NCBI RefSeq assembly: GCF_023373525.1
Contig: NZ_CP097218.1
Span: 4,030,001-4,094,000 of the forward strand
DNA length: 64,000 nucleotides
Direction of reading: 5' to 3'
Source: Brachybacterium kimchii
GTDB lineage: Bacteria > Actinomycetota > Actinomycetes > Actinomycetales > Dermabacteraceae
The position numbers and the translations under genes are program-made. Positions within the stretch are counted from its first letter, which is position 1. The number at the start of each line of letters is the position of its first letter. The notes under the pieces are model-generated. The model did no database searches. It had not been told where the DNA came from and saw nothing but the letters and a program-made list of their open reading frames with translations. This document shows positions 1 to 64,000 of this stretch, in pieces.

Positions 1-3000
1 GGAGGGCGGCGCGAGCAGGTCCCGGTCAGCATCCGCGCCCACGCGCTGCCGGGGGAGCCGGTCCCGCCCGCCGAGGCGATCGCGGCGCTGCCCGAGTACG
101 TCCCGATCGAGGTGGGCCAGAGCTGGGGGCGCGCATGGTCGACGCTCTGGCTGCACGTCTCCGGCTCCGTGCCCGCGCAGTGGGACCGGCCCGAGGACCT
201 GTGCGAGCTCGTCGTCGACCTCGACTTCACCGGCGGCCCCGGTTTCCAGTCCGAGGCGCTCGTCTTCACCCCGCAGGCCGAGCCCGTCAAGGCCGTCAAT
301 CCGCTGAACGCGTTCATGACCCTCGCGCCCGGCCAGCGCCTCGACCACTTCCTCGAGTGCGCGGCGAACCCCGACGTCGCGGGCGGCTGGACCTTCGCGC
401 CCACCGACCTCGGCGATCCCGCGACCCTCCCCGAGCGCGACCTCTACACGATCCGCGCCCTCCACGTGCAGCGCAGCGACCGGCGCATCCGCGCGCTCGC
501 CGAGGACGTGCGCTCGCTCGACGGCCTCATGCACGAGCTGCCGGAGACCAGCCCCCGTCGGGCCGAGATCCTGCGCGCCCTCGAAGCGGCGCTCGACGCC
601 GCCGACCCCGACGACCTGCCGGGCACGGCCGACGCCGCCCGCGAGGCCCTGCGCCCTGCCCTCGAGCGGCCCGCGCACTCCTCGGCGCTCACAGTGATGG
701 CCACCGGCCACGCCCACATCGACTCGGCCTGGCTGTGGCCCGTGCGCGAGACCATCCGCAAGTGCGCCCGCACCTTCTCCAACGCGATCGCGCTCATGGA
801 CGCCGAGCCGGACTTCACCTTCTCCGTCTCCTCCGCCCAGCAGTACCTGTGGATGAAGGAGCACTACCCGAGCCTGTTCGAGCGGATCCGCGAGAAGGTC
901 GCCGAGGGCCGCTTCGTGCCCGTGGGCGGCATGTGGGTCGAGTCCGACACGAACATGCCCGGGAGTGAGGCGATGGCCCGGCAGTTCGTGGCCGGCAAGC
1001 GGTTCTTCCTCGAGGAGTTCGGCGTCGAGACCGCGCAGACCTGGCTGCCGGACTCCTTCGGCTACTCGGCGGCGCTCCCGCAGATCGCCGCGCTCGCCGG
1101 GCAGCGGGACTTCCTCACCCAGAAGGTCTCCTGGAACCAGACGAACACCTTCCCGCACCACACCTTCGCCTGGGAGGGCCTGGACGGGACGAGCGTCTTC
1201 ACCCACTTCCCGCCGGCCGACACCTACAACGGCACCCTCGAGCCCTCCGAGCTCGCGTTCCTCGAGCGCAACTTCAAGGAGAAGGGCCGCTCCGACGTCG
1301 CGATCGACCTCTTCGGCTTCGGCGACGGGGGCGGCGGTCCCTCCCGCGAGATGATCGAGGCCGGGCGCCGCGCGGCCGACCTCGAGGGCTCCCCGAAGGT
1401 CGAGTTCGCGAGCCCCGAGGAGTTCTTCTCCCGCGCCCGCGAGAGCTACCCCTCCCCGCCCGTCTGGGCCGGCGAGCTCTACCTCGAGCTGCACCGCGGC
1501 ACCTACAGCGCGCAGCTCGCGACCAAGCAGGGCAACCGGCGCACCGAGGCGGCTCTGCACCAGGCCGAGCACCTCGCGACCCTCGCCGCCGTGCGCGCGG
1601 GCGCCCCCTACCCTCACGACGCGCTCGAGGACATGTGGCACGACGCCCTGCTGCTGCAGTTCCACGACATCCTCCCGGGGTCGGCGATCGCCTGGGTGCA
1701 CCGCGACGCCGAGCGCAACCACGCCTCGATCCAGGCGCGCGCCGAGCAGGTGTCCCTCGACGCCCTCGCGGCGCTCGCCGGGACCGACGGGGCGGCCGCC
1801 GCGGAGGGGACCGGCGGCGCCGACGGGACGGGCGAGGAGCGCGCCGGGGACGAGATCCTGCTGAACACGGCCCCCGTCACCTCCCGCCGGGGCATCGCGC
1901 CCTACTCCGCGGGGCGCCCCGTGCAGGAGACCGAGGGCGTGGCCCTCGTGCGCCGCGGCGAGCGGATCGCCCTGGACAACGGCCTGGTCCGGGCGATCCT
2001 CGACGAACGCGGGGAGATCGTCTCCCTGATCGACAGCGCAAGCGGCCGCGAGGCCATCGCCCCGGGCGACTCCGGTGCCCGCCTGCAGCTGCACCGCGAC
2101 ACCCCCAACGCGTGGGACGCGTGGGACATCGACGCCTTCTACCGCCAGGTGGTGCGCGACCTCGACCGGCCGCTGGCCGTGGAGGTCGACGAGATCGCCG
2201 GGGGCGCCCGCGTCACCTACCGGTACACGACCACGGCGCCCGAGGGGGCGTCGGGCGGTGTCACCGGCGAGGGAAGCGAGATCGTGAAGATCTTCGAGCT
2301 GCGCCCCGGCGACCGCGCCCTGCACCTCACGATCGACCTGGACTGGCGCGAGCACCGCAAGGCGCTCAAGCTCGGCTTCGGCCTGGACCTGCGCGCCCAG
2401 GTGATGAGCAGCGAGATCCAGTTCGGGCACGTGGACCGCCCCATCCCCGTGAACACCTCCTGGGACGCCGCGCGCTTCGAGACCTGCGCCCATCGCTTCG
2501 TGCACGTCGCCGAGGGCGGGCGCGGCGTCGCGCTGGCCAACGACTCGACCTACGGGCACGACGTGCTGCGCACCGTCCGCGAGGCCGACGGCGGCACCAC
2601 CACGACGGTGCGGGCCACCCTGGTGCGGTCCCCGCAGTTCCCCGATCCGGGCGCCGACCACGGCGCCTACTCCATGCGCTTCGCACTGCGCCCCGGCGCC
2701 GACATGGTCGACGCGATCACGGAGGGATATCGCGCGAACCTCCCCGAGCGCTGGGTCCCCGCACCCGTCGCCCGGGCCGCCGCTCCGCTCGCCCGCATCG
2801 AGGGCGCGCCCGGCGTGCTCCTCGAGACGGTGAAGCTCGCCGAGGACCGATCCGGCGACCTCGTGCTGCGCGTCTACGAGTCCCTCGGCGAGCGGGCACG
2901 GGCCTCGCTCGTGCTCGACGTCCCCGCAGCGGACGGGGGAGCAGGGGCGAGCGGAGAGGGGACGAGGAGACCCGACGTCACCGCCGTCGACCTCCTCGAG

Positions 3001-3141
3001 CGGCCCTTCGGTCCCGAGGCGCCCGCGCACCTCGCCCCGCTCGTCCGGGGCGCGGAGGACGAGGAGCCCGAGGCCGGCTCGGGGATCCCCCTCGACCTGC
3101 GCCCCTTCGAGATCCGCACCCTCCGGGTGGCCCGCGCATGA
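1..3141 (+). CDS. GH38 alpha-mannosidase (5' end outside window)
   Basis: Glycoside hydrolase family 38 enzyme that releases terminal alpha-mannosyl residues from glycans or glycoproteins, most likely in the cytoplasm because family members of this type lack a signal peptide. The frame is open from base 1 and already reads protein-like sequence before the first GTG at 112, so the true start lies upstream; 1046 residues are visible. The zinc-binding motif GHAHIDSAWLWPVRET is encoded near 708-755, the nucleophile region WVESDTNMPGSEA near 931-970, and a conserved HDILPGS motif near 1663-1683. The C-terminal half is the usual beta-sandwich part. The stop overlaps the start of the DUF3817 gene (ATGA), so the two are probably translated from one message. 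The family assignment is firm; the natural substrate is not known. Confidence 0.93.
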   Translation, partial: GGRREQVPVSIRAHALPGEPVPPAEAIAALPEYVPIEVGQSWGRAWSTLWLHVSGSVPAQWDRPEDLCELVVDLDFTGGPGFQSEALVFTPQAEPVKAVNPLNAFMTLAPGQRLDHFLECAANPDVAGGWTFAPTDLGDPATLPERDLYTIRALHVQRSDRRIRALAEDVRSLDGLMHELPETSPRRAEILRALEAALDAADPDDLPGTADAAREALRPALERPAHSSALTVMATGHAHIDSAWLWPVRETIRKCARTFSNAIALMDAEPDFTFSVSSAQQYLWMKEHYPSLFERIREKVAEGRFVPVGGMWVESDTNMPGSEAMARQFVAGKRFFLEEFGVETAQTWLPDSFGYSAALPQIAALAGQRDFLTQKVSWNQTNTFPHHTFAWEGLDGTSVFTHFPPADTYNGTLEPSELAFLERNFKEKGRSDVAIDLFGFGDGGGGPSREMIEAGRRAADLEGSPKVEFASPEEFFSRARESYPSPPVWAGELYLELHRGTYSAQLATKQGNRRTEAALHQAEHLATLAAVRAGAPYPHDALEDMWHDALLLQFHDILPGSAIAWVHRDAERNHASIQARAEQVSLDALAALAGTDGAAAAEGTGGADGTGEERAGDEILLNTAPVTSRRGIAPYSAGRPVQETEGVALVRRGERIALDNGLVRAILDERGEIVSLIDSASGREAIAPGDSGARLQLHRDTPNAWDAWDIDAFYRQVVRDLDRPLAVEVDEIAGGARVTYRYTTTAPEGASGGVTGEGSEIVKIFELRPGDRALHLTIDLDWREHRKALKLGFGLDLRAQVMSSEIQFGHVDRPIPVNTSWDAARFETCAHRFVHVAEGGRGVALANDSTYGHDVLRTVREADGGTTTTVRATLVRSPQFPDPGADHGAYSMRFALRPGADMVDAITEGYRANLPERWVPAPVARAAAPLARIEGAPGVLLETVKLAEDRSGDLVLRVYESLGERARASLVLDVPAADGGAGASGEGTRRPDVTAVDLLERPFGPEAPAHLAPLVRGAEDEEPEAGSGIPLDLRPFEIRTLRVARA

Positions 3142-3563
3142 CCGGCTCGTCCGCACCCGCCCGGCCCGCGCGCCCCGCCGTCGCGCCCGTCGGCCGGATC
3201 TTCGCGATCGTCGCGCTCGCGGAGGCCGTCACCTGGGCGGGACTGCTGCTGGGCATGGCCCTGAAGTACGGGCCCGTGGGCACCGAGACCGGGGTCTGGC
3301 TCTTCGGCCGGCTGCACGGCGGCGTCTTCGTCGCCTACGTGGTGATGGTGGTCGTCGCCGCCGTGGTGCTGCGCTGGAGGTGGTGGGTGGCCCTGCTGGC
3401 CCTGGTCTGCTCGATCCCACCGCTGGTGACCGTGCCGCTGGAGATCTGGCTGCGCCGCACCGGCCGACTCGCCCGTCGGGGCATGTTCACCTCCGCGTCA
3501 TCGGGAGGGCCCCTCTCCCAGGATGACACCGATACGCTGGTGGACGTCGATCCCGCACCCTGA
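3138..3563 (+). CDS. DUF3817 integral membrane protein
   Basis: Small membrane protein of 141 residues, DUF3817 family, function unknown. The ATG overlaps the alpha-mannosidase stop by four bases. A Pro/Ala-rich N-terminus is followed by three hydrophobic segments, at about residues 21-41 (with the family-type EAVTWAGLLLGMALKY stretch), 58-78 and 80-100, then a basic stretch (RRTGRLARRG) and a polar tail. The long open frame that runs upstream of 3138 in this phase is a shadow of the mannosidase gene. The end of the gene carries a possible -10 element (TACGCT, 3534-3539) that could serve the next gene. No transport or enzymatic role can be read from the sequence. Confidence 0.85.
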   Translation: MTGSSAPARPARPAVAPVGRIFAIVALAEAVTWAGLLLGMALKYGPVGTETGVWLFGRLHGGVFVAYVVMVVVAAVVLRWRWWVALLALVCSIPPLVTVPLEIWLRRTGRLARRGMFTSASSGGPLSQDDTDTLVDVDPAP

Positions 3564-3580
3564 CCAGGAGGTTCCCTGCC

Positions 3581-4729
3581 ATGAAGATCGTCGTCGCCGG
3601 CGGAGACGGATTCTGCGGCTGGCCCACGGCCCTGTACCTCTCGCAGAAGGGGCACGAGGTCACGATCGTGGACTCCCTGGTGCGCCGCGAGATCGACACC
3701 GAGCTGGGGTCGAACTCGATGACGCCGATCCTCCCGCTCGACGAGCGCGTGGCCGCCTGGAAGGAGGTCTCCGGGAAGGACATCGACGTGGTGATCGGCG
3801 ACCTCACCGACTACGACGACGTCACCCGGGTGGTCACCGAGAAGCAGCCCGAGGCCTTCGTCCACTTCGCCGAGCACCGCAGCGCGCCGTACTCGATGAT
3901 CGATCGAGAGCACGCGATCGAGAACCACCGCAACAACGTCACCGGCACCCTCAACGTGCTGTGGGCGATCAAGGACCTCGCCCCCGATTGCCACCTCGTC
4001 AAGCTCGGCACCATGGGCGAGTACGGCCAGCCCAACATCGACATCGAGGAGGGCTGGATCGAGATCGAGCACAAGGGCCGCAAGGACCGCCTGCCGTTCC
4101 CCAAGGCCCCGGGCTCCTTCTACCACCTCACCAAGGTGCACGACAGCGACAACATCATGTTCGCCTGCCGCATCTGGGGCGTGCGCGCGACCGACCTCAA
4201 CCAGGGCGTCGTCTACGGCCTCGACACCGACGAGACCCGCCTGGACCCGCGCCTGGCCAACCGCTTCGACTACGACGCGGTGTTCGGCACGGCCCTGAAC
4301 CGCTTCCTCATCCAGGCCGCGATCGGCCACGACCTCACGGTCTACGGCGGCGGCTCGCAGACCCGCGGCTACCTCAACATCGCCGACACCGTGCGCTGCA
4401 TCGAGATCGCCTGCGAGAACCCCGCCGAGCGCGGCGAGTTCCGCGTGTTCAACCAGTTCACCGAGTCCTTCAGCGTCCAGGACCTCGCCGAGAAGGTGCA
4501 GCGCGTGGCCCGCGAGCAGGGCATCGAGGTGGGCATCGACCACCTCGAGAACCCGCGCGTGGAGAAGTACGACCACTACTACAACGCGGTCAACACGAAC
4601 CTGCTCTCGCTGGGCCTGGAGCCGCACCTGCTGACCGACGAGGTCCTCGCCGAGATCCTCGCCGTCGCCCGCGCGAACTCCGACCGGGTGAAGGACGAGC
4701 TGGTCCTGCCCACCGTCACCTGGAAGTGA
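3581..4729 (+). CDS. sqdB: UDP-sulfoquinovose synthase (SQD1/SqdB family)
   Basis: 382-residue short-chain dehydrogenase/epimerase-type enzyme that makes UDP-sulfoquinovose from UDP-glucose and sulfite, the head-group donor for the sulfolipid SQDG. The NAD-binding start reads GGDGFCGWPTALYL, the form typical of SQD1 rather than of ordinary GalE-like epimerases. The catalytic residues align with the Thr, Tyr, Lys set described for plant SQD1: T144 (LGTMGEYG), Y181 and K185 (FYHLTK), each one position off the plant numbering. The family-specific segments NNVTGTLNVLWAI and DLNQGVVYG are present. An AGGAGG ribosome site sits 9 bases before the ATG. The next gene, 10 bases downstream, is a GT4 glycosyltransferase, the expected partner for transfer to diacylglycerol. 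Sulfolipid in the cell is an inference; the enzyme family call is strong. Confidence 0.9.
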   Translation: MKIVVAGGDGFCGWPTALYLSQKGHEVTIVDSLVRREIDTELGSNSMTPILPLDERVAAWKEVSGKDIDVVIGDLTDYDDVTRVVTEKQPEAFVHFAEHRSAPYSMIDREHAIENHRNNVTGTLNVLWAIKDLAPDCHLVKLGTMGEYGQPNIDIEEGWIEIEHKGRKDRLPFPKAPGSFYHLTKVHDSDNIMFACRIWGVRATDLNQGVVYGLDTDETRLDPRLANRFDYDAVFGTALNRFLIQAAIGHDLTVYGGGSQTRGYLNIADTVRCIEIACENPAERGEFRVFNQFTESFSVQDLAEKVQRVAREQGIEVGIDHLENPRVEKYDHYYNAVNTNLLSLGLEPHLLTDEVLAEILAVARANSDRVKDELVLPTVTWK

Positions 4730-4739
4730 CCGCGACGGC

Positions 4740-5867
4740 GTGAGGATCGCGATCGTCACCGAGACGTTCCTGCCCTCGGTCGACGGCGTGGTGACCCGGC
4801 TGCGCCACGCCGTCGAGCGCTTCGTCGACCTCGGCCACGAGGTGCTCGTCATCGCCCCCGACCTGGGCGTCACCGAGCACCACGGAGCCCGCGTCGTCGG
4901 CATGAGGCCGGTGACGCTGCCGTTCTACAAGCACCGCCGCTTCACCCTGCCCAACCCCACCGTCGACGGGGTGATCCGCGGGTTCCACCCGGACGTCGTC
5001 CACGCGGCCCAGCCGCTGCTGCTGGCCTCCTCGGGCGCGTACGCCGCGCATCGCCAGCGGATCCCGCTGGTCGCGAGCTATCACACGCACATACCCCGCT
5101 ACCTGGACCTCTACAAGGCCTGGAAGTGGTCGAAGCCGCTGATCTGGTGGCAGATCCGGCGCAACCACGCGCTCGCCGACATCAACATCGCGACCTCGCA
5201 GACCATGCGCGACGAGCTCGCCGGGCAGGGCCTTGCCAACCTCCACGTGCTGCGCCGCGGCGTGGACACCGCACAGTTCCATCCCCGCTTCGCCGCGCAC
5301 GAGGTGCGGGAGCGCCTCACGGACGGGCACCCGGAGAAGAAGCTGCTGGTGTTCGTCGGGCGCCTCGCCGCGGAGAAGGAGATCCAGCGCCTGCGCGCCA
5401 TGATGGACCGACGGGACGACGTGGCCCTCGCGATCGTCGGCGACGGCCCGTTCCGCGGCGAGCTCGAGCGGATCTTCGCGGGCACCTCGACACTGTTCCC
5501 CGGCTTCCTCGAGGGGGAGGACCTGGCCGCCGCCTTCGCGAGCGCCGACGCCTTCGTCTTCCCCTCGGTCACCGAGACCCTGGGGCTCGTGATCCTCGAG
5601 GGCATGGCCTCGGGCCTGCCCGTGGTCGCCGCCCGCTCGGGGCCGACGATGGAGCAGGTCACCGACGGGGTCGACGGACTGCTCTTCGACGCGGAGGACG
5701 AGGCGAGCCTCGACCGCGCCCTCGACCGCCTCGCCGACCCGCAGCAGGCGGCCTCGATCCGACGCGCCGCGCGCGCCGAGGCCGAGGAGTTCTCCTGGGA
5801 GAACGCGTCGGACGACCTGCTGCGCCTCTACGAGCTCGCCATCGCGGAGCACGGCTCGCGCCTCTGA
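4740..5867 (+). CDS. GT4 glycosyltransferase, possible sulfoquinovosyltransferase
   Basis: 375-residue GT-B fold glycosyltransferase, family GT4. It starts with GTG and MRIAIVTETFLPSVDGVV, has the HPDVVHAAQP and SYHTHIPRY segments in the acceptor half, and an E-x7-E donor motif (PSVTETLGLVILEG) near residues 279-292. It lies 10 bases after the UDP-sulfoquinovose synthase and is surely co-transcribed with it, so the best guess is a SqdX-like enzyme that moves sulfoquinovose to diacylglycerol at the inner face of the membrane. Actinobacterial mannosyl- and glucuronosyl-diacylglycerol transferases (MgtA, PimB types) look very similar, and sequence alone does not exclude them. The context is the main argument. 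A strong hairpin follows the stop. Confidence 0.75.
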   Translation: MRIAIVTETFLPSVDGVVTRLRHAVERFVDLGHEVLVIAPDLGVTEHHGARVVGMRPVTLPFYKHRRFTLPNPTVDGVIRGFHPDVVHAAQPLLLASSGAYAAHRQRIPLVASYHTHIPRYLDLYKAWKWSKPLIWWQIRRNHALADINIATSQTMRDELAGQGLANLHVLRRGVDTAQFHPRFAAHEVRERLTDGHPEKKLLVFVGRLAAEKEIQRLRAMMDRRDDVALAIVGDGPFRGELERIFAGTSTLFPGFLEGEDLAAAFASADAFVFPSVTETLGLVILEGMASGLPVVAARSGPTMEQVTDGVDGLLFDAEDEASLDRALDRLADPQQAASIRRAARAEAEEFSWENASDDLLRLYELAIAEHGSRL

Positions 5868-5876
5868 GCATGCGAA

Positions 5877-5908
5877 CGGCCCGGCCCCGCAGGTGCGGGA
5901 CCGGGCCG
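5877..5908. terminator. hairpin terminator between convergent genes
   Basis: Fourteen-base-pair GC stem (CGGCCCGGCCCCGC at 5877-5890 against 5895-5908) with one mismatch and a four-base loop, lying between the convergent glycosyltransferase and NlpC/P60 genes. There is no T-run, so it is probably bidirectional and of the GC-hairpin type common in actinobacteria. Confidence 0.7.
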
Positions 5909-5953
5909 ATCGGGTGACCGGGCGCCGTCGGCCCAGGGCCGACGTGCGCGGGA

Positions 5954-6571
5954 TCAGCGGAAGGTGACGAACCCGGTCGGGTTGCCCCAGATCGCGCGCT
6001 CGACGACCTTCTGCTGGGAGCCGGAGGCGTCGATGATCTGGCCGTTGCCGGCGTAGATCGCGACGTGGCCCGGGTAGGTGACGATGTCGCCGGGCTGGGC
6101 CTCCGACTGCGAGATCGACTTCCCCTGGGCAGCGATCTCGCCGCTCGTGCGCGGGATGTCGATGCCGGCCTGCTCGTAGGCGTAGTTCACGAGGCCCGAG
6201 CAGTCCATGCCGCTGAGCGAGGCGCCGCCCCAGGAGTACGGGGTGCCGAGCGCGGAGCGGGCGGCGCTGACGATCTCGTTGTCGCTGCTGGAGCTCGCGC
6301 TCGCCGGGACCGAGGTGGAGCCCGCGGAGGAGCCGTAGGACGGCAGCTCGCTGGACTGGCTCGAGGTGGTCGAGGACTGGCTGGTGGTGCCGACCTCGTC
6401 GCTGCCGGCCAGGTCCAGGTCGTTGGCGTTGGCGGCGCCGCCGGTGAAGGCGGTGCCGGCCAGGACGGTGCCCAGCAGGGCGGCCCCGCCGAGGGTGCGG
6501 GCGGCGCGGCTGGTGCTGGTCAGGGGGGTGACGGCGCGGCCGGTGGCGCGGTGCGTGTTCTTCAGTGCCAT
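5954..6571 (-). CDS. secreted NlpC/P60 peptidoglycan endopeptidase
   Basis: 205-residue exported cell-wall hydrolase that cuts the peptide stems of peptidoglycan. Signal peptide at about 1-50 (basic start, hydrophobic core at about 28-43, AANAN before the mature part), then a Ser/Thr-rich linker at 62-97, then the NlpC/P60 domain from about 98. Catalytic Cys124 in GMDCSGLVNYAYEQAG and His169 in YPGHVAIYAG are present; the third polar position is in the IIDASG stretch. It lacks SH3 or coiled-coil modules, so it is a minimal hydrolase. ATG chosen because GGAAGGA lies upstream and because the longer open frame has no signal. A phased array of GAC motifs lies about 150-225 bases upstream and may control it. 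Confidence 0.9.
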   Translation of the reverse strand: MALKNTHRATGRAVTPLTSTSRAARTLGGAALLGTVLAGTAFTGGAANANDLDLAGSDEVGTTSQSSTTSSQSSELPSYGSSAGSTSVPASASSSSDNEIVSAARSALGTPYSWGGASLSGMDCSGLVNYAYEQAGIDIPRTSGEIAAQGKSISQSEAQPGDIVTYPGHVAIYAGNGQIIDASGSQQKVVERAIWGNPTGFVTFR

Positions 6572-6717
6572 GGTCTCGGTGCGTTCCTTCCGACCTCGGG
6601 TGCGAGGATCGTGATGCTGTGCGGGGGTCGTACGAGGAGGACCGGGAGCGGGGGCTCCGATCGCTGCCTGCGATGTGCCACCACCGTAGGAACGGCGCGA
6701 GGGCGATCTGAAGGCGT

Positions 6718-6798
6718 TTGGACGAGCCAGCGACGAGGGTTGACGGGACCTTGACGCGCGCCCGGGGCGAGGTGACCGGGAGGTGACGCGCATTGACG
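6718..6798. promoter_or_regulatory. helically phased GAC repeat array in divergent intergenic region
   Basis: The 391-base gap between the divergent NlpC/P60 and sulfonate-transport genes holds seven GAC triplets on one strand at 6721, 6732, 6742, 6753, 6774, 6785 and 6795, that is, steps of 10-11 bases with one step skipped. Five of them sit in T(T/G)GAC or GTGAC, including the exact pair GGTGAC at 6771 and 6782. Direct repeats spaced one helical turn apart are typical of OmpR-family response-regulator sites; MtrA controls NlpC/P60 genes in corynebacteria, so MtrA is a reasonable but unproven candidate. I see no gene and no riboswitch in the rest of the gap. Confidence 0.4.
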
Positions 6799-6962
6799 CT
6801 CTCGCGGGGTCTGCGCCACATCGCCGGGAACTGCCTGCACGGATGCGGAGGATGCCCCGGGAATCGGGCACGGGCCGCGCCCCGCGGGCACCACGCGCGC
6901 GCCCCGCGCGCTTCACGAGCGCTGGGGGCCTCGAATGTGTCCGCTTATGACATCGAGGTGGC

Positions 6963-7913
6963 ATGCGCGGGTCGCGGATGCCCATGATGCCGGGCATGAC
7001 CACCACTGTGCCCGCCGACGCCCGTGCGCGCCGCGCCGCGAGCCCGAGCGGCGGGAGCCCGCGCGACGAGAGCCCGATCGGCGCCGACCCGAGCGCCGAG
7101 CGAGGGGCTCTGCGCCTCGCGGGCGTCGGCCGCGCCTTCGGGCCCGCCGAGGTCCTGCGCGGCCTCGACCTCGAGGTCCGCGCCGGGGAGATCCTCGCCG
7201 TCATCGGCCCCTCCGGCTGCGGCAAGTCGACCCTGCTGCGCCTGGTCGCGGGCCTGGACGCTCCGAGCGCGGGCGGGATCCGCCTGGGCGGGACCACGAT
7301 CCGCGGCGTCGACGAGTCCACGGCCGTCGCCTTCCAGGAGCCGCGCCTGCTGCCCTGGCGCACCCTCGAGGCGAACGTCGCCCTGGGCCTCCCGCGCGGC
7401 ACCGCGCGGGCCGAGGGGCGCGAGCGCGTGCGCCACCTGCTGCAGCTCGTCGGCCTCGAGCACGCCGCGTCCCAGCGTCCGCGCGAGGTCTCCGGCGGCA
7501 TGGCGCAGCGCGCCTCCCTCGCCCGGGCCCTCGCCCGCGGACCCGAGGTGCTCCTGCTCGACGAGCCCTTCGGGGCGCTCGACGCCCTCACCCGGTTGCG
7601 CATGCAGGATCTCCTGCTCGAGATCCACGCCGCCGAGCCCACCACCGTCCTCGTCGTCACCCACGACGTCGAGGAGGCGCTGTTCCTCGCCGACCGCGTC
7701 GTCCAGCTGCGGACCCTGCGCCGCGCCGCGCCCGAGGAGGGCTCGATCGCCCGCGTGATCGACGTGCCCAGCCCGCGCCCGCGGGACCGCGCCGACGCCG
7801 CCCTCGCCGCCCTGCGCAGCGAGCTGCTCGACGGGCTCGGCGTCCCCAGCCACCACGGCACGCCCGCCCCCGGCACGACCACCCGCCCCACGACCCCCGA
7901 GGACCACGCATGA
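6963..7913 (+). CDS. ssuB: ABC transporter ATPase, sulfonate/nitrate/taurine type
   Basis: 316-residue ATP-binding subunit of a SsuB/TauB/NrtD-type importer. Walker A GPSGCGKST, Q-loop VAFQEPRLLPWR, signature VSGGMAQRASLARAL and Walker B LLLDEPFGALD are all present. The QEPRLLPWRT stretch is characteristic of the nitrate/sulfonate/taurine group. Several in-frame ATGs crowd the start (6963, 6978, 6984, 6987, 6996); 6963 follows GAGGTGGC, the only plausible ribosome site. The stop overlaps the start of the binding-protein gene. First gene of a seven-gene operon running to 15068. Confidence 0.9.
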   Translation: MRGSRMPMMPGMTTTVPADARARRAASPSGGSPRDESPIGADPSAERGALRLAGVGRAFGPAEVLRGLDLEVRAGEILAVIGPSGCGKSTLLRLVAGLDAPSAGGIRLGGTTIRGVDESTAVAFQEPRLLPWRTLEANVALGLPRGTARAEGRERVRHLLQLVGLEHAASQRPREVSGGMAQRASLARALARGPEVLLLDEPFGALDALTRLRMQDLLLEIHAAEPTTVLVVTHDVEEALFLADRVVQLRTLRRAAPEEGSIARVIDVPSPRPRDRADAALAALRSELLDGLGVPSHHGTPAPGTTTRPTTPEDHA

Positions 7914-8953
7914 CCCGCACCGCACGCACCCTCAGCCGCCGCGGCGCACTCGCGCTCGGCGCGGCCGCCGCCCCGCTCGCCCTCGCCGGTTGCGTGGCGG
8001 GGGAGAACGCCCGGAAGGACAGCGCGGGAGGCGGCGGCTCGGGCGACTGGTCGCTGACCGAGCTCACGATCGACTTCGCGACCTACAACCCGCTCAGCCT
8101 GGTCATCAAGGACCAGGGCATCCTCGAGGACGCCCTCGGCGACGGCGTGAAGGTCACGTGGGTGCAGTCGGCCGGCTCCAACAAGGCCAACGAGTTCCTG
8201 CGCTCGGGCTCCGCCCAGGTCGCCTCGACGGCCGGCTCCGCCGCGCTGCTCGCCCGCGCGAACGGCTCGCCCATCAAGGTCATCGACATCTATTCGCAGC
8301 CCGAGTGGTCGGCCCTCGTCGGCCCGAAGGGCACCGACCTCAAGGACCCCGCGGACCTCGCGGGACGATCGGTCGCCGCCACCAAGGGCACCGACCCCTA
8401 CTTCTTCCTCGTCCAGGCCCTCGACACCGCGGGCCTCACGGTCAAGGACGTCGAGATCCAGGCCCTCCAGCACGCCGACGGCCGCTCCGCCCTCGACGGC
8501 GGCTCCGTCGACGCCTGGTCCGGGCTCGACCCGATCATGGCCGCCGCCGAGGCCGAGAGCGGCGACGTCCTCTTCTACCGCAACGTCGACTTCAACACCT
8601 ACGGGTTCCTCAACGCCACCGAGGACTTCATCGAGGACCACGCCGACGTCGCCCAGGCCGTCGTCGACGCCTACGAGAAGGCCCGCAGCTGGGCGCTCGA
8701 GAACCTCGAGGGCACCGCGAAGCTCCTCGCCCAGGTCGCCGGCATCGACGAGAAGATCGCGAGCACCGTCATCACCGAGCGCTCGAACCTCGACGTCAGC
8801 GGCGTGCCCGGCAAGGACCAGACCTCCGTCCTCGAGAAGATCGCCCCCGTGCTCGGCGCATCCGGCGACGTCCAGGGCGGGGAGGACGCCGTGACGAAGG
8901 CGCTGACGAGCATCGTGCACGACGCCTTCGCGACCAAGGCCACGAGCAAGTGA
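7910..8953 (+). CDS. ssuA: sulfonate-type ABC substrate-binding lipoprotein
   Basis: 347-residue periplasmic-binding-protein-like lipoprotein (NMT1/SsuA family). It starts at the ATG overlapping the ATPase stop. A twin-arginine-like start (SRRGALALGAAAAPLALAGC) ends in a lipobox LAGC, so it is exported and anchored to the outer face of the membrane. Mature-part motifs such as DFATYNPLSLVIKDQGILED and the GSVDAWSGLDPIM region are those of sulfonate or related aromatic sulfonate/sulfate-ester binders. The ligand cannot be named from sequence; the neighbours (SfnG-type monooxygenase, MetY) point to an organosulfur compound. Confidence 0.88.
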   Translation: MTRTARTLSRRGALALGAAAAPLALAGCVAGENARKDSAGGGGSGDWSLTELTIDFATYNPLSLVIKDQGILEDALGDGVKVTWVQSAGSNKANEFLRSGSAQVASTAGSAALLARANGSPIKVIDIYSQPEWSALVGPKGTDLKDPADLAGRSVAATKGTDPYFFLVQALDTAGLTVKDVEIQALQHADGRSALDGGSVDAWSGLDPIMAAAEAESGDVLFYRNVDFNTYGFLNATEDFIEDHADVAQAVVDAYEKARSWALENLEGTAKLLAQVAGIDEKIASTVITERSNLDVSGVPGKDQTSVLEKIAPVLGASGDVQGGEDAVTKALTSIVHDAFATKATSK

Positions 8954-9771
8954 GCAGCGCGACCGCCGTCAGCGAGCTCGGCATCTCGCACGTCGAGAGC
9001 ACGGCGCGACCCCGCCGCGGCGGGTGGCCGCGCCGCCTCGCCCTCGGCGCCCTGGTCCCGCTGCTGATCCTCGTCGCCTGGGAGGTCGTCACCGCGACCG
9101 GCCTCGTGCCCGCCTACCGCCTGCCCGGACCCCTCGCCGTGCTGCGCGCCGCCGGGGAGCTGCAGGCCGCCGGCGAGCTCTGGCTGCACGTCGCGATCTC
9201 GGTGCAGCGCGTCCTCATCGGCTTCGCGATCGGCTCCGTCGCGGGGCTCGCCGTCGCCTCCCTCGTGGGCCTCAGCCGCACGGCCGACACCCTGCTGGGC
9301 CCGCTCCTCGCGGCCCTGCGCGCCGTGCCCTCGCTCGCCTGGGTGCCGCTGCTGATCCTCTGGATGCAGATCGGCGAGACCTCGAAGATCACGCTGATCG
9401 CGATCGGCGCCTTCTTCCCTGTCCTCACCACGGTCTCCTCCGCGCTGCGGCACACGGACCCGCAGCTCGTGGAGGCGGGGCGCGCCTTCGGACTGCGCGG
9501 CCTCTCGCTGCTGCGCACCGTGCAGCTGCCCGCCGCCGTCCCCGCGGTGATCTCCGGCCTCCGCCTCGCCCTCGCGCAGTCCTGGCTGTTCCTCGTCGCC
9601 GCCGAGCTCATCGCCTCCTCGATGGGGCTGGGCTTCCTGCTGAACGACTCCCAGCAGAACGGCCGCGTGGACCGGATCCTGCTGACCATCGTGCTGCTCG
9701 CCCTGCTGGGCACCGCCACCAACGCCCTGCTCGGGCTCATCGAGAAGAAGCTCCTGAGGAGGTGGGCATGA
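8950..9771 (+). CDS. ssuC: sulfonate-type ABC permease
   Basis: 273-residue inner-membrane permease with about six hydrophobic segments and the EAA loop EAGRAFGLRGLSLLRTVQLPAAVPAVISGLR of the SsuC/TauC/NrtB family. GTG start overlaps the previous stop (GTGA) and the gene ends at the next ATG, so translation is coupled at both ends. It forms the membrane channel for the ATPase and lipoprotein encoded just upstream. Confidence 0.9.
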   Translation: MSSATAVSELGISHVESTARPRRGGWPRRLALGALVPLLILVAWEVVTATGLVPAYRLPGPLAVLRAAGELQAAGELWLHVAISVQRVLIGFAIGSVAGLAVASLVGLSRTADTLLGPLLAALRAVPSLAWVPLLILWMQIGETSKITLIAIGAFFPVLTTVSSALRHTDPQLVEAGRAFGLRGLSLLRTVQLPAAVPAVISGLRLALAQSWLFLVAAELIASSMGLGFLLNDSQQNGRVDRILLTIVLLALLGTATNALLGLIEKKLLRRWA

Positions 9772-11873
9772 CGACCGCCCCGACCGCGCCCGAGGCCCGA
9801 CTGGTCGAGAACCGCAGCTTCCCGCCGCCCGCCGCCTTCGCCGCCCAGGCGAACGTCGGCCCCGAGGAGTACGCGCGCGCCGCCGCCGACCCCGTCGGCT
9901 TCTGGGAGGAGGCCGCGCGCCGCCTCGAGTGGCGCACCCCCTGGCACACCGCGCTCGACTGGGCGCCGCCGACGCCCGACCCCGCGACCGGCGAGCTCAG
10001 CGTGCCCCGCGCCCGCTGGTTCGAGGGCGGCACCCTCAACGTCGCCGAGAACTGCGTGGACCGCCACGTGCGCGCCGGGCGCGGCGACAAGGTCGCCCTG
10101 CACGTCGAGGGCGAGCGCGGCGACCGCCTCGCCGTCACCTACGAGGACCTCCAGGAGCGCGTCTCCCGCGCCGCCAACGCCCTCGAGTCGCTCGGCGTCG
10201 GCCCGGGCGACCGCGTCGTCGTCTATCTGCCGGTGATCCTCGAGACCGTCGTCATCACCCTCGCCTGCGCCCGCATCGGCGCCGTGCACTCCCTGGTCTT
10301 CGGCGGCTTCAGCGCCGAGGCCGTGAGCTTCCGCCTCCAGGACACCGGCGCGAAGCTGCTGGTCACCTCCGACGGCCAGTTCCGCCGCGGCAGGGCCGTC
10401 GAGGTCAAGTCCGCGGCCGACGAGGCAGCCGCCGACCTCCCCGATCTCGAGCACGTGCTGGTGGTGCGCCGCACCGGCCAGGAGATCGCCTGGACCAGCG
10501 GCCGCGACCTCTGGTGGGACGAGACCGTGGACCCCGCGAACCCCGTCCACGAGCCCCGCGCCTTCGACGCCGAGCACCCGCTCTTCATCATCTACACCTC
10601 CGGCACGACCGGGAAGCCCAAGGGCCTCGTCCACACCGGCGGCGGCTACCTCGCGCACGCGGCCTGGGCCCACTGGGCGCACTTCGACGCCAAGGAGGAC
10701 GACGTCCACTGGTGCACCGCGGACCTCGCCTGGGTCACCGCCCACACCTATGAGATCTACGGTCCGCTCGCCAACGGACTCACCCAGGTCATCTACGAGG
10801 GCACCCCGGACACCCCGCACCGCGAGCGCCACCTCGAGATCATCGAGCGCTACGGCGTCACCGTCTACTACACGGCCCCCACCCTCATCCGCACCTTCAT
10901 GTCCTGGTTCGGCGAGCAGCTGCCCGCCGGCCACGACCTGAGCTCGCTGCGCCTGCTGGGCACCGTGGGGGAGTCCATCAACCCCGAGGCCTGGGTGTGG
11001 TTCCGCCGCACCTTCGGCCGCGACGAGCTGCCCATCGTGGACACCTGGTGGCAGTCGGAGACGGGCGCCGCCATGGTCGCCCCGCTGCCCGGCGCGACCA
11101 CGCTGAAGCCCGGCTCGGCGACCCGCGCCCTGCCCGGCATCGACGTCGCCGTCGTCGACGAGGAGGGCCGCGAGGTCGAGCCCGGCCGCGCCGGCGCGCT
11201 CGTCGTCCGTCGGCCCTGGCCCGGCATGGCCCGCACCGTCTGGGGCGACCCCGAGCGCTACCGCGACTCCTACTGGCGCGCCCACGCCGGCCGCGGCGAG
11301 CACGGCGGCTTCTACCTCGCCGGGGACAGCGCGAGCATCGACGCCGACGGCTGCCTGTGGGTGCTGGGCCGCCTCGACGACGTCGTCAACGTCTCCGGGC
11401 ACCGCCTCTCCACCATCGAGATCGAGTCCGCCCTGGTCGCCGACCCCGCCGTCGCCGAGGCCGGAGTCGCGGGCGTCGCCGACCCCGTCACCGGCCAGGC
11501 CGTCGCCGCCTTCGTGACGGCGAGCGAGGGCGGATCGACGGCCGACGGGGCCGGTTCCGACGGGGCCGGTTCCGACGGGGCGACGCCCGACGGGATCGAC
11601 GCCGCCCGGCTGCGCGCGCTCGCCGCCCGCGAGATCGGCCCCATCGCCAAGCCCCGCCACGTGCTCGAGGTCGCCGACCTGCCCAAGACCCGCTCCGGCA
11701 AGATCATGCGCCGCCTGCTCGCGGACCTCGTGCACGCCGAGCGGGACCGTCGAGCGGGCCGCACGGCGGCGCCCCTGGGCGACGTCACCTCGCTCCAGAA
11801 CCCCGATGCGGTCGACGCCGTCGGCCGCACCCTGGAAGGCCTGCCCGCGGATCACCCGCTCCTGGCAGGCTGA
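9768..11873 (+). CDS. acsA: acetyl-CoA synthetase (AMP-forming)
   Basis: 701-residue AMP-forming acyl-CoA synthetase of the Acs type: it activates acetate, or a related short acid, with ATP and CoA. ATP-binding motif YTSGTTGKPKGLVHTGGGYL, the acetate-type WWQSETGAAM stretch, the GRLDDVVNVSGHRLSTIEIE hinge, and the acetylatable lysine of TRSGKIMRRLL are present. A low-complexity insert of repeated GAGSDGAGSDG lies at about residues 590-605. The position inside a sulfonate-transport operon is unusual. A sulfur compound that leaves a C2 acid after desulfonation (for example a sulfoacetate- or isethionate-like substrate) would explain it, but that is inference. ATG overlaps the permease stop. Confidence 0.9.
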   Translation: MTTAPTAPEARLVENRSFPPPAAFAAQANVGPEEYARAAADPVGFWEEAARRLEWRTPWHTALDWAPPTPDPATGELSVPRARWFEGGTLNVAENCVDRHVRAGRGDKVALHVEGERGDRLAVTYEDLQERVSRAANALESLGVGPGDRVVVYLPVILETVVITLACARIGAVHSLVFGGFSAEAVSFRLQDTGAKLLVTSDGQFRRGRAVEVKSAADEAAADLPDLEHVLVVRRTGQEIAWTSGRDLWWDETVDPANPVHEPRAFDAEHPLFIIYTSGTTGKPKGLVHTGGGYLAHAAWAHWAHFDAKEDDVHWCTADLAWVTAHTYEIYGPLANGLTQVIYEGTPDTPHRERHLEIIERYGVTVYYTAPTLIRTFMSWFGEQLPAGHDLSSLRLLGTVGESINPEAWVWFRRTFGRDELPIVDTWWQSETGAAMVAPLPGATTLKPGSATRALPGIDVAVVDEEGREVEPGRAGALVVRRPWPGMARTVWGDPERYRDSYWRAHAGRGEHGGFYLAGDSASIDADGCLWVLGRLDDVVNVSGHRLSTIEIESALVADPAVAEAGVAGVADPVTGQAVAAFVTASEGGSTADGAGSDGAGSDGATPDGIDAARLRALAAREIGPIAKPRHVLEVADLPKTRSGKIMRRLLADLVHAERDRRAGRTAAPLGDVTSLQNPDAVDAVGRTLEGLPADHPLLAG

Positions 11874-11941
11874 CCCGGGCCGTCCGAGCCGACCTGACCA
11901 TCCGAACCGACCGCCCGCACCGATCACCACAGGAGGTCACC

Positions 11942-13189
11942 ATGACCACGACCGTCCCCGCGTCCACCTTCGAGACGCCGCTGAAGTTCGCCTACTGGGT
12001 GCCCAACGTCTCCGGCGGCCTCGTCGTCTCCACGATCGAGCAGCGCACCGACTGGCAGCTGCCCTACAACTCCGCCCTCGCGAAGACCGCCGAGGACTCG
12101 GGCTTCGAGTACGCCCTCACCCAGACCCGCTACGCCGCGAGCTACGGCGCCGCGCAGCAGCACGAGGCCTCCGCCTTCAGCCTCGCCCTGCTCGGCGCGA
12201 CCGAGCGCCTGCGCGTCATCGCCGCCTTCCACCCGGGCATGTGGCACCCGGGCGTGCTCGCCAAGTGGCTCATCACCGCCGACCACCTCTCGAACGGCCG
12301 CGCCGCCGTCAACATCGTCTCCGGCTGGCTGAAGGACGAGTTCACCGGCTTCGGCCTGCCCTGGCTCGACCACGACGAGCGCTACGTGCGCACCGAGGAG
12401 TTCATCAGCGCCCTGCGCGGCCTGCTCACCGAGGAGGGCTACTCGCAGGACGGGAAGTACTACTCGATCGACGACTTCAACCTCTCCCCGAAGCCCGTCG
12501 ACGTCCCCGGCCGCCCCCACCCCGAGATCTTCTTCGGCGGCAACTCGACGGCCGCGCAGAAGGCCGCCGGCCACGTCGCCGACTGGTACTTCTCCAACGG
12601 CCGCGACCTCGAGGGCTACCAGGGCAACGTCGAGGGCGTGCTGGCCTCCGCGGCCGAGGTCGGCCGCAGCCCCCGCTTCGGCCTCAACGGCTTCGTGATC
12701 GCCCGCGACTCCCGGAAGGAGGCCGAGGAGACCCTGCGCGAGATCGTCGCCAAGGCCCACCGCCCGGCCGTCGAGGGCTTCGCCCAGTCCGTCAAGGAGG
12801 CCGGGCAGTCCACGGCCGACGGCAAGGGCATGTGGTCCGACTCCTCCTTCGAGGACCTCGTGCAGTACAACGACGGCTTCAAGACCCGCCTCATCGGCAC
12901 CCCCGAGGAGATCGCCGAGCGCATCGTCGCGTACAAGGAGATCGGGGTGAACCTGCTGCTGACCTGCTACCTCCACTTCACCGAGGAGGTCGCCGCCTTC
13001 GGCCGGGACGTGATGCCGATCGTCCGCGAGCTCGAGAAGGACCTCGCCCGCAAGCACGGCACCGAGCTCGACGCCTCCCAGATCCCCGACGTCCCCGGTG
13101 TGAGCGCCGAGGCCGCCACCGCGGCGGCCGACGCGACCCTCCCGTCGGACCCGTCGGCCCCGTCGACGGATGAGGAGCAGGCCGCGTGA
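11942..13189 (+). CDS. sfnG: FMNH2-dependent sulfone/sulfonate monooxygenase (SfnG-like)
   Basis: 415-residue luciferase-fold monooxygenase. The start FAYWVPNVSGGLVVSTIEQRTDW and the GSGWLKDEF-type flavin region (IVSGWLKDEFTGFG) match the dimethylsulfone monooxygenase SfnG group, which uses reduced FMN and O2 to cut a C-S bond, giving a sulfinate; related enzymes (SsuD) release sulfite. No flavin reductase is encoded nearby, so FMNH2 must come from elsewhere. A clear AGGAGG lies before the ATG. The C-terminal 50 residues are Ala/Ser-rich and extend past the usual family end. The stop overlaps the metY GTG. Confidence 0.87.
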   Translation: MTTTVPASTFETPLKFAYWVPNVSGGLVVSTIEQRTDWQLPYNSALAKTAEDSGFEYALTQTRYAASYGAAQQHEASAFSLALLGATERLRVIAAFHPGMWHPGVLAKWLITADHLSNGRAAVNIVSGWLKDEFTGFGLPWLDHDERYVRTEEFISALRGLLTEEGYSQDGKYYSIDDFNLSPKPVDVPGRPHPEIFFGGNSTAAQKAAGHVADWYFSNGRDLEGYQGNVEGVLASAAEVGRSPRFGLNGFVIARDSRKEAEETLREIVAKAHRPAVEGFAQSVKEAGQSTADGKGMWSDSSFEDLVQYNDGFKTRLIGTPEEIAERIVAYKEIGVNLLLTCYLHFTEEVAAFGRDVMPIVRELEKDLARKHGTELDASQIPDVPGVSAEAATAAADATLPSDPSAPSTDEEQAA

Positions 13190-14523
13190 GCGACGAGCGC
13201 ACCTTCGGGTTCCGCACCCGCGCCCTGCACGCCGGCGGCACGCCGGACGCCGTGCACGGCGCCCGCGCGGTCCCGATCTACCAGAGCACCTCGTTCGTCT
13301 TCGACGACGCGACCGACGCCGCGACGCTGTTCGCCCTGCAGAAGTACGGCAACATCTACTCGCGCATCGGCAACCCCACGGTCGCGGCCTTCGAGGAGCG
13401 CGTCGCCTCGCTCGAGGGAGGGATCGGTGCGGTCGCCACGGCGTCCGGGATGAGCGCCGAGTTCATCACCTTCGCGGCGCTCGCCGGGGCGGGCGACCAC
13501 ATCGTCGCCTCCGCCCAGCTCTACGGCGGCACCGTCACCCAGCTCGACGTGACCCTGCGCCGCTTCGGCGTGGAGACCACGTTCGTCGCGTCCTCCGACG
13601 CCGCGGACTATGCGGCCGCGATCCGGCCGGAGACCAGGGCGGTGTACGTCGAGATCATCGGCAACCCGTCCGGGGAGATCGCCGACCTCGAGGCGCTCGC
13701 CGAGGTCGCGCACGCCTCGGACGTGCCGCTCGTGGTCGACGCGACGCTCGCGACCCCGTACCTCGTGCGGCCCCTCGAGCACGGCGCCGACATCGTCATC
13801 CACTCCGCCACGAAGTTCCTGGGCGGACACGGCACGACGCTGGGCGGCGTCGTCGTGGAGTCCGGCCGCTTCGACTGGGGCAACGGCAAGTTCCCCGCGA
13901 TGACCGAGCCCGTCGCGAGCTACGGCGGCCTCAGCTGGTGGGGCAACTTCGGCGAGTACGGCTTCCTCACCAAGCTGCGCTCCGAGCAGCTGCGCGACAT
14001 CGGCCCCTCGCTCAGCGCGCAGTCCGCCTTCCAGCTGCTCCAGGGCGTCGAGACGCTCCCGCAGCGCATCGACGCCCACCTCGCGAACGCCCGTGCGGTC
14101 GCGACCTGGCTGGACGAGGACCCGCGCGTCGCGTACGTGACCTGGGCGGGGCTCCCGGACCACCCGCACCACGAGCGCGCGGAGAAGTACCTGCCGCTCG
14201 GCCCGGGCTCGGTCTTCGCTTTCGGCGTGAAGCCGACGGGCGACTTCGCGAGCGACGAGGAGCAGGCCGCCGCGGCCCGCGCCACCGGTGAGGCGGTGAT
14301 CGGGAACCTGCAGCTCGCCTCGCACCTCGCGAACATCGGCGACGCCCGCACGCTCGTGATCCACCCGGCCTCGACCACCCACCAGCAGCTCAGCCCCGAG
14401 CAGCTGCTCGCGGGAGGCGTGGCACCGGACCTGATCCGGATCTCGGTCGGGCTCGAGGACCCCGAGGACATCCTCTGGGACCTCGACCAGGCCATCACGA
14501 CGGCGACGGGAGTGGAGCGATGA
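13186..14523 (+). CDS. metY: O-acetylhomoserine (O-acetylserine) sulfhydrylase
   Basis: 445-residue PLP enzyme of the Cys/Met metabolism family. It adds sulfide to O-acetylhomoserine to give homocysteine. The Schiff-base lysine lies in HSATKFLGGHGTTLGG, and the family start TRALHAGGTPDAVHGARAVPIYQSTSF and the end HPASTTHQQLSPEQLLAGG are typical of MetY rather than MetB. GTG overlaps the monooxygenase stop. It is the assimilation end of the operon: sulfur freed from an imported organosulfur compound, once reduced to sulfide, is fixed here. No sulfite reductase is in the window. Confidence 0.92.
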   Translation: MSDERTFGFRTRALHAGGTPDAVHGARAVPIYQSTSFVFDDATDAATLFALQKYGNIYSRIGNPTVAAFEERVASLEGGIGAVATASGMSAEFITFAALAGAGDHIVASAQLYGGTVTQLDVTLRRFGVETTFVASSDAADYAAAIRPETRAVYVEIIGNPSGEIADLEALAEVAHASDVPLVVDATLATPYLVRPLEHGADIVIHSATKFLGGHGTTLGGVVVESGRFDWGNGKFPAMTEPVASYGGLSWWGNFGEYGFLTKLRSEQLRDIGPSLSAQSAFQLLQGVETLPQRIDAHLANARAVATWLDEDPRVAYVTWAGLPDHPHHERAEKYLPLGPGSVFAFGVKPTGDFASDEEQAAAARATGEAVIGNLQLASHLANIGDARTLVIHPASTTHQQLSPEQLLAGGVAPDLIRISVGLEDPEDILWDLDQAITTATGVER

Positions 14524-15068
14524 GCGCGGAGAAGGACGGCGCGGGGCAGGCCGGCGCGGAGAAGGACGGCGCGGGGCGGACGGCACGGACCTGGGTGGGG
14601 CCCACGGCCCCGCAGCGGCTCGGGATCCTGCGGCGCACGCGGTCCGTCGCGATCGTCGGCGCCTCGACGAATCCCTCGCGGGCCAGCTACTTCGTGGCGA
14701 CCTACCTGCTCTCGAGCTCCCCGTACGACGTGTACTTCGTGAACCCCCGCGCGACGGAGATCCTCGGGCAGCCGGCCTACGCCTCGCTCGCCGACCTGCC
14801 CGTGGTGCCCGACGTGGTCGACGTGTTCCGCCGCCACGACGACCTCCCCGGCGTGGCCCGAGAGGCCGTCGAGGTGGGCGCGAAGACCCTCTGGCTGCAG
14901 CTGGGCTCCTGGAATGAGGAGGCCGCCGCGATCGCCGAGGAGGGCGGGCTCGACGTGGTCATGGACCGCTGCCTGAAGATCGAGCACGCCCGCTTCCACG
15001 GCGGTCTGCACCTCGCCGGCTTCGACACCGGGGAGATCACCTCGAAGAAGCAGCGGCTCGCGCGGTAG
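14520..15068 (+). CDS. CoA-binding domain protein
   Basis: 182-residue protein with a Rossmann-type CoA-binding domain (SVAIVGASTNPSRASYFVATYLL; CLKIEHARFH near the C-terminus), YccU-like. The first 25 residues contain a short repeat, AEKDGAG, twice. Its reaction is unknown; homologues are frequently encoded beside metY-type sulfhydrylases in actinobacteria, so a link to sulfur amino-acid synthesis is likely. It ends the organosulfur operon and is followed by a strong hairpin. Confidence 0.85.
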   Translation: MSAEKDGAGQAGAEKDGAGRTARTWVGPTAPQRLGILRRTRSVAIVGASTNPSRASYFVATYLLSSSPYDVYFVNPRATEILGQPAYASLADLPVVPDVVDVFRRHDDLPGVAREAVEVGAKTLWLQLGSWNEEAAAIAEEGGLDVVMDRCLKIEHARFHGGLHLAGFDTGEITSKKQRLAR

Positions 15069-15145
15069 GCGCGGGCGCGGCGCCCGGAGGCGGGGTGCCC
15101 CGAGGTGCGGCGCCGGAAGGCGCCCGCGTCGCGTTGGACGCAATG

Positions 15146-15185
15146 GACGACGGCCGGTTCCCCGGATGGGGGACCGGCCGTCGTC
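15146..15185 (+). terminator. strong terminator of organosulfur operon
   Basis: An 18-base-pair stem (15146-15163 with 15168-15185, one G-T pair) and a four-base loop, 77 bases after the last operon stop. Confidence 0.85.
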
Positions 15186-15406
15186 GTGCGTGGGGGAGCG
15201 GTCGATGGGGCGGGGTGGGACTCGGCGCGGTGGGGACCGGCGCGGCGGGGCTGCCGGCGTGGCGAGGAACCCAGGCCGCTCTTGCATGGGGGTGGGACAT
15301 TTGGGGTTCGGGGTGTGGGTGGGTGGTGTTTGTGGTGGGTGTGTTTGTGGAGAAGTGGGGGTTGTGGAGGAACGGATAGAGTTTTCCACAGATTCTCCAG
15401 GGCATC

Positions 15407-15434
15407 TTGTGGTGTCCGTTTCGTCGGGTATTCT
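15407..15434 (+). promoter_or_regulatory. candidate promoter for DUF222/HNH gene
   Basis: TTGTGG (15407-15412), 16-base spacer, TATTCT (15429-15434), with a second -10-like TATAGA at 15440. It lies at the end of a 408-base gap (15069-15476) that otherwise holds the operon terminator and a strikingly G/T-rich, C-poor stretch (about 15283-15375). Confidence 0.5.
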
Positions 15435-15476
15435 TGGGGTATAGAACTTCAGGCCCGATGGAGGGGAGGGGGAATC

Positions 15477-17171
15477 GTGCTCACGAATGGTGATGCGCTC
15501 GGTGATGGCGATGATTCCCCCGCGCCCGGTCAAGGTGATGGTGCATCGGATTCCCCGTTGGCTGCGGACGATGCCGGTGCTTCGGCTGCGTCGCCGGGGT
15601 CGAGTCGGCCTCCGAAAGCGGCATATGGTCCGCGTCCGCGGACGCCTCTGTCGCGGGAGACCCTGGGTGAGCGGACGTTCGCGGTGGAGGGCCCGGATCT
15701 GTCGGAGGAGCTCGAGGGGATTTGGGATCTCGCGGTCCGGGAGTCGCAGCTCGCGGCGGAGTTGATGCGGCGTCTCGCGCCGTTGTGGGTGGGGCGGGAT
15801 GCGGTGGGTGCGCTGGCGCATGAGGGGGATGTGGAGGATGCGCAGGCGGCGGTGGCGCTGCGCACGACGACCACGGTGTCTTATGGGCAGATCCGTGACG
15901 CCCACGAGGCGCTGACGTTGTTCCCGTTGTTGTTCGCGCGGGTGGAAGCGGGCGAGCTGCCGGTCGAGTGGCTGCGCCGTGTCATCCACCGGTCCCGTGA
16001 CCTGCCCGAGGAAGACCGGAAGGGCCTGGATCGGGTGATGGGTGGTTGGGAGTTCGGGGTGACTCCGGAGACGTTCCGGCGCCTGCTGGGCGAGTTGATC
16101 ACCTGGTTCACGTCATTGCTGGAGTTGTCGCCGGTGGAGCGGGCGCAGAAGCGTCGGCATGTCGCGGCTCCGGTGGTGGGTGTGGATGGGACGGCGTCGT
16201 TGACGGTGACGGGTCCGGTCCCGGAGATCCTCGCGTTCGCCCAGTCCCTGGATGCGGCCGCGGAGACACTGCAGGCTGCTCAGCGTCACGCTCTCGACGG
16301 TGACGACGAGGTTCCGTTCGATGAGGACGGGACTGTGCGGGCGTCGGGGAAGACGATGACTCGTGGGCGCCTGCGGTATGAGGCGTTGCTGCGGGGGGAG
16401 GTGAACACGGACGGGCGCGAGGTGCCCGCGGCGCGGTTCGCGATCCTGGTGACGATCCCGTTCCTGACTCTGCTCGGCCAGAGCGAGGCACCGGCGCTGT
16501 TGGAGGGGAAGCATCCGATCCCCGCAGACATGGCACGCGAATTGGCGGGCCAGTGTCCGGAGTGGATGCGGATCCTGACCGATCCCGTCACGGGTGCTTT
16601 TTTGCCGTTGCCGCCGGAGCGGTATCGCCCGAGTGTGCAGATGGTGACGCATTTGCGGTTGCGGGGTCCGGAGTGTTCCGTTCCGGGGTGTGTGCGGGCG
16701 AGTTGTCGTGGTGTGGAGGTGGATCATATTGAGGAATTCGATCATGATCATCCCGGGCAGGGTGGGGTCACGGAGATCGAGAATCTTCATGTGTTGTGCT
16801 GGTCGCATCATCAGGTGAAAACCGCCCGTGATATCGACCCGGTCAGACTCCGCGATGATGGCGGTGAATCCGGTGAGGGTGTGGAACGAGGAATGCGGGA
16901 CCGGCATGGCGGGAGTCCGTCGAGCCCCGTGGACCCGGGCATCCCTGTGTCCCGCACGCGGGGTCGCACGCACTGGTCCCTCGGGGACGCAGCCGAGCTG
17001 ACCGTGGAGGACCAGGGCGATCTGATGACCCCGCTCATCGTCCGCGAGCTCGAGACCGCCTGGCACCAACACCTCACCACCACCGCACACGCACCCGATC
17101 TCCCCGTCGACGCCGACCCGCCCCGACCACCGGCCCCGACCACGAGAACGACCTGCGACCCGCCCTTCTGA
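15477..17171 (+). CDS. DUF222 / HNH endonuclease domain protein
   Basis: 564-residue protein of the actinobacterial DUF222 (13E12 repeat) family with a C-terminal HNH nuclease domain: SVPGCVRASCRGVEVDHIEEFDHDHPGQGG followed by LHVLCWSHHQVKTARD near residues 403-450. The GTG at 15477 was chosen because GGAGGGGAGGGGG stands in front of it; the frame is open further upstream but that part is non-coding in composition. Codon use is less GC3-biased than in neighbours (many TTG, GAT, GTG), which suggests a different history. Family members occur in many copies in actinobacterial genomes, and their role (selfish element or DNA processing) is not settled. Confidence 0.85.
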   Translation: MLTNGDALGDGDDSPAPGQGDGASDSPLAADDAGASAASPGSSRPPKAAYGPRPRTPLSRETLGERTFAVEGPDLSEELEGIWDLAVRESQLAAELMRRLAPLWVGRDAVGALAHEGDVEDAQAAVALRTTTTVSYGQIRDAHEALTLFPLLFARVEAGELPVEWLRRVIHRSRDLPEEDRKGLDRVMGGWEFGVTPETFRRLLGELITWFTSLLELSPVERAQKRRHVAAPVVGVDGTASLTVTGPVPEILAFAQSLDAAAETLQAAQRHALDGDDEVPFDEDGTVRASGKTMTRGRLRYEALLRGEVNTDGREVPAARFAILVTIPFLTLLGQSEAPALLEGKHPIPADMARELAGQCPEWMRILTDPVTGAFLPLPPERYRPSVQMVTHLRLRGPECSVPGCVRASCRGVEVDHIEEFDHDHPGQGGVTEIENLHVLCWSHHQVKTARDIDPVRLRDDGGESGEGVERGMRDRHGGSPSSPVDPGIPVSRTRGRTHWSLGDAAELTVEDQGDLMTPLIVRELETAWHQHLTTTAHAPDLPVDADPPRPPAPTTRTTCDPPF

Positions 17172-17215
17172 CGAGGTCGGCGGACTGGCAGGCCCGCATG
17201 ACTAGCATGGCGACC

Positions 17216-19369
17216 ATGTCGGACGAGCAGCACACCGCCCCTTACGCGCGGCGCGACCCTCGCCTGGTGACCCTGGAGGAGGACTCCGGATACCAGGTGC
17301 ACGAACGCATCGGCGCAGGTGGCATGGGCATCGTCTACCGTGCGCACGACGCCGACGGCAACGAGGTCGCCATCAAGCTCCTGCGCCATGACATCGCCGA
17401 CGACCCCCGCGCCCGCGAGCGCCTCGCCCGTGAGGTCAGCGCCCAGCGCCTCGTCCACAACGACAACATCGTGCGCATCCTCGATGCCGAGCTCGAATCG
17501 CCCGACGCATTCGTCGTCACCGAGTTCGTCCCCGGCCCCACCCTCGAGGACGCAGTGCGGAACAACGGCGGCCTGCACCCCGAGCTCGTCCGCGAGCTGG
17601 GCATCGTCCTGTCCGAATCCCTCGACGACATCCACGCCTCCGGCGTCGTCCACCGCGACCTCAAGCCCTCCAACGTGCTGCTGCGCGGCGCACGCACTGA
17701 GGACCTCCTCGGCTACGACCCCGACGGCTACGGCCTCGACCCCGTCATCATCGACTTCGGCATCGCCGTCGCCGCCGAGGAATCCCGCCTCACCTCGACA
17801 GGCCTGGTCATGGGCACCGCCGCGTACCTCGACCCGGAGGTCATGCGCAGCAACCGCACCGGCGAGGCCGGCGACTGGTGGGCACTCGCCGCGATGCTCG
17901 CCTTCGCAGCCACCGGCCGCGAGCCCTACGGCAGCGGGCGCGCCGACCTGGTGCTCCTGCGCGCCGAGCGCGGCGAGATCGACGTTGACGGCGTCCCCGT
18001 CGAGCTCGCCCAGTGGTTCCGCGACGCCCTCCGCTCCGATCCCGCCGACCGCCCCAGCCCCCACGAGCTGCGCGAACGCCTCGACGCCCTCGACCTCGAC
18101 CGCTATGAGGACGCCGGCGCCACCGAGGCGATCACCGCCGGGGGAGCGACAGGCGCTGTGGCCGCGGGCACGTCGGCACGAGGCGCTGGGGACGACGTCG
18201 AGGGCGCGTCCGGAGAACCTTCCGACGAACGGGTCGGCGGAGCAGGGGAGCCCGCGACCGAGATGCTGACCGCAGCCTCCCCGTCGGCCCCCGATGCGAC
18301 CGAGGCCTTCGCCGCCGGACCCGCGGGTTCCGCCGGCTCCCGACCGGCCGGCGACCCGGATCGCACTGAGGCTCTCTCCGCGACCTCGACCCCGGCCGGG
18401 GCCGATCCTGCGACCGAGGTCATCCCCGTCGTCCAGAACCCGACGCGTGCATTCCCCGTCGTGCCCGACGAGGCGCCGGCGAGCCGTGAATCGGCCCAGC
18501 CCACCGAGGCCATCTCGGCCGGGAGCGAGGCCGGGTACGACAGCGTCCGCGGGCCTGTGCGCCGTGAGCCGCCGACGGAGCGCATGGCGCCCGTGGCCGA
18601 TCCGCCGGTGCCCGTTCCGCAGCAGCAGGTGCAGCAGCAGCCCGCGATGCGGCCCTGGGAACCCGCCGCCCAGCAGCCGCAGCAACCGCAGCAGGCCCAG
18701 CAGTTCCCGCCGCAGCAGATGCAGCAGCAGCCCGGCGACGCCCTCGCCGACCCGTACGGCGCGTGGCAGCAGCCGCCGCCCCCGCGGCGCCGCATCATCG
18801 TGTGGATCGGGAACCTGATCCTCGTGGCCCTCGCCGCGATCGCGCCCTACGTCTCGCTCGCGCTCCTGCTGCTCTTCGGCGCGCTCGCCCGCACCTGGGA
18901 GCAGTCGCACCGCACCGTCCTCTCCCGGCGCTCCCGGGGATCGGCGAACGGGGCGGCACGGACCGCCGCCGGATTCGCCGCGCCCTTCCGCTTCGTCCTC
19001 GGCCTCGTCGTCACCGCCCTGCAGGCGCTGTTCCCGCTGATCCTGGGGCTCCTCGTCGGCATGGCCGTCGACGCGGGCTTCGTGCTCCTGCGCGAGGTCC
19101 AGCCGCCCGACGCGGTCGCCTTCGCCGTCGCCATGGCGATCACGGTGCTGCTGGTGTGGGTCGGGATCGGCGCGCGCACCACCCGCGACGGCGCACATCG
19201 GGTCGTCGAGGCCGCGACGCCCGACACCGTGTGGAGCCTGGTCGTGGGCGTGCTGCTCGTGCTCCTGCTCGGCGCGATCGTCTCCGTGGCCGTCGCCCGC
19301 GGAGGCTCCATCGACTACCTGCCCTTCTACAACCTGCCGACGCTGGACCGGATCGCCTTCTGGCGCTGA
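17216..19369 (+). CDS. membrane Ser/Thr protein kinase with phosphothreonine-like repeat linker
   Basis: 717-residue Hanks-type kinase. Catalytic domain at about 24-295: glycine loop IGAGGMGIVYRA, Lys54 (VAIKLL), HRDLKPSN with Asp148, DFG at 181, activation loop SRLTSTGLVMGTAAYLDPE with Thr193 and Thr195. A 160-residue linker carries eight T-E-x-[IFLM]-like motifs (Thr303, 348, 362, 384, 400, 410, 430, 454), then a Gln/Pro-rich stretch at 469-509, then four transmembrane segments at the C-terminus and no extracellular sensor domain. The start at 17216 is preferred over ATGs at 17198 and 17207, because TAGCAT stands seven bases before it, the usual leaderless arrangement. It probably autophosphorylates and docks FHA proteins through the linker. 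Confidence 0.88.
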   Translation: MSDEQHTAPYARRDPRLVTLEEDSGYQVHERIGAGGMGIVYRAHDADGNEVAIKLLRHDIADDPRARERLAREVSAQRLVHNDNIVRILDAELESPDAFVVTEFVPGPTLEDAVRNNGGLHPELVRELGIVLSESLDDIHASGVVHRDLKPSNVLLRGARTEDLLGYDPDGYGLDPVIIDFGIAVAAEESRLTSTGLVMGTAAYLDPEVMRSNRTGEAGDWWALAAMLAFAATGREPYGSGRADLVLLRAERGEIDVDGVPVELAQWFRDALRSDPADRPSPHELRERLDALDLDRYEDAGATEAITAGGATGAVAAGTSARGAGDDVEGASGEPSDERVGGAGEPATEMLTAASPSAPDATEAFAAGPAGSAGSRPAGDPDRTEALSATSTPAGADPATEVIPVVQNPTRAFPVVPDEAPASRESAQPTEAISAGSEAGYDSVRGPVRREPPTERMAPVADPPVPVPQQQVQQQPAMRPWEPAAQQPQQPQQAQQFPPQQMQQQPGDALADPYGAWQQPPPPRRRIIVWIGNLILVALAAIAPYVSLALLLLFGALARTWEQSHRTVLSRRSRGSANGAARTAAGFAAPFRFVLGLVVTALQALFPLILGLLVGMAVDAGFVLLREVQPPDAVAFAVAMAITVLLVWVGIGARTTRDGAHRVVEAATPDTVWSLVVGVLLVLLLGAIVSVAVARGGSIDYLPFYNLPTLDRIAFWR

Positions 19370-19529
19370 GCGCAGCAGCCGGCCGGCGGGCCGACGGTGA
19401 TGGCCGCCACGACCCTCCAGGCACGATCAGGACCCGTCGGTAGACTGCGCGGCGCGTCCGGGATGAGACCGGGCGCGCACGACCCAGACCCGTCGCCCGC
19501 GCGGCGACGAGAAGGATCCGAGGAGGATC

Positions 19530-20303
19530 ATGGCCGCATCGAACGCCCAGGATCGCCGCGAGGCCCAGCGCGAGGCGATCCGCCAGCAGCGCCAGGCGGA
19601 GCTCAAGCGTCAGCGCAACGTCCGCACCGCCGTGATCGCCGCGGTCGTCGTGGTCGTGCTCCTCATCGCAGGCGGCGTCGGCTACCTGATCTGGAACTCG
19701 ACCCGACCCGAGGGCCCCGTCGCGACGCCCCAGGGGATCCCGGAGGGGCAGCCGTACTACTCGCTCGGCGCGCCCGAGGACTCGGGCAAGCCCGTGGTCG
19801 AGCTGCACGTGGACTTCATGTGCCCGATCTGCGGCCAGTTCGAGGAGACCAACGGCAAGGATCTGCGCACCATCATCGACAAGAAGGAAGCGACGGTGCA
19901 CCTCTACACCCGGCGCTTCCTCGACGGGAACTCGACGACGGGTGACTACTCGACGCGCGCTGCGAACGCCGCGGCCTGCGTCTACAACGATGATCCCGAC
20001 AACTTCATGGACTTCCAGACCGCGCTGTTCGACAACCAGCCCGCCGAGGGCAGCGCCGGACTGAGCAACGACCAGCTCGCGGAGTACGCGAAGAAGGCCG
20101 GGGCGAGCGACTCCGTCTCCAGCTGCATCGACAAGAGCACGTACAAGTCGTGGGTGCGGAACGTGGTCGAGCCGGCGGCGAAGAAGGATGCCGACGGCGG
20201 CGGCACGCCGTACGTGAAGGTCGACGACACGGTCCTCGACTCCACCAAGTGGAGCCAGGAGGGCGTGTTCCTCAAGACCGTCGAGGACGCGGCCAAGGGC
20301 TGA
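19530..20303 (+). CDS. membrane-anchored DsbA-like thiol oxidoreductase
   Basis: 257-residue protein: cytosolic Gln/Arg-rich head at 1-32, one membrane segment at about 33-55, then an extracytoplasmic thioredoxin-fold domain of the DsbA/DSBA_2 group. The active site is Cys98-Pro-Ile-Cys101 in FMCPICGQFEE; two more cysteines (near 150 and 192) may form a structural disulfide. It likely forms disulfides in exported proteins. No VKOR or DsbB partner is in the window. A GAGGAGG ribosome site lies before the ATG, and TAGACT (19441) is a possible -10. The protein is followed by a strong hairpin and then tRNA-Thr. Confidence 0.88.
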   Translation: MAASNAQDRREAQREAIRQQRQAELKRQRNVRTAVIAAVVVVVLLIAGGVGYLIWNSTRPEGPVATPQGIPEGQPYYSLGAPEDSGKPVVELHVDFMCPICGQFEETNGKDLRTIIDKKEATVHLYTRRFLDGNSTTGDYSTRAANAAACVYNDDPDNFMDFQTALFDNQPAEGSAGLSNDQLAEYAKKAGASDSVSSCIDKSTYKSWVRNVVEPAAKKDADGGGTPYVKVDDTVLDSTKWSQEGVFLKTVEDAAKG

Positions 20304-20336
20304 GCGCCCTCGGACCTCGCCGATCGCGCCCGACGC

Positions 20337-20373
20337 CTGCGGTCCGGTACCCTTTCGGGGTGCCGGACCGCAG
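20337..20373 (+). terminator. hairpin after DsbA-like gene
   Basis: Sixteen-base-pair stem (20337-20352 with 20358-20373, one G-T pair) and a five-base loop, 34 bases after the DsbA-like stop. The stem contains TACCCT (20348), a sequence often seen as the -10 of stable-RNA promoters, so part of it may also serve the tRNA gene that follows. Confidence 0.7.
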
Positions 20374-20387
20374 TCGTCCGGGCACCC

Positions 20388-20459
20388 GCTGGAGTGGCGC
20401 AACGGTAGCGCACCTGTCTTGTAAACAGGCGGTTGCGAGTTCGAATCTCGTCTCCAGCT
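20388..20459 (+). tRNA. tRNA-Thr (anticodon TGT)
   Basis: Seventy-two-base cloverleaf: acceptor GCTGGAG pairs with CTCCAGC, anticodon stem CCTGT/ACAGG with loop CTTGTAA giving anticodon TGT, T-loop GTTCGAATC, discriminator T, no encoded CCA. The 3' part from 20423 is repeated at 28070-28107; it is the integration site of the element that follows, which rebuilds the tRNA end. Confidence 0.93.
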
Positions 20460-20460
20460 C
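20423..20460 (+). repeat. attachment site repeat, tRNA side (38 bp)
   Basis: Thirty-eight bases from the anticodon stem to just past the tRNA 3' end, identical to 28070-28107. The match breaks at once on both sides (T and A before, C and A; T versus A after). This is the duplicated core of a tRNA-targeted tyrosine-integrase insertion. Confidence 0.93.
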
Positions 20461-20472
20461 TCTGACCAGTCA

Positions 20473-21876
20473 TCACGCCTCGAGCTGTGCCAGCTCCCCG
20501 CCCTCCGTCACCGCTTTCGTCACCGGATTGGTGTCCGGCGTGATGGTGAACAGCTCCTCGAGGACCGACCCGGCGATGTCCGGAGTGGACTGCCAGTCGC
20601 CGTAGACCTTGAGAGTGAAGCTCGGGTCTGTGTGGCCCAGCAGAGCGGCGACCTCGAGAGGGGAGCGGCCCAGGAGTAGGAGCGTGGTCGCGTAGGTGCG
20701 GCGGAACACGTGGGGCGTAGCCCAGGGGAGCCGGACGCTCTCGTGATCGAATGCCTTGCGGAACCTGTTGTGCACGTTGCTCCGGTCGCGGATGGTCCCG
20801 CGCTCAGAGGGGAACACCAGGCCGAGCGTGTTCCATGTCGGCTCGAGCTTCGCTCGTGCCCGATCCGTCGCCTTCGCTTCCCTGAGCATCTTCGCCAGCG
20901 AGGGAGAGATCGGGACGCGGCGCATGCCCGTAGCCGTCTTGGTGTGATCCTGGAGGTACAGCCCCTCGCCGTCCTTCCTTGCGACGGTCGCGGCGACGGT
21001 GACGGCGGGCTGTGCGGCCTCGAGGTGGACGTGCTCCCAGGTGAGTGCCAGAACCTCGCCGATGCGGAGCCCCGTGCCGAACATCAGTCGTGCGATGGGC
21101 AGGAGCATGTTCCGCTGAGCGACCTTGCTCTGCTCGAGGTAGGCGAACAGGCGCTCGAGATCCTCGTGCGAGAGGGCACGCTGGTGATCCTTCGGCACCT
21201 CGAGCGCCTTCCCCTCGGCCTTCGCGGTCTCCTCGGCCTCACGCTGGAGACGCTGGGCTGTCCGCCGGGAGCGCTTGACCTTGCCCAGACGTGCCGCAGG
21301 GTCGGCGACGACGACGCCGTACGTCAGCGCTCGGCGGTAGATCATCCCGACCAGTGACCGTGCTGTGTGTGCGGCTCCGTCGCCGCGTTCGTTCGCGATG
21401 TCCTGTAGCCAATCCTTCAGCTCGCCGTGCGTGATGCTGTCCAGCCGGCGACCGTCGAACCTGTGGCCCTGCGAGAGGAAGTGATTGTCCAGCCCCTCGC
21501 GGTAGATCCGCTGTGTGCCGTCGCTGTAGTCGGCATCGTCGCTGAGCACGTACTCCCGGTGATTGCGTGCGAACGCCGTCCACTCCCTCGGGATGCCCGC
21601 GTACTTCTTCGCCTCGGCCTGTTCCTTCGCCTCGGCTACCAGGTCGGCAACGCGTGCCTCGAGGCCTTGCCTCGCCTTCGTGGGAGTGCTCGCCCTTGGC
21701 CCTTGCACCTGCCGAGTGTCGCCCTCGGCGATGCCTGCTCGAGCGCGGGCCTGGTACACCGTAGCGCCAGGGACGCGGCGCGTGATGGGTCCAGACTCGA
21801 GCTTGACGCCCGTGCCAGAGAAAGCGGTGACGGAGACGTTGCCCGTCTGTGCCGGGGCGAGAGGTGTACGTGCCAT
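20473..21876 (-). CDS. int: tyrosine site-specific integrase
   Basis: 467-residue phage-type tyrosine recombinase that inserts and removes the element at tRNA-Thr. Catalytic residues: Arg in LMFGTGLRIGEVLALTWEHV, His-x-x-Arg in TPHVFRRTYATTLLLLG, and His plus Tyr in LGHTDPSFTLKVYGDW. The N-terminal part includes an SAM-like core-binding domain (KYAGIPREWTAFARNHREYVLSD onwards). MARTPLAPAQTG at 21876 is a common beginning of actinobacterial integrases and is preferred to the ATG at 21912. The stop lies 13 bases from the tRNA-side repeat, and the last codons overlap an arm-like motif (20507-20525). Confidence 0.95.
   Translation of the reverse strand: MARTPLAPAQTGNVSVTAFSGTGVKLESGPITRRVPGATVYQARARAGIAEGDTRQVQGPRASTPTKARQGLEARVADLVAEAKEQAEAKKYAGIPREWTAFARNHREYVLSDDADYSDGTQRIYREGLDNHFLSQGHRFDGRRLDSITHGELKDWLQDIANERGDGAAHTARSLVGMIYRRALTYGVVVADPAARLGKVKRSRRTAQRLQREAEETAKAEGKALEVPKDHQRALSHEDLERLFAYLEQSKVAQRNMLLPIARLMFGTGLRIGEVLALTWEHVHLEAAQPAVTVAATVARKDGEGLYLQDHTKTATGMRRVPISPSLAKMLREAKATDRARAKLEPTWNTLGLVFPSERGTIRDRSNVHNRFRKAFDHESVRLPWATPHVFRRTYATTLLLLGRSPLEVAALLGHTDPSFTLKVYGDWQSTPDIAGSVLEELFTITPDTNPVTKAVTEGGELAQLEA
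20507..20525. repeat. integrase arm-type motif, tRNA side
   Basis: GTCACCGCTTTCGTCACCG, 19 bases, identical to 27944-27962 at the opposite end of the element, and lying inside the integrase 3' coding region. Paired copies of one motif near both attachment repeats are what arm sites for a lambda-type integrase look like. Confidence 0.6.
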
Positions 21877-21891
21877 GTGGGCAACGTACAC

Positions 21892-21904
21892 CAAAGCGGT
21901 GACG
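21892..21904. repeat. inverted copy of arm motif upstream of integrase
   Basis: CAAAGCGGTGACG is the exact reverse complement of CGTCACCGCTTTG at 27955-27967. It lies 16 bases upstream of the chosen integrase start, so integrase may bind here and repress its own promoter. Confidence 0.5.
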
Positions 21905-22157
21905 AGTTGCAAGGTTCAGATACTACGTCTGCCGAGGGCAAGCTCAGGGTAGCGCGCCACAGGAACGCCCCGGGGCATGACCCCTAGATCGCGATTCCCT
22001 ACCCCCCGGCTGGTCTCAGCAACTGTCGGCCTGTACGGGTTCCAGTAGGCCCCTCAGAGCAAAGATTTGGTACCGATCCTGGGGCGTTCCTCTTCGGTGC
22101 CTCCGCATTCGGGAATGTGCGCTCGATCCCGTCGACGGACTGGACTGTGCGCGGGGC

Positions 22158-22179
22158 GTCTGTCCCAGTTGGGACAGAC
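22158..22179. promoter_or_regulatory. perfect 10+2+10 palindrome, operator candidate
   Basis: Arms GTCTGTCCCA and TGGGACAGAC around GT. The 375-base gap 21877-22251 holds no convincing gene; besides this palindrome it contains a CCCCGGGG block near 21970. The inner 16 bases read TGTCC-N6-GGACA, the swapped form of the GGACA-N6-TGTCC core found in the 24377-24541 array. Confidence 0.55.
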
Positions 22180-22251
22180 CGGATGTCTCGATCCACGGCC
22201 GACTTGCTCGCCCCGACGACCGGAGCGATGGACCGTGACGACCAGCCCTGG

Positions 22252-22599
22252 TCACCAATCGGTAGACGTCTTCGGTGTCCGCACCTGCTCTCGGTACGGC
22301 TCTCGCCCCTCGTGTCGGAAAGTGAAGCCCTTGTAGCTCTTCTCGGGCACCAGTCGCTTGCCCGCCTGTGCCTTGGTCACGTAGCCGTGGATCTCCTCGG
22401 CGTCTTCCGCTTCCATGCCCAGCTCGAGGCACCGATCACGGACAAGCACCGGGGCGAACCCTCGCCAGTAGGCCCGGTTCTCCATCAGGTCAGACTTGAG
22501 CTTCGCGACCTCGTTCCACTTGAGGCCAGTGCTGTACCCCGCCGCCCATGAGGCTAGGGCCTTGAGGATCTGATCAATGTCGGCAGGTAGCTTCTCCAT
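22252..22599 (-). CDS. hypothetical protein of the tRNA-Thr element
   Basis: 115 residues starting MEKLPADIDQILKALASWAAGYSTG; I do not recognise it. Mostly helical and charged, no membrane segment, no cysteine pairs. An upstream ATG at 22734 would add 45 residues (MGSRTSLRQLPVETQE...) that look non-coding, so the inner ATG is preferred, although it lacks a strong ribosome site. It is separated by a terminator-like hairpin from the operon upstream and precedes the palindrome and the integrase on the same strand. Confidence 0.55.
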   Translation of the reverse strand: MEKLPADIDQILKALASWAAGYSTGLKWNEVAKLKSDLMENRAYWRGFAPVLVRDRCLELGMEAEDAEEIHGYVTKAQAGKRLVPEKSYKGFTFRHEGREPYREQVRTPKTSTDW

Positions 22600-22774
22600 G
22601 GCCGGACTGTACAGCGCCCCGCGCAGACCTAGGAGAGGTCGAAACAGGTTCACCCCTCCTCGGGTACCCCGGACACTAGTTCTCGTCTCCTGGGTCTCCA
22701 CGGGCAGTTGTCTGAGCGATGTTCTGCTCCCCATTGCAAGCGGAGCGCCTCGAGGGTGCTACGGAAAAGATGAA

Positions 22775-22806
22775 ACCCCCGCCCCGGCGCGATGCCAGGA
22801 CGGGGG
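22775..22806 (-). terminator. intrinsic terminator ending the leftward operon
   Basis: Stem of CCCCCG-C-CC... against GG-A-CGGGGG with two mismatches; on the minus strand it is followed by TTTCATCTTTT. Eighteen bases after the stop at 22824. Confidence 0.65.
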
Positions 22807-22823
22807 CAGATGGTGGGCCAGGC

Positions 22824-23372
22824 TCAGGCGATGTCGAACCTCACCCGGCACTTGAGGGACTCGGCGCGTAGTCCGGTGGGCAGGGTGACGGGGTTCCCTC
22901 CGCTCGCCTGACTGGAGCCAAAGACGCTCACGCTTCCGACAGCGAGATCCACAGAGCCGCACCAAAGGTGCTCATCCCCGGGGGATGCGAGGTGCGTCAG
23001 CGAGGCCGGGAGCCGCTCACCGAGACGAAGAATGTCCCGCGTGAGAGGCTCCAGCGGTTCCCATGCCTCATGCTTCGAGGGGTTGCGATAGCGGACGCCC
23101 TTGAGGGCGAGCACGTACTCCCCGCCCGCCAGAACCTCGACCGGATCGTGCGTGACGGTGACCTCAGAGACGACGATGCGCGGCTTCATCAGCACGGCGG
23201 GCGTGAGATGGGTCCTCGGGTCGAAGACCGCGAGGTCCGCCTCCTCGCCTCCTCCTCCTCGGAGGATCTGCGCGGCGAGGAAGAGGACATCGGCCCGCTG
23301 GTCTTCAGTGAGCACGCCCTCCTCCCATGTGGCGATGGCGGCGAGAGGGGATGCGGTGGTCGTTGCGGTCAT
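22824..23372 (-). CDS. hypothetical protein, last gene of element operon
   Basis: 182 residues, not recognised. The start at 23372 (MTATTTASPLAAIATWEEG) follows GGAGA at a good distance; an upstream ATG at 23423 overlaps the preceding stop and would add 17 residues rich in Thr and Asp. It has an acidic N-terminal half with EDQRADVLFLAAQILRGGGGEE, then a beta-rich part with two cysteines (HLWCGSVDLAVGSVSVFG, SLKCRVRFDIA). No signal peptide or membrane segment. It follows the coiled-coil gene 23414-24100 directly and precedes the terminator, so the two are probably one functional pair. Confidence 0.7.
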   Translation of the reverse strand: MTATTTASPLAAIATWEEGVLTEDQRADVLFLAAQILRGGGGEEADLAVFDPRTHLTPAVLMKPRIVVSEVTVTHDPVEVLAGGEYVLALKGVRYRNPSKHEAWEPLEPLTRDILRLGERLPASLTHLASPGDEHLWCGSVDLAVGSVSVFGSSQASGGNPVTLPTGLRAESLKCRVRFDIA

Positions 23373-23413
23373 GGTGTCTCCGTTCGTGGTGGTGTCGTCG
23401 TGTTCGGTGCCGG

Positions 23414-24100
23414 TCAGCGCCATGCCTGGCCCTCGAGGTAGTCACGCTCGCGCCCCTCGTGAAGGTGACGGCGAACCTCGCCGTCCGTCTGCCGGTACAC
23501 GTTCCCCAGGGCGCGCGATGTATCGACCGGCTGGTAGTCCACGCCGTCAAGGACTGCCTTGACGGACTCATTGCGCCTCCGCTCATCGTCGGTACCGACC
23601 TGGACCTGCGTGCGAGCAAGCGGATCGCACTCGCCGATCACCAGACCCACGCGCCGTGCCTTGCCCATGAGCGAGTTGACGGAGCTGTTCCACTCCTCAG
23701 TGACTGCCTTCAGGGCCTCTGCCGCTCGCAGGATCTCGGCCTCGTGCTTCGCGCGGGCCTCCTGGTACTTCTCCCATGCGACGGGGAGAGCACCGGCCCC
23801 CTGTGCCCCGAACTCGGCGAGGTCGATTGCGGCCACGCTCTGCTCGGCAACAGACTTCACGCGCTCGAGGTGCTCCAGGCGCTCGCGCTTTCGGGGGATG
23901 GTGGTCTCGTCAATCTCGGCGAGGCGCTCGACATCGGCGAGGACTGAGCCAGCGTCGATGTCAGCGAGGATCTGATCCCTCTCCTCCTCGAGCTTGGCCA
24001 CCTCAGCCGCGACAGCGGCGAGGGCGTCCTCAGCTTCGGCGAGGGACAGGTGCGCCGCGTCAGCGGCGCTAGAGGTCTTCGTCTTGGTCTTCGTGGCCAT
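23414..24100 (-). CDS. hypothetical coiled-coil protein of the element
   Basis: 228 residues, not recognised. Residues 18-60 and about 100-150 are long Ala/Glu/Lys-rich helices with heptad-like spacing (EAEDALAAVAAEVAKLEEERDQILADI; ARAKHEAEILRAAEALKAVTEEW), separated by a short turn. The C-terminal third is basic and polar (EVRRHLHEGRERDYLEG). No cysteine pairs or membrane segment except one Cys at about 155. It could be a scaffold- or structural-type protein; nothing identifies it further. It is read from the array-side of the element with two small hairpins in its leader, and its stop overlaps the alternative start of the next gene. Confidence 0.75.
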   Translation of the reverse strand: MATKTKTKTSSAADAAHLSLAEAEDALAAVAAEVAKLEEERDQILADIDAGSVLADVERLAEIDETTIPRKRERLEHLERVKSVAEQSVAAIDLAEFGAQGAGALPVAWEKYQEARAKHEAEILRAAEALKAVTEEWNSSVNSLMGKARRVGLVIGECDPLARTQVQVGTDDERRRNESVKAVLDGVDYQPVDTSRALGNVYRQTDGEVRRHLHEGRERDYLEGQAWR

Positions 24101-24118
24101 GCTGAACCTTTCGTTGGT

Positions 24119-24167
24119 GGGCCGCTTCGCGGCCCCTTGGGTGCACCGAGGAGGAGAGGTCCTCCTC
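24119..24167. other. two hairpins in leader of the coiled-coil gene
   Basis: GGGCCGC-TTC-GCGGCCC (24119-24135) and GAGGAGGA-GAGG-TCCTCCTC (24148-24167) lie 19-67 bases upstream of the minus-strand start at 24100. The second has an anti-ribosome-site-like AGGAGG content. They may attenuate read-through from the operon upstream. The rest of 24168-24376 shows three CCAAGGGG repeats on the minus strand and no gene. Confidence 0.4.
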
Positions 24168-24376
24168 TTCGACTCCTCGGTGCGTTGGGTCTAGAACTCC
24201 GATGGCCGGTAGGCCAGGGAGCCCCTTGGTCTACGGCGGCGAGGACTGGACTCGGCGGGAGGTGGATCTAGACCTAGGCCGTTGGACCCAGGGCCAGGGC
24301 GCACCTACAACCGTTCATCTCCTCGCCGCCCCTTGGATCTATCTGGTGTAGTGATCTGGTAGATGATCTGGTAGGT

Positions 24377-24541
24377 GGACACCCAGATGTCCGGTCCGGA
24401 TAGGACACCCAGGTGTCCGGTCGGTCGTCCCAGATGTCCGGTCCGAGGGCCTCAGACAGGACACCTAGATGTCCGGTCCTGGATAGGACACCCAGATGTC
24501 CGGTCCGAGGGCCTCAGACAGGACACCCAGATGTCCGGTCC
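24377..24541. repeat. iteron-like array of six GGACA-N6-TGTCCGGTCC sites
   Basis: Five full copies start at 24377, 24403, 24459, 24486 and 24521; a sixth (about 24426-24444) has lost its left half. Each is a near-palindrome GGACA-CCCAGA-TGTCC followed by GGTCC. A 62-base unit is tandemly repeated (34 identical bases at 24431 and 24493). AT-richer ATCTGGT direct repeats (24339-24374) flank the array on the left. It begins right after the stop of a winged-helix gene (24548-25204). This is the layout of an iteron origin with its initiator gene, or of a multi-site operator. Confidence 0.75.
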
Positions 24542-24547
24542 GAGGGC

Positions 24548-25204
24548 CTACGTCTCGCCCTCCCACTCCGGCAGGGTGAGCCGGTACTCCGTGGTGTGGT
24601 TGCTCCCGTAGTTGGAACCCCTCTGCACCTCGACCACGTAGCGCTTCCGGATCAGCGCGGCGATGTACCGGCGCACGGTCCGCTCTGTCTTCCCGACGCC
24701 TTGCGCGATCAGGTTCTGCCCCGGTCGGCAGTCGCCCAACGTCGTGTGCGTGCAGTAGGAGAGCATCACGTTGAGACACGCGACCTCCTCGGCGGACAGG
24801 TCCGGTCGGCCCCCTTGGTTGATCGCCTTGAAGAAGGCGAAGAACGCCCGGAGGTCCGGAGTGTCGCCCTCCGGTGGCCGTGGCACCTCCTCCACCTCCG
24901 TCACCATCTCCTCGGTCTCCGGCGCCGGTTGGGGATCAGCCGCCGCACGGGGCCGCAGGAACTCGGGAAGCTCCTGCACTCCCTCCTCGGTCAGCCGGCC
25001 CGGTGTCGTCGTCTTCGTGACGATCGGCTCCTCATGCCCTGCCGGGGCGTACTCCACCACTTCGGTGAACGGCCCCGCCGGAAAAGGGTCGGGGTATGGA
25101 TCCCATGTCCTGTGCGCGGTCCCGGGGGTGTGCACGTTCTCGTCGTACGGAGTCACCCGGCATCGCCTGCCGTCCGAGCTCTCGCAGTCGTAGGTGACCG
25201 TCAT
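24548..25204 (-). CDS. winged-helix protein, candidate replication initiator
   Basis: 218 residues. The C-terminal part, about 135-212, is a winged helix-turn-helix of the HTH_36/replication-protein type (DLSAEEVACLNVMLSYCTHTT, GQNLIAQGVGKTERTVRRYIAALIRKRYVVEVQRG, then a beta wing). The first 110 residues are Pro/Glu/Thr-rich and probably flexible. ATG at 25204 overlaps the stop of the 67-residue gene (ATGA); a GTG-type extension to 25231 is not needed. The stop abuts the iteron-like array, the usual place of the initiator's binding sites. A role in replication initiation is an inference from domain and position. Confidence 0.7.
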   Translation of the reverse strand: MTVTYDCESSDGRRCRVTPYDENVHTPGTAHRTWDPYPDPFPAGPFTEVVEYAPAGHEEPIVTKTTTPGRLTEEGVQELPEFLRPRAAADPQPAPETEEMVTEVEEVPRPPEGDTPDLRAFFAFFKAINQGGRPDLSAEEVACLNVMLSYCTHTTLGDCRPGQNLIAQGVGKTERTVRRYIAALIRKRYVVEVQRGSNYGSNHTTEYRLTLPEWEGET

Positions 25205-25404
25205 CCAGTCACCCCCTCGGCACCCTCCCACTCCTCAGTGATCCATGTCGGGATGATGCCGTCCTCGTCCACGTACTCGAGGATCGCCAGTAGGTAGACG
25301 GCCTCTCCGGTCTCGAGCACGCCCGCCTCCCAGCGCCTGTGGATCTCCTCGGCGTACTCAGCCTTGCCCTGCTCGTCGAACTTGTGTGTTGTCGTCGTGT
25401 TCAT
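25201..25404 (-). CDS. small acidic hypothetical protein
   Basis: 67 residues (MNTTTTHKFDEQGKAEYAEEIHRRWEAG...), not recognised, acidic and Trp-containing. Start overlaps the preceding stop (ATGA) and stop overlaps the following start (ATGA), so it is translated as part of the coupled chain; that coupling is the main evidence that it is real. Confidence 0.65.
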   Translation of the reverse strand: MNTTTTHKFDEQGKAEYAEEIHRRWEAGVLETGEAVYLLAILEYVDEDGIIPTWITEEWEGAEGVTG

Positions 25405-25751
25405 GCCGCCTCGACCTCCTCGGCTCCATCCGTCTCGGCTCGACGGGCGATCATGGAGTACAGCTTCGCGGGCGTCGATCCTGGTGCCAGCACTCCGCCC
25501 TCGGTCAGGCGGTCGATGCTCTGCCTCACTTCCCGCATGGGCACCTTGGTCCTGCCGTCCCCTCCCAGCCAGCGGGCGAGTGTGCGATCGCTCAGCGTTG
25601 CCACACCCTCGCTGTCCGCGAACAGGACCGAGGCAAGGGCGACCTTCACGTCATGGTGGACGTTCTCCGACCCCCGTCCCTTCAGCAGGTAGATCGCCTC
25701 ATCGGCGATCAGCTCCACGCAGACGACATCGGGCAGTCGGCCCCGCTTCAC
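25401..25751 (-). CDS. small winged-helix-like protein of the element
   Basis: 116 residues with a GTG start overlapping the previous stop. Residues about 30-95 (VKVALASVLFADSEGVATLSDRTLARWLGGDGRTKVPMREVRQSIDRLTEGGVLAPG) look like a winged helix: a helical pair, a recognition helix, then a short wing. Not assignable to a named family. It resembles in architecture the 97-residue gene upstream and the 218-residue gene downstream, so three DNA-binding-type proteins are produced in a row. Confidence 0.65.
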   Translation of the reverse strand: MKRGRLPDVVCVELIADEAIYLLKGRGSENVHHDVKVALASVLFADSEGVATLSDRTLARWLGGDGRTKVPMREVRQSIDRLTEGGVLAPGSTPAKLYSMIARRAETDGAEEVEAA

Positions 25752-26041
25752 TCGACCTCACCGCCCGTGAGGATGAACTCGCGCTGGTCGCTCTCCGGGG
25801 TGATCACACCCTGGGACCGGAGCTGTCGGATCGCCGTATCCACGTCAGCCGGGGTGCAGGTGCTCTCACCGTCCGACGCCAACGCTCGCCGCAAGAACAC
25901 CTTGGACGGCGGAACCCATCGCCCGCTGTCGTCGGCGTGCTCGTGGATCAGGACAGTCAGGCGCAGACCTCGGTAGGCCCGCTTCGTCTTCATCTCTTCG
26001 TGGTGCTTCGAGTAGCTGAATCCCATCGCGGGATCTCCCAT
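25748..26041 (-). CDS. small winged-helix-like protein of the element
   Basis: 97 residues; the core (YRGLRLTVLIHEHADDSGRWVPPSKVFLRRALASDGESTCTPADVDTAIRQLRSQGVITPESDQREFILTGG) has the pattern of a winged helix ending in the R-x-L-x-x-x-G-V-I turn. No named family. Its ATG is 66 bases after the Cys-rich gene; its stop overlaps the next GTG. Confidence 0.6.
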   Translation of the reverse strand: MGDPAMGFSYSKHHEEMKTKRAYRGLRLTVLIHEHADDSGRWVPPSKVFLRRALASDGESTCTPADVDTAIRQLRSQGVITPESDQREFILTGGEVE

Positions 26042-26107
26042 CAGTTCGTGGGCCGCTCGTCTCCATCAGGGACGCTCACGGCTCGGTGGTAAGTGGTGTG
26101 CCTTCGC

Positions 26108-26755
26108 TCAGGCGGCGACTGCCCGTGTCGACTCAGGAGAGCCGTGCCGGGCGTCCTGGGGTCCGTAGTGCCAGACGCCCCGCGCGTCCTCCCAGTGCTT
26201 AGACGGGCAGTCGTTGAGCATGTCCAGGCAGTACCGTTCGCCGCCGCGCCCCTTGCGATGGAGCGTGAACGGCTTCTCGCCTGCAAACGTCTCGTGACAG
26301 CCTCCGCAGTGCCAGAACCTCGGGCCGCTATTCAGCTCGGTCCCGCACGGGCAGTACGGATGCGCCGAATCGGGAGCGCCTGCGTACTCGTGACCCCAGG
26401 TGTGCCAGGACTTCAGCGAGACGTACTCGGGTCGGTCGCGATCCCTGGGCCGCTTCCTCTCGTCGATCATGCAGACGGGGCAGTCGGAACGGATGCGGGA
26501 GGCCTCGAGCTGATATCGGGTCAGACGCCGCGAGGGTTCACCGTCAACGGGTGCACAGAGGTCCAGGCTGTCCCTGGTCCGCTCCGTGTCTTCGACGGCT
26601 CCTAGGGCCGACTCTCCCAGCACGTAGCCGGTCCCGTTCTCGAGTGCACGGAGCGCCTGCCCGCGAGTAGGGAAACTGCCCCTCTCGACGCCGCCCAGCG
26701 TCACGATGTAGAGGTCACGCTCCGCGTCGTGGGAGATCCCGTCGCGGGCGCTCAC
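26108..26755 (-). CDS. Cys-rich, zinc-ribbon-like protein of the element
   Basis: 215 residues. The N-terminal 45 residues form a small beta-alpha unit (DLYIVTLGGVERGSFPTRGQALRALENG) like a DNA- or DUF-type tag. Cysteine pairs at SDCPVCMID, YCPCGTEL and WHCGGCHETF, with further Cys and His (RYCLDMLNDCPSKHW), suggest two or three zinc sites. It is not a recognisable nuclease. GTG start overlaps the excisionase stop (GTGA). Function unknown; a zinc-binding nucleic-acid protein is the best guess. Confidence 0.65.
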   Translation of the reverse strand: MSARDGISHDAERDLYIVTLGGVERGSFPTRGQALRALENGTGYVLGESALGAVEDTERTRDSLDLCAPVDGEPSRRLTRYQLEASRIRSDCPVCMIDERKRPRDRDRPEYVSLKSWHTWGHEYAGAPDSAHPYCPCGTELNSGPRFWHCGGCHETFAGEKPFTLHRKGRGGERYCLDMLNDCPSKHWEDARGVWHYGPQDARHGSPESTRAVAA

Positions 26756-26982
26756 GCGGCCACCTCGGAGCCGTCGCTCAGGTCGGCGATGTGCGCCTGT
26801 ACGTCGCTCAGGCGGTAGCGAACCGCTCGAGCAGACACCTTCACGTGCCTTGGCTGGGGAGTGTGGCCGGTAGATCGCCAGGTGCGCAGTGTCGCGGGCT
26901 TCAGCCCGAGCATGGACGCGGCTTCCTGCTCGGTCAGCAGACGGTCGCCGACCACAGGGTGCGCAGGGGTAGAGAGGGACAT
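26752..26982 (-). CDS. xis: excisionase-like MerR/HTH_17 DNA-binding protein
   Basis: 76 residues with LLTEQEAASMLGLKPATLRTWRSTGHTPQPRHVKVSARAVRYRLSDVQAHIADL, the standard excisionase/AlpA winged-helix pattern. It probably directs integrase toward excision or acts as a control protein. First gene of the coupled leftward operon; GAAGGA lies 8 bases before the ATG. A good promoter lies 312 bases upstream, which leaves an unusually long leader. Confidence 0.85.
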   Translation of the reverse strand: MSLSTPAHPVVGDRLLTEQEAASMLGLKPATLRTWRSTGHTPQPRHVKVSARAVRYRLSDVQAHIADLSDGSEVAA

Positions 26983-27294
26983 GATGGTGTCCTTCAGCGG
27001 GGATCTCGACGCCTACAACCCCGGGACTCTTCGGTCCTCATCGGCGGGCGGATCAGAGATCGGATCTCGGCGAGGGTCGCGGTTCGCTCCGCGTCCTCCT
27101 CGTGCAGTGGTCCCAACGCCAGCGCGTTCCATCGCGCCGTCTGGAGATGATCCAACTGCCGCAGGTCTCGACGCCAGCGCGCATCCGCTTACTTCACCAC
27201 GGTGCACGCCGTCTGGAGACGGATACCTGCTCGCCCTCTCGCCGGGAGGCGGTGGGGCGGGGCCTGCTTGGTGCGACCCTCAACCGGAACGTCG
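26983..27294 (-). other. long leader with direct repeats and a palindrome
   Basis: No convincing gene. Contains ACGCCAGCGCG at 27116 and 27171, CGCCGTCTGGAGA at 27135 and 27207, and a perfect palindrome CCGTCTGGAGACGG at 27209-27222. These lie between the promoter at 27295-27322 and the excisionase start, so they could be operators, arm sites or an untranslated regulatory RNA. Confidence 0.4.
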
Positions 27295-27322
27295 ATTGTA
27301 CACCTGTTCGAACATGCGTCAA
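27295..27322 (-). promoter_or_regulatory. strong promoter of the leftward element operon
   Basis: On the minus strand TTGACG, 16 bases, TACAAT. The spacer holds the 10-base palindrome TGTTCGAACA, a likely repressor site. Confidence 0.65.
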
Positions 27323-27396
27323 CATCCATCGTTGATCGTCGCTTGACCAGTCGGAGCGGATGCGCTCGATAGACCCACATCTATGTACCACGTCTA

Positions 27397-27428
27397 GGTG
27401 ATACACTATCGGGATCACCAGGTACGAT
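27397..27428 (+). promoter_or_regulatory. leaderless promoter with overlapping operator
   Basis: TACGAT (27423-27428) stands six bases before ATG 27435, the leaderless layout. An inverted repeat GGTGAT-N11-ATCACC (27397-27419) covers the region between -10 and -35. Confidence 0.55.
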
Positions 27429-27434
27429 GGTCGC

Positions 27435-27848
27435 ATGAACGTCACAGAGATCTCGACCCATTGGCACGCCGCAGTCGTCGCACCGGACGCAGGGATCGGA
27501 GTCGCGATGGCCGCGACCCCGATCTGCGAGTGCCCCGGCTGTCTCGTCCGGGTCTGGCAGGACCGGGAGTGCTTCGACGCCGAGTTGCGCGTACTCGGCT
27601 TCGCCCGCGTGGACCTCGCGCCAGGGGACGGCGAGAGGGAAGTGCTCTACGCACTCGGCGAGGTAGAGCCGCAATGGACCGAGGGCGGAATGCTCCAGGT
27701 TCCGTGGTCACCCGACGCCCTGCCGGTCGCTGAGTACGGCGGCGATGTTGAACAGCTCCGAGAGCATCCGCTCGTCCCGATGTTGTGGGGACGCCTTGAA
27801 GCCCTTGTGCGAGACCTTGACCGTGAGGCCGACAGCGCTACGGCGTAG
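27435..27848 (+). CDS. hypothetical protein, only rightward gene of the element
   Basis: 137 residues, not recognised. It has a CECPGC cysteine cluster at 31-36, an otherwise acidic, Trp-containing body (VWQDRECF, EPQWTEGGMLQVPWSPD) and a helical end. No membrane segment. Divergent from the main operon, with its own leaderless promoter and terminator, the position usually held by an immunity, repressor or cargo gene. Confidence 0.65.
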   Translation: MNVTEISTHWHAAVVAPDAGIGVAMAATPICECPGCLVRVWQDRECFDAELRVLGFARVDLAPGDGEREVLYALGEVEPQWTEGGMLQVPWSPDALPVAEYGGDVEQLREHPLVPMLWGRLEALVRDLDREADSATA

Positions 27849-27868
27849 GACTCCACAGGGCACAACCC

Positions 27869-27905
27869 AGCGCCCCGACCTTCCAGTGCGGAGGGCCGGG
27901 GCGCT
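27869..27905 (+). terminator. terminator of the rightward element gene
   Basis: Sixteen-base-pair stem (27869-27884 with 27890-27905, one mismatch, one G-T pair), five-base loop, then TCGTTGT. Confidence 0.75.
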
Positions 27906-27943
27906 TCGTTGTGAGGGAGCTTCAAAGCGTGAACGTCACCACT

Positions 27944-27967
27944 GTCACCGCTTTCGTCACCGCTTTG
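27944..27967. repeat. integrase arm-type motifs, far side
   Basis: GTCACCGCTTTCGTCACCG (27944-27962), the same 19 bases as 20507-20525, continuing into a second GTCACCGCTTTG (27956-27967). A third GTCACC precedes at 27935. These lie 103-135 bases inside the far attachment repeat. Confidence 0.6.
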
Positions 27968-28069
27968 GGTGACGAGGTTCCTGGTGCTCCGACGCCTCGA
28001 CGGTGCACAAGTGCAGGTAGAGCCAACATGCAAAAACGGGGATCGACAACCTGAAACACCACATGCGCA

Positions 28070-28107
28070 AAACAGGCGGTTGCGAGTTCGAATCTCGTCT
28101 CCAGCTC
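28070..28107 (+). repeat. attachment site repeat, far side (38 bp)
   Basis: Exact second copy of the tRNA-Thr 3' segment (20423-20460). It marks the original chromosomal junction: the base after it starts the hairpin that would have ended the tRNA transcript before insertion. Confidence 0.93.
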
Positions 28108-28110
28108 AGC

Positions 28111-28170
28111 GAAACAGCCCCTCGCCCGGAGGTGCACCGCACACGGTGCCCAGTGGCGAGGGGCTGTTTC
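28111..28170. terminator. displaced tRNA-Thr terminator, also ends ALDH gene
   Basis: Perfect 16-base-pair stem (28111-28126 with 28155-28170) enclosing a second hairpin GCACCG-CACA-CGGTGC. It begins three bases after the far repeat, so it sat three bases past the tRNA-proximal repeat before the element entered. It also lies downstream of the minus-strand aldehyde dehydrogenase. Confidence 0.75.
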
Positions 28171-28229
28171 AGCGTGGATCCACGCTCTCGACGTCGCCGT
28201 GCGCGGAGCGCATCGACGAGGAGCCGTGC

Positions 28230-29750
28230 TCAGCGCCCGTGGTTGATCTGCACGTGCTTGGTGCGGGAGAAGTCCTCGAGCGCATGGATCGAGAGGTCCC
28301 GGCCGTACCCGGAGCCCTTGAAGCCGCCCCAGGGCAGCTCGCTCGCGAGCACCAGGTGGCTGTTGACCCAGACGGTCCCGAAGTCCAGACGGCGCGGCAC
28401 GTCGAGGGAGCGGGCGGCGTCGCGCGTCCACACCGAGGCGGCGAGGCCGTAGACGACGTCGTTGGCGCGGCGCACCGCCTCGTCCTCGTCGGCGAAGGTC
28501 TCCACCGTGATCACCGGCCCGAAGACCTCCTCGCGGGCGGCCTCGGTGCCCTCGCGCACGTCGACGAGGACCGTCGGCTCCACGAAGTAGCCGGGGCCCG
28601 GGAGGGCGGCGCCGCCGATGGCGACGCGGGCCCCGTCCTGCTGCGCGCGGTCGATGAAGGCCAGCACCCGCTCCTGGTGGGTCTGCGAGATGAGGGGGCC
28701 CACCTCGATGTCCTCCCCGGCGTCGGGGGTGCCCACGGGGATCTGCCGGACCTGCTCCACGAGCTGCTCGACGAAGCGGTCCGCCACGTCCTCGTGCACC
28801 AGGACGCGCGTCGCGGCCCCGCACTCCTGGCCGGAGTTCCAGAACGACGCGCTGCGCAGTCCTGCGGCCGTCGCCTCGAGATCGGCGTCCTCGAAGACGA
28901 GCACGGGCGCCTTGCCGCCGAGCTCGAGATGCACGCGCTTGAGGGACTCGGCGGCGGCGCTCGCGACCGCGCGGCCGCTGCCGACGCTCCCGGTGAGGGC
29001 GATCAGGTCGACCCCGGGGTGGGACGACATCGCGGCGCCGACCTCGCGGCCCCGCCCCAGCACGATGTTGAGGACGCCCGCGGGCACGATGTCCGCGATC
29101 AGCTCGGCGAGCTTGAGCAGGGAGAGCGGGGTGAGCTCCGCGGGCTTGACCACCGCGGTGTCGCCGACGGCGAGGATGGGCGCGATCTTCCACGCGGCCA
29201 TCAGCAGCGGGTAGTTCCAGGGCACGATCACCCCGACCACGCCGACCGGCTCCCGGAGCACCAGGGAGGTGTGGTCGGCGACGTAGTCGGCGGTGCCGAG
29301 GCCGGTGAGGGAGCGCGCCGCGCCGGCGGAGAAGCGGAAGACGTCGGCCGCCGAGGCCACGTCGTCCGCGGTGACCGACGGCGGCTTGCCGGTGTCCAGC
29401 GCCTCGAGCCGGCCCAGCAGCTCGGCCTCGGCGTCGATGCGGTCGGCGATCGCCAGCAGCAGCTCGGCCCGCTCCCGGGGCGTGGTCGCGCCCCACGCGG
29501 CGAAGGCCGCCGCGGCGGCGTCCGCGGCGCGGTCCAGCTCGGCGGTGCCCGCCTGGGGGAGGAGGGCGACCTGATGCTCGTCGGAGGGGTCGACCAGCGG
29601 TGCCGAGACGGGGCCCGTGGTGTCGAAGGCCCCGTCGATGAAGTGGCCCAGCGGCGGCATCTCCGCCTCGGCGACGAGGGGATCCCCTGCCCCGCGGCGC
29701 ACCTGCACCCGCTCGTCGGCGGCTCGATCGGTGGTGGTCGAAGTGGTCAT
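28230..29750 (-). CDS. NAD(P)-dependent aldehyde dehydrogenase
   Basis: 506-residue ALDH-superfamily enzyme oxidising an aldehyde to an acid. Catalytic Glu in HLELGGKAPVLVFEDAD, catalytic Cys in FWNSGQECGAATRVLV, Asn in GVIVPWNYPLLMAAWKIAPI, and the PWGGFKGSGYGRDLS ending, typical of betaine-aldehyde/gamma-aminobutyraldehyde dehydrogenases. The start at 29750 is preferred to 29792, because a promoter (TTGTGT, 17 bases, TACGGT at 29797-29825 on the minus strand) puts the RNA start near 29790. The promoter overlaps the operator at 29805. Likely works on the product of the amine oxidase encoded to the right. Confidence 0.9.
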   Translation of the reverse strand: MTTSTTTDRAADERVQVRRGAGDPLVAEAEMPPLGHFIDGAFDTTGPVSAPLVDPSDEHQVALLPQAGTAELDRAADAAAAAFAAWGATTPRERAELLLAIADRIDAEAELLGRLEALDTGKPPSVTADDVASAADVFRFSAGAARSLTGLGTADYVADHTSLVLREPVGVVGVIVPWNYPLLMAAWKIAPILAVGDTAVVKPAELTPLSLLKLAELIADIVPAGVLNIVLGRGREVGAAMSSHPGVDLIALTGSVGSGRAVASAAAESLKRVHLELGGKAPVLVFEDADLEATAAGLRSASFWNSGQECGAATRVLVHEDVADRFVEQLVEQVRQIPVGTPDAGEDIEVGPLISQTHQERVLAFIDRAQQDGARVAIGGAALPGPGYFVEPTVLVDVREGTEAAREEVFGPVITVETFADEDEAVRRANDVVYGLAASVWTRDAARSLDVPRRLDFGTVWVNSHLVLASELPWGGFKGSGYGRDLSIHALEDFSRTKHVQINHGR

Positions 29751-29803
29751 CGCGCGATGTTCTCCTGACGCGTCGTTGCGGTGGTCGGACACCGGGACCG
29801 TAT

Positions 29804-29826
29804 CTTGTGATCACACATCACACAAG
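29804..29826. promoter_or_regulatory. GntR/FCD operator at ALDH promoter
   Basis: TTGTGATCACACATCACA with the exact palindrome TGTGATCACA (29806-29815), bracketed by CTTGTG and CACAAG. Matches the site at 30622-30639. Confidence 0.7.
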
Positions 29827-29886
29827 GATGGTCGTGCGTGCAGGGGCCGCACCGGGGCACGGATCGGTGCGGGGGAGGGGGAGAGG

Positions 29887-30576
29887 TCAGCGCTCCTTCT
29901 CGGAGCCCTGCGTCTCGAGCTGGGCCTCGATGCGCTGGGTGGCGCTGGTGAGCGAATCGCCCGTGAGCGTCGCGGCGGCCTCGCCGTCGTGCGCGGCGGC
30001 GGCCTCGATCAGCTGCTGCGGGAAGCGCCAGAGCGTCGAGGCGGTGCCCGTGTCCACGGAACCGCGAGCGCCCATCACCTTGTAGGGGCGGCAGTCCTGC
30101 CAGAGCCCGCGGACGACCTTGAGGAGGAAGGGGTTCCCTGACGCGCCGTAGAGCGCGGCGAGCAGGGCCTCGTCGATGTCCAGGGCGTCGAGGAGGCGGC
30201 CCTCGTCGACCGCGGTCCTGAGCAGCTCGAACTGGGTGCGCATCTCCTCGAGCCCCGCCTCGTCGATGCGCACGGCCCCTTCGCGGGCCGCCGCCGACTC
30301 GAGGATCCGACGGGTCTCGTAGACGTGCACGAGCTCCTCGAGGCTCAGCGTGCGCACCACCGCGCCCTTGTGGGGGGAGCGCTCCGCGAGGCCCGCCTCC
30401 TCGAGGCGACGGATCGCCTCGCGCACCGGCATCACGCTGGTGCCGACCTCCTGGGCGATGTCGCGGATCCGCAGCCGGGTCCCCGTGGGCATGTCCCCGC
30501 GGAGGATCGCGTCGTGCAGCGAGGCGTACACCTGGTCGGTCAGCAGGGTCGGTTCGATGCGCTTGGAGAGGGCCAC
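29887..30576 (-). CDS. GntR-family regulator, FCD (FadR) subfamily
   Basis: 229 residues: winged helix at about 10-75 (VYASLHDAILRGDMPTGTRLRIRDIAQEVGTSVMPVREAIRRLEEAGLAERSPHKGAVV), then the all-helical FCD ligand-binding domain with conserved ETRRILE. It lies between two copies of the same operator and is read away from the oxidase operon. It presumably represses the aldehyde dehydrogenase, itself and the oxidase operon until an inducer binds. The inducer is unknown. Confidence 0.9.
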   Translation of the reverse strand: MALSKRIEPTLLTDQVYASLHDAILRGDMPTGTRLRIRDIAQEVGTSVMPVREAIRRLEEAGLAERSPHKGAVVRTLSLEELVHVYETRRILESAAAREGAVRIDEAGLEEMRTQFELLRTAVDEGRLLDALDIDEALLAALYGASGNPFLLKVVRGLWQDCRPYKVMGARGSVDTGTASTLWRFPQQLIEAAAAHDGEAAATLTGDSLTSATQRIEAQLETQGSEKER

Positions 30577-30611
30577 CTGTCCAGATTACGCGGTGGATCC
30601 GGGGAACCCTC

Positions 30612-30640
30612 TTGCGTTGATTTGTGATCACAGATTACAG
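30612..30640. promoter_or_regulatory. GntR/FCD operator over oxidase operon promoter
   Basis: TTGTGATCACAGATTACA (from 30622) with the same TGTGATCACA palindrome (30623-30632) as upstream of the ALDH gene. A plus-strand promoter TTGCGT (30612), 17 bases, TTACAG (30635) overlaps it. Confidence 0.65.
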
Positions 30641-30767
30641 TCGCTCCACGGATCGCGGCGCGGACGCCGGATCCCAGATCGCACAGGGACGTGCACCGCC
30701 CCGCGACGACGCACAGGCAGTTCCGCCCGACCCACGCAGGCCGGGCCCATTGAGAAGGAGCACGTCC

Positions 30768-32174
30768 ATGAAGGACGCCATCGTCATCGGCGCCGGCCTC
30801 GCCGGCCTCTCCGCGGCCTGGAGACTGCGGCACTTCGACACCCTCGTCCTCGAGGCCGACGACCGCGTGGGAGGTCGGATCCGCTCCGAGCGGCGCGGCG
30901 CGTACTGGCTGAACTGGGGCGGGCACGTCTTCGCCGGCCCCGACTCGTCGACCGACGAGCTGCTGCGCGAGGTCGGCGTGACCGCGGTCGAGATCCCCGG
31001 CTCGCTGCAGGGCATGGCCATGAACGGCACGTTCCTGCGCAAGGGCCACATCGCGACCTATCCGCTGCGCATCCCGATGCCGATGGCCGATCGGATCGCG
31101 ACCTTCCGCGCGGGCGCCAAGGTGCTCGGCGGCGTGGCCCGCTACATGGACGTGGTGCGCACCCGGCCCGGCGAGTCCGGGGCCATGCGCCAGCAGCGGA
31201 TCTACGACTTCGAGGGCGATCGCAGCTTCCAGGACTACGTGGGGGACCTGCCGGAGGACGCCGCGTCCCTGTTCAGCACCACCGTCACCCGCTCCGCCGG
31301 GAACATGGACCAGATCTCCGCCGGCGCCGGCATCGGCTACTTCAGCCTCGTGCTCGGCTTCGGCCAGGGCCTGAACCGCGGGATCGTCGGCGGCCCCTCC
31401 ACGCTCACCCGGACCCTCGCCGCATCTCTCGGCGAGGACCTGCAGCTGGGCGCGACCGTCCACGAGGTCGTGCACCGGCCCGGATCCGTGCTGGTGCGCT
31501 ACAGCCAGGACGGCGTCGAGCGCGAGGAGGAGGCGCGCACCGTCGTCGTCGCCACCACGGCCGACGTCACCCACCGCATCGGCGTGGACCTTCCCGAGGA
31601 CCTCCGCGACGCCCTCTCGCGCATCCAGTACGGACCCCATGTGAGCACGGCGTTCCTCACCGACGAGACGACCTCCCGTCCCTGGGACGACATCTACGCG
31701 ATCGCCGCCCCCAAGCGGTCCTTCGCGATCGCCCTGAACCAGGCGAGCATCGTGCGCGGCACGGAGTCCGAGCGCCGCCCCGGCGGCAGCCTCATGACCT
31801 TCTCCCCGGCGGGGCTCGGGCGCGCGCTGCTCGACCTCGACGACGAGGAGGTCCAGCGCCGCCACCTGCGCGACCTCGACCAGATCCTCGGGCACGGGTT
31901 CGCGGACTCCGTGGTCGAGGCGGAGACCGACCGCTGGGCGGTCGCCTCCCCGTACAGCTTCCCCGGACGCGCCGCCCTGCAGAGCGTCCTCACCCGAGGC
32001 ACCGACCGGGTCTTCCTGGCCGGCGACTACCTCGGGACCCTCTACACCGAGAGCGCCGTCACCACCGGCTTCTCGGCGGCCCAGAACGCGGCGAGCGTCC
32101 TGGCCACCCCCGTGCGGCGGAGCCTGTCGGGCCCTGCCGCCGATGCACCGACCCTGACCCCCACCGCAGTCTGA
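30768..32174 (+). CDS. FAD-dependent amine oxidase/protoporphyrinogen-oxidase-like protein
   Basis: 468-residue flavoprotein with N-terminal FAD motif IVIGAGLAGLSAAWRL...VLEADDRVGGRIRS and C-terminal VFLAGDYLGTLYTESAVTTGFSAAQNAA, the signature of the flavin amine-oxidase superfamily. No signal peptide. In this setting an amine or amino-acid oxidation is more likely than haem synthesis, because no haem genes are near and the ALDH, lyase and amino-acid symporter share the locus. Short GAAGGAG ribosome site. First gene of a three-gene operon. Confidence 0.82.
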   Translation: MKDAIVIGAGLAGLSAAWRLRHFDTLVLEADDRVGGRIRSERRGAYWLNWGGHVFAGPDSSTDELLREVGVTAVEIPGSLQGMAMNGTFLRKGHIATYPLRIPMPMADRIATFRAGAKVLGGVARYMDVVRTRPGESGAMRQQRIYDFEGDRSFQDYVGDLPEDAASLFSTTVTRSAGNMDQISAGAGIGYFSLVLGFGQGLNRGIVGGPSTLTRTLAASLGEDLQLGATVHEVVHRPGSVLVRYSQDGVEREEEARTVVVATTADVTHRIGVDLPEDLRDALSRIQYGPHVSTAFLTDETTSRPWDDIYAIAAPKRSFAIALNQASIVRGTESERRPGGSLMTFSPAGLGRALLDLDDEEVQRRHLRDLDQILGHGFADSVVEAETDRWAVASPYSFPGRAALQSVLTRGTDRVFLAGDYLGTLYTESAVTTGFSAAQNAASVLATPVRRSLSGPAADAPTLTPTAV

Positions 32175-32188
32175 GAAGGAGACCGACC

Positions 32189-33082
32189 ATGACCCTGGAC
32201 CTCCACGGAGTCCTCACCGCCCTGGCCACGCCGTTCGACGCCGAGGGGGCGATCGACGAGGCGACCCTGCGACGCGTCGTCGACCGCTCGATCGACGCGG
32301 GCGTCGACGGCGTCGTCGCCGCCGGATCGACCGGCGAGGTCGGCGCGCTCGGCCGCGACGAGCGCCTGCGCCTGGTCGACACCATCATCGACCAGACCGC
32401 CGGGCGCGTCCCGGTGATCGCCCAGACCGGTGCGACCAGCACCGCCGAGGCGATCTCGCTCTCGCGCGCCGCACAGCGCTCTGGCGCCGACGTGCTCATG
32501 CTGGTCACGCCCTTCTACGAGCCCCTCAGCCTCGAGGAGACCGTCCAGTACATCACCGAGGTCGCCGGCGCTGTCGACCTCCCGGTGATGCTCTACAACA
32601 TCCCCGCGGCCACCGGCGTCAACCTCGATCCCGCCACGGTCCGCTCCCTCGCCGAGCAGAACGAGAACATCCGCTTCATCAAGGACTCGAGCGCGAACTG
32701 GGAGCAGGCGCTCGAGCTGATCCGCCTGCACGGGGACGTCATCGACACCTTCATCGGCTGGGACGTCTACCTCTACAGCGCCCTGGTCGAGGGCGCCGCC
32801 GGCGTCATGGCCGGCGCGGCGAACGTCGTGCCCGAGGAGATCGTCGCCGTCACCCGCCGCATCGCGGACGGGGACCTCGAGGGCGCCCGGGAGCTCTGGT
32901 CCCGCCTGTACCCGGTGATCGCCTCCCTGTTCGCCGTGCCCTTCATCCCCGCCGTCAAGGCCGGGCTCGGGCTCACCGGCCTCGAGGTCGGCGCTCCCCG
33001 CCGTCCGGTGGCCCCGCTGGACGAGGCCGCCCTGGCCCCGATCCGGCAGGCGCTCGCCGAGCTCAGGGAGGGGCGCGGCTGA
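32189..33082 (+). CDS. DHDPS/NAL-family aldolase or dehydratase
   Basis: 297-residue class I aldolase-fold protein related to DapA. Family motifs AAGSTGEVGALGRDERLRL, Tyr in VMLYNIPAATGVNL and Schiff-base Lys in IRFIKDSSANW are present. Genes of this family outside lysine synthesis work in sugar-acid, hydroxyproline or N-acetylneuraminate breakdown; here it is in a catabolic operon with oxidase and symporter and is unlikely to be the housekeeping DapA. Substrate unknown. Confidence 0.85.
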   Translation: MTLDLHGVLTALATPFDAEGAIDEATLRRVVDRSIDAGVDGVVAAGSTGEVGALGRDERLRLVDTIIDQTAGRVPVIAQTGATSTAEAISLSRAAQRSGADVLMLVTPFYEPLSLEETVQYITEVAGAVDLPVMLYNIPAATGVNLDPATVRSLAEQNENIRFIKDSSANWEQALELIRLHGDVIDTFIGWDVYLYSALVEGAAGVMAGAANVVPEEIVAVTRRIADGDLEGARELWSRLYPVIASLFAVPFIPAVKAGLGLTGLEVGAPRRPVAPLDEAALAPIRQALAELREGRG

Positions 33083-33083
33083 G

Positions 33084-34610
33084 ATGGACACGACGCAGCT
33101 CACGACGACGCTCACCGCGATCGCGGACGGCATCTGGGGGCCCATGGCGTACCTCGTCATCGGCCTCGGCCTGCTCTTCACGATCACCACCAAGGCCGTG
33201 CAGTTCCGGCGGATCCCCGACATGATCCGCCAGCTGCGCGACCAGCCCAGCGCCGAAGGAGGGCTGTCCTCGTTCCAGGCCCTGGTGCTCGCCCTCGCGA
33301 GCCGTGTGGGCGTCGGCAGCATCGCCGGCGTGGCCACCGCCATCGCGGGCGGCGGCCCCGGAGCCCTCCTGTGGATGGCGATCACCGGGCTGCTCGCCTG
33401 CACGGTCGGCTACGCCGAGGCCGCCCTCTCGCAGACCTTCAAGCGCCGCGTCGAGGACGAGGACCGCCGCAAGGCCGGCGAGGACATCGGCGGCATGCCG
33501 TACTACATCAAGCACGGCCTGCGGATCCCGTTCGTGGGCGGCCTGGTCGCGGTCCTCGGGCTCATCGGCTACGGCTTCGTCTTCCCCGGCTTCCAGGTCA
33601 GCTCGATCGCCGCGAGCGCGCACCTCGCCTTCGGCCTCCCCGGCTGGGTCCCCGCCGTCCTGGTCACGGGCATGATCGCCGTGGTGATCTTCGGCGGCAC
33701 GACCCGCATCGTGAGGGTCACCCAGACCCTCGTGCCCCTGCTCGCCGTCGGGTACCTCGTGCTCGCGATCGCCGTGATCGTCGCCAACATCTCGCAGGTC
33801 CCGGAGGCGGTCATGCTCATCGTCCGCTCCGGCCTGGGCCTGCAGCCTATGCTCGCCGGCGTCACCGGCGCCGCGATCGCCTGGGGCGTGCGCCGGGCGG
33901 TCTTCGCCTCGGCGAACGGGCTGGGCGAGGCGACCTTCGCCGCCGCGGCGGCGCGCACCACGCACCCCGGCAAGCAGGGCCTCGTGCAGACCTTCAGCAT
34001 CTACATCGACGTGCTGCTGATCTGCATGGCCACGGGACTGATGATGGTGGTCTCGGGGAAGTTCAACGTCTCCGACCACCGCGGCGGCTTCGTCATCGAG
34101 AACCTGCCCGGCATCGACGCCGGACCGAACTGGGTGCAGGAGTCCATCGACACCCTGGCTCCCGGCTGGGGCGCGGGCTTCGTGGCCGTCGCCGTGCTGC
34201 TGTTCGGCTTCACGTGCCTGCTGCTGTACTTCTACGTCGCGAACTCGAACCTGCTGTTCCTGCTGGACGGCCGGCGCGGCCCGGGCTGGACCCTCGTGCT
34301 GCGCCTGGGCACCCTCGCGATCGTCTTCGCGGGCTCCGTGGTCAACGCCGACCTGGTGTGGGCGGCGGGGGACATCGGCCTGGGGCTCATCGCCTGGGTC
34401 AACCTGCTGTGCCTGATCCTGCTGTTCCCCGTCGTGCACAAGGTGTGCAAGGACTACGACCGGCAGCGCCGCGAGGGGCTCGATCCCGTCTTCGATCCCG
34501 AGGCGCTCGGCATCCGCGGCGCCGACTTCTGGAAGGACCCCGCGCGCGTCGAGGACGGCACCGCCGAGCAGACCGCGCGCCAGCGCGAGGCGAGCGGCAC
34601 CGGGGGCTGA
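33084..34610 (+). CDS. AGCS-family amino acid:cation symporter
   Basis: 508-residue membrane protein with about ten hydrophobic helices. The segments GVGSIAGVATAIAGGGPGALLWM and the GLGEATFAAAAARTTHPGKQGLVQTFSIYIDV stretch are those of sodium:alanine/glycine symporters. ATG two bases after the lyase stop. It probably brings in the substrate of this locus, an amino acid or amine. A perfect hairpin follows. Confidence 0.92.
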   Translation: MDTTQLTTTLTAIADGIWGPMAYLVIGLGLLFTITTKAVQFRRIPDMIRQLRDQPSAEGGLSSFQALVLALASRVGVGSIAGVATAIAGGGPGALLWMAITGLLACTVGYAEAALSQTFKRRVEDEDRRKAGEDIGGMPYYIKHGLRIPFVGGLVAVLGLIGYGFVFPGFQVSSIAASAHLAFGLPGWVPAVLVTGMIAVVIFGGTTRIVRVTQTLVPLLAVGYLVLAIAVIVANISQVPEAVMLIVRSGLGLQPMLAGVTGAAIAWGVRRAVFASANGLGEATFAAAAARTTHPGKQGLVQTFSIYIDVLLICMATGLMMVVSGKFNVSDHRGGFVIENLPGIDAGPNWVQESIDTLAPGWGAGFVAVAVLLFGFTCLLLYFYVANSNLLFLLDGRRGPGWTLVLRLGTLAIVFAGSVVNADLVWAAGDIGLGLIAWVNLLCLILLFPVVHKVCKDYDRQRREGLDPVFDPEALGIRGADFWKDPARVEDGTAEQTARQREASGTGG

Positions 34611-34641
34611 CGCCCGCGAACGCCCGCTCCCATCACGCCGA

Positions 34642-34673
34642 GACGGCGGGCCCGCCTGCGCGGGCCCGCCGTC
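34642..34673. terminator. bidirectional hairpin terminator
   Basis: Perfect 14-base-pair stem (34642-34655 with 34660-34673), four-base loop, between the convergent symporter and GAPDH genes. Confidence 0.85.
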
Positions 34674-34679
34674 GTCGTC

Positions 34680-36185
34680 TCAGATCCCCGCGACCTGCAG
34701 CGAGGATCGGCCGGCCTCGCGCACGCGGGCCCGGGCACGGTCGACGGCTCCCCGGGGGATGCTCGGCAGGCGCACGCCGCTCATCGACTCGAGGACCCGC
34801 ACCACCTGGCGGCAGTAGCCGTGCTCGTTGTCGTACCAGACGTAGAGCACGGCGTCCCCCGTGCCGTCGGCGATGGTCGCGAGGCCGTCGACGATCCCCG
34901 CCTTGCGCGAGCCGAGCGCGTCGCTCGAGGCGAACTCGGGCGACTCGATGAAGTCCACCTGCCGGCGCAGCGGCGAGGCGAGCGAGGTCTCGCGCAGGAA
35001 GGCGTTGAGGTCCTCGCGCCCGATCCCCGCGGCGCCCTCGCCGAGGCGCAGGTTCAGCACGGCGAGCGACACGTTCGGCACGGGGACCCGGATCGCGCTG
35101 CCGGTGAGCCGGCCCTCGAGCGCCGGGTAGGCGGCGCCGACCGCTCGAGCGGCGCCGGTCTCGGCGATGACCATGTTGAGCGTCGCCGCCCGGCCGCGCC
35201 GATCGGCGCGGTGGAAGTTGTCGGTGAGGTTCTGGTCGTTCGTGAAGGAGTGCACGGTCTCCACGTGCCCCTTCTCGACGCCGCAGTGCTCGTGGAGCGC
35301 CTTCAGCACCGGGGCGACCGCGTTCGTGGTGCAGGAGGCCGCGGCGAGGATGCGGTGATCCCCGATCTGCTCCTCGTTCACGCCGTGCACGATGTTGGGC
35401 ACGTCGCCCTTGCCCGGCGCGGTGAGCAGCACGCGGCTCGCGCCGGGGGAGCGCAGGTGCTGGGCGAGGCCGTCGCGGTCGCGCCAGCGTCCGGTGGTGT
35501 CCACGACGATCGCCTCGTCGATGCCGTGGGCGCGGTAGTCGACCCGGTCCGGGGCGTCCGACTCGATCACCTGGATCTCGACCTCGTTCGCGATCAGCAT
35601 CCGCCGCTCCTCGTCCACCACGATGGTGCCGTCGAAGGGGCCGTGCACGCTGTCGCGGCGCAGCAGGCTCGCGCGCTTCTGGAGGTCCCCCGGGGCGCCG
35701 GGACGCACGACGACCGCGCGCAGGCGCAGCCCGCCCGCCCCCGCGGAGCGCGCGAGCAGGATGCGGGCCAGCAGGCGGCCGATGCGCCCGAAGCCGTAGA
35801 GCACGACGTCCCGCTGCGGGGGCACCTCGGCCGGGCCGATCCGTGCGACCTCCTCGCGCAGCAGGCCGTCCAGGACCTGGCGCGAACCGTCGCCCTCCTC
35901 GCCCGCCAGGCTGAGGAGGGAGGCGAGGTCGACCGCGCAGGGCGGGGGATCCATCGCGGTGAGCATCTGCAGCAGGGGGAAGGTCTGCGCGGGATCGAGC
36001 TCGCGGCCGTCGATGTGGCGGGCGAAGCGGTGGGCCTTGAGGATCTGGCGGGCGGAGAGGTCCACGAGCCGCCGCCCGTGGATCGTCACCACCACGTGGC
36101 GGCTGCGGTGCAGGGACCCGATGATCGGGATCATCGACTCCGCGAGGGACAGCCGATCCTCGGGGTCGGCGGGGGCGTGATGCAC
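34680..36185 (-). CDS. gapB: long-form glyceraldehyde-3-phosphate dehydrogenase (GapB-like)
   Basis: 501 residues. It has an N-terminal extension of about 125 residues ([18 protein letters not shown]...), then a GAPDH domain: GFGRIGR at about 131, catalytic Cys in [19 protein letters not shown], and [13 protein letters not shown] near the end. The extended form matches corynebacterial GapB (about 480 residues), which works in the gluconeogenic direction. GTG at 36185 is preferred over ATG 36224 because AGGAGG stands 7 bases before it. Neighbours are the RamB-like regulator and PEP synthase, which supports a gluconeogenic role. Confidence 0.88.
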
Positions 36186-36266
36186 GGGAGGTCCTCCTCG
36201 GGACGAGCGGGCGTGGTCCCTCAAGACTGGCTCGCGACCAGGGCCGATGGAGGTCTCCCGGGGTAT

Positions 36267-36281
36267 GAAGATCGGGTCTTC
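36267..36281. promoter_or_regulatory. GAAGA-N5-TCTTC site upstream of gapB
   Basis: GAAGATCGGGTCTTC, sharing the GAAGATCGG core with the site in front of the RamB-like gene (37768-37785). It is 82 bases upstream of the gapB start. Confidence 0.45.
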
Positions 36282-36306
36282 TTGCGCCGCGGGAAAAACC
36301 TGCGCC

Positions 36307-37752
36307 TCAGTCCATCGCGGCGTGGCGCTCGAGGAACTCGAAGACCTCCGTGTCGTCGACGCCGGGGAAGCGGCCCGAGGGCAGGGCGGCGAGCACCTGG
36401 GTGTGCATGCGCGCGCTCGGCCAGGCGGCGTCGGCCCAGCGATCGGCGAGGCCGGCCGGGGGCCGGGTGCAGCACGACTCGTCGGGGCAGGTGGAGACCT
36501 GGCGCTGTCGCGTCGCGCGGCCGCGGAACCACTTGGCGTCGTCGAAGCCCACGCCGAAGGTGATCGAGAAGGCGCCGTGGGGGCCGGAGCCGGTCTGGGT
36601 GGACGACCAGAAGGTGCCGCCCACGGTGTCGGTGTACTGGTGGTTCTCGGTGGTGCGGTTCCCGCGGTGCCCCGCGCGGCGCGCGACCCACTTGCGGCAC
36701 ACGATCTGGCCCTCGACCGCGCCGGTGACGTCGGTGGGGATCGGCAGGTCGTCGTTCTCGTAGGCCTTGTGGATCTCGCCGTCGGCCCCCACCCGCAGGA
36801 AGTGCACCCGCACCCCGTGATGGGCGGTCAGCAGGTTCGTCATCCGCAGGGCCGCCTGCTCGTGGGTGACGCCGAAGGCGTCGCGGAAGTCCTCGACGGC
36901 GAGGTCGCGACGCTGCTTCGCGTCGCTGAGGAAGTCCGTCGCCTGCCGCTCGGGCATGAGGCAGCAGGCGGCGAAGTAGGCGATCTCCAGGCGCTGGCGC
37001 AGGAACTCCTCGTACGACGAGGGCGGGGTGTGGTCGAGCACGCGGTGCGCCATGGCCTGCAGCGCCATCGAGCGCAGGCCGTTGCCGCCGGGGATGGAGG
37101 ACGGCGGCAGGTAGATGCGCCCCTGCTCGAGGTCGGTGATGGTGCGGGTGGAGCGCGGCAGATCGTCCACGTGCAGCAGGCGGAATCCCAGGTGCTCGGC
37201 CATCAGCGCGACCTCGCGGTGGGTGAGCGCCCCGACCTCGTGGCCCGCGACGGCGACGATCTCCTCGGCCGCCGCCTCGATCGCGGGCAGATGGTTGTCC
37301 TGCTCGCGCATCCAGCGCCGCAGCTCGGTGTTCGCGCGGCGCGCCTCCTCGGGCGTGGCCGTCGCCTCGAGGGCCTTGCGGTCCAGCTCCTGCAGGGTCC
37401 TCACGAGCGCCGCGAGGGCGTCGTGGGGGAGCGTGCGCGAGATCCTCACCGGCGGCACGCCGAGCGCGGCGAACTGGGGTCCGGCCTGCAGGCGCGCGAG
37501 CTCGAGCTCGAGAGCGGAGCGGGCATCCGGCGGCTCCTCGGAGAGCAGGTCCACGACGTCGACGCCGAGGGCCGAGGCGATCCCTGGCATCTCCGGCGCG
37601 CGCACCGCGCGCTTGCCGTTCTCGACGAGGGACAGGGTGCTCGCGGTGGTGCCCAGCTGCCCGGCGAGGTCCGCGAGGGTGAGGCCCGCTCGGGAGCGGA
37701 AGTGCCGGATGCGGGCGCCCATCACCCGCGTGCGGTCGTCGTCGACTCTCAT
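36307..37752 (-). CDS. ramB: RamB-like XRE/ScfR regulator
   Basis: 481 residues: XRE helix-turn-helix at 9-63 ([39 protein letters not shown]), a middle ImmA/IrrE-like region ([41 protein letters not shown]), and a C-terminal cysteine-rich domain ([21 protein letters not shown]) of the short-chain acyl-CoA regulator family. RamB represses acetate-use genes in corynebacteria. TATGCT stands six bases before the ATG, so translation is probably leaderless, and the GAAGA..TCTTC repeat lies just upstream of that -10. Confidence 0.88.
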
Positions 37753-37758
37753 GTTTTG

Positions 37759-37785
37759 AGCATACGTGAAGAATCGCCGATCTTC
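37759..37785 (-). promoter_or_regulatory. leaderless promoter and operator candidate of ramB-like gene
   Basis: -10 TATGCT on the minus strand (37759-37764), six bases before ATG; inverted repeat GAAGAATCGCCGATCTTC at 37768-37785 covers the spacer. The site also lies 115 bases upstream of the divergent PEP synthase gene. Confidence 0.5.
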
Positions 37786-37899
37786 GATCGAATCTCTCGT
37801 GTTCTGCGACCGAGGGGGACCTCAGAGTGGTTCCACGGCCGACGGACGCCCCGTCGGCCCGGCCGGGAGATCCTCCCGGTCCGCCCCACGAAAGGCACG

Positions 37900-40347
37900 A
37901 TGATGACGCAGCTGACGACGCGCCCCGCCCCCGCCACCGCTCCCGCCCTCGGGAGCAATGACCCGGGAGACCTGGTGCTCCCGCTCGAATCGGTGGGCCT
38001 GGACGACCTCGCCCGCGTGGGCGGCAAGAACGCCTCGCTCGGCGAGATGCTCGGAGCGCTCGCGGACCTGGGGGTGCGGGTGCCCGGCGGCATCGCGACG
38101 ACCGCCGATGCCTTCCGCCTGCACATGGCCGCCACCGGCCTCACCGACGAGATCAGCGCGCAGCTGGCGCAGCTCGACGTCGAGGACACCACCGCCCTCG
38201 CCCGCGTCGGCGCCCGCATCCGCGAGCGCGTCGAGAACGCGCCGCTCGCGCCCGAGCTCGAGGACGCCGTGCGCAGGGCCTTCGCCCGCCTCGAGCAGGA
38301 CGGGCCCGCGGGGGCGGACGCCGCCTCCTTCGCGGTGCGCTCGAGCGCGACCGCCGAGGACCTCCCCGACGCCTCCTTCGCCGGGCAGCAGGACACCTAC
38401 CTGAACGTGCGCGGGATCGACGCCGTGCTCGACGCGGTGAGGAAGGTGTTCGCCTCCCTGTTCACCGACCGCGCGATCGCCTACCGCGTCCACCACGGCT
38501 TCCTCCACGACGAGGTCGCGATCTCCGTGGGCATCCAGCGCATGGTGCGCTCCGACCTCGCCTCCGCCGGCGTCATGTTCACCCTGGACACCGAGTCCGG
38601 CTTCGAGGACGCCGTGTTCATCACGAGCGCCCACGGCCTCGGGGAGGGCGTGGTCCAGGGCGCCGTCGACCCCGACGAGTTCACCGTCCACAAGCCCGGC
38701 CTGCGCGCGGGGCGTCCGGCGATCGTGCGCCGCCACCTGGGCGGCAAGGACCGGAAGATGGTGTTCACGGACGATGCGCGCGTCGGCCGCACCACGGCCT
38801 TCGAGCCCACCGAGCCCGCGGAGCGCGGGCGCTTCTCGCTGAGCGACCGGGAGGTCGCCGAGCTCGCCCGCATCGCCCTGGTCATCGAGGAGCACTACGG
38901 GCGTCCGATGGACATCGAATGGGGCAAGGACGGCGCCGACGGCACCCTGCACATCCTCCAGGCCCGCCCCGAGACCGTGGTCTCGCGCCGCGCCGCCGGG
39001 ACCATCGAGCGCCACCGCCGGGTGGGCGAGGCGCCCGTGCTCGTCGAGGGCCGCGCGATCGGCCAGAGGATCGGCAAGGGCGCCGTGCGGCGCCTCGAGG
39101 ACCCCAGCCGGATGCACGACTTCCGCCCCGGGGACGTGCTCGTGGCCTCGATGACCGACCCCGACTGGGAGCCGATCATGAAGCGGGCGGCCGCGATCGT
39201 CACGGACCGCGGCGGCCGCACCTGCCACGCGGCGATCATCGCCCGCGAGCTCGGCATCCCCGCCGTGGTCGGGACGGGCGACGCGTCGCGCCTGCTGGAG
39301 GACGGCCGGGAGGTCACCGTCTCCTGCGCCGACGGCGAGACCGGACTCGTGCTCGAGGGGCTGCTGGAGACCGACGTCGAGACGATCGAGGTGGGGGAGC
39401 TGCCCGAGATCGACGTGGACCTCATGCTGAACCTCGCCAACCCCGATCTCGCGCTCTCTGTGGCCGCCCTGCCCAGCGCCGGCGTCGGCCTCGCGCGGAT
39501 GGAGTTCGTCATCAACCGCCAGATCGGCATCCACCCGCTCGCCCTCCTGGACCCCGAGCACCAGAGCACCGGGGTGCAGGAGCAGATCGAGCGCGCGACC
39601 AGCGCCGACGCCTCCCCGCGGGAGTTCTTCGTACGGCGCCTCGCCGAGGGCGTCGCGACCATCGCCGCCGCCTTCGCGCCGCGCCCGGTGATCGTGCGGC
39701 TGAGCGACTTCAAGTCCAACGAGTACGCCGGACTCGTGGGCGGCGAGGTCTTCGAGCCCGACGAGGAGAACCCGATGATCGGGTTCCGCGGGGCCTCCCG
39801 CTACCTCTCCGAGCAATTCGCCGAGGCCTTCGCCCTCGAGTGCGAGGCGCTGCGGCGGGTGCGCGAGGACATGGGCCTGGAGAACCTGCGGATCATGATC
39901 CCGTTCGTGCGCACGCCCGACGAGGCCCGGGGCGTCGTCGGGCGCCTGGCCTCCCACGGCCTCGAGCGAGGGAAGGACGGGCTGCAGATCGTGATGATGT
40001 GCGAGATCCCCGCGAACGCGCTGAACGCCCCGGCGTTCCTCGAGCACGTGGACGGCTTCTCCATCGGCTCGAACGACCTCACCCAGCTGACCCTGGGCAT
40101 CGATCGCGATTCAGCGCTCGTCGCGGACTCCTTCGACGAGCGCGACCCCGCGGTGCTGCAGCTCATCGACCTCGCGATCCGCGCGTGCCGCGAGCGCGGG
40201 AAGTACGTCGGGATCTGCGGTCAGGCCCCGAGCGACCATCCCGAGCTCGCCGAGCGCCTGCGGCGCGCCGGCATCGGCTCGATCTCGCTGAACCCCGACA
40301 CCGTCGTGGACACCTGGATGCGGATCGCGGGTCAGAAGGTCTCGTAA
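37900..40347 (+). CDS. ppsA: phosphoenolpyruvate synthase
   Basis: 815-residue enzyme that turns pyruvate and ATP into PEP, AMP and phosphate. The N-terminal ATP-binding domain starts [12 protein letters not shown] and includes [26 protein letters not shown]. Phospho-transfer His443 lies in [21 protein letters not shown], and the PEP/pyruvate domain ends with [15 protein letters not shown] and Cys773 in [11 protein letters not shown], as in E. coli PpsA. The ATG at 37900 (MMTQLTTRP) follows AAAGGCACG; the open frame that extends 1.6 kb upstream is a shadow of the regulator gene. The 3' end overlaps the convergent gene by 16 bases. Confidence 0.94.
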
Positions 40348-41714
40348 CCCGACTTCGCGACCGTGAACCCGTGGCCCGTCTTCACGTTCCAGCAGGTCAT
40401 GCCGTCGGACTCGCTGCGGCAGGCGGTGTCGCCCTGAGCGGCGCTCTCGTCGTACGAGAGGGTCGTCGGGGAGTCCCCGCCGAACGTCGTGCCGCACTGC
40501 AGGTCCGCCTTCTCGTCGGCGACGCCGATCGAGAACGGGCCCGAGGAGCAGTCCTCGCTGTCTCCGCCGAAGGAGCGGTCGTCCAGCGAGCAGCCCACCG
40601 AGTCGTCGTCCAGGCTGCAGGTGATGTTGCCGGTGGGGGAGACCACGCGGCTGAGGTCCTTCGCATCGTCGGGCGCCGGGGACTTGTCCTCGGCCTCGGT
40701 CGACGTCTCGGTCTTCGACTCGCTGGACTTCTCCGAGGGCTCCTTCGAGGCCGACGAGCTCGCGCTGGTCTGCTGCGCGGACTCGTCGTCCCCGCCGGAG
40801 AAGAAGGAGCGCAGGCCGAAGATCGCGACCAGCGCGACGATCAGGGCGAGCAGCAGGCAGCCGCCGCACGCCCACCAGGTGGCGCGGCTGCGGCCCGAGT
40901 CCTCGTCCCCGCCGTCGTCGTGCCCGTCCTGCTCGTCGTACTCCTCATGTCCGGCGTAGGCGGCGCCGGCCTGCACGGGCTCCTCGAAGTTCGCGGTCGG
41001 GGCCGGAGCCGGGTAGCCGTAGCCCTGGTCCGATCCGGGGGCCGACTGCGAGGGCGAGGGCATCGACGGGCCCGAGGCGGAGGGCCCGAGCGGGACGACC
41101 CCGCCGTCGGGCTTCACGTGGCGCACCGTGCCGCTCGAGGCGGCGGGCTCTGCCACCGGGTGCTCCTGCGGCGGCTTGATCGGCGGCAGGGTGGGGGCCG
41201 ACGCCGGGGCGTCCGCGACCGGCGGCAGGCCCCATGCCGACTGCGCGTCGGGATCTCCACCGGGCGCGGTCGGCGGTTCCCGGTCCGACGCGCCCTCCGC
41301 GGCGAGCCGGGGCGGCTCGCGGCGCAGGGGAGCGGGGGCGTCGGAGGGCGCCATGGCCTGGGTGGGCGGGCCGTCGTCGCCCTCGGGGACCGCGGGGGCG
41401 GGATCCGCGGAGTCGGTGCGCTGGATCTGCCGGGTGGCGAGCACGTCGCCGGTGTCCTCGAGATCGCCGTCCGGATCGGGAGCTGCCTGCTGCGCCTGGT
41501 CGGGCTCCGCCGTGTCGGGCTGCTGCTTCGCCTGCTTCGCGCGCACGCGCGCGTTGGTCGCGAGGATCCACTGCCGCGCCACGTCCGGGCAGGAGGGGTT
41601 CTCGACCAGGAGTCCGTGCAGCTGGGGGTGCCGCTCGGTGAGCTCCATCAGCCTTTCGGGCGAGGTGCTCGGATCCTGGGCCTCCTCGGCGGGTGACCGG
41701 GGGGTCTCGTTCAC
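40332..41714 (-). CDS. membrane protein with variant leucine-rich-repeat-like head and Cys-rich outer domain
   Basis: 460 residues, not assignable to a known function. Residues 9-55 ([46 protein letters not shown]) match the variant leucine-rich-repeat unit of many actinobacterial membrane proteins. Then comes a long Pro/Asp-rich disordered stretch with ATRQI and PTQAM motifs, one transmembrane helix at 282-302, a Ser/Glu-rich stalk, and an outer domain with six cysteines (366, 375, 389, 407, 432, 441), likely three disulfides. GTG at 41714 is preceded by AGGAGA. The TxxI/TxxM motifs resemble those of the kinase linker at 18122-18587. Confidence 0.8.
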
Positions 41715-41858
41715 ATCGTTCTCCTGTCGGTGGGCGCCGTGCGCGCGGCCCGTCTCCGGGCGCGCGGCGAGGGCGGCGCTGTGCGCAGTCACCGAGGATG
41801 CCACACGCCCCGGTCGACCGGTCGAGCCGGATGTGACCTGGCGGACCCTCCGCCGGCC

Positions 41859-41888
41859 TTCAGTGAGGGCAGCCTTGCCTGGCACAAT
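41859..41888 (+). promoter_or_regulatory. promoter with DtxR/IdeR-type iron box
   Basis: -35 TTCAGT (41859), 18 bases, -10 CACAAT (41883). The spacer holds AGGGCAGCCTTGCCT (41866-41880), which fits AGGnnAGCCTnnCCT, the core of the DtxR/IdeR consensus. Confidence 0.6.
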
Positions 41889-41955
41889 GGTCGGACGCGC
41901 TGCTGTTCCGCCCCGCAGCCCCGCGCTGCCCGCCCGCACGTCCGAAGGAGCCGCT

Positions 41956-42942
41956 GTGCCGCGTCCGTCCACCACCGCCCATCTCGCCGAGGTCCTCCGC
42001 GTCGAGGACCTGACCCCCGCCTTCCGCCGCGTGGTGCTGGGCGGTGAGGGCATGGCGGAGTTCGGCATCGACCACCATCCGCTCGATCAGCGGTTCAAGC
42101 TCATCATCCCGCCCGGCGGGGGCGATCCCGCCTTCGATCTCGTGGACTTCCTCGAGACCCACCAGAGCGACGACCTCTCCTGGTACCAGGCCTGGCTGCA
42201 GGTCGACGAGGACGTGCGCGGCGCCATGCGCACCTACACGATCCGCGACTGGGACGAGGCCGCCCGCGAGCTCGTCGTCGACATGGTCCTGCACACCGAC
42301 GAGCACGGCGTCGGCGGCCCCGCCGGCAGCTGGGCGCAGGCCGTGCGCCCCGGAGGGCGCCTGCACCTCATCGGCCCCAGCCGCGGAGGGGAGCAGTCCC
42401 GCGGCGGCATCGAGTTCGAGCCCGGCGGCGCGAAGGACCTGCTCCTCGTCGGCGACGAGACCGCGGTGCCGGCGATCGCCTCGATCCTCGACTCCCTGCG
42501 CGGGTCCGACGTGCGCGGCAGGGCCCTCCTCGAGGTGCCGACGGCCGCCGACCGCCTGGATCTCGAGGGGCCGACGGGCGTCGAGGTCGTGTGGCTCGCC
42601 CGCGAGGGCGCCGAGCACGGCACCCTGCTCGAGCCCGCAGTGCGCGAGGCCGTCGCGGCCGACGCGGACCTCCCCTCCGACCCTGCGGCCGGCGATCGCG
42701 TCGAGCTCGAGGACGTCGACATCGACTCGACGATCCTCTGGGAGGTCCCCCAGCAGCTCACCCAGGCCGCCCACGGCAGCAGCTCCGAGGTCCACCCCGA
42801 CGAGCGCCCCTTCTACGCGTGGATCGCGGGCGAGGCGGGCGTGGTCAAGCGCCTGCGCCGCTACCTCGTGCGCGAGATCGGCGTGGACCGCAAGCAGGTT
42901 GCCTTCATGGGGTACTGGCGGATCGGCAAGGCCGAGGGCTGA
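41956..42942 (+). CDS. siderophore-interacting FAD protein (ferric reductase)
   Basis: 328-residue SIP-family flavoprotein that uses NAD(P)H to reduce ferric siderophores in the cytoplasm. FAD-binding RTYTIRDWDEAARELVVDMVLHTD, then the NAD(P)-binding half with LLLVGDETAVPAIASIL, and the family end FYAWIAGEAGVVKRLRRYLVREIGVDRKQVAFMGYWRIGKAEG. GTG at 41956 follows GAAGGAG. Iron control is suggested by the box in its promoter. No siderophore transporter is adjacent. Confidence 0.92.
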   Translation: MPRPSTTAHLAEVLRVEDLTPAFRRVVLGGEGMAEFGIDHHPLDQRFKLIIPPGGGDPAFDLVDFLETHQSDDLSWYQAWLQVDEDVRGAMRTYTIRDWDEAARELVVDMVLHTDEHGVGGPAGSWAQAVRPGGRLHLIGPSRGGEQSRGGIEFEPGGAKDLLLVGDETAVPAIASILDSLRGSDVRGRALLEVPTAADRLDLEGPTGVEVVWLAREGAEHGTLLEPAVREAVAADADLPSDPAAGDRVELEDVDIDSTILWEVPQQLTQAAHGSSSEVHPDERPFYAWIAGEAGVVKRLRRYLVREIGVDRKQVAFMGYWRIGKAEG

Positions 42943-42973
42943 GCCCCGGCGCGGCCTGTCGGTGCGTTGTCCC

Positions 42974-44935
42974 TCAGACGGTCATGGTGCTGAGGCCCTC
43001 GGGGCGGCCCTGCGCGGCACCGCGGCCGTGCAGGTAGGTCGAGATCGCCAGACGGGCGATGGCGGAGCGGCTGACGATGCCCACGACGGGACCGCCCTCG
43101 CCCCGCACGACCGGGACCTTCTTCAGGCGCACGTCCGCGAGGGCCGCGACCGCATCGGAGATCGAGGCGTCCTCGTCGACCGTGATCACCTGGTGCGTCG
43201 CGAGACGCATCGCCGGCAGTCGCCCGAGGTCGCGCATCGCCTCGTCGATGTCCTCCTCCGCGCCCGCGACGAAGGAATAGATCGACGCCGATGACGGGTG
43301 GTGCGCCGAGAGGTAGCGCATGACGTCCCCGTCGGAGAGGAACCCGAGGAGGGTTCGGTCGTCCCCGAGCACAGGGGCGCCCGAGATGCCGCGCTCGGCG
43401 AACATCCGCAGGGCCTCGAGCACGGTCTGCCCGCTCGAGATCGCGAAGACGTCGGACTTCGTGATGTGCGAGACGCGGTGCTCCGCGTCCTCCGGTGCCG
43501 CCTCGGGCGCGGCCGTCTCGCGGACGCGCCGCGTCCGCGCGCTGCGGGAGGCGGCGATCGCCAGGCCGACGCCGATCAGCGAGGTGAGCACCACCAGTCC
43601 GACGGCGCCTCGGAAGCCCAGGAGGGCGCCGCCCTCGGCTGCGCCGCTCGCCGCGCCCGCGGCGGTCAGGGCGCCGTAGACGCCCACGCCCAGGGAGGTT
43701 CCGACGCAGCCCGCGATCTGGAAGCTGGTGCTGACGACGGTCACGCCGTGAGGGCTCGTCTCGCGGTCCAGGTGCGAGAGCGCGAAGGTCTGCGCGGGGC
43801 CGATGACGAACGAGGTGCCGAGCACCGCCGGGACGTAGAGGATGCCGAACAGGACGACCGACGGACTGCCCGCGGCGACTCCGACCAGGACCACGAAGAT
43901 CGCCATGACCAGGTAGCCGGCCGGGATCATGCGCCGGCCCCCGTGGCGGTCGAACAGGCGACCCGCCACCGGCCCCATGGCCACGGTGAGGAGGATGCCG
44001 GGGGCCAGGGTGAGGGAGGCGCCGAGCGGCGACAGGCCGCGGGAGGACTGCAGGAAGACCGGGATCACGACGTTCATGGCGAACACGAACACGAGCCCGA
44101 GCATCGTCATCAGCACACCGAGGACGAACGGGGTGCTGCGGAACGGACGCAGGTCGATCAGCGGGTTCTCGATCCGGTGCTGGCGCGTCACGAAGCCGGC
44201 GAGGGAGATCAGACCGACGACGGCCGCGGCCGCCGCGATCAGGGCGGAGCCGTCGAAGGCCGTCGAGATGCCGTAGAGGATGCCCACCAGGGCGACCGCG
44301 ACCAGTGCCAGGGACGGGGCGTCGAGCACGGGGCGATCGCGCTCCCCGACCTCACGCAGCAGAGCGGCGCCCGCGAGGAGCACGAGCAGCGAGAGGCCGC
44401 CGAAGACCCACATCAGCACGGTCCACGGGGCGGCGGTGAGCAGGACTCCGGAGATCACGATGGCCATCGACGGGCCGAGAGTCGTCATCGCGGCCATGAT
44501 GCCCATGGCCAGGCCCAGCTTCTCCCGCGGGGCGACGGCGAGGGTGATGGTCATGCCCAGCGGGGTGAGCAGGCCGGTGCCGATCGCCTGCAGCAGACGG
44601 CCCAGCAGCAGCACCCCGAAGGACGGGGCGATCGCGCCGACGATCGAGCCCAGCACGAGCAGGGCGACGACGGCGACGAACAGCGGACGGGTCGGCAAGC
44701 GGCGGTACAGGATGTTCGAGACGGGCACGAACACGGCGGCGACCAGCAGGTAGGCGGTGGTCAGCCACTGCACCGTCCCGACGGTGACGTCGAAGTCGGC
44801 CATGATCGGCGTGAGCGCGACGTTGAGGAAGGTCTCGTTGAAGGTGGCGAGGAAGGCCGCCGCGGCGGCGACGGCGATCATGCCTGCGGCGGTGCGCGCG
44901 GACGCAGGACCGAGAGAGGCGGGAGTGGTGGGCAA
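42974..44935 (-). CDS. DHA2-type MFS transporter fused to two CBS domains
   Basis: 653 residues. Residues 15-475 form a drug:proton antiporter of the DHA2 group with about 13-14 transmembrane helices (FNETFLNVALTPIMADFDVTVGTVQWLTTAYLLVAAVFVPVSNIL; LLGRLLQAIGTGLLTPLGMTITLAVAPREKLG). Residues about 490-645 are a CBS pair (SDVFAISSGQTVLEALRMFAERGISGAPVLGDDRTLLGFLSDGDVM and HQVITVDEDASISDAVAALADVRLKKVPVVRG). CBS pairs bind adenine nucleotides; a fusion to an MFS exporter is rare and would make efflux respond to cell energy or nucleotide state. The reading frame is continuous and its codon use is uniform. Substrate unknown. Confidence 0.88.
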   Translation of the reverse strand: MPTTPASLGPASARTAAGMIAVAAAAAFLATFNETFLNVALTPIMADFDVTVGTVQWLTTAYLLVAAVFVPVSNILYRRLPTRPLFVAVVALLVLGSIVGAIAPSFGVLLLGRLLQAIGTGLLTPLGMTITLAVAPREKLGLAMGIMAAMTTLGPSMAIVISGVLLTAAPWTVLMWVFGGLSLLVLLAGAALLREVGERDRPVLDAPSLALVAVALVGILYGISTAFDGSALIAAAAAVVGLISLAGFVTRQHRIENPLIDLRPFRSTPFVLGVLMTMLGLVFVFAMNVVIPVFLQSSRGLSPLGASLTLAPGILLTVAMGPVAGRLFDRHGGRRMIPAGYLVMAIFVVLVGVAAGSPSVVLFGILYVPAVLGTSFVIGPAQTFALSHLDRETSPHGVTVVSTSFQIAGCVGTSLGVGVYGALTAAGAASGAAEGGALLGFRGAVGLVVLTSLIGVGLAIAASRSARTRRVRETAAPEAAPEDAEHRVSHITKSDVFAISSGQTVLEALRMFAERGISGAPVLGDDRTLLGFLSDGDVMRYLSAHHPSSASIYSFVAGAEEDIDEAMRDLGRLPAMRLATHQVITVDEDASISDAVAALADVRLKKVPVVRGEGGPVVGIVSRSAIARLAISTYLHGRGAAQGRPEGLSTMTV

Positions 44936-45123
44936 GGGGGTGCTCCTGACGGACGATCGGGGTGGATCGCGCGGTCGACCGTGCCGTGTCAGGGCTGCTG
45001 CGGGAGCACCTCTCGTGTCGTGTCATCGATGCGCCGTTGCGGCTCGAGAGCCACAGGAACTCTAGCGATCCGGGCCCTGGAGTTCGTAAGGAGCTGTGAG
45101 CGAGGTCGCTCGTCGGCGCCGCC

Positions 45124-46902
45124 TCAGGGCCCCTCGATCACCGGGATCGCCGTGGTCCGGGTGATCGGCTCGCCCTGCTCGCCGAGGGGGCGCACCTTCA
45201 GCCAGTAGAAGCCGTGGCCGGAGAGCATGACGTCCAGGGTGCCGTCCTCGCCGAGCGAGGGGAACTCGGCGCCGCCGAAGAGGTCGCGCACGGTCCGTCG
45301 GCCCGGGCCCTCGAGCGCGACGCGCGCTGTCACCGGCTGCGGGGAGAGGTTGAAGACGCACAGCAGGGTCTCGGCGTGCTGGTCGGCCTCCTCCCCGTGG
45401 TCCGCGCCGTCGTAGGTGCGGGTGAAGGCGAGCACGCGCTCGTTGTCGGCCTCGACGTGCCGGTAGGCGCCCATGCCGAAGGCGTCGTGCTCGCGGCGCA
45501 CCGCGAGCATCCAGCGCACGAAGTGCAGCAGCGACCCCGAATGCGCCATCTGCGCCTCGACGTTCGTGGTCGCGTAGTGGTAGACGAGCGACTGGATGAC
45601 CGGCAGGTACAGCTTGCCGGGGTCGGTGATGTCGCTGAAGCCCGCGTTGCGGTCCGGCGTCCACTGCATCGGGGTGCGCACCGCGTCGCGGTCGGTCAGC
45701 CAGATGTTGTCGCCCATGCCGATCTCGTCCCCGTAGTAGAGGAACGGAGAGCCCGACAGCGAGAGCAGCAGGGCATGGATCAGCTCGATCTCCGAGCGGG
45801 AGTTGTCCAGCAGCGGCGCCAGGCGCCGGCGGATGCCGACGTTCGCGCGCATGCGAGCGTCCGGCGCGTACCAGCCGAGCATCGCCGAGCGGTCCTGCCC
45901 GGTGACCATCTCCAGGGTGAGCTCGTCGTGGTTGCGCAGGAACGTGCCCCACTGGGCGCCCTGCGGGATCTCGGGGGTCTGCGCCATGATGTCGACGATC
46001 TGGCGCGCGCTGCCCTCCCGCAGCGCGTAGAACAGGCGCGGCATCACGGGGAAGTGGAAGCACATGTGGCATTCGGGATCCTCGGGGGTGCCGAAGTACT
46101 CCACGACGTCCTCGGGCCACTGGTTGGCCTCGGCGATGATCACGCGGCCCGGCCAGCTCTCGTCCACGAAGCGGCGCAGATCGGCGAGGAAGGCGTGGGT
46201 CGCCGGGAGGTTCTCGCCGTCGGTCCCCTCCTCCTCGAAGAGGTAGGGGATGGCGTCGGCCCGGAAGCCGTCCACGCCCTTGTCCAGCCAGAAGCGGACC
46301 ACGTCGAGCATCGCCTCGCGCACCGCGGGGTTCTCGAAGTTCAGGTCCGGCTGGTGGGAGAAGAAGCGGTGCCAGAAGAACTGGCGGCGGACCGGGTCGA
46401 ACGACCAGTTCGACTCCTCCGTGTCCACGAAGATGATTCGTGCCTCGCGGTACTTCTCGTCCGTGTCCGACCAGACGTAGAAGTCGCCGTACGGCCCCTC
46501 CGGGTCGGCGCGGGACTCGAGGAACCACGGATGCTTGTCCGAGGTGTGGTTCATCGGCAGGTCGATGATCACGCGGATCCCCCGGCGGTGGGCCTCGGAG
46601 ACCAGGCGCTCGAAGTCGGTGATGGAGCCGAAGTCCGGCAGCACCGCGCCGTAGTCGGAGATGTCGTACCCGCCGTCCCGCAGAGGGGAGGCGAAGAAGG
46701 GCGGCAGCCACAGGCAGTCGATGCCCAGCCACTGCAGGTAGTCCAGGCGCTCGATGAGGCCCGTGAAGTCGCCCGTGCCGTCGCCGTTGCCGTCGGCGAA
46801 GCCGCGCACCAGCACCTCGTAGAACACGGCCTTGCGGTACCAGTGGGGGTCGTAGTCGACCCCGGGGCCCTGCGGTGTGAACTGGGCGGGGTTCAGTGCC
46901 AT
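45124..46902 (-). CDS. treS: trehalose synthase (maltose alpha-D-glucosyltransferase)
   Basis: 592-residue GH13 enzyme that interconverts maltose and trehalose. Conserved regions: [36 protein letters not shown] with the nucleophile Asp, [16 protein letters not shown] with the acid Glu, and [12 protein letters not shown]. The [36 protein letters not shown] start is typical of TreS rather than of alpha-glucosidase. No maltokinase domain is attached and no glgE or pep2 gene lies within view. Confidence 0.94.
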
Positions 46903-46983
46903 CGCGCGATCCTCCGGAGTGACGCCGATCGGGTCGTCCCACAGTAGGCGGGACGGTGCCGCGGCGCCATGCCTCCGGTGGCG

Positions 46984-47664
46984 TCAGTCCCGCACGACCC
47001 GCCAGTCGATCGGCTCCGCCCCCTGCTGCTCCAGCAGGGCGTTCGCGCGGGAGAAGGGACGGGACCCGAAGAATCCGCGCGAGGCCGAGAGCGGGCTCGG
47101 GTGCGGGGACGTGATGCAGGGCGTCGGCGACAGCATCGGCTGCAGGCTCTGCGCGTCGCGGCCCCACAGGATCGCCACCAGCGGGCCGCCGCGGTCGGCC
47201 AGGGCGCGGATCGCCGCCTCCGTGACCGCCTCCCAGCCCTTCCCTCGATGCGAGGCGGGGCTGCCGGGCTGCACCGTGAGCACCCTGTTCAGCAGGAGCA
47301 CGCCCTGGTCCTGCCAGGCGCTGAGGTCGCCGTGCGGCGCGGCGGCGATCCCCAGGTCCTCCTGCATCTCCTTGAAGATGTTCTGCAGGCTGCGGGGGAG
47401 CGGCCGCACGTGCTCCTCGACCGCGAAGGACAGCCCGATCGGGTGGCCGGGCGTGGGGTACGGGTCCTGGCCCACGATGAGCACGCGCACGTCGGCGAGC
47501 GGCCGCGTGAAGGCGCGCAGCACGTTCTGGCCCGTCGGCAGGTATCCGCGCCCGGACTCCGTCTCGGCGCGCAGGAAGTCGCCCATCTGATGGATCGCCG
47601 GTTCGACGGGGGAGAGGGCCTCGGCCCAGTCGGGGGCGATGGTCTCGGCGAGGGGGCGCGGCAT
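46984..47664 (-). CDS. ung: uracil-DNA glycosylase
   Basis: 226-residue family 1 UDG that removes uracil from DNA. Catalytic Asp67 in [17 protein letters not shown], leucine-loop His in [21 protein letters not shown], and [23 protein letters not shown] are all present. The long open frame continuing to 50250 is a shadow of groEL. Confidence 0.95.
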
Positions 47665-47763
47665 GGGGCAAGTCTGGCATGCGGAGCGGGGGAGCCAGGG
47701 CGGGTCGACGGGTCCCCGGCGCGCCGGGACGGACGGCCCGGCGAGCGACCGTAGGGTGGACCC

Positions 47764-48060
47764 ATGCCCGCCCCCGCCGACGTCCCCGCCGAGAACTCCG
47801 CCGAGCTCACCGAGCTCGACGAGAGCGCGGAGCTCACGGCGCAGGAGCGCGCGATCCTCGCGATGGAGGAGCGGACCTTCCGGTACGTCGGCGCGAAGGA
47901 GCGTCGGATCCGTGAGGAGCTCGCTCTCACCCCGACCGCCTATTTCGTGCGGCTGAACGCGCTGCTCGACCGGCCCGAGGCGCTGCGCGCCGCGCCCGCC
48001 CTGGTGCACAGGCTTCGCGCCCGGCGCGTGAGCGCGAGCGACGCCGGCCACGCCGCCTGA
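47764..48060 (+). CDS. DUF3263 protein
   Basis: 98-residue DUF3263 protein ([52 protein letters not shown]), a helix-rich, possibly DNA-binding family found in actinobacteria; function unknown. TAGGGT six bases before the ATG marks a probable leaderless start. Confidence 0.85.
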
Positions 48061-48129
48061 GCCGCGCCGCCGCCCGCGCACCGCGCGTGGCTCCCCGCTC
48101 CGTCGGCCCGGAGCTGGTTCAATGGGTCC

Positions 48130-48696
48130 GTGGCAGATTCCGAGTACCCCTACCCTCCGGACCAGTTCGACGAGGAGGCGACCGAGGTCGCCTACCACGG
48201 CGCGCATCGCGCCGAGGAGTCGTTCTGGCGCCAGAACCTCGTCTACCTGATCATCATCGCCGTCGCGGTGGTGGTCCTGCTCGTGCTGCTGTTCACCATC
48301 GGCGGGCTCGGGAAGTCGGGGGACGACCGCGCCGAGTCGCCCACCACGGCCGCGAGCTCGCAGGACGACTCGTCGAAGAGCGATGACTCCTCCGACGGCG
48401 GCGGCGAGGAGCAGGCCGAGCCCGACAAGTCGACCCCCGTGCTCGTGATGAACGCCGGCGGGATCTCCGGCATGGCCGGCGCCTGGGAGAAGTCCCTGAC
48501 GGACGCCGGCTGGACGAAGGTCGGCATCGGCACCGCCGACAACGTCCAGCAGGAGAGCGTCGTCTTCTACCGCGACGACGAGGACAAGGCCTCTGCGCAG
48601 GCCCTGGCCGACGAGGTCGGCGCGGGCGACGCCCGCCAGAGCGACGAGTACGACAACCGCATCACCTTCGTCGCCGTCGAGCAGCCCGAGGGCTGA
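48130..48696 (+). CDS. membrane protein with LytR_C domain
   Basis: 188 residues: one membrane helix at about 39-60, an acidic Ser/Asp-rich linker, and a C-terminal LytR_C domain ([37 protein letters not shown]...[21 protein letters not shown]) facing outside. It lacks the LytR-CpsA-Psr catalytic part, so it is not a ligase by itself. GTG start with TTCAAT six bases before it. Pairs in many actinobacteria with the DUF3263 gene just upstream. Confidence 0.85.
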
Positions 48697-48863
48697 GGAC
48701 TCCGAGGAGTCTCGCCGGGCGCTGCCGACGAGCGCGCCGAACGGACGATGCGAGCAGGCACCGCATGAGGGGCCGGTCACCGGGGTACGGTGGCCGGCCC
48801 CTCGTGCGTGCCAGGGGCTCGCAGGTGCGAGGGATGCGCCGACGGCGGAATCCGTGGGAGGGG

Positions 48864-48894
48864 TTAGCACTCCGAGGGGGAGAGTGCTTATGAT
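48864..48894 (+). promoter_or_regulatory. CIRCE element (HrcA operator) and -10 of groEL
   Basis: TTAGCACTC, nine bases, GAGTGCTTA (48864-48890), one base from the perfect CIRCE consensus. TATGAT (48889-48894) overlaps its right arm as a -10. The 378-base gap 48697-49074 shows nothing else convincing. Confidence 0.92.
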
Positions 48895-49002
48895 GATCTG
48901 GCACTCGACGCCGACGAGTGACAGCGTCCGGAAGGGCGCGATCGTCGGCGGAGAGCCAGGAGCATTCCGGCCCCGTGAGGGACCCGGCGCCGCGTGACGT
49001 GA

Positions 49003-50712
<1,710 letters not shown>

Positions 50713-50774
50713 TCCGCCGCCGGGCAGCTGCCCGGTGGTGATCGCCTCAGCGATCGCGAACGCTTCATCGCACG

Positions 50775-50811
50775 GCGCGGCCGCGTGATCTTCATGGTCA
50801 CGCGGCCGCGC
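50775..50811. terminator. terminator after groEL
   Basis: Perfect 14-base-pair stem (50775-50788 with 50798-50811), nine-base loop, between convergent groEL and the ECF transporter operon. Confidence 0.8.
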
Positions 50812-50845
50812 TGCTGTGTGCGCGGGCGATGCCCGTCGGCCGTGA

Positions 50846-51679
50846 TCAGGCCTCGAACGGGTTCCAGTAGCGCCCGCCGTCGACGACGACCATGACGATC
50901 GAGGCGGCGACCACCGCGAGTGCGCCCAGGATCGTGCTCCAGTCCCTCAGGCGCATCGGCTTCACGTCGTACCAGGTGCGGTGGCGTCCGCGGCCGAAGC
51001 CGCGCAGCTCCATGGCGCTGGAGACCGTCTCGATGCGGTCCAGGGAGCCCAGCAGCAGGGGCATGAGCGTCGACACCACATTGCGCACGCGCGTGACCAG
51101 CCCGACCTTCCGCGAGATATCGAGACCACGGGCCTGCTGCGCCTGGGAGATCGTGCGCATCTCGCGCTGGATGTCCGGGATGAAGCGCAGCGCGAGGGAG
51201 ACGGCGAAGGCCACCTTGTACGGGACGCCGATGCGGTGCAGGGACGAGGCGAACTCGGGCGGACGCGTCGTCGCCACGAACAGCAGCACCGCCGGCAGCA
51301 TCGCGAAGTACTTGAGGGTGACGGCGAGCTGGTAGAACAGCTGCTCCTGCGTGAGGTCCCAGCGCCCGGGCCCCTGGACGACCACGTGCCGGGCGCCCAG
51401 CAGCTCGCTGCCGTAGCCGGGTGCGAACACGAAGATCAGCAGGTTGTTGAGCGCCATGAAGGTGAGGATGATCCACAGCACCGTCGCCAGATCGCGCAGC
51501 CGGACCCGCGAGAGCGCCCAGCCGATCAGCGACAGCACCCCGAGCGCCGCCAGGAAGCGCACGTCGAAGCTGATCATCGCCGCGAGCACCATCGCGATCG
51601 TGAGCACGAGCTTCGCGGTGCCCGTGAGGGTGTGCAGCAGTCCGGGCCGCTCGACGTACTCGAGGAGGGGAGCGGTCAT
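50846..51679 (-). CDS. ecfT: ECF transporter transmembrane subunit EcfT
   Basis: 277-residue coupling membrane subunit with about five helices and the two Ala-Arg-Gly coupling motifs on the cytosolic side ([16 protein letters not shown]). Last gene of a four-gene operon (SAM hydrolase-like, S component, ATPase, EcfT), each overlapping the next. Confidence 0.92.
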
Positions 51680-53508
51680 CGCGCATCCTCCCCGGAGGCC
51701 GTGGGGAGAGCGCGCTCGGCGCGGTCCGCGGCCACGAAGCGGTGGACCAGCGCGATCGGGTCGGGGATCCCGCAGCGCCGGGCGAGGGTGAACAGGCCCG
51801 TGACCACGAGGTCCGCGCGCTCGGCGAGGAACTCGTCGGTGAGCACGGCGGCGGGATCCGTGTCGGCGAGGAGCTCGCCGCCGGAGATCACGAGCACCCG
51901 GTCGGTGTACTCGAGGGCGAGGTGCATGTCGTGCGTGATCAGCACGATCGTGGTGCCCTCCGCGTGGATCCGCGCGAGGAAGTCCATGAACTCGCTGTAG
52001 TGGGCGAAGTCCTGCCCGGCCGTCGGCTCGTCGAGGATCAGGATCTCCGGCTCGAGCGCGAGCACGCAGGCGATGCTCAGCCGCTTCCTCTGCCCGTGAC
52101 TGAGGGCCGAGACCGGCCAGGAGCGCATCGGCCGCAGGTCCGTCACCTCGAGCACCCGCGCCGTGCGCCGCTCGATCTCCTCGGCGTCGAGGCCGCGTGC
52201 TCGCAGGCCGAGGCGGATCTCCTCCTCGAGCAGGGGCTGGGAGAGCATCTGGCCGGGCTCCTGGAGGACGAAGCCCACGTGCGCTCCGTGCTCGGCCAGC
52301 GGCCAGGAGGCGGCGTCGGCCCCTCCGATCCGCACGACGCCTTCGGTGGCCTTCTCGAAACCGCTGATCACGCGCGCGAGCGTCGACTTCCCGGCGCCGT
52401 TGGAGCCGATCACGCCGAGCATCTCGCCGCGGCGGATCCGGGCCGTGACGCCTCGCAGCGCGCGGACGTCGGCCGAGGCGCCGGGGCGGCGCAGGATCGC
52501 GCCGACGTGCTCGAGGTCCAGGGCCGGGAGCGCGTCGTGGGACGTGGGCTGGGCAGCGGTCGCGGTGTGCCGGGACTGCCCGGGCGTCGCGCTCTCAACC
52601 CAGGTGCGCACGGCCTCCCTCTGCGCGGACGAGAGCTCCATGCGGGGAAGGTCCGCCGGATGCTGGTCCGCGGTGACCGGGGCGCCCGCGAGGCGCAGCG
52701 CCTCGACGTGCAGCGGAGGGCGGATGCCGTGCTCGCGCAGGAGCGGTGAGGCGAGCAGCTCGTCGGGCGGGAGATCGGCGACGATGCGGCCCTCGTCCAT
52801 GAGGACGATCCGGTCCAGAGGCCGGTGCAGGAGATCCTCGAGCCGGTGCTCGACGACGATGATCGTGCGCCCCTGCTCGCGGTGCAGGTCGTCGATGAGC
52901 TCGACGGCCGCGCGGCCGGCCGCGGGGTCGAGCATCGCGAGCGGCTCGTCGAACAGGAGCATCTCGACGTCGTCGACGAGCACGCCGGCGATCGCGACTC
53001 GCTGCTTCTGCCCGCCGGAGAGCTGCTGCGGGGAGGCGTCGAGGTGGTCGGCGATGCCTGCGGCCCGCGCGGCCCCGGCCACGCGGCCGGGCATCTGCGC
53101 GTGCGGGACCTGCTGGTTCTCGAGGCTGAAGGCCACGTCCTCGGCGACGGTCAGGCCCACGAACTGACCGGAGGAGTCCTGCAGCACCGTGCCCACGCGC
53201 CGCGAGGTCTCGATGATCGGAGCAGCGGCGGGATCGGTCCCGAAGACCTCGATGCTCCCGCTCGCCTCTCCCGCGTGCACATGGGGGACGAGGCCGTTGA
53301 GCGCCCCGAGGAGCGTCGACTTGCCGCATCCCGAAGGGCCGACGATGGCGATCTTCTCCCCGCGGCGCACCGTGAGGTCGATGCCGCGCAGCGTGGGCTC
53401 GGACTGGGCGCGATAGCGGAAGGAGAAGTCGCGGAGGCGGGCGGGGGTCTCTGCGTCGGGCTTGTCGGAGGTGACGGCCCCGCCCGGCCTCGGGTTCTCG
53501 ACGCTCAC
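51676..53508 (-). CDS. ecfA: fused ECF ATPase (EcfA1-EcfA2)
   Basis: 610 residues with two complete ATPase halves. First: GPSGCGKSTLLG, LSGGQKQRVAIAG, LLFDEP. Second: GSNGAGKSTLA, LSHGQRKRLSIAC, LILDEPTAGQD. A 60-residue linker joins them. GTG overlaps the S-component stop (GTGA); the ATG-rich extension upstream is a shadow. It powers the EcfT/EcfS importer. Confidence 0.92.
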   Translation of the reverse strand: MSVENPRPGGAVTSDKPDAETPARLRDFSFRYRAQSEPTLRGIDLTVRRGEKIAIVGPSGCGKSTLLGALNGLVPHVHAGEASGSIEVFGTDPAAAPIIETSRRVGTVLQDSSGQFVGLTVAEDVAFSLENQQVPHAQMPGRVAGAARAAGIADHLDASPQQLSGGQKQRVAIAGVLVDDVEMLLFDEPLAMLDPAAGRAAVELIDDLHREQGRTIIVVEHRLEDLLHRPLDRIVLMDEGRIVADLPPDELLASPLLREHGIRPPLHVEALRLAGAPVTADQHPADLPRMELSSAQREAVRTWVESATPGQSRHTATAAQPTSHDALPALDLEHVGAILRRPGASADVRALRGVTARIRRGEMLGVIGSNGAGKSTLARVISGFEKATEGVVRIGGADAASWPLAEHGAHVGFVLQEPGQMLSQPLLEEEIRLGLRARGLDAEEIERRTARVLEVTDLRPMRSWPVSALSHGQRKRLSIACVLALEPEILILDEPTAGQDFAHYSEFMDFLARIHAEGTTIVLITHDMHLALEYTDRVLVISGGELLADTDPAAVLTDEFLAERADLVVTGLFTLARRCGIPDPIALVHRFVAADRAERALPTASGEDAR

Positions 53509-54059
53509 CTGTCGAGCGTCAGGGAGCCGGTCCGGGTGCGCGAGCGGGCGTAGATCCCGAGGATGATCCCGCCCAGCACGGCGGCGGTCACCGAGTTCAC
53601 GACGAAGGCGATGACCCCCTGCGTGAAGACCTTCGAGGCGGGTTCGCCCATGATCAGCACGTCGCCGATCGGCGCCCACAGCACCCAGGTGACGGCGTTC
53701 GCGACCACGACGGCCAGGACGAACCGCACCAGGGTGGGGCGCGGGAACTCGCCCTCGCGCACATGGTTGTGCAGCATCACCAGGCCCACGATCAGGGCGA
53801 ACACGGCGCTTCCGGTCTCCCAGGTGGGCCACATGCCGAATCCCGTCGCGTCCACGAGCACGTGCCCGATGAGTCCCGCGAGCACGCCCACGAGCGGCCC
53901 GTAGAGCACCGCGAAGACAGCCAGCACGGCGTACTGGAGGTTGATCGTGGTGTTCGGGATCGGCGTGGGGATCGCGAGGAAGCGACCGAGCACGAAGAAC
54001 AGGGCCGCACCGATGCCGATCGCGACGACGCGGGTGACGGGGGAGATGCGCGGGCTCAT
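53505..54059 (-). CDS. ECF transporter substrate-specific subunit
   Basis: 184 residues, about six helices (VVAIGIGAALFFVLGRFLAIPTPIPNTTINLQYAVLAVFAVLYGPLVGVLAGLIGHVLVDATGFGMW). It has the S-component fold without a signature that names the vitamin. Overlaps both neighbours by ATGA or GTGA. Because a SAM-hydrolase-type enzyme starts the operon, an adenosine, purine or methionine-related substrate is more likely than a classical vitamin; that is inference. Confidence 0.88.
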   Translation of the reverse strand: MSPRISPVTRVVAIGIGAALFFVLGRFLAIPTPIPNTTINLQYAVLAVFAVLYGPLVGVLAGLIGHVLVDATGFGMWPTWETGSAVFALIVGLVMLHNHVREGEFPRPTLVRFVLAVVVANAVTWVLWAPIGDVLIMGEPASKVFTQGVIAFVVNSVTAAVLGGIILGIYARSRTRTGSLTLDR

Positions 54060-54955
54060 GGACGGCTCCGATTCTCGGACGGTGCGGGGGCGTCCGCCGA
54101 CGCGGCGGACGGAGCGGGGCGGACGGGCTCGAGGGCGACCTCCCACGAGGAGCCCGTGCCCAGGTCGAACGCGCGGGCGTAGGAGCCGCGGTTGATCGCG
54201 ACCGCCATCCGGTCCAGCGAGTTCACGTAGATCAGGGATTCGCCGAGCTCGACCGCGGCGAAGCTCGGGGCGAAGGTCATCTGCGCGGAGTGGACCACGC
54301 GCCCCTGGTGCCGCACGCGCAGCTGGACCCGCTCGCCGTGGCGGACGCCGAGCCGCGCGAACAGCGTGCGCGGGATCGAGGTCCACAGGGACCCGTAGCG
54401 CACGTCGAGCACGTCGATGGATCCGTGGACGGCGCCCTCGCGCAGCTCGGGCTCGAGCAGGGGGAGGGAGACCAGGCGCTCGAGCGGGACCTCGGGGCCG
54501 ACGTCCTCGAAGGCGATCGCCCCGGAGGCCAGACGGGCGCCCGTGAACGCGTAGATGTCCCTGCCGTGGAACGTGTACGACTCCTCGGAGCCGGCACGAC
54601 GGTTCATGGTCTCGTCGATCTGGCGCAGGGCGGTGATGCCGAAGATCGCATGGAGGTGCGTGAGGGTGCCGTTGTCCGGCGTGACGACGAGGTGGCCCGT
54701 GGCGGTGCGCGCGACGACCGAGAGCCGGTCCGAGCCGACGCCGGGGTCGACGACGGAGACGAACACCGTCCCCTCCGGCCAGTACGAGACCACCTGGGCG
54801 AGACGGTACGAGCCCTCCCAGATGTCGTAGGGCGGGATGTTGTGCGTCAGGTCGTGGATGCGCAGCCGAGGATCGACGCCGACGGCGACGCCCTGCATCG
54901 CGCTGACGGCGCCGTCGTCGAGACCGAAATCGGATTGCAGGACGAGCGGGTTCAC
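54056..54955 (-). CDS. SAM hydrolase / SAM hydroxide adenosyltransferase (DUF62)
   Basis: 299 residues of the fluorinase/chlorinase/DUF62 family. The archaeal and bacterial DUF62 members split S-adenosylmethionine into adenosine and methionine. Motifs: LQSDFGLDDGAVSAMQGV, VVDPGVGSDRLSVVARTATGHLVVTPDNGTL, and RDIYAFTGARLASG in the N-terminal half; a beta-barrel C-terminal domain with LGESLIYVNSLDRMAVAINRGSYARAF. It lacks the residues and genomic context of a halogenase. First gene of the ECF operon. Confidence 0.88.
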   Translation of the reverse strand: MNPLVLQSDFGLDDGAVSAMQGVAVGVDPRLRIHDLTHNIPPYDIWEGSYRLAQVVSYWPEGTVFVSVVDPGVGSDRLSVVARTATGHLVVTPDNGTLTHLHAIFGITALRQIDETMNRRAGSEESYTFHGRDIYAFTGARLASGAIAFEDVGPEVPLERLVSLPLLEPELREGAVHGSIDVLDVRYGSLWTSIPRTLFARLGVRHGERVQLRVRHQGRVVHSAQMTFAPSFAAVELGESLIYVNSLDRMAVAINRGSYARAFDLGTGSSWEVALEPVRPAPSAASADAPAPSENRSRP

Positions 54956-55134
54956 ACGGGAAGTATCGCAGGCGGCGGGACAGGGGACACGGCGGGTCCG
55001 ACGTCCGGTTCATCCGGGTTCATCCTGCTGCGGGGGCGGGCCTCCGAGCAGCGCCCGGGACGGAGGGCCGCACCGGCCCGCCCGGGCCCGCACCGTTCGG
55101 GAAGGTCTCGAGAGCCCTGCGCGTTGGGACGAGC

Positions 55135-56103
55135 GTGAGGTACTCCCTGCTCGACCGCTCCCGCACGCGCGAGGGGCGCCCCGAGGCCGCCGCCCTGCGC
55201 GACAGCGTGGAGCGCGCGACCACGGCGGAGTCCCTGGGCTACCACCGGTTCTGGGTGGCCGAGCACCATGGCGTGCCAGGCATCGCGAGCGGCTCCCCGG
55301 CGGTGCTGCTCGCGGCGATCGGGCAGCGCACGCAGCGGATCCGGCTCGGCTCCGGCGGGGTGATGCTCCCCAACCACCGTCCGCTCGTCGTGGCAGAGCA
55401 GTTCCTCATGCTCGAGGCGCTCGCACCCGATCGGGTGGACCTCGGGATCGGCCGCTCGCTCGGCTTCACGGCGCCCGTGCGCGAGGCGCTCGGCCGCACC
55501 GGGATCACCGCCGACGAGTTCGCCGAGGAGGTCGCCCGCGTGCGCGAGCACCTCGAGGGCGAGGCCCCGATCACCGCCCGCCCGGCGGGAGGGACCCCGC
55601 CGCCGATCCACCTGCTCGCCACCGGTACCGGACTGCGCACCGCGGCCCGCCTGGGTCTGCCCGTGGTGATCGGCGGGCCCGTGCTTCTCGCCGAGGACGT
55701 GGGGGAGCGGATCGCCGCCTACCGCCGCGAGTTCCGCCCGCACGCGGGCAGCGTCCCGCACGTGATGCTGTCGATGGACCTGCTGGTCGCAGGCAGCGAC
55801 GCCGAGGCCCGCGAGCTCGCCCTGCCCGAGATCCGGGCGATGGTCCGCTCCCGCGTGACCGGCGCCTTCCCGCCGCTCGAGAGCCCCGCGAGCATCCGCG
55901 GCCGCGAGCTCGGATCGCGCGAGCGTGACCGGCTCGAGAGCGGACTGGCCACCGCGTGGGCGGGCAGCGCGTCGACCCTGCGGCCCCGCCTCGAGCGGCT
56001 CGTCGAGACCGCCGGTGCCGACGAGATCCTCGCCTCCGGGACGACCTTCGACCGTGCGGCGCTCGCGGAGTCCGACGCCCGGGTCGCGGAGCTGCTGGGC
56101 TGA
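55135..56103 (+). CDS. luciferase-like (LLM) flavin monooxygenase
   Basis: 322-residue TIM-barrel flavin-dependent oxidoreductase of the luciferase group 1 (MsnO8-like) type: SLLDRSRTREG, YHRFWVAEHHGVPGIASGSPAVLLAAIGQRTQRIRLGSGGVMLPNHRPLVVAEQFLMLEALAPDRVDLGIGRS. Substrate unknown. GTG start. It stands alone between two leftward operons; no operon partner. Confidence 0.9.
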   Translation: MRYSLLDRSRTREGRPEAAALRDSVERATTAESLGYHRFWVAEHHGVPGIASGSPAVLLAAIGQRTQRIRLGSGGVMLPNHRPLVVAEQFLMLEALAPDRVDLGIGRSLGFTAPVREALGRTGITADEFAEEVARVREHLEGEAPITARPAGGTPPPIHLLATGTGLRTAARLGLPVVIGGPVLLAEDVGERIAAYRREFRPHAGSVPHVMLSMDLLVAGSDAEARELALPEIRAMVRSRVTGAFPPLESPASIRGRELGSRERDRLESGLATAWAGSASTLRPRLERLVETAGADEILASGTTFDRAALAESDARVAELLG

Positions 56104-56133
56104 GGAGCCGTCCCGGCGTGGGGGACCGGCCGC

Positions 56134-56637
56134 TCAGCCCTCGGCCGGCGGGGCCAGGTCCTTGCGGAAGCAGACGCTGATCCCGTCGCTCGGGTCGTAG
56201 GGCGCGAACACCTCCACGTGCTCCCACCCCTCGCGCTCGTACAGCGCGATCGCGTCGGGCTGGCGGTTGCCGGTCTGCAGGAACAGCTCGTGGGCGCCGC
56301 GCGCGCGGGCGGCGTTCTCCAGATGGGCGAGGATCGCCCGCGCCAGGCCCAGGCGGCGGAACGCGGGGCCGACGAACAGCCGCTTGACCTCGAGCCGCTC
56401 GGGGAGGAGGCGCAGCGTGCCGGTGGCCGCGGCCTCGCCGTCGACGAGTGCGAGCACGACCGTCTCCACGTCGTCGCCCGTTGGCCGCCCCGGAGGGGTC
56501 GAGGCGCCGCGGATCGGCACGTAGCGCGGGCCGACCTCGGCGTCCATCGCCTCGCGCAGCGCGGCCGCGCGCGGATCCTCCCAGGACACCTCCTCCCAGG
56601 TGATGGAGCGGGCGGGCGTGGTGCGGGTGTCGGTCAT
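56134..56637 (-). CDS. GNAT N-acetyltransferase
   Basis: 167-residue GCN5-family acetyltransferase; acetyl-CoA motif RLFVGPAFRRLGLARAILAHLENAARARGAHELFLQTGNRQPDAIALYEREGWE. It starts on the stop of the ABC ATPase gene (ATGA), so it closes the seven-gene operon 56134-64000 and probably acetylates the amine of the compound handled there. Confidence 0.88.
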   Translation of the reverse strand: MTDTRTTPARSITWEEVSWEDPRAAALREAMDAEVGPRYVPIRGASTPPGRPTGDDVETVVLALVDGEAAATGTLRLLPERLEVKRLFVGPAFRRLGLARAILAHLENAARARGAHELFLQTGNRQPDAIALYEREGWEHVEVFAPYDPSDGISVCFRKDLAPPAEG

Positions 56638-58430
56638 GCGGTGGCCTCCAGGATCTCGTCGCCGGGCGCGCCGCCCGTGCTTCCCATCTTCCCCGTGCTC
56701 GCGCCGTGCGCGGGGATCGAGGCGAGCAGGCGCTGGGTGTATTCGTGCTGCGGAGCGGCGAAGACGCGCGCGGCCTCGCCCTCCTCGACGACCTCGCCGC
56801 GACGCAGCACGGTGAGGGTGTCGGCGACCTGCCGCACCACTCCCAGGTCGTGGGAGATGAACAGGTAGGTCAGTCCCAGGTCCTTCTGCAGGCGCACGAG
56901 GACCTCGAGGATCCCGGCCTGCACCGTGACGTCCAGGGCGCTCGTCGGCTCGTCGAGGACGAGCACCTCGGGGCGCAGCACCAGGGCGCGGGCGATCGCG
57001 ACGCGCTGGCGCTGTCCGCCCGAGAGGGCCGTCGGCCGCCTGCCCAGGAGCTCCTCGTCGAGACGGACCGCGGCGAGCGCCCAGCGCACGCGCTCCGCGC
57101 GTTCGGCGGCATCGCCCACGCGATACAGGTCGAGAGGTTCGCGGACGATCCGGCCGACGGTGAAGCGCGGGTCGAGCGACGTGAAGGGGTTCTGGTGGAC
57201 GAGCTGCAGGTCGCGCCGCAGCGCGCGCAGGGCGCGGGGGTCCGACGGGTCCACCGCCCGGCCGTCGACCACAAGGGTCCCGGCGTCCAGGCGCTCGAGC
57301 CCCAGCAGGGCGCGGGCCGCCGTGGTCTTCCCGGAGCCGGACTCGCCGACGAGGGCGTGGGTGGTGCCGCGTGGGATCGAGAAGGACACCTGGTCCAGCG
57401 CTCTGATCTCGTGGCCGGCGGTGCCGCGGAAGGTGCGGGAGATGCCGCGGGCGGCCACGCGCGGCGCGGCGGCGGGCGAGGAGGCGTCAGCAGTGGAGGG
57501 GGCGGGCGATGCCGCGCCCTTCTCCTCGAGCTCCCGCTCGGCGCGCAGGGCGGCGAAGCGATCGGGGTGCAGGCCCGGGACGTCGGCCTGCAGGCGCCGG
57601 GTGTACTCCGAGCGGGGATGGGCGAAGACCTCGGCGGTGGGGCCGGCCTCCTGGATGGTGCCGCCCGAGAGGACGACGACCTGCTGGGAGCGCTCGGCCG
57701 CGAGGGCGAGGTCGTGGGTGATCAGGAGGAGGCCGATGTCGAGCTCGTCCTGGAGGGACGCCAGCAGGTCCAGAATCTGCTTCTGGACGGTGACGTCGAG
57801 GGCGCTCGTGGGCTCGTCGGCCACGAGCAGGGCGGGGCCGGGGATGATCGCCAGGGCGATGAGCACGCGCTGCAGCTGCCCGCCGGAGAGCTGGTGCGGG
57901 TAGGAGGCGGCGATCCGCTCGGGGTCCGTGAGGCCCGCTCGCTCGAGCCCCTCGCGCACGAGAGCCTCGCGTGCGGCCCGGCTGCGGGCGTCCGGCACGA
58001 GCGCCGCGGCCTCGAGGGCCTGGGAGCCGATGGTGCGCACGGGGTTCAGGGCGCTGCCCGGATCCTGTGGGACGAAGCCCAGCACGCGTCCGCGCAGGGG
58101 ACGCAGGGCGCGCTCCGGAAGACGGGAGATCTCCCGTCCGCGCAGGCGGACGCTGCCCTCGACGCGGGCACCGCGGCGCTCGAGCAGGCGCAGCACGGCG
58201 CGGGCGATCGTCGACTTGCCCGAGCCGGACTCGCCGATGAGGGCGAGGGTCGAGCCCGCCGGGACGGAGAAGGACACGTCGCGGACGACCTCGCGGGCCG
58301 CGGCGCGCTCGCCGTAGGCCACGCGCAGGTGCTCGACGGTCAGCAGGGGAGCGGCGCCGCCCTCGGTGTCTCGCTCGGCGGCGGCCCCTGCGTCGGGGCG
58401 GGTGTCGGTGCCCGTGTCGGTGGAGGTCAT
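56634..58430 (-). CDS. fused oligopeptide-type ABC ATPase (DppD-DppF)
   Basis: 598 residues, two ATPase domains in one chain. First: GESGSGKSTIARAVLRLL, LSGGQLQRVLIALAI, LVADEPTSALDVTVQKQ. Second: GESGSGKTTAARALLGLE, LSGGQRQRVAIARALVLRPEVLVLDEPTSALD. The H-E-Y-T-x-x-L tails are those of peptide/nickel transporters. ATG at 58430; the upstream extension is a shadow. Confidence 0.93.
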   Translation of the reverse strand: MTSTDTGTDTRPDAGAAAERDTEGGAAPLLTVEHLRVAYGERAAAREVVRDVSFSVPAGSTLALIGESGSGKSTIARAVLRLLERRGARVEGSVRLRGREISRLPERALRPLRGRVLGFVPQDPGSALNPVRTIGSQALEAAALVPDARSRAAREALVREGLERAGLTDPERIAASYPHQLSGGQLQRVLIALAIIPGPALLVADEPTSALDVTVQKQILDLLASLQDELDIGLLLITHDLALAAERSQQVVVLSGGTIQEAGPTAEVFAHPRSEYTRRLQADVPGLHPDRFAALRAERELEEKGAASPAPSTADASSPAAAPRVAARGISRTFRGTAGHEIRALDQVSFSIPRGTTHALVGESGSGKTTAARALLGLERLDAGTLVVDGRAVDPSDPRALRALRRDLQLVHQNPFTSLDPRFTVGRIVREPLDLYRVGDAAERAERVRWALAAVRLDEELLGRRPTALSGGQRQRVAIARALVLRPEVLVLDEPTSALDVTVQAGILEVLVRLQKDLGLTYLFISHDLGVVRQVADTLTVLRRGEVVEEGEAARVFAAPQHEYTQRLLASIPAHGASTGKMGSTGGAPGDEILEATA

Positions 58431-59323
58431 CGGTTCCTCTCGGTGTCGATGAAGCGGCTGAGGCGGCTCACGGAGAGCACGACGATCGCGATCACGAGAC
58501 CGGGCGCGATCACCAGCCAGGGCGCGTGCAGGAGGTGCTCGCGGCCGTCGGCCACCAGCAGGCCCCAGTCGGAGGCCGGCGGCGGATCGCCGTAGCCCAG
58601 GAACGCGAGGCCCGCGATGGTGAGGATCGCGAGGCCGAACTGGAGGACGGCGAGGGACAGCACGGGGCGCACGGCGTTCGGCAGCACGTGGCGGATCAGG
58701 ATGTACGCGCCGGAGCCGCCGTTCAGGCGGGCGGCCTCGATGAACACGCTCGTGCGCACGCGCAGCACCTCGGCGCGCATGAGCCGGGCGAACACCGCCA
58801 CCGCGGAGACGCCGGTCGCGATCGCGGCGTTGCGGGTGTCGTACCCGAGGGCCGTGACCACGACGACGGCGAGCAGGAAGCTCGGGATCGCCAGCAGCAC
58901 GTCGACCAGGCGGCCCAGGACCGCGTCGGCCCAGCCGCCCGCGTACCCGGAGACGAGGCCGATCGCCCCGCCCACGAGCACGCCGATCGCGACCGCGATC
59001 AGGGCGCTGGTCATCGAGGAGGCCGAGCCGTGGATGATGCGCGAGAGCAGGTCCCGGCCCAGATGGTCGGTGCCCAGCAGGTACTGGCCGCCGGGCGGGG
59101 TGAACTTCCGGTCGGGCACGCCGACGGCCGGGTCCGCGCTCGTGAACAGGCCCGGCACGAGGGAGAACGCGAGCACGAGGAGCAGCACGGCGAGGGACAG
59201 GCACACGGTCGGGGGCAGGCGACGGAGGCTGCGGATCCGGGATCCTGCCTGCGCGGGAGCGCCCGCGGGCGCGTGCTCGGGCGAGCCCGAGGGGTCGCCG
59301 GTGGTGAGGGCCGCTGCGGTCAT
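58427..59323 (-). CDS. oligopeptide-type ABC permease (DppC)
   Basis: 298 residues, six predicted helices, with the N-terminal HLLGTDHLGRD-type segment (YLLGTDHLGRDLLSRIIHG) and EAARLNGGSGAYILIRHVLPNAV coupling loop of the DppC family. Starts on the DppB stop (ATGA). Confidence 0.92.
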   Translation of the reverse strand: MTAAALTTGDPSGSPEHAPAGAPAQAGSRIRSLRRLPPTVCLSLAVLLLVLAFSLVPGLFTSADPAVGVPDRKFTPPGGQYLLGTDHLGRDLLSRIIHGSASSMTSALIAVAIGVLVGGAIGLVSGYAGGWADAVLGRLVDVLLAIPSFLLAVVVVTALGYDTRNAAIATGVSAVAVFARLMRAEVLRVRTSVFIEAARLNGGSGAYILIRHVLPNAVRPVLSLAVLQFGLAILTIAGLAFLGYGDPPPASDWGLLVADGREHLLHAPWLVIAPGLVIAIVVLSVSRLSRFIDTERNR

Positions 59324-60255
59324 GACGCCTCCCGGGGTGCGCGCAGCCGCGGGTCGAGCAGCGGCAGCACGAGGTCGATGACGAGGTTCACGCCCACGAA
59401 CACGGCCGCGGAGAGCACCACGGCGGCCTGCAGCACGGGCACGTCCTGGCTGGTCACGGCCTTCTGGACGACGGTGCCGATGCCGGCGCGCCCGAAGATC
59501 GTCTCGGTGATGAGCGAGCCGCCCAGCAGCTCGCCGACCACGAGCCCGCACACGGTGACCGTGGGCAGCAGGGAGGGCCGCAGCAGATGGCGGGCGAAGA
59601 CCCGCACCGGCGCGAGCCCGCGGGAGATCGCGACCTCCGTGTGGTCGAGCGCGGAGGTCGTGTCCAGGGCGGTGATGAAGACCTGCGCGATCTGCGCGGA
59701 CACGGGGATCGCGAGGGTCAGGGCCGCGAAGGCCGTGGATCCGGCGGTCTCGGGATCGATGATGGAGAAGGCCCCGAGCTGCACAGCGAACACCTGGATC
59801 AGCACCAGGCCGATGAGGAAGTTCGGGGTGGACAGGAACACCGTGGGCAGCGAGCGCACGAGGCCGCCCAGGCGGCTCTCGCCGAGGCTCTGCGAGGCGA
59901 AGCCGAGCACCAGGGCGATCAGCAGCGCGAACACCATGGCGGTCGCGGCGAGGGTGAGTGTCGAGGGGATCGCCTCCGCGATCGTCGTCGACACCGGCGC
60001 CGAGGTCGCGAGCGAGATCCCGAGGTCGCCGCGCAGGGCGTTGCCGATCGAGAGGAGCAGCTGCACGAGCACGGGCTTGTCGAGCCCGTAGAACGAGCGG
60101 ATCTGCGCCTTCTCGGCCTCGGAGTAGCCGGCCTGCGGGTTCTCGAGCTGCGCGCTCACCGGGTCGCCGGGGATCGCCGCGAGCACCAGGAACACGAGCA
60201 CATAGGCCAGGGCGATGACGAGGACGGCCTGGGCGATGCGCTTCAGGGCGATCAT
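59320..60255 (-). CDS. oligopeptide-type ABC permease (DppB)
   Basis: 311 residues of the DppB family: IPGDPVSAQLENPQAGYSEAEKAQIRSFYGLDKPVLVQ after the first helix, and the coupling loop SRGLAPVRVFARHLLRPSLLPTVTVCG. Starts on the binding-protein stop. Confidence 0.92.
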   Translation of the reverse strand: MIALKRIAQAVLVIALAYVLVFLVLAAIPGDPVSAQLENPQAGYSEAEKAQIRSFYGLDKPVLVQLLLSIGNALRGDLGISLATSAPVSTTIAEAIPSTLTLAATAMVFALLIALVLGFASQSLGESRLGGLVRSLPTVFLSTPNFLIGLVLIQVFAVQLGAFSIIDPETAGSTAFAALTLAIPVSAQIAQVFITALDTTSALDHTEVAISRGLAPVRVFARHLLRPSLLPTVTVCGLVVGELLGGSLITETIFGRAGIGTVVQKAVTSQDVPVLQAAVVLSAAVFVGVNLVIDLVLPLLDPRLRAPREAS

Positions 60256-61955
60256 GCGTCCGCCCCCTCGCCGTCGGACCCCGAGCCCGTCTTCGTCGCC
60301 GCGTGGTACGAGGGGATGGCGACGGCGTTGAAGGTGATGCCGGAGAGCTCGGGGGTCTGCACGTAGATGCGCTGGACGTTCTGCTCGAGCGGGATGAAGT
60401 AGGCCTGCTCGAGGACGTGCTGCGAGAGCTCGTCGATCACGCCGGCGCGCTCCGTGCGGTCGGCGGTGCCGGCCACCTGGCCGGCGAGATCCACGAGGCG
60501 CTCGTCGGAGTCCTCGAGGGCGAACCAGTCCTCGCCGTCGGCCGTGATCACGCCCGCCACGGTGCCCGCGTCCACGAAACTGCGGGTGACCTCGGCGAGG
60601 CCCTGGTCGGGATTGTCCTCGACCTTCCCGGAGTAGCCCGCGACGTCGATCTTCTGGGTCGCGACGCGGATGCCCAGACGCCCCAGCTGCTGGGAGATCA
60701 GCTCGGCCTCGGGCACGGAGCCCGTGAGGTACGGGGTCGGGTAGAGGGTGAACGCGAGCTCCGTGCCGTCCTTCGTGCGGTAGCCGTCGTCGGAGCGCCC
60801 CGTCCATCCGGCGTCGTCGAGCAGCTGCGCGGCCGAGTCCGGGTCGAAGGGGAAGAGATCCGAATGGTCCTCCGCCTCGGGGACGCTCGACTGCAGCCAG
60901 CTCGTCGCGCTCTCCCAGTCCTTCGTGAACACGGTGCGCAGGATCTCGTCGCGATCGATGCCGCGGGAGATCGCGCGGCGCACGCGCACGTCGTCGAAGG
61001 GCGCCACGTTCGTGCGCACCCGGAAGCCGTGGGTGAAGCCGAGATAGCGCGGCACCTCGATCGTGAAGCCGGCCTCCGTGAAGGAGTCCAGCACCTGCGG
61101 GTTCACGTTGTAGGACACGTCGCTCTGGTGGGCGCGGGCGGCGGAGGCGCGCAGGGTGTCGTCCGGGAGCACCTTGAAGGTGAGCTTCCGCAGGGCGGCG
61201 GCGCCGCCGCGGCCGAGCACGGGCGGCGCCCAGTCGTAGTCCTCGCGGCGCACCAGGGTGACGTGGTCGCTCGCGGCCCAGGAGTCCAGCACGAAGGGGC
61301 CGCTGCCGATCTGGTGGGCGAGGTCCGACTGCTCGCCGAGGGAGCGGGCGACGGACTCGGGGCTCAGCAGCAGGCAGCCGTGGTAGCCGAGGGTCGGCAG
61401 GAAGGAGAGGGACGGGGCGGTGAAGCGCACGTGCACGGTGCGCTCGTCGAGCGCCTCGGCCCCGTCGTAGGTCGAGCCGGGGAACAGGCCCACCTTCGCG
61501 ATGCCCGCGTCGGGCCGGCCCTTCGCCCAGACGTCGAGGTTCGCGACCACCGCGTCGGCGTCCAGGGCCGTGCCGTCGGAGAAGGTGACGCCGTCCTTCA
61601 GGTGCAGCGTGAACTCGGTCGAGTCGCTCGCGACGTCCCAGCTCTCGGCGATCCAGGGGGTGATGGTCCCCTTCTCGTCCGTGTGGACGAGCTTGTCGGT
61701 GAGCTGCTGCCAGACGTTCGCCTCGTAGCTCGAGATCGCGCTCTTGGAGGGCACCCATCCGCCGTCGAGGTTCGAGATGAGGAAGGTCAGCTCGTCCTCG
61801 GGCGTCTCGGAGTCGCCCGCCGCGTGGGCGGCCTCGAGCGCGCAGCCAGCGAGCGGCAGGGCGGCGAGGCCCAGCGCGCCCGCGCCGATCCCGCGCAGCA
61901 GGCGCCGGCGGGTGACATCGGGGCCGACGGGGGCGGGGCCGACGGGCCGGGTCAC
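60252..61955 (-). CDS. oligopeptide-type ABC substrate-binding lipoprotein
   Basis: 567 residues, SBP_bac_5 family. Tat-type start (VTRRRLLRGIGAGALGLAALPLAGC) with lipobox. Typical segments: AESWDVASDSTEFTLHLKDGVTFSDGTALDADAVVANLDVW and IGSGPFVLDSW. GTG at 61955 overlaps the aminotransferase stop (GTGA). The ligand may be a peptide, an opine or another amino-acid derivative. Confidence 0.9.
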   Translation of the reverse strand: MTRPVGPAPVGPDVTRRRLLRGIGAGALGLAALPLAGCALEAAHAAGDSETPEDELTFLISNLDGGWVPSKSAISSYEANVWQQLTDKLVHTDEKGTITPWIAESWDVASDSTEFTLHLKDGVTFSDGTALDADAVVANLDVWAKGRPDAGIAKVGLFPGSTYDGAEALDERTVHVRFTAPSLSFLPTLGYHGCLLLSPESVARSLGEQSDLAHQIGSGPFVLDSWAASDHVTLVRREDYDWAPPVLGRGGAAALRKLTFKVLPDDTLRASAARAHQSDVSYNVNPQVLDSFTEAGFTIEVPRYLGFTHGFRVRTNVAPFDDVRVRRAISRGIDRDEILRTVFTKDWESATSWLQSSVPEAEDHSDLFPFDPDSAAQLLDDAGWTGRSDDGYRTKDGTELAFTLYPTPYLTGSVPEAELISQQLGRLGIRVATQKIDVAGYSGKVEDNPDQGLAEVTRSFVDAGTVAGVITADGEDWFALEDSDERLVDLAGQVAGTADRTERAGVIDELSQHVLEQAYFIPLEQNVQRIYVQTPELSGITFNAVAIPSYHAATKTGSGSDGEGADA

Positions 61956-63271
61956 CCTCGGGCCTCCGGGTCGGACAGGGCGGCGGCGAGACGCGCGGCT
62001 CCCTCGCGCAGGCGCTCGGGGGGCAGATGGCTGATGCCCACGCGCAGCGCGCCGCGGTCGTCGGCCGGGCACGCGCCGGAGCCCTCCCAGAAGAAGTACC
62101 GGCCCAGCACGGCGTCCGTCCAGGTCCGCTCGCGGGCCACGCGCTGGGCGGCGGCGAGATCGATGCGCTCGTCGCGCACCCGCACCCAGGCGAAGATGCC
62201 GCCCGTGCGGTGGACGACCTCGATACCCCCGGGCACCTGCTCGTCCAGGATCGAGGTCACGAGGTCGAAGCGCTCGGCGTAGGCGGTGCGGGCGCGCGCG
62301 GCGATGGCGTCGAAGCCGCGCGGGGCGAGCGGACCGTCGCCGGGAGCGGGGTGCGCGGCGGATCCGGCCCCGAGGACCCTCTCGACGATCGCCTGCACGA
62401 GCACCGAGGAGTGCTGGTCCTGGTTCGCGCGCAGCCGCGTCACGGGGCCGACGAGCCACGCCGGCAGCGCGAGCCAGCCCAGCCGCAGGCCGGGCCCGAG
62501 CACCTTGGAGAAGGTGCGCACGTGGACCACGCGGTCCGAGTCGAGCGGGTAGTCGGGCAGCGAGGGGCCGTCGAAGCCGAGCGAGTGGTACGCGTTGTCG
62601 GAGACGATCACGAAGCCGAAGCGCTCCGCGAGCTCGACGAGGCGTGCGCGCTCGGCCGGGGCGGTGACGTACCCGGTGGGGTTGTGGTGATCGGGCACCG
62701 TGTACAGCAGCTTCGGGCGCTCGCCCGCGACCAGGCGCGCCTCGAGCGCGTCGATGTCGAAGCCGCTCTCCGTGAGACGCAGCGGGACGAGCCGGGGCCG
62801 CTTGTGCTGCAGGTCGCGGAAGATCAGGGGGTAGGTGGGGTCCTCGACGATCACCGCGTCGCCCTCGTCGAGCAGGGCGTCGAACAGCAGCGAGAGCCCG
62901 TGGAAGGCGCCGTTGGTGACGACGATCCGCCCGGGCTCCGTGCCCTCGCGCCGAGCGATCCAGTCGCGCAGGCCCGCCAGGCCCGGGCTCTGGGAGTACT
63001 GGAGGGCCGCGGCGAGGGCCGACGGGTCGGCGGTGAGGTCCTCGGCCGCGTGGCGGATCTGCGCGAGGGGGAGCAGGTCCTCGCTCGGGGCGCCGCCGAG
63101 CAGCGGGATCGAGTCGGCGGGAAGCGAGGAGGCCTTCCCGAAGCCTCGCGCGCGGTCCTCGCGCGAGCCCAGGTCGGAGAGCAGCTCGGCGGGGGAGAGC
63201 GCCGGAGCGGGATCGGCGCCGGTCGCAGTGTTCGCGGTGTTCGCCGTGTTCGCGGTGGTCGCAGTGTTCAT
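61952..63271 (-). CDS. PLP-dependent class I aminotransferase
   Basis: 439 residues of the aspartate/2-aminoadipate aminotransferase type: YSQSPGLAGLRDWIARREG, VTNGAFHGLSLLFDALLDEGDAVIVEDPTYPLIFR, YTVPDHHNPTG, SDNAYHSLGFDG, and the PLP lysine in RTFSKVLGPGLRLGW. No GntR domain is attached, so it is an enzyme and not a MocR regulator. The N-terminus carries TANTANTAN repeats that look like a low-complexity tail. Confidence 0.9.
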   Translation of the reverse strand: MNTATTANTANTANTATGADPAPALSPAELLSDLGSREDRARGFGKASSLPADSIPLLGGAPSEDLLPLAQIRHAAEDLTADPSALAAALQYSQSPGLAGLRDWIARREGTEPGRIVVTNGAFHGLSLLFDALLDEGDAVIVEDPTYPLIFRDLQHKRPRLVPLRLTESGFDIDALEARLVAGERPKLLYTVPDHHNPTGYVTAPAERARLVELAERFGFVIVSDNAYHSLGFDGPSLPDYPLDSDRVVHVRTFSKVLGPGLRLGWLALPAWLVGPVTRLRANQDQHSSVLVQAIVERVLGAGSAAHPAPGDGPLAPRGFDAIAARARTAYAERFDLVTSILDEQVPGGIEVVHRTGGIFAWVRVRDERIDLAAAQRVARERTWTDAVLGRYFFWEGSGACPADDRGALRVGISHLPPERLREGAARLAAALSDPEARG

Positions 63272-63276
63272 CGGGG

Positions 63277-64000
63277 TCAGAGGGCCTTCCCGGGATTGAG
63301 CAGGTGCTGGGGGTCGAACGCGTCCTTGAGGCGGCGCTGGAGCGCGCGGGACGCGTCGGAGAGCTCGAGGTCGAGCCAGGAGTGCTTCGCGGTGCCGATG
63401 CCGTGCTCGCCGCTGATGGTGCCGCCGAGGGCCAGGGCCTCGCGGACCAGGTCGTCGGCCGCGTCGTGGAGCACGGGCGGCAGCGGCGCCGAGGGGTCCG
63501 GGTTGTCCTCGGGGCGCGGGAGCGAGAGCGACGGGTGGAGGTTGCCGTCGCCCGCGTGGGCGACCGCCGAGGTGCGGATGCCGTGCTCGCGGCCGATCCG
63601 CTCGATCACCGCGAAGGCGTCGGCGAGGCGCGACTTCGGGATCGCGACGTCCTCGCCGAGGCGGAAGTGCCCGGCGCCGGAGCCGCGGCCCGAGCGGCGC
63701 AGCTCCCACCAGTGCTCGGCCTCCGCCTGGTCCTCCAGGACGCGGATCTCGACTCCCGACGGGTCGGGGTCCCCGCCGCCGAGCGCGACGATCAGGTCGT
63801 CCGCCTGCTCCGCGATGCCGTAGCCGTCGAGCTCGACGAGCAGCACCGCGCTCTCTCCCGCGGCGACGCCCGCTCCCGTGTTCTCGTCGATGTCCTCGAG
63901 GGAGCGCGCATCCAGCAGCTCGCAGGCCGCCGGCCGCACGGGGCTGCGCGAGATCGCGTTCACCCCGGCCGCGGCGCCCGCGACCGTGGGGAAGCGGGCG
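63277..64000 (-). CDS. FAD-linked 2-hydroxyacid dehydrogenase, GlcD type (5' end outside window)
   Basis: C-terminal 240 residues of a GlcD/D-2-hydroxyacid dehydrogenase. FAD_oxidase_C domain: PAACELLDARSLEDI, AVAHAGDGNLHPSLS, GTISGEHGIGTAKHSWLDLELSDASRALQRRLKDAFDPQHLLNPGKAL. The frame stays open to base 64000 and the family's FPTVAGAAAGVNAI segment is in frame before the first internal GTG at 63963, so the gene begins outside. Five bases before the aminotransferase start; the two enzymes could link a 2-hydroxy acid to an amino acid. Confidence 0.9.
   Translation of the reverse strand, partial: ARFPTVAGAAAGVNAISRSPVRPAACELLDARSLEDIDENTGAGVAAGESAVLLVELDGYGIAEQADDLIVALGGGDPDPSGVEIRVLEDQAEAEHWWELRRSGRGSGAGHFRLGEDVAIPKSRLADAFAVIERIGREHGIRTSAVAHAGDGNLHPSLSLPRPEDNPDPSAPLPPVLHDAADDLVREALALGGTISGEHGIGTAKHSWLDLELSDASRALQRRLKDAFDPQHLLNPGKAL

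Follow-up and report, generated by a model that had tools for sequence, protein, structure and literature searches.

Here, we analysed a 64,000-nucleotide stretch of the Brachybacterium kimchii genome (the window), in which a 7,685-bp island is bounded by exact 38-bp repeats at 20423-20460 and 28070-28107. The features of the locus, with reference to related islands designated L006, L007, L047, L074, L075 and L076, are as follows.

20388..20460, plus strand: tRNA-Thr (TGT), the target gene (Rfam tRNA), whose 38-bp 3′ end forms the left att core
20423..20460, no strand: att core, left copy, an exact repeat of the 3′ end of tRNA-Thr(TGT)
20473..21876, minus strand: tyrosine integrase (PF00589, E 1.6e-18; phrog_1, E 3.8e-46)
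20507..20525, no strand: arm-type repeat on the integrase side, 46 bp away from the core, matching 27944-27962 directly over 19 bp
22045..22742, no strand: variable cargo slot, delimited by blastn breakpoints against L006
22252..22599, minus strand: cargo ORF, 115 aa, with plasmid proteins of 230-237 aa as relatives
22824..23423, minus strand: g199, no family; tblastn relatives in L006 and L074
23414..24100, minus strand: g228, predicted helical/coiled-coil, no family; profile match in all 7 islands
24372..24540, no strand: iteron array, candidate replication origin; five 25-nt copies of a unit like GGACACCCAGATGTCC
24548..25204, minus strand: replication-initiator-like winged-helix protein (phrog_678, E 1.9e-5; phrog_270, E 2.6e-5)
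25201..25404, minus strand: 67-aa ORF, no clear family; no tblastn relative in L006 or L007
25401..25751, minus strand: g116, small protein, no clear family; relatives in L006, L047, L074 and L076
25748..26041, minus strand: g97, no clear family; relatives in all 7 islands, in L076 through the L047 copy only
26108..26755, minus strand: zinc-binding protein (Phage_zn_bind_3, PF24071, E 1.5e-9)
26752..26982, minus strand: excisionase/AlpA-like MerR-type HTH protein (PF12728, E 1.9e-7; phrog_66, E 5.9e-10)
26984..27200, no strand: upstream untranslated stretch of the excisionase gene, from sliding identity between islands
27295..27322, minus strand: candidate sigma-70-like promoter, picked out by eye as TTGACG-16-TACAAT and oriented toward the excisionase operon
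27435..27848, plus strand: p137, divergent far-end gene, no clear family; 90.5% aa identity to L006
27944..27962, no strand: arm-type repeat at the far end, 107 bp away from the core; matches 20507-20525
28070..28107, no strand: att core, right copy, exact copy of the left core

An earlier note on this DNA had described 38-bp repeats at the 3′ end of a tRNA-Thr gene, an integrase at one end, an excisionase-like gene, an iteron-like array and about six unrecognized genes, all of which our analysis bears out. The repeat identity stops at both edges, with no extension possible to the left or right, and chance would yield about 2e-11 such exact 38-mer pairs in 64 kb. Seven ORFs lack a clear family (the cargo ORF, g199, g228, the 67-aa ORF, g116, g97 and p137), and the phage-O-like initiator is recognized only weakly. 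Flank comparison found the orthologous site empty in relatives G034 and G005, which contradicts vertical inheritance of the segment at this place; a shorter empty-site alignment reached the left flank only, and a longer comparison explains this by an additional stretch at 28169-34659 of the window. The GC content of the island is lower (66% vs 72%). With its direct-repeat ends, integrase and empty sites in relatives, the island is an integrative mobile element.

The element belongs to a family of seven related islands, this one included, found in 6 of the 38 Brachybacterium genomes, with genome G011 holding two islands at different tRNAs. A similar gene set is thus present in six further islands, and the target sites across the family are tRNA-Thr, tRNA-Met or tRNA-Lys; 38-bp repeats flank all 6 islands with both ends seen, and lengths of 7,378-8,003 bp were measured for the five of these that lack an IS-like insert. 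The common parts are the integrase, usually the MerR/AlpA-like excisionase, and small proteins including the initiator, g228 and the gene lying beside g228, where g199 is found here. Together with the exact ends and the two empty sites, these six further members uphold the description of the locus as a complete integrative element distinct from both standard conjugative elements and prophages. One could imagine instead a decayed prophage or conjugative-element remnant with ends kept by chance, given that true remnants exist, such as a 1.9-kb stretch in G020 where 38-bp repeats enclose a truncated integrase, and that the cargo ORF corresponds to just the C-terminal portion of its plasmid relatives. 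However, a similar gene set recurs with different integrases and target sites, and int, xis, g97 and p137 are under purifying selection in the one island pair compared (dN/dS 0.095 for the integrase, against L006, and 0.135 for p137), so that decay appears very improbable. Candidate relatives elsewhere were rejected: G068 (L064), which lies outside the genus, shows matches to the zinc protein, excisionase and initiator in island order at a contig end, but no g228/g199 fusion is detectable in its 355-aa protein; G403 and G407 have weak g228 matches, with no other island gene within the 20 kb inspected; and L060-L063 and L065 have a partial zinc-domain match, with no further island gene and, in L065, none at all.

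The start of the integrase was set by comparison with L007, the ORF itself opening at 21912. The arm-repeat arrangement of this island is also found in L006 and L007, and the repeats track the integrase type, being CGGTGACGAAAGCGGTGAC or close variants in the three tRNA-Thr islands and the shorter ACACAGAGT in the two complete tRNA-Met islands. The sequence itself shows the tyrosine integrase, arm repeats at either side and a 38-bp core that matches the tRNA end exactly. The excisionase-like gene has relatives in five other islands, none being seen in L047. Its upstream stretch, 26984-27200, is mostly 86-98% identical among this island, L006 and L074, and in L074 identity drops to about 50-60% in the adjacent gene. 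Three explanations for this stretch were rejected. As a helper packaging site, it has good matches, among the 38 genomes, in islands of this genome and of G011 only, the others being short; at ten other match loci inspected, the alignments span 24-84 bp, 9 of the 10 being unrelated-looking sequence by eye and the tenth (L085) an arm repeat within the L007 integrase gene. As a structured RNA, it has no Rfam match, and folding of 26983-27310 shows no excess (z -1.0); as a small ORF, it has an in-frame stop in one member, read by eye. At the far end, p137 has relatives in L074 (89%) and L047 (29%), and L007 and L075 share a different gene at that place.

The initiator, whose ORF opens at 25231, also matches HTH_36 below the Pfam cut-off (E 0.0033); a profile search against solved structures returned nothing usable (best E 0.16). 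The best 12-mer of the adjoining iteron array occurs 7 times, compared with at most 2 in 20 shuffles. Such an array directly follows the initiator in 3 of the 7 islands, and a convincing one was not seen in the other 4. Between this island and L006, its closest relative, the N-terminal half of the initiator is 81% identical and the DNA-binding half 36%, and the iterons differ together with the latter. The initiator-like gene with its iterons indirectly supports the previously suggested replicating element.

The g228 gene is kept in all seven islands, each with an adjoining gene encoding 141-244 aa; outside L006 and L074, the g199 counterparts were assigned by their place beside g228 (22-26% aligned identity). 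Constraint on g228 is moderate (dN/dS 0.36), the value for g199 being 0.60. Structure models of g228 and g199 were too poor for use (mean pLDDT 53.7 and 30.6), as were searches against solved structures, with a best E of 0.16 for g228 and, for g199, one designed protein (Tako8, E 0.0016 across 33 positions). Relatives of the zinc protein are present in L006, L007 and L047, with none seen in L074, L075 or L076.

No transfer, portal, terminase, capsid, relaxase or FtsK family matched above cut-off in Pfam scans of eleven island proteins or PHROGs scans of ten (all but p137). The only terminase family to appear, the small subunit phrog_57, was weakly matched by the excisionase-like protein (E 0.0082); this is taken as HTH similarity, the protein also matching many HTH families. 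A role of g228 as a tape-measure or head-morphogenesis protein was rejected, the weak rows from single members (best E 0.0068) being taken as coiled-coil noise. Accordingly, no convincing standard transfer or packaging gene emerged among the unrecognized genes, in agreement with the earlier note. Tests for a helper phage likewise gave no specific link. The longest exact match of this island to resident prophage stretches is 17 bp, equal in length to the longest one in the clean host control, and such matches are fewer per kb than in the host control. In stretches near the portal gene, the only relatives were distant ones of the integrase (30%) and the excisionase (43%); L076 and L047 gave two short blastn matches (E about 5e-5), somewhat stronger than the control best of 8e-4. 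IMG/VR scans returned no relative, g228, g199, rep, g97 and the cargo ORF had no match in 50,697 phage records, and portal genes did not significantly co-occur with the islands (3 of 6 island-bearing vs 6 of 32 other genomes; p 0.13). The zinc protein and the initiator match phage-type families, and Streptococcus satellite phages were among the matches listed first for the integrase in the phage collection (23.6-24.8% identity). The phage-satellite proposal is unproven: distant phage relatives exist for the zinc domain and the integrase, but no specific connection between the island and a helper was found. The absence of a recognized transfer or packaging gene and of a detected helper footprint would suit a self-copying integrating element without a dedicated route, whose movement would depend on chance events of generalized transduction or DNA uptake. 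We rank this scenario third and consider it rather unlikely, given that, beyond the requirements of integration and replication, g228 is kept with a neighbouring gene in all seven islands and is itself under moderate constraint.

A different connection is apparent in the cargo slot, which lacks DNA homology to L006 except for one adjacent 28-bp match, with both flanks homologous. The L006 slot holds the antiphage candidate PDC-S19 (E 1.7e-102), whereas the slot here holds a plasmid-related ORF that aligns with the last ~90 residues of its relatives and is either a truncated gene or a C-terminal domain existing on its own. These relatives are on 16 plasmid records, 10 of them predicted conjugative, and a MobF relaxase gene (mobF) directly adjoins the relative in 1 of the 4 plasmid loci inspected, a finding that shifted the weights of phage packaging and of a conjugative helper by 5 points each. 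The same genome also contains a 63.7-kb second contig with FtsK/SpoIIIE, AAA_10, VanY and ParA-type genes. The plasmid relatives, the MobF neighbour and the FtsK/SpoIIIE and AAA_10 genes of this contig favour conjugation, namely, a mobilizable island riding a conjugative plasmid or an actinomycete ICE in trans via an unrecognized transfer site. We rank this possibility second and hold it doubtful: relaxase and FtsK families are unmatched in the island proteins, the island and the contig share nothing beyond one 30-bp match (E 0.034), the zinc protein and the initiator are phage-type, and the slot is the variable part, so that the origin of the cargo says little about the island core.

Taken together, these data are best explained, with a probability of roughly one half, by a complete integrative island that probably replicates, is not self-transmissible and relies on a helper to spread. 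As the form of help, phage packaging ranks first and is slightly favoured, at somewhat below even odds. Under this interpretation, the AlpA/MerR-like protein would tip the integrase toward excision, the excised circle would be copied by the winged-helix initiator binding its own iterons and recruiting host replisome proteins, and island copies would exit the cell with the helper; g228 and its neighbour may be hijack or interference genes, and the cargo slot could pay the host, for example, with antiphage genes. A more specific version, which we put forward only tentatively, is a new, minimal Actinomycetota phage-satellite family, so far from one genus, with a self-encoded, exchangeable initiator-iteron replicon, an unprecedented hijack module of g228 and its neighbour, and a length of ~7.4-8.0 kb such that whole-number concatemers would fill the helper capsid. 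Many mobile elements are helper-dependent, often without a recognizable helper gene or site, as argued in PMC11389934. The present family is small, occupies three tRNA genes, and combines clear-cut empty sites with modules that can be exchanged, namely the integrase and its arm sites, the initiator and its iterons, and the cargo slot. It is therefore well suited to identifying what moves such islands, and g228, together with the gene beside it, offers a concrete starting point in the search for a novel transfer or hijack function.

The island family is apparently undescribed in the literature searched, the kind of element being already known. Like AICEs (PMC3218068), the island has an integrase (tyrosine or serine in AICEs), an excisionase-like gene, its own initiator and an actinobacterial host. 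Unlike AICEs, it has no match to the FtsK/SpoIIIE transfer gene (PF01580) in the 11 scanned proteins, and its initiator gave no Pfam match to the AICE types defined in Pfam, RepAM (PF12307) and Prim-pol (PF09250), RepSA lacking a Pfam model at the time of PMC3218068. The relaxase of integrative and mobilizable elements has no Pfam match in the same 11 proteins, and the portal, terminase and capsid genes of prophages are likewise unmatched. PICIs and streptococcal satellite phages carry an integrase, an excisionase-like regulator and their own replication region. The island shares all three; by contrast, terminase, capsid and repressor genes are unmatched in it, and the integrase similarity is generic. 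Mycobacterium candidate PICIs (PMC10654092) are also actinobacterial, and those with tyrosine integrases lie at tRNA genes in the maps described, but their definition calls for a major capsid gene, unmatched here, in addition to an integrase.

PMC11389934 defines phage satellites as encoding mechanisms or signals that favour packaging into phage particles, and PMC13376191 gives them 7-20 kb, a range that includes the complete islands without an IS-like insert. The phage-inducible chromosomal minimalist islands of Vibrionaceae (PICMI; PMC10803314), with a 6.1-kb prototype, differ in having a DUF3987/DUF5906 primase, with no match in the 11 scanned proteins, and a fis site, whereas the island has a winged-helix initiator and tRNA sites (tRNA-Thr here); helper packaging, a proposal here, is demonstrated for PICMI. 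Nevertheless, both are small and combine an integrase (PF00589, E 1.6e-18 here), an AlpA-type regulator (PF05930 or PF12728 in the PICMI model; PF12728, E 1.9e-7, above cut-off here) and a replication gene, and both lack capsid-remodelling genes, occupy a hotspot and show fast gene turnover.

The exact 38-bp repeats that the earlier note placed around an integrative element in tRNA-Thr are confirmed: they occupy 20423-20460 and 28070-28107, ending precisely at those bases, against a chance expectation of ~2e-11 for such repeat pairs. The GC content of the enclosed island is 66.0%, compared with 72.3% in the left flank and 72.4-72.7% in the right flank. In the 4.35-Mb, two-contig Brachybacterium source genome, the island consists of the following components, in minus-strand order except where stated:

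Excisionase-like gene
Zinc-binding protein gene
g97
g116
67-aa ORF
Initiator-like (rep) gene, winged-helix replication-initiator-like protein
Iterons
g228
g199
Cargo ORF, in the slot 22045-22742
Integrase gene
p137, at the far end of the island, divergent

Arm-type repeats flank the core on both sides. The repeated word is 19-21 bp long in the three tRNA-Thr islands, 11 bp in the related island L047 (its 9-bp core recurs in L074, on weaker evidence) and only 8 bp in the tRNA-Lys island. An untranslated segment, 26984-27200, is conserved among three islands beyond the level of the neighbouring genes.

Vertical presence of the segment in all relatives, which the earlier note had named as the contrary case, was checked and does not hold. 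The tRNA-Thr query matched in 47 of the 47 family genomes searched, and alignments of the window's left flank to genomes G034 (89%) and G005 (79.7%) extend through the tRNA end. In both, 20-90 bp past the tRNA, sequence from beyond the island resumes (window positions 36307 and 34756, respectively), and the island is therefore absent there. In G011, the same site is occupied by a sister island, and window-like DNA restarts at 34660. An extra 6.5 kb, 28169-34659, is missing at this place from all three genomes; given its host-like GC content, it looks like a gain or loss separate from the island. This stretch, directly past the right repeat, encodes an aldehyde dehydrogenase, a GntR/FCD regulator, an amine oxidase and a Na-alanine symporter. 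Two further tRNA-Thr loci deserve mention. In G020 (L049:2836-4774), a 1.9-kb remnant with a second exact 38-bp repeat retains no more than a truncated end of a related integrase, plus two ORFs without a Pfam match. In G027 (L034), as judged by eye, the tRNA is followed by a few bases resembling the integrase 3′ end and then by what appears to be the usual downstream gene, an apparent scar, as if left by imprecise island loss.

A g228 profile identified 7 loci, spread over 6 of the 38 Brachybacterium genomes; G011 carries two islands of the family, inserted at different tRNAs. Among 396 genomes drawn evenly from across the order, 7 yielded matches, two of them outside Brachybacterium (E 2.3e-4 and 9.3e-4), and no other island genes were found near these two.

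Integration sites and lengths of the seven islands
Window island: tRNA-Thr, 7685 bp
L006: tRNA-Thr, 8003 bp
L007: tRNA-Thr, 7378 bp
L047: tRNA-Met, 9170 bp; IS3-like transposase ORFs inside, recognised by eye
L074: tRNA-Met, 7695 bp
L075: tRNA-Lys, 7430 bp
L076: tRNA-Met; locus at contig end, second repeat sought and not found

Both ends were seen in 6 of the 7 islands, with 38-bp repeats every time. Integrases related to that of the window island (E < 1e-60) were found in 3 of the 47 family genomes, and the Met and Lys islands carry an integrase of another type. Relatives recognised by tblastn or profile are present in all seven islands for g228 and g97, in six for the excisionase (none seen in L047), in five for g116, and in four for the zinc protein (window island, L006, L007 and L047). 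The g199 proteins are similar by tblastn among the window island, L006 and L074, and separately between L007 and L075; in L047 and L076, g199 was assigned from its position next to g228, at 22-26% aligned identity. In L007 and L075, the g228/g199 pair instead precedes the initiator. Outside this family but within the order, one contig end (L064:238-3093) carries relatives of the excisionase, zinc-binding and initiator genes with their order unchanged, perhaps a distant island.

Similarity of the initiator to phage replication-initiator families is weak (E about 2e-5), and tblastn matched it to no plasmid or phage record. The initiator is directly followed by iteron arrays in the three tRNA-Thr islands, with repeat copies of 22-25 nt and 7 (window island), 3 (L006) and 4 (L007) word copies, compared with at most 2 in shuffles. 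Word counts revealed no array in L047 (2 versus 2 in shuffles) or L076 (3 versus 3); the words in L074 (3 versus 2) are scattered, and L075 has a count of 3, taken without shuffle comparison. The search for longer repeats covered only L047, L006 and L007. Between the window island and L006, initiator residues 11-95 are 81% identical (69/85) and residues 120-227 36% (36/99), and the iteron words differ as well. The combination of a differing DNA-binding half and differing iteron words fits an exchange in which, in this one pair, that half would have moved together with the origin. Synonymous divergence across the same two islands ranges from 0.10 (g228) to 0.70 (g116), and this unevenness points to mosaic exchange.

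DNA homology between the window island and L006 is interrupted at the slot 22045-22742 and present on either side of it. In L006, the slot product is a DUF3644 protein of 369 aa (Pfam E 1.5e-39) that matches the PADLOC candidate PDC-S19 (E 1.7e-102); a HEPN survey (PMC3710099) is reported to mention DUF3644. L076 encodes a protein that matches Stc1 (E 5e-7) and, below cut-off, HNH_5 (E 0.0012); the L074 protein, with weak matches only (best E 0.011), looks similar to it by eye. The 115-aa ORF of the window island has relatives on 16 actinobacterial plasmid records, 10 of them predicted conjugative (44-46% identity among the ten matches listed), and no match among phage records. Because it aligns with the last ~90 residues of three annotated relatives of 230-237 aa, it is, judging from these alignments, either a shortened gene or a domain standing alone. 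Of four plasmid contexts, one (Arthrobacter, L112:1072-1785) has the 237-aa relative directly adjoining a MobF relaxase gene; the incomplete gene tables of the other three list no transfer gene nearby.

The earlier note saw no conjugation, capsid, terminase or relaxase gene, and Pfam (11 proteins) and PHROGs (10 proteins) scans gave no match for relaxase, FtsK, portal or capsid; for terminase, there is a single weak small-subunit match of the excisionase-like protein (E 0.0082) among many HTH matches. The note also suggested a phage satellite or a cryptic replicating element; attempts to detect a phage helper gave negative results or no clear outcome. Phage records were searched with seven island proteins: the zinc domain has relatives in 4 Arthrobacter phage records (about 42% identity) and the integrase in 406, all below 60%; rep, g228, g97, g199 and the cargo ORF have none there. 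Whole-island blastn against phages hit 62 records, with 38-66 bp at E 4e-3 among the matches listed, and IMG/VR scans found no relative. With the window island and L007, the stretches around portal genes share exact matches of about 17 bp at most (16-17 in host DNA), and fewer such matches per kb than host DNA does. These stretches do contain distant integrase (30%) and excisionase (43%) relatives. L076 and L047 gave two ~55-bp blastn matches to them at about E 5e-5, whereas host DNA reached 8e-4 at best. Of the 38 genomes, 9 have a portal gene from one of two families, namely, 3 of 6 island-bearing and 6 of 32 island-free ones (Fisher p 0.13, counting portal families only). Besides a portal gene, the genome of the window has FtsK/SpoIIIE, AAA_10, VanY and ParA-type genes on its second contig; this contig (L107-L110; 63.7 kb, lower GC of 65-67%) is possibly a conjugative-type plasmid.

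Taken together, the family comprises integrating, likely replicating, non-self-transmissible islands with a putative helper. Among the papers listed by literature searches, from which most subscription papers are missing, none deals with such islands in Brachybacterium, and the accessible part of PMC9862828 holds nothing on satellites. Phage satellites, as described in PMC13376191, span 7-20 kb and combine integrase, regulation and replication genes without structural genes, and some hitchers carry no genes resembling those of their helper, their packaging or transfer sites being hard to identify (PMC11389934). The nearest kinds are PICMI (PMC10803314), AICE (PMC3218068) and the mycobacterial candidate PICIs (PMC10654092). 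The kind of element is already known; the island family itself is apparently new, as are its gene set and g228 together with its neighbour.
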